Virus record (IMG/VR): IMGVR_UViG_3300025120_000532
Coordinates: 1-24,243 of that record
Source: a virus
Length of the DNA stretch: 24,243 nucleotides
Direction: 5' to 3' (one strand)
This document shows positions 1-24,243 of the stretch, piece after piece. The notes below the pieces were generated by a model. It did no database searches. It worked only from the letters and a program-made list of their open reading frames with translations, and was not told the origin of the DNA. A program made the translations under genes and the position numbers. Numbering within the stretch: the stretch's first letter is position 1; every line of letters starts with the position of its first letter.

Positions 1-60
1 ATCAATATTCAGGACGGATCTATTAAAGAAATAGAAGATGAATCTGATAAGAAAGATTAG
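1..60 (+). CDS. C-terminal end of an unknown gene (5' partial)
   Basis: Frame 1 is open from the first base and ends at a TAG at 58-60, giving 19 residues that finish in a charged run (KEIEDESDKKD). The upstream part lies outside the window, so no function can be given. It would overlap the next gene by 23 bases, in keeping with the overlapping, operon-like packing seen throughout. An open frame of 19 codons could occur by chance; the main support is the gene density of the window. Confidence 0.4.
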   Translation: MNIQDGSIKEIEDESDKKD

Positions 61-256
61 TATAGGTAAAGACTATAAAAATGAAGCTATGCACTACTCC
101 GTGGGCCAAGAGGTCTACGGAGGGCATACCATCGAGAGTATAGTGGAAGATGACGATAAATACTGCGTTTTCATTAAAAAAAACAAGGAAATTTTACCTT
201 GGAAAGAGTTTAACAAAAACATGGCTATTGCAGTAGAATTTAATTTAGAATACTAA
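38..256 (+). CDS. Small conserved-looking phage protein, function unknown
   Basis: A 72-residue protein with a basic N-terminus and alternating beta-type segments (HTIESIVEDDDKYCVFIKK, then MAIAVEFNLEY), suggesting a compact beta fold. I recognise no catalytic motif, membrane segment or signal peptide. The start at 38 is the first ATG. A second ATG at 89 (residue 18, MHYSVGQEV) is possible, but the preceding basic residues look like part of the protein. There is no Shine-Dalgarno sequence. Its stop overlaps the start of the next gene (TAATG, 254-258), so the two are probably translated together. Position upstream of the packaging genes suggests a late-expressed accessory, which is inference only. 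Confidence 0.6.
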   Translation: MNLIRKISIGKDYKNEAMHYSVGQEVYGGHTIESIVEDDDKYCVFIKKNKEILPWKEFNKNMAIAVEFNLEY

Positions 257-840
257 TGAGGGGAATTTATAACTTTGTTATAACACCAATCGACGGAAGA
301 TACAACAATATTAAAGATATAGATGATAAAGAGTTAATTTTAAATACTCAAATGTATAATCATCAATTTGTAAATAGAGAAGCTTTAGTATTAGAAACTC
401 CAATAAAAAATGACACAGGTATACAAAAAGGTGATACTATTATAGTTCATCATAATGTTTTTAGAAGATACCATGACATGAAAGGTGTTGAAAAAAACGG
501 GCATGCGTATTATAAAGATAATAAGTATTTCGTATACAGTGATCAAATATTTATGTATAAGAGAAATAACAAATGTCACGCTTTAAAAGGCTACTCGTTT
601 GTTAAACCTATTGAATCAAATGATATTTTTAACATGAGCAAAGAAACAGAGCTTATGGGAATTGTTAAGTACACTGAAGATCCTAATATTAAAAAAGGTG
701 ATTTAGTTGGCTTTGCACCAAACTCAGAATACGAGTTTGTTATTGATAGTGAAAGGTTATACAGAGTTTTATCTCCAGCAATTACAATTAACTATGAATA
801 TCAAGGAAACGAAAAAGAGTATAATCCAAGCTGGGCATAA
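256..840 (+). CDS. Tandem GroES-like co-chaperonin (two Cpn10-type domains)
   Basis: The 194 residues read as two GroES-like units, about 5-104 and 110-181. Unit 1 has REALVLETP (41-49) where GroES has its GEVLAVG strand, then GIQKGDTIIVHHN (55-67) matching the VKVGDIV turn, and KYFVYSDQIFMYK (90-102) matching the VLIMSESDILAIVE end. A loop at about 16-38 carries the hydrophobic triplet L27-I28-L29 where GroES has the GroEL-binding IVL of its mobile loop. Unit 2 repeats the plan with LMGIVKY (133-139), IKKGDLVGFAP (145-155) and LYRVLSPAITI (168-178), but with a shorter loop and no clear triplet. GroES proteins cap GroEL, and phage versions such as T4 gp31 help fold capsid protein. Placement just ahead of the head genes fits that role, which is inferred. 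It overlaps its upstream neighbour by one base and the following gene by 47. Confidence 0.65.
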   Translation: MRGIYNFVITPIDGRYNNIKDIDDKELILNTQMYNHQFVNREALVLETPIKNDTGIQKGDTIIVHHNVFRRYHDMKGVEKNGHAYYKDNKYFVYSDQIFMYKRNNKCHALKGYSFVKPIESNDIFNMSKETELMGIVKYTEDPNIKKGDLVGFAPNSEYEFVIDSERLYRVLSPAITINYEYQGNEKEYNPSWA

Positions 841-1069
841 AGCAGTTGAAGAATTAATAAAAGTAGCTAAAGAAGCTATTGTAGATTCTGACGATGATAT
901 ATCCGCAGACAGGCTTAAAAATGCAGCTGCTACAAAAAAGCTAGCTATATTTGATGCGTTTGAAATACTTAATAGAATACAAGAAGAAGAGGACATGCTA
1001 AATAATAAACCTAAGGAAGTAGTTGAAGAAGTTGCTTTTGGTGGTTTTGCAGAAAATAGATCTAAGTAA
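794..1069 (+). CDS. Small helical protein, probable small terminase subunit
   Basis: From the ATG at 794 this is 91 residues, almost entirely predicted helix, with an amphipathic stretch (AAATKKLAIFDAFEILNRIQ) and an acidic segment before a VAFGGFAE tail. An upstream in-frame ATG at 707 would add 29 residues unlike the rest and deepen the overlap with the co-chaperonin gene to 134 bases; the 794 start cuts this to 47 and is preferred. Its stop overlaps the large-terminase start (TAATG, 1067-1071). A small, helical, oligomer-type protein immediately before the large terminase is the usual place and shape for the small terminase, which recognises phage DNA for packaging. I see no clear helix-turn-helix, so the call rests on position and composition. 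Confidence 0.5.
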   Translation: MNIKETKKSIIQAGHKAVEELIKVAKEAIVDSDDDISADRLKNAAATKKLAIFDAFEILNRIQEEEDMLNNKPKEVVEEVAFGGFAENRSK

Positions 1070-3288
1070 TGTATCAGCAGTCTTTATACGAGGTTGTAGA
1101 ACCTATTAAAAAAAATACCATAGCTAGACTAAACAAGTCTAAGAAGTGGAAGTACGGTTATAATAAAGAGCATGATATTGTTATAATATCTAAAACAGGT
1201 CAAATAGGAGAAGTATACCTTATACAGGGTTTAAAAATAGCTTTACCAAAAATACCTAAACAAGTACATAAATTCGATAGTGATCGCTGGGAAGTATCGC
1301 CTTATCCAAAAGAGTTACATAGGATAAAAACTATATTTGATTGGAAACAATATCCAAACGATTTTAAAGGTAAATACATAAATTATATAGAGAATGAATT
1401 TAATAAAAGAGAACAAGGTTTTTGGTATTATAACAAAGGTAAGTCTACTTATATTACTGGTACTCATTATATGTACCTGCAGTGGTCCAAGATTGATGTT
1501 GGGAAGCCAGACTTTCGAGAAGCAAATAGACTTTTCTATATATTCTGGGAAGCTTGCAAGGCAGACATACGATCGTACGGATTGTGCTACCTTAAGAATC
1601 GTAGATCAGGCTTTTCCTTTATGGCATCAGGAGAGGTGGTTAACTTGGCAACCATATCTAGCGACTCCCGATATGGTATTTTATCTAAGTCTGGACCCGA
1701 TGCGAAAAAGATGTTCACAGATAAAGTGGTTCCGATATCCGTTAATTACCCATTCTTTTTCAAACCTATCCAGGACGGAATGGACCGTCCAAAGACCGAG
1801 CTTGCCTTCCGTGTCCCCGCGTCCAAGCTCACAAGACGGAGTATTGTCAGTACCGACTCACCCGAAGCCTTACAGGGTCTTGACACCACGATCGACTGGA
1901 AGAACACCGGTGATAACTCCTACGATGGGGAGAAACTCAAACTCCTCGTCCATGATGAATCGGGGAAGTGGGAACGTCCGAACAACATCCTCAACAACTG
2001 GCGTGTTACGAAAACCACCCTTAGATTAGGATCAAGAATTATAGGAAAGTGTATGATGGGTTCAACATCAAACGCTTTAGATAAAGGAGGTGATAACTTT
2101 AAAAGATTATACAATGCTTCAGATGTTACTAAAAGAAACAGAAATGGACAAACAGGCTCAGGTCTCTATAGTCTGTTCATTCCTATGGAGTGGAATTACG
2201 AAGGATTCATTGATAGTTTTGGGATGCCTGTCTTCGACACCCCTGAAACTGAAACTTTTGGGCCTTATGATGAACCCATCGACATCGGAATTATTGAACA
2301 CTGGAATAATGAAGCAGATGGATTAAAGAACGATGGTGATGCTCTTAATGAGTTTTATCGTCAGTTTCCAAGAACAACAGAGCATGCTTTTAGAGATGAA
2401 ACAAAAAACAGTATATTTAACTTAGCAAAAATATACGAACAAATAGATTACAACGAAGAGATAGGTGGTATGTCTCAATTAACAACTGGTAATTTCCAGT
2501 GGGTTAATGGAGTTAAAGACACAAAAGTTATATTTTATCCAGACCCAACAGGTAGATTTAAAGTATCTTGGACACCACCAATGCATTTACAAAACAATAT
2601 AGTTACAGATAGACTAGGTAGGAAAGCACCAGGAAATGAACACATGGGTGCTTTTGGTTGTGATAGTTACGATATATCAGGTACTGTTGATGGCAAAGGA
2701 TCTAAAGGTGCTTTACATGGATTGACAAAGTTTTCAATGGAAAACTGTCCACCTAATAGTTTCTTTTTAGAATACGTAGCAAGACCGCAAACTGCAGAGA
2801 TATTTTTTGAAGATGTCTTAATGGCATTAGTATTTTACGGTATGCCTATACTTGCAGAAAACAACAAACCTCGTTTATTATACTATCTAAGAAGAAGAGG
2901 TTATAGAGGTTTTAGTATGAATAGACCTGATAAAATATGGAACAAACTATCTGTAGCAGAAAAAGAAATAGGTGGTATACCTAATTCAAGCGAAGATATT
3001 AAACAAGCTCACGCCGCTGCTATTGAAATGTATATACAGTCTTATGTTGGTAGAAAGCCAGACGATACCTACGGTGACTTGTATTTTATGGAAACATTAC
3101 AAGACTGGGCTAAGTTTGACATAAATAAACGAACAGCTTTTGATGCTGCTATTAGCTCTGGTTTAGCTATCATGGCTTGTAACAGACATCTATATAACCC
3201 TAATGCTAAAATGGAAAAACAAAAACTAAACATAAGCTTTGCTAAATATAACAACAGAGGCGGAGCATCTAAATTAATAAAACAATAA
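1069..3288 (+). CDS. terL: Terminase large subunit (packaging ATPase and nuclease)
   Basis: This 739-residue protein powers DNA translocation into the procapsid and cuts the genome. The ATPase half has an arginine-rich, non-canonical Walker A-like segment at 177-183 (NRRSGFS), Walker B at 290-297 (LKLLVHDE, acidic pair D296/E297) and a coupling-motif candidate GSTS at 331-334. The RNase H-like nuclease half shows D532 in GCDSYD, E597 in ILAENN, and D692 in RTAFDAA, the three expected acidic positions. The length and the R-x-x-G-F-S form of motif I fit crAss-like large terminases, from memory of the family. The gene overlaps the probable small terminase by one base and is followed one base later by the portal gene. 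Codon use and GC content change abruptly inside it (see the separate entry at 1477-2020), but the reading frame is intact. Confidence 0.93.
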   Translation: MYQQSLYEVVEPIKKNTIARLNKSKKWKYGYNKEHDIVIISKTGQIGEVYLIQGLKIALPKIPKQVHKFDSDRWEVSPYPKELHRIKTIFDWKQYPNDFKGKYINYIENEFNKREQGFWYYNKGKSTYITGTHYMYLQWSKIDVGKPDFREANRLFYIFWEACKADIRSYGLCYLKNRRSGFSFMASGEVVNLATISSDSRYGILSKSGPDAKKMFTDKVVPISVNYPFFFKPIQDGMDRPKTELAFRVPASKLTRRSIVSTDSPEALQGLDTTIDWKNTGDNSYDGEKLKLLVHDESGKWERPNNILNNWRVTKTTLRLGSRIIGKCMMGSTSNALDKGGDNFKRLYNASDVTKRNRNGQTGSGLYSLFIPMEWNYEGFIDSFGMPVFDTPETETFGPYDEPIDIGIIEHWNNEADGLKNDGDALNEFYRQFPRTTEHAFRDETKNSIFNLAKIYEQIDYNEEIGGMSQLTTGNFQWVNGVKDTKVIFYPDPTGRFKVSWTPPMHLQNNIVTDRLGRKAPGNEHMGAFGCDSYDISGTVDGKGSKGALHGLTKFSMENCPPNSFFLEYVARPQTAEIFFEDVLMALVFYGMPILAENNKPRLLYYLRRRGYRGFSMNRPDKIWNKLSVAEKEIGGIPNSSEDIKQAHAAAIEMYIQSYVGRKPDDTYGDLYFMETLQDWAKFDINKRTAFDAAISSGLAIMACNRHLYNPNAKMEKQKLNISFAKYNNRGGASKLIKQ
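1477..2020 (+). other. GC-rich, foreign-codon patch within terL
   Basis: By hand count GC is about 48% over 1501-2020 and about 55% over 1801-1980, against 27-32% for sampled 60-base lines elsewhere (2941-3000, 3841-3900). Codons change too: Leu CTC/CTG/CTT, Arg CGT/CGA, Pro CCC, Val GTC and Lys AAG appear, where the rest of the window uses TTA, AGA, CCA, GTT and AAA. The change back near 2020 is abrupt. The patch encodes about residues 137-317, from before Walker A to after Walker B. A weaker second patch (50% GC at 2221-2280) follows at about 2155-2300. The protein sequence stays sensible across both. Confidence 0.75.
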
Positions 3289-3289
3289 T

Positions 3290-5719
3290 ATGGCTGAGTC
3301 AATCATGAAAGGAAACTTCCCTAGTCAAGTCGCTAGTGACCGTGAAAAGGTTACTAAAGAATACGGCTTGAAAGTGGGTAAAGCTATTGAGGACGAGTGG
3401 TTTAAAAGAGATGACAGTGCTTATAGGTTTTCTAGTCACCAGAGTAGTTTTCACAAGCTTAGATTATATGCTCGTGGAGAACAAAGTATACAAAAATACA
3501 AAGACGAATTATCTATTAACGGTGATTTATCTTATCTTAATTTAGACTGGAAACCAGTACCTATTATACCTAAGTTTGTTGATATCGTTGTTAATGGTAT
3601 TGCTGAAAGAACTTATGATATAAAAGCTTACGCTCAAGATCCTTACGGAGTTAGCAAGAGAACTAAGTATATGGAAAATATACTAAAAGATTTAAAATCA
3701 AAAGAATTAAATGACTTTGCTAGAGATGCTTTTGGAGTTGATTTACATTTATCTAAAAAAGAAACTTTACCTGATTCAGAAGAAGAGCTAAAATTACACA
3801 TGCAACTTAGCTATAAACAAGCTGTTGAAATAGCAGAAGAGCAAGCTATAAGTGTTTTATTAGAAGGTAATAGATATGAGTTAACTAAGAAAAGGTTTTA
3901 TTATGATTTAGCTACAATAGGTATAGCTGCTGTTAAAAACAATTTTGACACATCAAGTGGTGTTACTGTAGACTACGTTGATCCTGCTAATTTAGTTTAT
4001 TCTTATACAGAAGATCCATACTTTGAAGATATATATTATGTTGGTGAAGTTAAAACAATACCAATAAACGAATTAGTTAAACAATTTCCAAATTTAAACG
4101 AAGATGATTTAGCAGATGTAAATCAACAAGGTTATAAAAGAAGTGGCTACTACAATAAGAGTATACAAGGTGGTGGTGAAGTTGATAAAAACCAAGTACA
4201 AGTTTTATATTTTAACTACAAAACTTATGCTAAAGAAGTTTACAAAGTAAAAGATACAGCAACAGGTGCTACTAAAGTTATTGTTAAAGATGATACTTTT
4301 AATCCTGCGGCTGATGCAATGTTAGAAGCTAGGTTTGGTAAGTTAGAAAAACAAATAGAAGTTTTGTATGAAGGAGCTTTGATACTAGGTAGCGACAAGT
4401 TACTTAAATGGCAACTTGCTAAAAACATGATGAGACCTAAAAGTGATTTTACTAAGGTTAAAATGAATTATAGCATCGTAGCACCAAGAATGTACAAAGG
4501 GAAAATTGAATCACTTGTAGGACGTATTACTGGCTTTGCTGATATGATACAGCTTACACACCTTAAACTTCAACAGGTGTTATCTAGAATGGTTCCAGAT
4601 GGTATATACTTAGACGCTGACGGACTTGCTGAAATAGATTTAGGTAATGGAACAAATTATAATCCACAAGAAGCTTTAAACATGTTCTTCCAAACAGGTT
4701 CTGTAATTGGTAGATCAATGACTGGTGACGGCGATATGAACCCAGGTAAAATACCTATACAAGAAATACAGTCAGGTAATGGTGGTGGAAAAATGCAAAG
4801 TTTAATACAAACTTACAACTATTATTTACAAATGATAAGAGATGTAACTGGTTTAAATGAAGCTAAAGACGCATCAACACCAGATAAAAATGCTTTAGTT
4901 GGTGTGCAAAAACTTGCAGCTGCAAACAGTAATACAGCTACTAGACATATATTACAAGCTGGTTTATTTTTAACAGCTGAATTATGTGAAAGTTTATCAT
5001 TAAGAATATCTGATATACTAGAATATTCGCCAACAAAAGACGCTTTTATACAACAAATAGGTAAGCACAACGTAGCTACTTTATCTGAAATGTCTGAACT
5101 ACACTTATATGATTTTGGTATATTTATAGAATTAGAACCAGATGAAGAAGAAAAGCAATTGTTAGAAAACAATATACAAGCGGCTGTTGCTCAACAAGGT
5201 ATTGACCTTGAAGACGCTATTGATCTTAGACAAATAAAAAATACTAAACTAGCAAATCAACTACTTAAAATACGTAGAAAACAAAAGCTAGAAAAAGATC
5301 AAAAAATGCAACAAGAGAATATGCAAGCACAAGCGCAAGCTAATGCTCAAGCTCAACAGGTTGCTGCTCAAGCTGAAATACAAAAGTCTCAAGCTTTAGT
5401 GCAAACACAAATACAGTTAGAACAAGCTAAGTCTCAATTTAAACAACAAGATATGGTTAGTGAGGCTAAACTTAAAAAAGATTTAATGGCTTATGAGTTT
5501 GAACTAAACAAACAGTTAAAGCAAATGGAGATGGAGGTTACACAAAAAAAAGATACAAACAAAGAAGATCGTAAAGATCAAAGAACGAAAATTCAAGCAT
5601 CTCAACAATCAGAACTAATAGATCAAAGAAATAATGGTAAATCGCCTAAAAACTTTGAATCTGCAGGTAATGATACTATAGGTGGTGGATTTAGTCTAGA
5701 TGGTTTCGACCCTAGATAA
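3290..5719 (+). CDS. Portal protein, crAss-like type
   Basis: An 809-residue portal: the dodecameric ring at one capsid vertex through which DNA enters and leaves. The segment at 82-103 (YLNLDWKPVPIIPKFVDIVV) is the signature I associate with crAss-like portals, and the length matches that family rather than the roughly 500-residue portals of many other phages. The central part (about 200-600) is mixed alpha/beta. From about 661 to 757 the chain becomes a long Gln/Ala/Lys-rich helix or coiled coil (MQAQAQANAQAQQ and following), ending in a glycine-rich tail that finishes FDPR. The start at 3290 lies one base after the terminase stop with no Shine-Dalgarno sequence. Position between large terminase and scaffold/capsid genes supports the call. 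Confidence 0.92.
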   Translation: MAESIMKGNFPSQVASDREKVTKEYGLKVGKAIEDEWFKRDDSAYRFSSHQSSFHKLRLYARGEQSIQKYKDELSINGDLSYLNLDWKPVPIIPKFVDIVVNGIAERTYDIKAYAQDPYGVSKRTKYMENILKDLKSKELNDFARDAFGVDLHLSKKETLPDSEEELKLHMQLSYKQAVEIAEEQAISVLLEGNRYELTKKRFYYDLATIGIAAVKNNFDTSSGVTVDYVDPANLVYSYTEDPYFEDIYYVGEVKTIPINELVKQFPNLNEDDLADVNQQGYKRSGYYNKSIQGGGEVDKNQVQVLYFNYKTYAKEVYKVKDTATGATKVIVKDDTFNPAADAMLEARFGKLEKQIEVLYEGALILGSDKLLKWQLAKNMMRPKSDFTKVKMNYSIVAPRMYKGKIESLVGRITGFADMIQLTHLKLQQVLSRMVPDGIYLDADGLAEIDLGNGTNYNPQEALNMFFQTGSVIGRSMTGDGDMNPGKIPIQEIQSGNGGGKMQSLIQTYNYYLQMIRDVTGLNEAKDASTPDKNALVGVQKLAAANSNTATRHILQAGLFLTAELCESLSLRISDILEYSPTKDAFIQQIGKHNVATLSEMSELHLYDFGIFIELEPDEEEKQLLENNIQAAVAQQGIDLEDAIDLRQIKNTKLANQLLKIRRKQKLEKDQKMQQENMQAQAQANAQAQQVAAQAEIQKSQALVQTQIQLEQAKSQFKQQDMVSEAKLKKDLMAYEFELNKQLKQMEMEVTQKKDTNKEDRKDQRTKIQASQQSELIDQRNNGKSPKNFESAGNDTIGGGFSLDGFDPR

Positions 5720-5727
5720 ACATTAAT

Positions 5728-5754
5728 TTTTTAATTATATTATATTATGGAAAA
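5728..5754 (+). repeat. A/T-only leader repeat, copy 1 (scaffold gene start)
   Basis: A 27-base sequence, a T-run then TAATTATATTATATT and ATGGAAAA, that spans the start codon at 5747. It is repeated exactly at 8525-8551 across the start codon at 8544. It includes the first five coding bases after each ATG, so both proteins begin MEN/MEK-like. It probably acts in translation initiation or as part of a late promoter; the sequence cannot decide which. Confidence 0.7.
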
Positions 5755-6994
5755 AACAAATGAAAACGTGGCAGCGCCAGAAAACGTTGAGGAAGTTGTA
5801 AACACTCCTCTAAAGGCAAAAAAACCAAAACAACTAGCAAGCGAACAAGAAAACGTAGCTAAAGTAAACATCGATGATGTTAATCCTAATAAGATTGCGT
5901 CACCGGAAGAACCAGTAAAAGTAAAAATACCAGATGAAACTAAAGAAGATAACGTTGACAACAGCGGAGTGGTTGGAGTCAATGAAGATGCCAACACCAC
6001 ACAAGAACAAAAAGAAGTACCAGAGAAAGCCGAAACACAGGAAGCAGAAACACCAGTACTAGAAGAAATAACTGAAGAAGAAGTTAAAGAGCAAACAGAA
6101 GAGTTAGCTGAAGAGGTTGAAGAAGCTGTTATTAAATCTAAAGAGACTGGAAAAGCTTTACCTGAAAATCTACAAAAAGTTGTAGACTTTATGGAAGACA
6201 CTGGTGGTAGTTTAGAAGACTATGTTAAGCTAAACACAGATTTTAGCAATCATGATGATAAGTCTTTATTGAAAGAGTATTACAAAAATACTAAATCTCA
6301 TTTAAACAACGAAGAAATAGACTTCTTAATAGAAGACGAATATTCTTATGACGAAGATGTTGATGATGAGAAAACAATTAAAAAGAAAAAAATTGCACTG
6401 AAAGAGCAAGTTGCTAGTGCCAAAAGCCACTTAGACGGGCAAAAGTCTAAATACTATGAAGAGATCAAAGCTGGTTCAAAGCTCACGGGTGAGCAACAGA
6501 AAGCAGTAGAGTTCTTTAATAGATACAACAAGGAGTCTGAGGAAACTCAGAAAATAGCGGAACAACAAAAAACAACTTTTCAAAAGAAGACTGAACAAGT
6601 TTTCAACAACGATTTCAAAGGTTTTGATTATCAGGTAGGTGAAAAGAAATTTAGGTTTAACGTTAAGGATTCGGCTAAAGTTAAAGATACCCAAAGCGAC
6701 ATTAGTAATTTTGTCAAGACGTTCTTGAATAAAAATAACGAAATGGCTGATGCTAAAGGTTATCACAAAGGCTTATTTACAGCAATGAATTCTGATGCTA
6801 TTGCAAATCACTTTTACGAACAGGGCAAGGCAGATGCTATTAAAGATAGTGTAGCTAAAGCAAAGAACGTAAATATGGACCCTAGACAAAATCACAATAA
6901 TGTTATTGAGTCTGGTGGTTTAAAAGTGAGAGCAATAACAGGCGATAATTCATCTAGACTTCGAGTAAAAATGAACACAAACAAAATTAATTAA
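5747..6994 (+). CDS. Capsid scaffolding protein
   Basis: A 415-residue, highly charged protein lying directly between portal and major capsid genes, the standard place for a scaffold. Residues 1-160 are disordered-looking and very acidic, with many Glu, Pro, Thr and Val (for example LEEITEEEVKEQTEELAEEV). The middle is helical and charged. The C-terminal part (about 355-415) has an Ala/Lys helix (ADAIKDSVAKAKNVNMDPRQ) and a basic tail, as scaffolds use to bind capsid protein. Scaffolds fill the procapsid during assembly and are then lost. I see no protease motif, so whether it is cleaved or simply released is open. It starts in the leader repeat at 5728 and is followed 21 bases later by the capsid gene. 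Confidence 0.8.
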   Translation: MEKTNENVAAPENVEEVVNTPLKAKKPKQLASEQENVAKVNIDDVNPNKIASPEEPVKVKIPDETKEDNVDNSGVVGVNEDANTTQEQKEVPEKAETQEAETPVLEEITEEEVKEQTEELAEEVEEAVIKSKETGKALPENLQKVVDFMEDTGGSLEDYVKLNTDFSNHDDKSLLKEYYKNTKSHLNNEEIDFLIEDEYSYDEDVDDEKTIKKKKIALKEQVASAKSHLDGQKSKYYEEIKAGSKLTGEQQKAVEFFNRYNKESEETQKIAEQQKTTFQKKTEQVFNNDFKGFDYQVGEKKFRFNVKDSAKVKDTQSDISNFVKTFLNKNNEMADAKGYHKGLFTAMNSDAIANHFYEQGKADAIKDSVAKAKNVNMDPRQNHNNVIESGGLKVRAITGDNSSRLRVKMNTNKIN

Positions 6995-7015
6995 CTAACT
7001 TAAAAATTAAAAATT

Positions 7016-8473
7016 ATGCCTTTTAATTCCTCAGGTGCGGCGTTAGCCCACCTAACTCCTCGACCAACGCAAACGCTTTGGGGGGATAACTATTTAAGCT
7101 TCGACTCCGCTTCAGGAGGCGGAACTTTCGCACAACAATTCTTACCTGAAATCTACGAGAAAGAAGTAGAAAGATACGGAAACAGAACAGTTTCTGGTTT
7201 CTTAAAAATGGTAGGAGCTGAAATGCCTTTACAATCTGACCAAGTAATTTGGTCTGAGCAAGGTAGAATTCATGTTGCTTATGACGGAATCGCTACAGCT
7301 AACCAAGTTGAGATTCTAAGTAACACAGGTAATACAATAACGGTTCCAACTGGACACTTAGTACAGTTACACGATACTATTATAATCGCTAAAGCTGCAG
7401 TATCAGCTAAGTGTTTAGTAGTAGGAGTAGCTGCAAACGTAATCACAGTTGCACCTTACGCTACAGCAGATCTTTCTGCATTCACAAACTCTGACAACAT
7501 TAAATTGTTTGTTTATGGTACTGAATACAAAAAAGGATCTAGTGGAGTTGCTGGTTCAATTGATGCTTCATTCACTCAGTTTAGCAACAGACCAATCATA
7601 ATGAGAGACAGATACCAAGTTAATGGTTCTGATACTGCTCAAATCGGTTGGGTTGAAGTTACTTCTGAAAACGGAGCTGGTGGTTTCTTATGGTACTTAA
7701 AATCTGAGCATGAAGCTCGTTTAAGATTTGAAGATCAAATGGAGATGGCTATGATTGAAGGTGAACTTGCTGGAGCAAGCTTTGCTGGTACTGGGAACTT
7801 CGCGGTTCAAGGTACTGAAGGTTTATTTGCTGCTTTAGAAGGTAGAGGATTAGTATATAACAATGCTGATTTCGATTCTATTGGCGCTTGGACTGGAACT
7901 GCTGCTCATGATTCAACTGTTATTAACACTGGTTTAGTTGAGTTTGATACTATATTAAACGAACTAGACAAGCAAGGTGCTATTGAAGAAAACATGATGT
8001 TCTTAGACAGATCTACGGCTCTATCTATTGATAACATGTTAGCTCAACAAAACGCTGCTTTCGGTGGTGGTGCTTCTTACGGAGTATTTAACAACGCTGA
8101 AGACATGGCGCTTAATTTAGGTTTCTCTGGTTTCAGAAGAGGTTCTTATGACTTCTACAAAACTGACTGGAAATACTTAAATGATTCTACAACAAGAGGT
8201 TTATTCGGAGATATCGAAGGTGTTATTGTTCCTGCTGGAACTTCAACAGTTTACGATCAATCAATGGGTAAAAACATCTCAAGACCATTCTTACACGTAC
8301 GTTACAGAAAATCTGAAGCGGATGACAGAAAGATGAAATCTTGGATCACTGGATCTGTTGGTGGAAACTACACGTCTGATGCAGATGAAATGGTAGTTAA
8401 CTTCTTAACTGAAAGATGTTTATGCGTTCAAGCAGCAAACAACTTTGTATTACTTAAGAATACAACTGCTTAA
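7016..8473 (+). CDS. Major capsid protein (HK97-type fold expected)
   Basis: A 485-residue protein following the scaffold and preceding a strong terminator. Residues 77-89 (VIWSEQGRIHVAY) and the helical QMEMAMIEGELA region are features I associate with crAss-like major capsid proteins. About 93-168 is a beta-rich stretch that looks like an inserted small domain near the expected E-loop; this is inference. The second half (MMFLDRSTALSIDNML onward) would be the P/A-domain part. Codons lean toward AAC, TTC and GAA more than in neighbours, consistent with high expression, and the first 110 bases are GC-richer than the surroundings. The start is preceded by an AAAAATT leader with no Shine-Dalgarno sequence. 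Confidence 0.9.
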   Translation: MPFNSSGAALAHLTPRPTQTLWGDNYLSFDSASGGGTFAQQFLPEIYEKEVERYGNRTVSGFLKMVGAEMPLQSDQVIWSEQGRIHVAYDGIATANQVEILSNTGNTITVPTGHLVQLHDTIIIAKAAVSAKCLVVGVAANVITVAPYATADLSAFTNSDNIKLFVYGTEYKKGSSGVAGSIDASFTQFSNRPIIMRDRYQVNGSDTAQIGWVEVTSENGAGGFLWYLKSEHEARLRFEDQMEMAMIEGELAGASFAGTGNFAVQGTEGLFAALEGRGLVYNNADFDSIGAWTGTAAHDSTVINTGLVEFDTILNELDKQGAIEENMMFLDRSTALSIDNMLAQQNAAFGGGASYGVFNNAEDMALNLGFSGFRRGSYDFYKTDWKYLNDSTTRGLFGDIEGVIVPAGTSTVYDQSMGKNISRPFLHVRYRKSEADDRKMKSWITGSVGGNYTSDADEMVVNFLTERCLCVQAANNFVLLKNTTA

Positions 8474-8484
8474 TATTACTTTTT

Positions 8485-8516
8485 AAAAGAACCGGGGCTT
8501 CGGCCTCGGTACTTTT
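8485..8516 (+). terminator. Rho-independent terminator with UUCG tetraloop
   Basis: The arms 8485-8498 and 8503-8516 pair over 14 positions with one A-A mismatch and one G-T wobble, closed by C-G around a TTCG loop (8499-8502). The lower stem is AAAAG/CTTTT and T-rich DNA follows. It lies 11 bases after the capsid stop. A T-run also precedes the left arm, so it could work in both directions. It likely isolates or trims the capsid transcript. Confidence 0.88.
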
Positions 8517-8524
8517 ATTTTAAC

Positions 8525-8551
8525 TTTTTAATTATATTATATTATGGAAAA
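8525..8551 (+). repeat. A/T-only leader repeat, copy 2
   Basis: Exact 27-base copy of 5728-5754, here across the start codon at 8544 and beginning nine bases after the terminator. The two copies bracket the scaffold plus capsid unit. Because transcription is probably reduced by the terminator, this copy may mark a restart of expression, as a promoter, or simply a strong translation start. Confidence 0.7.
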
Positions 8552-9308
8552 TAAAAAAACATCTCCTAAATGGGAGGTAAAAGACAGAACTTACGTTCTA
8601 AAAGGAAAAGACACGCCAATAGTATCTAAACTACCATCAAGACACACTCAAAGAAAACCTTTATTATGGTTAGATCCAGACAAAGGTTATCAAAGAGAGT
8701 TAAGGTATGCAACAAACCAAAGATCACCAATTGTTGATGAACAAACTGGAGTTGTAACACTTGGTCATATAGTTTTTAGAAACGGCGCGTTAGTTGTAAA
8801 GAAAGAATTACAATCATTACAAAAATTACTTTCTTTATATCACCCTATGAAAGATTTGCTTTATACAGAAAAAGATGAAGTAAGAAGAGCTGAAATAGAC
8901 TTAGACTTTATTGAGTTAGAAGTTGAAGCTTTAAACATAGCTGTATCACTGGATATAGAAATGGCAGAATCAATACTAAGAGTAGAACAAGGTAGTAAAG
9001 TGTCTAAGATGACTTCTAAGGAAGTTAAAAGAGACGTGGTACTATTTGCTAAAACTAACCCTGTATACTTCTTAGAGCTATGTAATGACGATTCAATAGA
9101 ATTAAGAAACTTTGGTGTCAAAGCAGTTGAAGCTGGAATACTACAACTATCAGCAGACCAAAGAGTATTTACAGCTGGTAAAGAAAAACGTAAACTATTT
9201 ACTGTTCCTTTCGACGAGCACCCTTACTCAGCATTAGCTGCGTGGTTTAAGACAGATGAAGGTATGGATGTTTATAAAGCAATGACAAAAAAAGTAAAAA
9301 CTAAATAA
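8544..9308 (+). CDS. Capsid-adjacent phage protein of unknown function
   Basis: A 254-residue soluble protein between the major capsid and neck-ring genes. Residues 1-75 are basic and beta-leaning (RSPIVDEQTGVVTLGHIVF at about 60-78). The middle is strongly helical and charged (RAEIDLDFIELEVEALNIA), then comes a helical KMTSKEVKRDVVLFAKTNP segment, and the C-terminus is lysine-rich. No signal peptide, membrane helix or catalytic motif is visible. Similar proteins occur near capsid genes in other phages as I recall, without a function I can name. A virion or head-completion role is suggested by place alone. It starts in the second leader repeat and ends just before a hairpin. Confidence 0.75.
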   Translation: MENKKTSPKWEVKDRTYVLKGKDTPIVSKLPSRHTQRKPLLWLDPDKGYQRELRYATNQRSPIVDEQTGVVTLGHIVFRNGALVVKKELQSLQKLLSLYHPMKDLLYTEKDEVRRAEIDLDFIELEVEALNIAVSLDIEMAESILRVEQGSKVSKMTSKEVKRDVVLFAKTNPVYFLELCNDDSIELRNFGVKAVEAGILQLSADQRVFTAGKEKRKLFTVPFDEHPYSALAAWFKTDEGMDVYKAMTKKVKTK

Positions 9309-9313
9309 TCAAT

Positions 9314-9354
9314 TTGTAGATGCAGTCGCTCTACGGGGCGATTGCAAACTACAA
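9314..9354 (+). other. Stem-loop without T-run, upstream of a neck gene
   Basis: Outer arms 9314-9319 (TTGTAG) and 9349-9354 (CTACAA) pair fully. Inside them 9321-9329 (TGCAGTCGC) pairs with 9338-9346 (GCGATTGCA) with one G-T wobble, around an eight-base loop, separated by an A/AA internal bulge. No T-tract follows, so it is a poor intrinsic terminator. It ends 12 bases before the next ATG and could block processing or tune translation. Confidence 0.6.
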
Positions 9355-9366
9355 CAATAAAAAATT

Positions 9367-10080
9367 ATGGCGGTAAATATAGACACAGTATATCAAAGAG
9401 TATTAGCTGCGGCAAATAAAGAACAAAGAGGTTATGTAACACCACAAGAGTTTAACTTATTTGCTAATCAAGCTCAGATGGATATATTTGAGCAATACTT
9501 TTATGACATAAACCAATTTGGTAAAATGCCAGGTAACGATACAACGTATTCAGATATGTTAGATTTGTTACAAGAAAAAGTAGACGTGTTTGAAAGGTAT
9601 AGACAAACAGTGACTATGTCTGGTTCAAACGGTACTTTACCCACTCATTACAGAATGGGTGAACTATATTTTTTAAAGCTTGGTACTTATTATGAAATTG
9701 AAAAAATCAAGCAAAATGAAATACATCATTTAATTAACTCACCTTTAACAACACCAACCTTTTCTAGGCCAATGTATGTTAGATCACAAAGTACAGCTAA
9801 TGGAGATAACAATATAATTGTTTATCCAAGTAGTATAACCGAAGGCGTAGTGTGTAACTATATAGCTAGACCTGTAACAGCTGTTTGGGGTTATACAGTA
9901 GTTAATAATCAAGCCTTATATAATAGTACAACCTCAACAAACTTCCAATTACATCAGTCTGAAGAATCAGAATTAGTTATGAAAATATTAGAATTAGCTG
10001 GTATCTCATTAAAAGATCCTATGCTAACTCAGTTTGCAAGCCAAGAAGAAGCACAGAACATACAACAAGAAAACAAATAA
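9367..10080 (+). CDS. Neck/tail ring protein 1 (crAss-like)
   Basis: A 237-residue protein in the head-to-tail connector position. The N-terminal helical segment (EFNLFANQAQMDIFEQYFYD, 28-47) and the beta-strand-rich middle (LPTHYRMGELYFLKLGTYYE) are typical of ring proteins of crAss-like podoviruses, which extend the portal into the short tail, much as T7 gp11 does. The C-terminus is helical and Gln-rich. It begins just after the stem-loop at 9314-9354 and is followed three bases later by a second ring protein. Assignment to a specific ring (R1 to R4) is not possible from sequence alone. Confidence 0.72.
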   Translation: MAVNIDTVYQRVLAAANKEQRGYVTPQEFNLFANQAQMDIFEQYFYDINQFGKMPGNDTTYSDMLDLLQEKVDVFERYRQTVTMSGSNGTLPTHYRMGELYFLKLGTYYEIEKIKQNEIHHLINSPLTTPTFSRPMYVRSQSTANGDNNIIVYPSSITEGVVCNYIARPVTAVWGYTVVNNQALYNSTTSTNFQLHQSEESELVMKILELAGISLKDPMLTQFASQEEAQNIQQENK

Positions 10081-10083
10081 ACT

Positions 10084-10989
10084 ATGCCACTATTTAACGG
10101 AACACAACAGAATTATTACGAGGGAGCCGATGGCAGTTTTAACACTGCTGATGATTTAGCTGTTTATGGTAACTATCAATTTATAACGCTTCAAGATATA
10201 ATAAACAACTTTATAATATCTTACGTTGGTCAAGACAAGTTAATACCAAAAATAAAAAGAGCTGACATAGCTTTTCACGCTCAAAGATCAATACAGGAAT
10301 TAACTTATGACACGTTTAAATCTACTAAGTCTCAAGAAATAGAATTACCACCAAGTTTACTAATGGTTTTACCTCATGATTATGTTAACTACGTTAAGCT
10401 AACATGGAAAGATAACTCTGGTATAGAGCATGTTATATATCCCGCTATAAAAACAAGTAACCCACAACAGATAACTCAAGCTGGAAACTTAGACTACACT
10501 TTTGATAGTAGTGGTAATTTAGTTGACCCATTAGTGTCTGATACATGGACACAGTTTCAAAATGTAGCTAATGCTAACAACGCAGATAATGATGACGGAG
10601 ATTTAGAAAATGTTTATGTTGAAGGTAGAAGATACGGTTTAACACCTGAAAATGCTCAAAGCAACGGTGTATTTTATATAGACCCAAGATTTGGTCGTAT
10701 ACATTTTAGCTCAGACTTAGCTGGTAAAACAATAACATTGAAATATATAAGTGACGGTTTAGGAACTGACGCTGAGATGATTGTGCATAAGTTTGCTGAA
10801 GAGGCAATGTACAAATCAATAGCTTATGCTGTTCTGTCAACTAGATCAAACGTACAAGAATACGTAGTAGCAAGATACAAGAAAGAAAGAAAAGCTGCTA
10901 TAAGAACTGCTAAACTAAGACTATCAAATATAAAATTAGAGGAGATTACTCAGATAATGAGAAACAAATCTAAACAAATAAAACACTAG
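10084..10989 (+). CDS. Neck/tail ring protein 2 (crAss-like)
   Basis: A 301-residue protein. Residues 31-79 (including YQFITLQDIINNFIISYVGQ and IPKIKRADIAFHAQRSIQEL) form the helical start I recognise from crAss-like connector proteins. There follow strands with PPSLLMVLPHDYVNYVKLTW and, near the end, a helical basic stretch (ARYKKERKAAIRTAKLRLSN) that may face DNA or a neighbouring ring. It would sit below the portal with its upstream neighbour. It is separated from that neighbour by three bases and from the giant tail protein by three bases, so all three are likely co-translated parts of one tail complex. Confidence 0.75.
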   Translation: MPLFNGTQQNYYEGADGSFNTADDLAVYGNYQFITLQDIINNFIISYVGQDKLIPKIKRADIAFHAQRSIQELTYDTFKSTKSQEIELPPSLLMVLPHDYVNYVKLTWKDNSGIEHVIYPAIKTSNPQQITQAGNLDYTFDSSGNLVDPLVSDTWTQFQNVANANNADNDDGDLENVYVEGRRYGLTPENAQSNGVFYIDPRFGRIHFSSDLAGKTITLKYISDGLGTDAEMIVHKFAEEAMYKSIAYAVLSTRSNVQEYVVARYKKERKAAIRTAKLRLSNIKLEEITQIMRNKSKQIKH

Positions 10990-10992
10990 AGT

Positions 10993-13900
10993 ATGCCGGA
11001 AATTAAAAATCATTTTCGAGCTGGGAAAATTAACAAAGACCTAGACGAAAGATTAATTCAGAAAGGTGAATACAGAGATGCTTTAAATTTAGAGATAGCT
11101 TCATCACAAGGTGATGATGTTGGATCTTTACAAACTGTCGCTGGTAATAGGATCATTGCTGATCTTAACATACCTGGTGCTGAGTGTATTGGTTCTTATG
11201 TAGATCACATCAATGACAAGGTATACTGGTTTGTTACTGGAACGCTTATTGATGCTATTATTGAGTATGATCCTAAACAAAACACTATACTACCAGTACT
11301 TGTTGACGCCCCAGCTACAGAGGCCGATGCAATACTAAACTTTAGTACATCTTTTTATATTTGTGGTATCAACACAATAGATGGACTACTCTTCTGGACA
11401 GACGGCCAAACAGAACCTAAAATGATTAATATATCTAGGTTTAAATCAGGTAGCGTCAATTACTCAACAACAACAACTCTATACAACATTGATGGTATAT
11501 CTGGAAACTTTAGTCTAGAAGACGTAACAGTTATAAAGAAAAACCCTGTGACAGCACCTACAATTACTTTTAGTAATACAAAAAGAGATGGTGTGGTTGA
11601 GGGTATTTTTACAGCTATGGGTGGTCCAATAGTGAATAATAGTTTTACTACAACAGACAGTTTTGGTGATATAGTTCCTGTTGAAACAACTATAGCTCCT
11701 TTTAATATAACAATACTAGGATCTCAAGTTATGGACTGGAGAGTTGGTGATCAATTAAAAGCAACAGCAACTGGTACTGGTAACGCTGGGCTAACAGCTG
11801 AAGAGGTTAGACTAAGGGTTGTTCAAACTTACAGCACATCACCAATGGTGTTCAAAGTAAGTATAGATGCTATATCAGAAGAAATAGAACAAGGACAACA
11901 AAATTGGAATATAGTTTTAGTAGAAGATAAACCTATGTTTGAGTTTAAATTCCCTAGGTTTGCATACAGATGGAAATTAAAAGATGGTCAATACTCAGCT
12001 ATTGGTCCTTATTCCGAGGTTGCTTTTTCGCCTGATGAGTTTGATTATCAAGCTAAAAAAGGTTACAACTTAGGTATGACAAACAATATAAGATCTTTAA
12101 AAATATCTGATTTTGTTACGGCTGACATACCTAAAGACTGTGTTGAAATAGATATTTTATATAAAGAAAGCAACAATACTAATGTATACACGGTTAAAAG
12201 TATAAAATCAGAATATGGTGATGTTGATCCAGAGTATACAGCAGACGAACTAGAAATAACATCGGAAATAATACACGCTGTTATACCGGCTAATCAATCA
12301 CTTAGACCTTGGGACAACGTTCCTGTTGCGGCAAGAGCTCAAGAGATAACAGGTAATAGATTAGTTTACGGTAACTATCAATCTGGTTATGACATGAAAG
12401 ATTCTAACTACCAAAATGTTAGCGTTAAGTTTGAGGTTGTTATTGGTGGAAGCACAGCTGTAACACCAAGATTCCCAGGTAAATCTATAAAAACATTAAG
12501 AACTTATCAAGTAGGTATTGTTTATAGAGATGCTTTTGGTAGAGAAACACCTGTATTTACAGACGCAAACACTGGTTCTGTTATTTTAGACAAGTCACAA
12601 GCTGCTTTATACAATAACATTAAAATAAAAGTTATCAGTCCACCACCCGCGTGGGCAACTTCATATAAATATTTTATTAAAGAAACATCTAACGAGTATT
12701 ATAATGTTGCTATGGATAGACATTATGAAGCTGAAGATGGTAACGCTTGGATATCGTTTCCTTCCTCTGAAAGAAACAAAGTTCATGAGGATAGGTTTTT
12801 AATACTTAAAAAAGGTCACAATGATGACGCTGCTATTGTTGATGAGGCTAGGTATAAAGTTTTAGCAGTTTCAAACGATGTCCCTGATTATATAAGAATA
12901 CAAGATGTTAGCCAAGGTGTTTTACCTTCTAGAACTGATAATGGTCAACTATTCTTAGCAATAGGTTATCCTTCGTCAAATACAGGTCATTTTTCTATTG
13001 ACTCTACAGAGTGGGAAGCTAGGTTTGGTTCTGCAGATCCAACCTATAATAACACAAATGTTCAACAAATGGCTCTTCATACCCAGTCAAATCTTGTATG
13101 TAGAATATTTAGCGGAACAAGAGAAACAGATAAGTATGATGTTGCTAACATTTCTTTTTTAGGTAGTGGAACATCTGGTAATTACGCCGGTGGTCAAAGC
13201 GCTGGTACTAGTGGAGCATATAAAATAGAAATAAAAGGAATTTTTAAAGAAGCAGATGCCGATTGGCTTGGTAGCGTTACTGAAAGTACAACATTACAAG
13301 GTTTAAGTGTAGAGTTTTATCAAAAGCAAACAGTAAGAAAACCAGAATATCAAGGTAGGTTTTTTGCTAAACTAAACAAAGATTCAATATTAGAGTCTGC
13401 AATACTATCTAAAGCTAACGAAGAGAATTATAAAATTATACAAAGTCTTGAGCTTTGGCAACACCACGATACGTCGAAAGATATGGATTGGTGGAGAAAT
13501 ACATCTAAAGGAAACAACACTGAACAAGGTGGTTGGTATATAGATAGAACAAAAGTAGATAAAAACAAAGACGCTGGTGGTACTGGAACAATGAGAAAAA
13601 ACTGGGCTAACAATGGGTCCGCAAATACTACTGGTGTTGGTTGGAGAGCTGGTGAAAATAAAGTTGAAATTGCTTATCACTGGTGGAAAGGTAACGATAG
13701 AAATGCATGGCAAAAAAGATGGAACGATTTTGAAACAACTGAACGACCTCAATTTGCACCTATAGTTAAAGCTTTCCAAACACCAGGCGCTTTACTTAGA
13801 TTAACAGATGATCCTAACGCAACTGTTTATACGATAAAAAGGTGGAGAAGAAATCACTGTGTTGCTTATGATAGAAATGCTATAGCGACAGGTAAGTTTG

Positions 13901-15438
13901 GTAGTATGAGAGTTATTAGGTGGACATTAGATCTTGATCAACCAGTTGGTTGGGCACCTGAAGATGAAAATAGCACTATTAACGGTACTAATTTTGCTGA
14001 GTTTGGTGATAAAGGTTCTACAGGTAGAAAGTCTCTAGCTATAAAAACTCCTTTAGAAATACTAGAACAATTCAGCGACGATGAGTTGGATGCTGAAAGA
14101 AGTAAAAACCCAGCTATATTTGAGACAGAACCCTTAGAAGATATTGGGCTTGATCTTTATAACGAGGCTAGTAATGCATACACGGTATCAAGTAGTCACG
14201 GTAGCCAACAAACACTAGGTTGGTTTAACTGTTACTCTTTTGGTAACGGAGTTGAATCAAACAGAATAAGAGATGATTTCAATGCTGTTATGATAGATAA
14301 AGGGCCTAAAGTTTCTACAGTATTAGCAGAACCTTATGCTAGAGAGTATAAGACTAATGGGTTAATATTTTCAGGTTTATACAACTCTAACTCAAGCGTG
14401 AATCAACTTAACCAGTTTATAATGGCAGAAGCTATAACAAAAGACATTGATCCAAGTTATGGTAGTATACAAAAGCTTCACGCAAGAGACACTAACTTAA
14501 TAACATTATGTCAAGATAAGTGTATAAGAATACTATGTGATAAAGATGCTTTATTTAATGCCGATGGAAGCGCTAACCTTGTAGCTTCTAATAGGTTTCT
14601 AGGTCAATCAACTCCTTATGTTGGTGAATTTGGTATATCTTCAAACCCAGAGTCTTTTGCTGCTTACGGATATCAAGCATACTTTACAGACAAATCAAGA
14701 GGAGCTGTTATTAGATTATCAAGAGATGGTATAACACCTATATCTGATCATGGCACTGTTGATTACTTTTCTGACAAACTAAACACTGCTAGCTCAGACA
14801 AAATAATAGGATCTTATGATGAAAATAGAAAGTTATATAACTTAACTATAAAAGATAGTAGTCAAGTTAGTGATCTTCACAGAGATTTTGGTGATACAAC
14901 TATATCATTTAGTGAGAAAGTTACGGGTTGGACATCGAGAAAATCTTTTATACCAGAATCAGGTGCTTCACTTAACAACACGTATTACACTTTTAAAGGT
15001 GGGGATATGTACGAGCATGGTGTTGTTACTTATGGTGTAGACTTAATGTCTACTTTTTATGGTACTTTTACAGAACCAATGATTAAGTTTATATTTAACG
15101 ATCAACCAGCCTCGGTGAAAACTTTTAGAACATTAAACTATGAAGGTACTCAAGCTTATTGGAAAGCAACTTTAAATGATAATGAATACTATAATAATCA
15201 ATCTCTTCAAGGTTGGTACAACAAAAGCATAACAACAGATTTACAAGAAGGTGTTGTTACTGAGTTTAAAGACAAAGAAAACAAATGGTTTAACTTCATA
15301 GAAGGAGTATCAACAACAGGTGTTAAATCAATAGACACAAATGAATTTGCAGTGCAAGGTATAGGTCAAGGGACTGTAACAAGCGATACTGGTGGGTTCA
15401 CAGAAATTACATTAACAATAACAGAAAACGCAGATTAG
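10993..15438 (+). CDS. Giant tail 'muzzle'/stabilisation-type protein
   Basis: A 1481-residue soluble structural protein. The N-terminal segment (GKINKDLDERLIQKGEYRDA, 11-30, continuing to GSLQTVAGN) is a hallmark I associate with the large tail 'muzzle' or 'stabilisation' proteins of crAss-like phages. The middle is beta-rich, with many short strands and an acidic character. A second well-ordered block lies at about 1122-1290 (FSGLYNSNSSVNQLNQF, SIQKLHARDTNLITLC, YFTDKSRGAVIRLSRDG), reminiscent of propeller blades that repeat D/N-rich turns. It probably forms the lower tail through which DNA and internal proteins exit. It directly precedes the fibre-like gene with no intervening base. No enzymatic motif was seen. 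Confidence 0.85.
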   Translation: MPEIKNHFRAGKINKDLDERLIQKGEYRDALNLEIASSQGDDVGSLQTVAGNRIIADLNIPGAECIGSYVDHINDKVYWFVTGTLIDAIIEYDPKQNTILPVLVDAPATEADAILNFSTSFYICGINTIDGLLFWTDGQTEPKMINISRFKSGSVNYSTTTTLYNIDGISGNFSLEDVTVIKKNPVTAPTITFSNTKRDGVVEGIFTAMGGPIVNNSFTTTDSFGDIVPVETTIAPFNITILGSQVMDWRVGDQLKATATGTGNAGLTAEEVRLRVVQTYSTSPMVFKVSIDAISEEIEQGQQNWNIVLVEDKPMFEFKFPRFAYRWKLKDGQYSAIGPYSEVAFSPDEFDYQAKKGYNLGMTNNIRSLKISDFVTADIPKDCVEIDILYKESNNTNVYTVKSIKSEYGDVDPEYTADELEITSEIIHAVIPANQSLRPWDNVPVAARAQEITGNRLVYGNYQSGYDMKDSNYQNVSVKFEVVIGGSTAVTPRFPGKSIKTLRTYQVGIVYRDAFGRETPVFTDANTGSVILDKSQAALYNNIKIKVISPPPAWATSYKYFIKETSNEYYNVAMDRHYEAEDGNAWISFPSSERNKVHEDRFLILKKGHNDDAAIVDEARYKVLAVSNDVPDYIRIQDVSQGVLPSRTDNGQLFLAIGYPSSNTGHFSIDSTEWEARFGSADPTYNNTNVQQMALHTQSNLVCRIFSGTRETDKYDVANISFLGSGTSGNYAGGQSAGTSGAYKIEIKGIFKEADADWLGSVTESTTLQGLSVEFYQKQTVRKPEYQGRFFAKLNKDSILESAILSKANEENYKIIQSLELWQHHDTSKDMDWWRNTSKGNNTEQGGWYIDRTKVDKNKDAGGTGTMRKNWANNGSANTTGVGWRAGENKVEIAYHWWKGNDRNAWQKRWNDFETTERPQFAPIVKAFQTPGALLRLTDDPNATVYTIKRWRRNHCVAYDRNAIATGKFGSMRVIRWTLDLDQPVGWAPEDENSTINGTNFAEFGDKGSTGRKSLAIKTPLEILEQFSDDELDAERSKNPAIFETEPLEDIGLDLYNEASNAYTVSSSHGSQQTLGWFNCYSFGNGVESNRIRDDFNAVMIDKGPKVSTVLAEPYAREYKTNGLIFSGLYNSNSSVNQLNQFIMAEAITKDIDPSYGSIQKLHARDTNLITLCQDKCIRILCDKDALFNADGSANLVASNRFLGQSTPYVGEFGISSNPESFAAYGYQAYFTDKSRGAVIRLSRDGITPISDHGTVDYFSDKLNTASSDKIIGSYDENRKLYNLTIKDSSQVSDLHRDFGDTTISFSEKVTGWTSRKSFIPESGASLNNTYYTFKGGDMYEHGVVTYGVDLMSTFYGTFTEPMIKFIFNDQPASVKTFRTLNYEGTQAYWKATLNDNEYYNNQSLQGWYNKSITTDLQEGVVTEFKDKENKWFNFIEGVSTTGVKSIDTNEFAVQGIGQGTVTSDTGGFTEITLTITENAD

Positions 15439-17577
15439 ATGGCATTATTTGATTGTACAATATCAACAGAGACAGTAGTAGCAACTGCTGGGACAACAAA
15501 CTTAGCAACACAGACTTTGGTTATAACACCAAACGCTGGTCACGTTGTTTCTGCCGCTGCCTTCACTAATAACACGGCTGCTAATAATAATATAAATTCT
15601 ATAACACTTTCTGATACTACCACAGCAAACGCTGTTGGTAACAAAGTAAATGTTGTTGTTGATCTTAAGAATGGTTTTGCAATGCCTACTAGTAACACAA
15701 CTATTACTATAGACATAGATGGTAGAGCTATACTTTTTAGTGAAAAACTAAGAAGCGTAGCTGGTACATGGGACTCAAACACGGCTTCTAATGTAACACC
15801 AACTGGTAGTAGTGGTAATGCTTACTCGGCAACTGGTCACACTGGGGCTTCAACAGCTTTATTTACAAGAGTTTTTACTTGTGCATCTGGTAAGTTTTTT
15901 ACAACAGCACCAGCTATAGTTATAACTACTGGTAATGCTTCTGACTATATTATAACAACTACACCTTCGTTTACCACGGTACAAGGTGTAGCATACCACA
16001 CTAGCACTATGTTTGTTGTTGGGTATACTTTTCCTGGTGGTAACGCTAGTGGTGATAACATAGACTTTAATATATCAGCCGCGGAAACAATACCAGTACA
16101 ATCAAACATTATATCATCATATGATATTAGCACAAACGCTGTACCAAAGTACGGTGAAAGTAGAGTTTTAAGAGTTTACGGTACTGTTGGGGCTACGTTT
16201 AATTGTACCGTAACAAATGAAGATACGCATTATTATAATTTTATTACTTTTGCTTTTCAAAGCGGAACAACAAATGGTTCTCAAACAATTGGCTTAGCTG
16301 GTTACAAAGATATACTTATATCATTTCCATCTGTAACAGACGACGATACTTATACTATTACTTTTACACCAACAGGAACAACTACTTTAGGTTTAACTCA
16401 AACACATCCAATAGTAATACAGCAATTATCCCAAAGAACAATTACATATTCAACAGTATCTTTGGCTACTGGAGCAAGATCTTATACAGCTTTACCATCG
16501 AGTACGGTTAGTTACGCTACGGGCGAAGTTACACCATCCAAACAACATAGGTTTGTTACGTTAACTATAACAGATGACGTTCCTTTTAGGTTAATGAACA
16601 CTGTAAATTTAGCTATGCACTCACCAGGAACTGGTGATCCACTTTATGCTGAAACAAATATAGGTGATAATAACACTACAGAGTCTGATGTAGTTTTTTC
16701 AAAACTATCAACAAGCCCATCATATTCGTATCAAATGACACCTATAAACTCTGTAGATTTTATAATAGATGCTTACGACTATTGGCAAGGAACAACTAGT
16801 TCTACAGTAGCTTTTAACGTAGATCAGTTTATAAACTCACCACCCACAGCCACCCCACCTGGAACAACTAGTATACCTAATAACACAGCAACAACAATAC
16901 AGTTAGCTGGTACTGATCCAAACGGAGGTAGTTTAGTTTATACTAAAGTAACAAACCCTACTAAAGGTGCTGTTTCAATAGTATCTGGTACTGGATTAGC
17001 TACGTACACACCATTAGGTTCTAGTAGCTCTGGAGCTGATAGTTTTACTTACAAAGTAACTGATGGTCATGGTGCTGATAGCCCAGCTGCAACTGTTAAC
17101 GTTACTATAGCTTCATCAGGAAGTGGTAGCAATCCTACATCTTCTAGCGTGTGGAAATACAACGACTCAACACAAAATAGCACATTCTATACTTTGTCCA
17201 GCCCAAACATTGGTACAGTAACACACAGTGGTTTAACAACAGGGTCTAATCAAATACAAGTTTCTTTTGTAAACTGGGGGATTAGCCAGACGATAGTACC
17301 TAGCTATGTTGATCACGTTGGTGACGCTAGAGTTAGTGGTGGTGGTGCTGCAACTATAAGATACATATTAAAATATAATGGCGCAGCTCTAACTGCAGTT
17401 ACAGCAAGTGTTGTTGAGAATTCTTCAAACTCTGTTAACAACGAAAACTGGAACATCAAGTCCTCTACTTCAACAAGTCTTAATATTCCTGCTAACCATA
17501 ATAGTGGTAATGGTCTTATATCAGGTGCAAATTATACTATAGAACACGAAGTACGATGGGAAAATATATTGCAATAA
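15439..17577 (+). CDS. Fibre-like tail protein with cadherin/Ig-like domain
   Basis: A 712-residue protein very rich in Thr, Ser, Asn, Gly and Ala and almost free of helix, as in fibrous or adhesin-type tail proteins. Residues 466-560 form a recognisable cadherin-like/Big-type module. It opens NSPPTATPPG, has LAGTDPNGGSLVYTKV, then the PTKGAVSIVSGTGLATYTP hairpin, then GADSFTYKVTDGHGADSPAA and a closing VNVTIASS strand. Such modules bind surfaces or act as spacers and often need calcium; the DPNGG and TDGHG turns are consistent with that. The C-terminal 150 residues look like a further beta domain. The start is the ATG directly after the muzzle stop. A host-contact role is inferred. Confidence 0.7.
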   Translation: MALFDCTISTETVVATAGTTNLATQTLVITPNAGHVVSAAAFTNNTAANNNINSITLSDTTTANAVGNKVNVVVDLKNGFAMPTSNTTITIDIDGRAILFSEKLRSVAGTWDSNTASNVTPTGSSGNAYSATGHTGASTALFTRVFTCASGKFFTTAPAIVITTGNASDYIITTTPSFTTVQGVAYHTSTMFVVGYTFPGGNASGDNIDFNISAAETIPVQSNIISSYDISTNAVPKYGESRVLRVYGTVGATFNCTVTNEDTHYYNFITFAFQSGTTNGSQTIGLAGYKDILISFPSVTDDDTYTITFTPTGTTTLGLTQTHPIVIQQLSQRTITYSTVSLATGARSYTALPSSTVSYATGEVTPSKQHRFVTLTITDDVPFRLMNTVNLAMHSPGTGDPLYAETNIGDNNTTESDVVFSKLSTSPSYSYQMTPINSVDFIIDAYDYWQGTTSSTVAFNVDQFINSPPTATPPGTTSIPNNTATTIQLAGTDPNGGSLVYTKVTNPTKGAVSIVSGTGLATYTPLGSSSSGADSFTYKVTDGHGADSPAATVNVTIASSGSGSNPTSSSVWKYNDSTQNSTFYTLSSPNIGTVTHSGLTTGSNQIQVSFVNWGISQTIVPSYVDHVGDARVSGGGAATIRYILKYNGAALTAVTASVVENSSNSVNNENWNIKSSTSTSLNIPANHNSGNGLISGANYTIEHEVRWENILQ

Positions 17578-17587
17578 AAAATAAGAT

Positions 17588-17956
17588 ATGGCACAAATAA
17601 CAATAACATTTACATCACCAATAAACATATCAGCTCAAAAAGATGACATTGCCTACTATACAGGGCAATCATCTCTAGGTGGTTTTCAACATGACGATGC
17701 TGTTACTAATGGTACTGGTTTAATAAAGATGGGTGCTATAATATCTATAGCTGCTGATAGGTTGTCTTTTGTTTGTGATATATCAAACTCTACACCTAGA
17801 CCTACAAGTAGTAGTTTTATTTGTTTTGTTAAAGATACTAGAATTAACCTATCTGGTTTAACAGGTTATTTTGCAGAAGTTGAGTTTAGAAACACATCTA
17901 ATAGACCTAGCGAGATGTTTGCAGTCGGTAGCGAGATCACTGGAAGTAGTAAATAA
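17588..17956 (+). CDS. Small beta-rich structural protein, function unknown
   Basis: A 122-residue protein that starts with a beta strand (AQITITFTSPINIS), continues through short strands and Gly/Ser turns, and ends in YFAEVEFRNTSNRPSEMFAV (94-113) then GSEITGSSK. No helix, membrane segment or catalytic motif is evident. Two cysteines (C63 and C79) lie in adjacent strands. It sits ten bases after the fibre-like gene and before the cupin-like gene, so a tail-tip, fibre-accessory or decoration role is plausible. I do not recognise the family. The 39 bases after it are A/T-rich with no hairpin. Confidence 0.65.
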   Translation: MAQITITFTSPINISAQKDDIAYYTGQSSLGGFQHDDAVTNGTGLIKMGAIISIAADRLSFVCDISNSTPRPTSSSFICFVKDTRINLSGLTGYFAEVEFRNTSNRPSEMFAVGSEITGSSK

Positions 17957-17995
17957 TACTAAAAAAGTGTAACTATATATCTATAATTAAATCAA

Positions 17996-18592
17996 ATGAG
18001 TATAGATAAAATAAACAAACAAGTGGAAGAAGCTCCACTAACTAAAGAAGAGTCTAAAGCACAGTTTGTAGCTATGACAGAAGAACTAGGTATTAAACAT
18101 AGTTTTAATTTTGAAGAAGCTTGGGAGATAGGAGAGGAGATAAGACAAAGAAAAGCCTTTAGAGAATCTATTGTGGACTTTGAAACAACTGTAAGAGATA
18201 AAGGTGGTTGGTTGTCAGAAAAAGAAACACATGAGTTAAACCCAGTGAAACATAGTTTTGCAGACGGTTGTTATATAAGGGAAATATTTAACCCTGCTGG
18301 TGAATTGTTAGTAACAAAGATACATAAAAAGAAACATCCGTTTTTTTTAATGAAAGGAAAAATGTCTATACTAACAGAAAACGGTGTGCAACACTTAGAA
18401 GGTCCACATCATGGTATAACAGAACCAGGAACAAAAAGAATAATATATACACATACAGATTGTGTGTTTATAACTGTTCACGCTACAGATAGTACAGATG
18501 TAGAAGAAATAGAAAAAGAAGTAATCGCTGAGAACTTTGAAGATCCTTTGATTACAAGTAATGATATAAATAAATTAAAACAAAATATATGA
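17996..18592 (+). CDS. Cupin-like protein
   Basis: A 198-residue protein. The first 80 residues are helical and charged. Residues 86-162 read as a cupin barrel: GELLVTKIHKKKHPFFLMKG (102-121) resembles cupin motif 1 with H110 and H114. ITEPGTKRIIYTHTDCVFIT (141-160) plus V161-H162 resembles motif 2, with P-x-G and the later His. The usual motif-1 glutamate is not at its expected place, so metal binding may be altered or lost. Cupins include metal enzymes and purely structural barrels; the reaction, if any, cannot be told. Its stop overlaps the next start by four bases (ATGA, 18589-18592), tying it to the internal-protein cluster. Confidence 0.6.
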   Translation: MSIDKINKQVEEAPLTKEESKAQFVAMTEELGIKHSFNFEEAWEIGEEIRQRKAFRESIVDFETTVRDKGGWLSEKETHELNPVKHSFADGCYIREIFNPAGELLVTKIHKKKHPFFLMKGKMSILTENGVQHLEGPHHGITEPGTKRIIYTHTDCVFITVHATDSTDVEEIEKEVIAENFEDPLITSNDINKLKQNI

Positions 18593-19209
18593 GTTTTTTA
18601 ACAGCAGCAGCTATAGTTGGAGGAGTAAGCGCGGGAACATCTATCGCTTCTGGTCTTATAGGTCGTAAGAAAAGAAAAGAAGCACAACGTGCCGCGCAAA
18701 ATGATTTTCAAAGAAACAAAACAGCTTATGAAAACCTTGACACATCGAACGTGTATAGCAACATGGAAAACACTATGGAAGATCTTACGGTTAATACACA
18801 GCAAGCTGATATGCAAAACCAACAAAACAGTCAGAACTTATCAAACATTATGGGTGGTATGAATTCTGCAGCTGGTGGATCTGGTGTTGCTGGTTTAGCT
18901 CAAGCTATGGCACAACAGCAATCAGCTAACAACCAACAAGCGTCTGCTTCTATTGGTCAGCAAGAATCTCAAAACCAAATGAGATCTGCAAACATGCAAG
19001 CACAGTTAAATAACTTTGAAGCACAAGGTGAGTTACAATCAAGAAGAGCTGAAAAAGACAAAGTAGAAACCATGTACGGACAATCACAAAATACACTTAA
19101 AGACGCTAATGAAGCTATAGCACAATCTAACAAGGCTATTGTTGGTGGTGTTGGTCAGTTAGGTGGTGTATTTATGAATGACGCCGGTGCAGTAGCATCA
19201 CAAGGATAA
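18589..19209 (+). CDS. Probable internal virion protein with hydrophobic N-terminus
   Basis: A 206-residue protein. Residues 3-25 are an Ala/Gly/Ile-rich hydrophobic segment (FLTAAAIVGGVSAGTSIASG) followed by a basic RKKRK cluster at 26-30, which could insert into or cross a membrane. Residues about 60-150 are a Gln/Asn/Ala/Ser-rich helix (AMAQQQSANNQQASAS), and the C-terminus is again Gly/Ala-rich. This composition, with placement before two larger charged proteins, resembles the smallest of the podovirus ejection proteins (the T7 gp14 position). These leave the capsid with DNA and form a channel through the envelope. This is an analogy of layout and composition; no homology was tested. Confidence 0.6.
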   Translation: MSFLTAAAIVGGVSAGTSIASGLIGRKKRKEAQRAAQNDFQRNKTAYENLDTSNVYSNMENTMEDLTVNTQQADMQNQQNSQNLSNIMGGMNSAAGGSGVAGLAQAMAQQQSANNQQASASIGQQESQNQMRSANMQAQLNNFEAQGELQSRRAEKDKVETMYGQSQNTLKDANEAIAQSNKAIVGGVGQLGGVFMNDAGAVASQG

Positions 19210-19222
19210 ATAACAAATAACT

Positions 19223-20440
19223 ATGGCATTATACACAGGACGCGAAAGATACGCAAACGACAATAGAAGAACACAACAACGAGCTGACAACAACAGACGT
19301 AACGTTGATAATAGACTTCAAGCAATGTTTCTTGAGAAAAAGAAAACAATGCGAGACAACAAAACTAAGATGGAGAAATTCATCAACGCTATGCCAGAAG
19401 GTTTTGATGCTCAGATATTACCAGAAAAATATAAGCCAGGTTTAGATAAGTTTTTAAAAGAAGGTAAAAGAAAATATGCTGACGCAGCTATGCAGATAGG
19501 TAATTATGAGGTTGGCAGTGATGATTATTTATTTTTCAAAGAACAAATGGACAACGTTAGCAACGCTTTTAAATCTGCAAAAGCTCAAGTTGATTTGTTT
19601 GGTGGTAACAAAAAAGATTTAGGTATTGATTTATCTAGCGGTAACTTTTCAAAAGGTAATAACACTGGTGAAATGGGTTTGCTGACTGACGTCTACACTG
19701 ATCAATATGATATGATGTTTAATGAAAATGGTACATTAGCTTTTAAAGACGGTGATGGTAATATCACTCAGTTCAGCGATCTACCTGATTACTTTAACAA
19801 AGATTATAAGACTGGAGATGCAATACAGAAGATGGCAGCTGATATATATAAATCAGGCCAACCTTTTAATCCAGCTACAAAAATGATGCATAGAAACAAA
19901 CTGCAATCTATGGTAGAGCAAGGTGGTATAGAAACATTATACTCTTTGGCTAATGATGATTTTTTTAACATGAATGGTTTAGGTATACCTGATGAGGTTT
20001 TGAAAAACCCAGAAAGAAGAGATGAAGTTGAAGACATGGTTATAGACCAGTATTTAAATGTTTTAGAACAACAAGCCGCTTCAGGATCCGTATACAATAA
20101 AAAGAAAAAAGGCAGCGGTAGTGGTAGTGGTAGTGAAAACACAGGAGCGCCTAGCTTTGCTGGTTGGATGCAGAAAAATGAATCAAACCCTCAGCTAACT
20201 GTTTCTGAGTGGCAAAATAATGTGTTTGCTGGTACTGATTTGCAAATAGTTGAGTTAGGCGAAGGTTCTTATGGAATATTTGATATTGCTAAAAACAAAG
20301 GATACGCTAGCACATCTTCTGGTAAATCAAGAGATCAACTAATGGAACTTATGAACTTTGAATGGACTGGTTCAGATTTAACAATGCCTGCAATGGAAGG
20401 TATCGTAAAAAGACTTTATAGTAACGGAAAACTTAAATAA
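19223..20440 (+). CDS. Probable internal virion protein, charged and helical
   Basis: A 405-residue soluble protein. The first 60 residues are a very basic, Asn/Arg-rich helix (RRTQQRADNNRRNVDNRLQA), then mixed helices. Residues 297-304 are a perfect (Gly-Ser)4 linker after KKKK. The C-terminal part from about 315 (FAGWMQKNESNPQLTVSEW) looks like a separate small domain. It is the second of three adjacent proteins that I interpret as internal or ejected virion proteins, analogous in place to T7 gp15. No catalytic motif is visible, and no hydrophobic segment is long enough to span a membrane. It begins 13 bases after its upstream neighbour and ends six bases before the next start. Confidence 0.55.
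   Translation: MALYTGRERYANDNRRTQQRADNNRRNVDNRLQAMFLEKKKTMRDNKTKMEKFINAMPEGFDAQILPEKYKPGLDKFLKEGKRKYADAAMQIGNYEVGSDDYLFFKEQMDNVSNAFKSAKAQVDLFGGNKKDLGIDLSSGNFSKGNNTGEMGLLTDVYTDQYDMMFNENGTLAFKDGDGNITQFSDLPDYFNKDYKTGDAIQKMAADIYKSGQPFNPATKMMHRNKLQSMVEQGGIETLYSLANDDFFNMNGLGIPDEVLKNPERRDEVEDMVIDQYLNVLEQQAASGSVYNKKKKGSGSGSGSENTGAPSFAGWMQKNESNPQLTVSEWQNNVFAGTDLQIVELGEGSYGIFDIAKNKGYASTSSGKSRDQLMELMNFEWTGSDLTMPAMEGIVKRLYSNGKLK
20111..20134 (+). repeat. Four-copy hexamer repeat encoding a Gly-Ser linker
   Basis: GGCAGC followed by three copies of GGTAGT in frame encodes (Gly-Ser)4 between a lysine cluster and the C-terminal domain of the 405-residue protein. It is a natural flexible linker and could change copy number by slippage. 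Confidence 0.85.
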
Positions 20441-20446
20441 TATAAT

Positions 20447-23400
20447 ATGGGCGATGCTAAATTCAATACAAGTCAATATGGCGGTAGAAGTGGTGGTACT
20501 ACCAAAGAACATAGAGAGTTAGAGGCTGAGTTAGAAAGAAAAAGGCAGGCTGAAATTGCTAGAATAGAATCAGAAAGAGTTAACTCGGAGGAGTACAAAG
20601 CTCAAATGCCAGAAGCTACAGCTCAAATAGAAAACTATTTTGAAGATAAGTACGAAGTGTTGAACTCTTTAGGTTTTGAACCTACAGAAGAAAACTACGA
20701 GGAACTTGGTGATAGTTCTATAGACTGGGAAAATTTATTAGATGGTTATAATGATCCAGATAAAGGTGACGCTGATGGCTATAAGAAAATGGCTAAAAGT
20801 ATTAAAACCGCTTATGGTGAAAGCTCTTGGTATGGTGGTTGGAAAGCAAATGATAAATTTAACAAAATTAAAGAGACAGAATTAGATTCTTTAATAAAAA
20901 AAGGTCTTGAAGCTAAAGTTGTAGAGCAGCAAAGAGTAAAAGCTGACAACAACAAAACTAGATTCGAAGAAGAAAGAAAATTAAGAAATCTAGATGAATC
21001 AGCTGTTGTAGCTATTTATGAAAACTACGATTACGAAGCTTCTAATATAGATGAAAAATCTATAATTGACGATGTTAGAGAGCTTAAGAAACTTCAAAAA
21101 GAAACAAAGCCACAAGATAGAACGTTAGAGCAAAACAAAAGAATGTTAGAGCTTTATGATGAAATAGAAACTAAGAACAAGGATTTAGGAAACAGTACTT
21201 TATATGATTACGAGGGTAATAGTATAGAGAAGATAACTAAAAAACCATCAGAAGGTGGTTTTGAGTTTGATGAAGAGCAAATGAAAGAGTATGAGAAATA
21301 TGTAAAAAACTCTGACTATGTTGCCCCAACTTATTCTGATCACGTAGATTCTGTTTATCACGTAAAATTAAAAGAGTTAGCTTTAAACGATTATGATGGC
21401 GAGCAAATATCTAAACCATTTATAGTAAACGATCCTGAAGCTTGGGATATACTAAAAGAATATAAAACAGGTACAAACAAACATGGAAATATCTATGAGG
21501 GTGTGCCTGTTTCTGTTTTAAGTAAATACTATAATAGAGTTATAGCGACAGACGGTGACGACTCAGGTGGAGCTTCTATAGTGTCAGGTGAAGAGTCAGC
21601 GGCATCTAAAGCAGGTTTTAAAGAAACTGGAGCTGAAAACTTTTTAACAAACAATAAGTTTGACTCACCACTTGGACATGTAGGTCTATTAGAGAATTAT
21701 GAAAAACAAAAGTTTGGTTTTTTAGAAAATAAGTTTTTTGACGAAGATGAGTTTGCAGACAAAGACTTATCTAGAAACTGGAAGCTAGGTATAAGAAATC
21801 ATAGAGACGACAGAAAACAAATACTACAAGAGAAAGAAGTTTTAAAACGAATGTCTTTAATGAACGTTGATAAAACAATGGGTACTGGTAACTTTGCTAA
21901 CAACACTGGTTTTTGGGACACAGTAAAGCAAGGTGGAGATATGATTGCTCAAGGCTTTAAAGGTGACTTAGCTCAATGGACTGGTGCTGACAAGTTGTTT
22001 GAAAAACTTGATGAAGGTGATTATATGAAGGTTAAAGATCACGACTTGTGGACTGAAAGAAAATATAAAGATGTAGCAGAAAGTCTAGATATGACTTATG
22101 GTAATTTAGTTTCTGATGAAGCTAAAGAAAACAGAATGAAAAGAAGCATAGGTTATAGAGCATGGGAAGGTTTTACTGGTTTTGTACCAGCTTTAGCAGA
22201 GTTTGCGTTAATAGATGTAGCGGCTAAGAAAACAGGTATTATAACAGGTATACCTAGGCTAGCAAATAGAACTGCCGCTGCTTTTAGAAAAAGCGGTGTT
22301 ATTACCGGTTATGGCCAAAACATTAGAAATACAACAAACTTCCTAGGACATGCTTTTTATGAGGAACTTAAAATGTATACAGCTTTTGATGAGCACTACC
22401 ATATGGGTGGTGGGGTTGCTTTTTATGGTATAGGTAAAGCATTACCTTTTCTTAAATCATCTAGCCCAGCTTTAAACGCTATAATAAACAACCCTGTAAA
22501 AGGTGGTATTGCTGGTATGGCTTCTGTTCAAACAGCACAAAACTTAGAGGCTGTTATCGCTGACGTGAGAGGTAACAAAACCTTCATGACACACATTAAC
22601 GAAACTTACTATAACGAAGATGGTGAGTTTAAGTTTACTGAAACAACAGATCAAATGCTTGTTGACTTCTTAGTGTTTGGAGCTTTAGGTATAAGAGGTA
22701 TGCAAAAACAAGCTGGTAACCTTCAAAGAGGTTATAACGGTTTAGGTAAACCTTTAGCGTCACTTGGTATTGCACCTGTTCAAAGTAGAATGTTTAGAGG
22801 TAAGGTTTGGTGGAAAGGTATAGAGTCAGTACATAGAGAGTCCTCGATGATAGTAAACAGAATACAAGAAAGAATAGATTACCTTACTCCTTTTAACACA
22901 AAGGGTAAAGAAAAAGGAATTCACACTAAAGAGATAGAAAGATTAAACAAAGAGCTGTTAAAGTGGTATGATCTTAAAAACAATTCTTTTGGCCAGCTTA
23001 AAACAGCTTACATGTACGAAGACTGGCAAGATGATAAAAAGGCTACGGAAATCATAAACCGTCAGTTTCAAGGTATAAAATCAGTTATTGATCCTACTGG
23101 AAAGCTAGAGTTTGTTGCTAGTAAAAAAGCTCCAGACTGGGTTACAGCCGAGGGTAAAGACGCTGCTGCAGAAATAAATGCAGAAAGAAATAAAATATGG
23201 ATTAACACTACTATAGCAGAACCAGGTAAAATGCCTCATGAAATTGTTCATTATGGTTTAAAAGCTATGATGAAAAGAAACCCTGATGTAGCGAATCAAC
23301 TTAGAGCTGAGCTTTCTAAAGTTTTTGATAAGAAAAAAATATTTGACGTAAAATCTGGTAACGAGCTTTTTATACAGGATATGGTTGACTCATATAGGTT

Positions 23401-24243
23401 TACTCCAGGTCGAGTAAAAGAACTAACAGATAAAGGTTTAGATGCTAGAGAAATTAGGGAGAAAGAAAAAGAACTAATGAATGAAGAGTACGTTACTTAT
23501 GTATTCGAAGCTTTGGCAAACCCTCTTAATTATAGCAGATTTGTTAGCTCAAACAAGTTTAAAGACCTTGGAACATGGAGTGAAGGGTTTATGAAAAAAA
23601 CAGGTATAGATTATAGAGTTAACACAAAAGAAGATCTTGTTAACTTTTTCTACGCTTTGTCTAAAGGTATGACAACGGGTAAGTTGAATAAAAAACAATG
23701 GGAGTTGTTTCAAAACGTTGATAAGCAAAATTGGTTAAAAGAACCAATTGGAGCTGACATGAGAACTGCTGAGTCAAAGTCAGAGGCTTTTGCTTTTGAA
23801 GCTAGTAACTCAAAAGACTTAGGTGTATTACAAGAAAAGTCAAATGAAATGCAGAAGCGATACAATGATCTTACAAAAGATTTAGGTGGAAAAGAAGCTG
23901 CTATAAAAGAAATGTTAAAGCCAGACCCTAAAAACCCAACAACATCTGTATCAAAAGATTTTGATGCTATTGTTTATAATGTTATAAAAAGATATAACGA
24001 TAGTAGGGTTGCTAAAGGCCTAGAAGATCAACAAGTGTTAGACCCTGTAGATAAATACATGCTAGCTACAGAGTTAGTATATGATTTGAGTAGAGGCAAA
24101 AACAGAGGTTTAGAAGCTATAATAAAAACTTACGATCCTGCGAAATACGGTAAAACAGAAGCTGAAATGCCTTTGTCTAAACATGTAATGCAACAGCTTG
24201 CTAAGCGTGTATATGAGATTAAAGAAGGTAGTATGGATGCTGG
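20447..24243 (+). CDS. Giant virion protein with HExxH zinc-metalloprotease domain (3' partial)
   Basis: Open from the ATG at 20447 to the end of the window, at least 1265 codons. The N-terminal 200 residues are charged and helical (ELEAELERKRQAEIARIESE). Weakly hydrophobic Gly/Ala-rich segments lie at about 575-606, 653-669 and 737-752 (MLVDFLVFGALGIRGM), as in ejection proteins that contact membranes. At 917-940 the pattern KIWINTTIAEPGKMPHEIVH followed by YGL gives a beta strand, then the helix with H931-E932-x-x-H935, a zincin active-site motif. NEEYVTYVFEALANP (1012-1026), some 80 residues on, offers glutamates 1013, 1014 and 1021 as the third zinc ligand. Third of three adjacent probable internal proteins. 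It may be a large multi-domain 'polyvalent' protein delivered with the DNA; targets are unknown. No RNA-polymerase DFDID-type motif appears in the visible part. Confidence 0.75.
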   Translation, partial: MGDAKFNTSQYGGRSGGTTKEHRELEAELERKRQAEIARIESERVNSEEYKAQMPEATAQIENYFEDKYEVLNSLGFEPTEENYEELGDSSIDWENLLDGYNDPDKGDADGYKKMAKSIKTAYGESSWYGGWKANDKFNKIKETELDSLIKKGLEAKVVEQQRVKADNNKTRFEEERKLRNLDESAVVAIYENYDYEASNIDEKSIIDDVRELKKLQKETKPQDRTLEQNKRMLELYDEIETKNKDLGNSTLYDYEGNSIEKITKKPSEGGFEFDEEQMKEYEKYVKNSDYVAPTYSDHVDSVYHVKLKELALNDYDGEQISKPFIVNDPEAWDILKEYKTGTNKHGNIYEGVPVSVLSKYYNRVIATDGDDSGGASIVSGEESAASKAGFKETGAENFLTNNKFDSPLGHVGLLENYEKQKFGFLENKFFDEDEFADKDLSRNWKLGIRNHRDDRKQILQEKEVLKRMSLMNVDKTMGTGNFANNTGFWDTVKQGGDMIAQGFKGDLAQWTGADKLFEKLDEGDYMKVKDHDLWTERKYKDVAESLDMTYGNLVSDEAKENRMKRSIGYRAWEGFTGFVPALAEFALIDVAAKKTGIITGIPRLANRTAAAFRKSGVITGYGQNIRNTTNFLGHAFYEELKMYTAFDEHYHMGGGVAFYGIGKALPFLKSSSPALNAIINNPVKGGIAGMASVQTAQNLEAVIADVRGNKTFMTHINETYYNEDGEFKFTETTDQMLVDFLVFGALGIRGMQKQAGNLQRGYNGLGKPLASLGIAPVQSRMFRGKVWWKGIESVHRESSMIVNRIQERIDYLTPFNTKGKEKGIHTKEIERLNKELLKWYDLKNNSFGQLKTAYMYEDWQDDKKATEIINRQFQGIKSVIDPTGKLEFVASKKAPDWVTAEGKDAAAEINAERNKIWINTTIAEPGKMPHEIVHYGLKAMMKRNPDVANQLRAELSKVFDKKKIFDVKSGNELFIQDMVDSYRFTPGRVKELTDKGLDAREIREKEKELMNEEYVTYVFEALANPLNYSRFVSSNKFKDLGTWSEGFMKKTGIDYRVNTKEDLVNFFYALSKGMTTGKLNKKQWELFQNVDKQNWLKEPIGADMRTAESKSEAFAFEASNSKDLGVLQEKSNEMQKRYNDLTKDLGGKEAAIKEMLKPDPKNPTTSVSKDFDAIVYNVIKRYNDSRVAKGLEDQQVLDPVDKYMLATELVYDLSRGKNRGLEAIIKTYDPAKYGKTEAEMPLSKHVMQQLAKRVYEIKEGSMDA

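Follow-up and report, generated by a model that had tools for sequence, protein, structure and literature searches.

Why should a giant, probably packaged phage protein carry what looks like a zinc peptidase, and what would that peptidase cut? The question is raised by the last gene of a 24,243-nucleotide stretch of viral DNA (positions 1 to 24,243 of IMG/VR record IMGVR_UViG_3300025120_000532, the whole of which we call the window), in which a preliminary description had read a zincin domain buried in a packaged and probably ejected protein.

A giant gene that closes the virion gene block

The genes that set the context of the giant are the following:

1069-3288, + strand: terminase large subunit (phrog_6681, 5.9e-164)
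3290-5719, + strand: portal protein (phrog_6547, 2.5e-157)
10993-15438, + strand: muzzle-like tail protein (Pfam crAss_MUZ_C, 3.7e-9; phrog_14478, 1.7e-149)
19223-20440, + strand: upstream gene, 405 aa, probable ejection partner (from gene order)
20447-24243, + strand: giant virion/ejection protein gene, 5' part (1,265 codons with no stop before the contig ends; ten complete relatives)

As had been described, the frame is open over at least 1,265 codons: it occupies 20447-24241 and is truncated where the contig stops. In IMG/VR, ten relatives are complete, with 2,915-3,187 residues, and we take the window frame to be about the first 43% of a protein of roughly 2,900 residues. The order of its parts is an N-terminal hydrophobic part, the zincin, a middle part, a HAD phosphatase and a C-terminal part, everything from the HAD onward being known from relatives. 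No near relatives were found among named phages by tblastn with the window protein or with P0002, the 58 pattern matches in bacterial genomes included no relative, and the window protein had no Pfam family (E 0.1) or PHROG family (E 0.01). One locus, L006, is 99.8% identical to L008 and was omitted everywhere except in the giant alignment; L020 and L024, which are cut short, were left out of alignment A5.

The gene closes the virion gene block, a position that, together with the "structural" labels that depositors gave to the corresponding giants of isolates, supports the earlier view of a packaged protein, and with a good degree of confidence we regard the giant as an ejected one. The "hydrophobic Gly/Ala segments" noted earlier correspond, at the cut-off used, to a single Kyte-Doolittle peak (residues 575-593) that lies within a conserved block:

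22139-22741, + strand: conserved block, hydrophobic and predicted to be helical, residues about 565-765 (invariant columns, hydropathy, low-confidence helical model)

This block includes AFDEHYHMGGG (22382-22414). It is all helical in the low-confidence model, and the N-terminal model as a whole (mean pLDDT 58.6) was too poor for structure searching.

The window ends before the HAD, which is seen in the C-terminal half of the relatives: its phosphatase motifs (DxDxT, the Thr of LTAR, Lys and DD) are invariant in all 13 relatives that reach it (alignment A4). Pfam DUF2608 was matched at E <=0.1 in 11 of these 13 (best 1.1e-5) and phrog_415 in P0002 (E 6.1e-4), and a PDB search with the HAD-region profile returned thioredoxin-type resA chains only (E 0.023). 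In the giants scanned, there was no match to the Pfam LPD (large-polyvalent-protein associated domain) and no lytic transglycosylase of the T7 gp16 type among the Pfam matches.

Conservation and predicted fold of the zincin-like domain

The features of the putative peptidase are:

23009-23626, + strand: zincin-like metallopeptidase domain, residues about 855-1060 (alignment, AlphaFold model, weak match to an N4 vRNAP zincin profile)
23237-23251, + strand: HEIVH motif, residues 931-935, with H931, E932 and H935
23486-23488, + strand: E1014, most likely third zinc ligand (Glu in 16/16; same alignment column as the Glu that is invariant in N4-type zincins)
23507-23509, + strand: E1021, second invariant Glu (16/16), on the same predicted helix as E1014 (model helix 181-205)

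The motif alone is an event of about 2% by chance, because some HExxH turns up in 86 of 5,000 shuffled versions of the protein, and it is the conservation of HExxH that removes a chance origin. In an alignment of the window and 16 loci (17 rows, without L006), E932 and H935 are kept in every row and H931 in 16, the exception being L027, where it is Gln; E1014 and E1021 are Glu in all 16 rows long enough to include them, the contig of L027 stopping short of both. Both His and both Glu are kept in 15/15 relatives covering all four sites, with synonymous codon variation at the HExxH and Glu positions. Overall identity to the window falls as low as 22.5% (L026) without loss of the general base or of any of the three ligand candidates. 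The zincin block has a mean identity of 37% (121 pairs), against 22% and 31% in its flanks. Variability at H931, E932 or H935 among homologues, the observation named beforehand as speaking against a zincin, was confined to the Gln of L027, which does count against the peptidase reading. The cluster of acidic residues proposed earlier as the source of the third ligand holds for E1014 and E1021; E1013 (codon starting at 23483) is Glu in just 5 of 16 rows and is ruled out as that ligand. Between the other two, the alignment with N4-type domains points to E1014 rather than E1021 as the most likely ligand.

In the AlphaFold model the order of elements is that of a zincin, namely a helix, three strands, the HExxH helix and the Glu helix, with pLDDT of 77-93 in 10-residue blocks of model residues 11-200. 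The strand-then-helix setting of the motif that had been read from the sequence reappears as a strand at 97-101 and a helix at 112-125 bearing HEIVH (model numbering), and E1014 and E1021 both lie on helix 181-205. Among solved structures there was no significant match to the domain by sequence or fold: in a Foldseek search of the PDB, eight of the best 17 matches were zincins (selecase, PprI, MATCAP or lethal factor), all with E of at least 0.5. The best VIA matches (Z 5.2) were to lethal factor residues 48-261, outside its catalytic range, which scored Z 3.1 only. That a family is missing from these structural lists does not count against it. A viral library yielded two unnamed viral proteins (E 1.8e-4 and 5.8e-4). 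When the zincin regions of all 17 sequences were scanned against Pfam, no zincin was named above chance level; "DUF3267 putative zincin peptidase" appeared for one member at that level (E 0.23).

Conservation and predicted fold order, with weaker support from the N4 alignment described below, support the zincin claim. The modelled domain very probably has a real zincin fold; it is apparently intact, and from its conserved residues we consider it reasonably likely to be an active peptidase.

Relation to giant ejected proteins of other phages

The novelty implied in the preliminary description is not borne out. Its zincin and its packaging and ejection are supported, and the opening of the envelope and the attack on host defence that it suggested as roles are conjectural. 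Giant ejected phage proteins with zincin domains have already been described (PMC5512222, PMC12633501), including the HExxH of the N4 virion RNA polymerase (vRNAP; PMC12633501). As in the window, the polyvalent proteins described in PMC5512222 are large multidomain proteins encoded beside portal and terminase, with the zincin mid-chain and a second enzyme domain in the chain. That place is filled by the HAD motifs in relatives of the window giant: zincin and HAD occur together in 13/13 relatives that reach the HAD, and the window encodes TerL and portal. The HAD phosphatase as partner is a difference, and we found no mention of it in the main text of that paper.

N4 gp50 (3,500 aa; C1 domain residues 2124-2375) is likewise a giant ejected podovirus protein with smaller ejection partners adjoining, and its zincin is followed by a long, mostly helical C-terminal region. 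A profile of 11 N4-type zincins aligned in register with the window domain (score 29.6, E 0.004, hhalign probability only 8%), whereas controls reached at most 21.2 for 60 column-shuffled profiles and 14.1-19.0 for reversed and three unrelated profiles. Only the 11-domain alignment matched; N4 as a single sequence gave no match to the zincin-region profile. The invariant Glu of N4 gp50 lies 82 residues past the first HExxH His, against 83 in the window, an agreement that is weak evidence, as the spacing varies among the giant's relatives. RNA polymerase is recognised in N4 gp50 but not in the window giant or the relatives scanned, where Pfam and PHROG gave no polymerase family, although distant ones can be missed in this way. 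The N4 vRNAP is packaged unprocessed (PMC5512222) and the main text of the preprint PMC12633501 mentions no proteolysis, which counts against simple self-cleavage in that phage. Its HExxH domain is part of a polymerase-inhibiting C-terminal region, and we found no protease activity reported for it (PMC12633501).

Among the corresponding giants of Flavobacteriia phages, elemo gp18 (3,694 aa, labelled structural) has one HExxH, which aligned in register to the zincin profile of the window family (E 3.4e-4, probability 38%). Tenacibaculum phage Gundel gp074 (2,483 aa, labelled structural, its gene preceding TerL) also has one, and the metagenome-derived MW202828 giant (3,859 aa) has two. Outside the zincin stretch of elemo, the elemo and MW202828 giants had no reliable similarity to the window giant. 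The zincin-region profile found nothing in MW202828, nor did profile comparison of the N- and C-terminal parts of the giant with elemo, MW202828 or N4. Since two of the five corresponding giants examined in named records, phi19:3 gp129 and Calle gp001 (searched in two pieces), lack HExxH, the zincin domain is dispensable in the wider group.

Two further systems are comparable in part. Crassvirales have a muzzle, and the window encodes a muzzle-like protein (crAss_MUZ_C); large cargo proteins are housed in both the capsid and the tail of crassviruses (PMC10172136). Their three largest cargo proteins are RNA-polymerase associated, and the main text of that paper makes no mention of a protease. 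Chain G of PDB 9sfn, "Internal virion protein" (1,337 aa), is a different and shorter protein than the window giant; its stretch 420-563, which has HEAVH and then KELVAW, matched the profile of N4-type zincins (E 3.1e-7).

A possibly exchangeable ejection cassette

A less expected point than the zincin itself is that close relatives carry very different versions of the giant. The break is marked by one position:

20108, no strand: end of near-identity with IMGVR_UViG_3300025138_000100; either the divergent ejection cassette starts here or this is a contig join (DNA comparison)

Up to 20108 the window and IMGVR_UViG_3300025138_000100 are 99.6-99.7% identical, and their giants share 33%. A second phage pair (the L004 junction) shows the same pattern of break. 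The window junction was absent from every other viral contig searched, and therefore the break at 20108 may be a contig join in the window; the L004 junction was present in its own contig only. The pair L005 and L002, whose TerL and giant looked incongruent, was rejected as a third case, having no sharp DNA break. The last ~110 residues of the 405-aa protein track the type of giant in an alignment judged by eye, and divergence is greater in the N-terminal two thirds of the giant, zincin included, than in its HAD and C-terminal parts. It is conceivable, though we put it forward tentatively, that the C-terminal end of the partner and a large share of the giant, with its membrane block and zincin, are swapped as one unit between phages otherwise 91-99.7% identical, while the catalytic residues stay fixed. 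Such an exchange would resemble the replacement of tail-fibre tips in other phages.

What might the zincin cut?

The reading that we favour, though with considerable doubt, is limited proteolysis by the zincin inside the ejection machine after delivery. The giant, from a short-tailed, Flavobacteriia-type phage, would be packaged and would then leave by way of the tail, either together with the DNA or ahead of it, as gene order and labels suggest. Its hydrophobic helical block would probably meet the inner membrane and the 405-aa partner, by analogy with T7 gp16/gp15 and N4 gp50 with gp51/gp52. Judging from conservation and the predicted fold order, H931 and H935 would bind zinc, E932 would act as general base and E1014 would most likely be the third ligand. 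The most likely job of the enzyme would be to cut the giant itself or its partners, and zincins of this sort have been proposed as likely to act in processing (PMC5512222). The cut might free the C-terminal half (in relatives the HAD phosphatase and a conserved further part) into the cytoplasm, or dismantle the channel. That ejection proteins are the main targets is no firmer than a tentative assignment.

Host proteins as main targets seem to us less likely still. In that case the zincin would be an effector that cuts a defence, transcription or envelope-stress factor after ejection, and the giant would diverge along with hosts and their defences. This rather unlikely alternative draws on the position of the zincin in the more divergent N-terminal two thirds, the part apparently swapped between near-identical phages, and on host targets being listed as an option for such domains in PMC5512222. 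However, fixed active-site residues in a domain that otherwise changes would fit self-targets just as well, and no host target or link to defence was found.

One may also consider that the domain has lost its peptidase function and persists as a fold that serves to pack, unfold and refold the giant within the channel. The Gln in place of H931 in L027 would agree with this, as would the N4 domain, which belongs to an inhibitory region and for which we found no protease activity reported (PMC12633501). Yet a scaffold needs neither the His nor the Glu pair, and all four residues are kept in every relative covering the sites, which makes this an unlikely explanation.

Cleavage of head or ejection proteins during assembly, the zincin replacing a prohead protease, is more improbable again. 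P1 DdrB is processed before packaging, but N4 vRNAP is packaged uncut (both PMC5512222); scans of the window proteins turned up no separate head protease, but the window is a partial genome and a protease may be encoded elsewhere. Finally, that HExxH arose by chance in a helical protein lacking a zincin domain is a highly improbable reading, which conservation has already largely refuted: shuffled proteins do contain HExxH at times and solved-structure matches are weak, but five spaced residues are conserved, the fold order is predicted and the N4 profile matches in register.

Significance

Giant ejected proteins of phages repeatedly carry zincins, and within the portions of the literature cited here the sole suggestion of a substrate is the proposed self-cleavage of P1 DdrB. 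HExxH giants are present in cultivable phages, namely elemo (Flavobacterium) and Gundel (Tenacibaculum), and therefore cutting of the ejection machine and cutting of host proteins can be told apart there. If the exchange is real, near-identical natural phage pairs that differ mainly in their ejection proteins offer a clean comparison of the role of those proteins. In that case, too, the giant with its zincin and HAD would stand in place of a virion RNA polymerase, and the steps of envelope crossing and early effector action, besides receptor binding, would be ones that adapt to the host.

Gene context of the giant frame

This virus fragment of 24,243 bases ends within an open frame of 1,265 codons that is cut by the contig end, as the preliminary description had it, and both the HEIVH motif (H931, E932 and H935) and the Glu cluster at 23483-23509 (E1013, E1014 and E1021) lie where it placed them. 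Some HExxH arose in 86 of 5,000 shuffles of the protein, so that the motif alone is little proof. The genes run in the order GroES-like, TerL, portal, a 415-aa gene, virion structural protein, smaller structural genes, muzzle-like, Ig-domain and fibre genes, a 405-aa gene and the giant:

256-840: GroES-like protein, shortly before the terminase (phrog_13932, 1e-16)
10993-15438: muzzle-like tail protein, 1,481 aa (Pfam crAss_MUZ_C, 3.7e-9)
15439-17577: 712-aa protein between the muzzle and fibre genes, with a Big_9 domain (7.4e-12) of the bacterial Ig / cadherin-like type
17588-17956: 122-aa frame matching the end (163-237) of phrog_18548
19223-20440, + strand: 405-aa gene directly upstream of the giant, here called the partner
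20447-24241, + strand: giant, 5' part
22382-22414: AFDEHYHMGGG, where conservation in the giant is among the highest
23237-23251: HEIVH

The start (4-100) of phrog_18548 is matched by the muzzle-like protein. With the latter, a Crassvirus muzzle C-terminal domain occurs in a phage with TerL relatives infecting Flavobacteriia. GroES/GroEL genes also occur in elemo, phi38:1 and MW202828.

Podoviruses of Flavobacteriia have a gene order like that of the window, and their terminal giant is labelled structural by the depositors in elemo (gp18), phi19:3 (gp129) and Calle (gp001) and, by similarity, in phi38:1 (gp101); in Gundel the corresponding giant (gp074) instead precedes TerL. Among five giants examined, HExxH is present in those of elemo, Gundel and MW202828, the last derived from a metagenome, and absent from those of phi19:3 and Calle. 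MW202828 (741-12320) has a TerL 63% identical to that of the window and a 3,859-aa giant with two HExxH, although as a whole this giant has no detectable relation to the window giant. At L029, the locus of a relative, the giant is followed by a 398-aa gene without hits and then by small genes, of which one matches a lipoprotein (1.6e-8) and another, at chance level, a holin (0.041); we draw no conclusion from these.

Conservation and predicted fold

Searching named phages by tblastn with the window protein and with P0002, a full-length relative, gave no match, and 58 pattern matches in bacterial genomes included no relatives. Protein-based scans of viral contigs returned 17 relatives, reduced to 16 by leaving out L006 (99.8% identical to L008); the frame is complete in 10, at 2,915 to 3,187 residues, and the window therefore holds about the first 43% of the giant. 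Of the metal-site residues proposed from the sequence, E932 and H935 occur in 17 of 17 aligned sequences and H931 in 16, L027 having Gln; among the candidates for the distal Glu, E1014 and E1021 are present in all 16 rows that reach them, whereas E1013, present in five of the 16, did not hold up. The L027 motif (locus 9176-12667) reads QEIGH, with the first zinc ligand lost, and its contig does not reach the second Glu. Pairwise identity averages 37% in the zincin block (121 pairs), 22% in the preceding linker and 31% in the following stretch, and is higher in the HAD region (57%), the C-terminal part (48%) and the hydrophobic block (43%). Possible sequence errors are a TerL split into several frames and a giant that ends early, at 1,725 codons and close to the end of its contig, noted for L058 (IMGVR_UViG_3300047157_000063) and L002 13007.

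An AlphaFold model of the zincin region, made from 17 aligned sequences, has a mean pLDDT of 72.3 and a pTM of 0.62, with 10-residue blocks of residues 11-200 at 77-93 and the last 58 residues below 50. Its elements are N-terminal helices, three strands, a helix with HExxH (112-125), two short strands and a helix (181-205) predicted to carry both E1014 and E1021, an order that agrees with the zincin core described in PMC5512222. With this model, no Foldseek row from the PDB reached E 0.001, the best being 0.21. Zincins (selecase, PprI, MATCAP or lethal factor) filled 8 of the first 17 rows, and unrelated proteins most of the best 50. The best ten VIA rows were lethal factor or Certhrax (top Z 5.2, a common size), the top match falling at lethal factor residues 48-261, outside the catalytic range, which gave Z 3.1 and rmsd 7.8. 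Among predicted viral structures two unnamed proteins matched (E 1.8e-4 and 5.8e-4), and the entries that have names, with E values from 0.05 upwards, include IrrE-like proteins, crAss-like contigs, an elemoC "Structural protein" and proteins called "Large polyvalent protein-associated".

Other parts of the giant

Beyond the window end, the HAD motifs DFD[DE]T, LTAR and DDA are found in 13 of the 13 relatives reaching them. Pfam DUF2608, a HAD-clan family, matches 11 of the 13 HAD regions (best 1.1e-5; L029 below the curated cut-off), and the PHROG polynucleotide kinase family matches P0002 (6.1e-4); a PDB profile search with the region gave no HAD, only thioredoxin-type chains (E 0.023). From its motifs, this region may be a phosphatase that acts on nucleotides or on the ends of nucleic acids. 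Upstream of the zincin, a highly conserved block combines one hydrophobic peak with AFDEHYHMGGG; its model is all helical and of poor quality. In the giants scanned, no polymerase was recognised by Pfam or PHROG and no transglycosylase by Pfam.

Comparison with N4 and possible function

Giant ejected proteins with a zincin are already known: in N4, the virion RNA polymerase is an ejection protein of 3,500 residues whose C1 domain holds a conserved HExxH (PMC12633501), and PMC5512222 places that domain among the zincins. In an alignment of 11 Schitoviridae domains HExxH is invariant, as is a Glu within NEFMA[WY] (AEFIAW in one row). Profile-profile comparison of the giant family with these domains was in register, scoring 29.6 (E about 0.004, probability 8%), against at most 21.2 for 60 column-shuffled controls, 16.3 for the reversed profile and 14.1-19.0 for three unrelated profiles; a single N4 sequence did not match the giant family zincin profile. 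His and Glu are spaced by 83 in the window and by 82 in N4, yet this spacing is variable among the window's relatives. Because E1014 aligns with the invariant N4 Glu, we prefer it as the candidate third ligand. The N4-type zincin profile also matches PDB 9sfn chain G (3.1e-7), a solved structure named "Internal virion protein" in which HExxH is intact.

The giant is probably packaged and ejected, corresponding giants being labelled structural, and its conserved active site and predicted element order suggest zinc binding and peptidase activity. We tentatively favour, at rather less than an even chance, that after entry it would act inside the ejection machine by limited proteolysis, since PMC5512222 suggests that such zincins process the polypeptides they belong to, and since the active site is retained amid surroundings that turn over. 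Against this, N4 vRNAP is packaged uncut (PMC5512222) and L027 is without a zinc ligand; that the target is a host protein instead has almost the same likelihood. Because the N4 alignment (probability 8%), the spread of His-to-Glu spacings and the range of the lethal factor match carry reduced weight, the favoured reading is kept below even odds. A term search of the main text of PMC5512222 found no HAD partner, and in the open-licence literature we found nothing linking crAss-like phages with a zincin, nor, judged by title, any work on zincin giants among that on crAss-like phages and metalloproteases.

Possible exchange of the giant between related phages

The window is 99.66% identical in nucleotides to IMGVR_UViG_3300025138_000100 (locus L004) over 1-18210 and 99.69% over 10796-20108, with no match above 150 bits beyond 20108, and the two giants share 32.7% identity. 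Their TerL are 99.9% identical. The identity stops abruptly inside the partner gene, at window 20108 and L004 7313. This position is the A-rich lysine linker of the partner, whose last ~110 residues in the window resemble by eye those of L029 and L002, as does the window giant, while the L004 partner C-terminus and giant resemble L003. The window break may be a contig join, as no other viral contig had this junction; that of L004 was found only in its own. In a second pair, L015 and L029, identity is 95.7% in the initial 10 kb of the L015 contig and 91% as far as position 9274 of L015, again within the partner gene; the giants share 44.9% identity, rising to 68.8% in one patch that covers the conserved block, and from about residue 2139, where the HAD lies, the DNA is again similar (77.6%). 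The boundaries in this pair lie at L015 9274 and about 16042. TerL and giant identity correlate weakly overall (Spearman 0.26 over 136 pairs, using those with more than 300 aligned TerL residues, the pairs not being independent). We read the partner C-terminus and much of the giant as a putative exchanged cassette, an aspect of these phages that a specialist might not expect.
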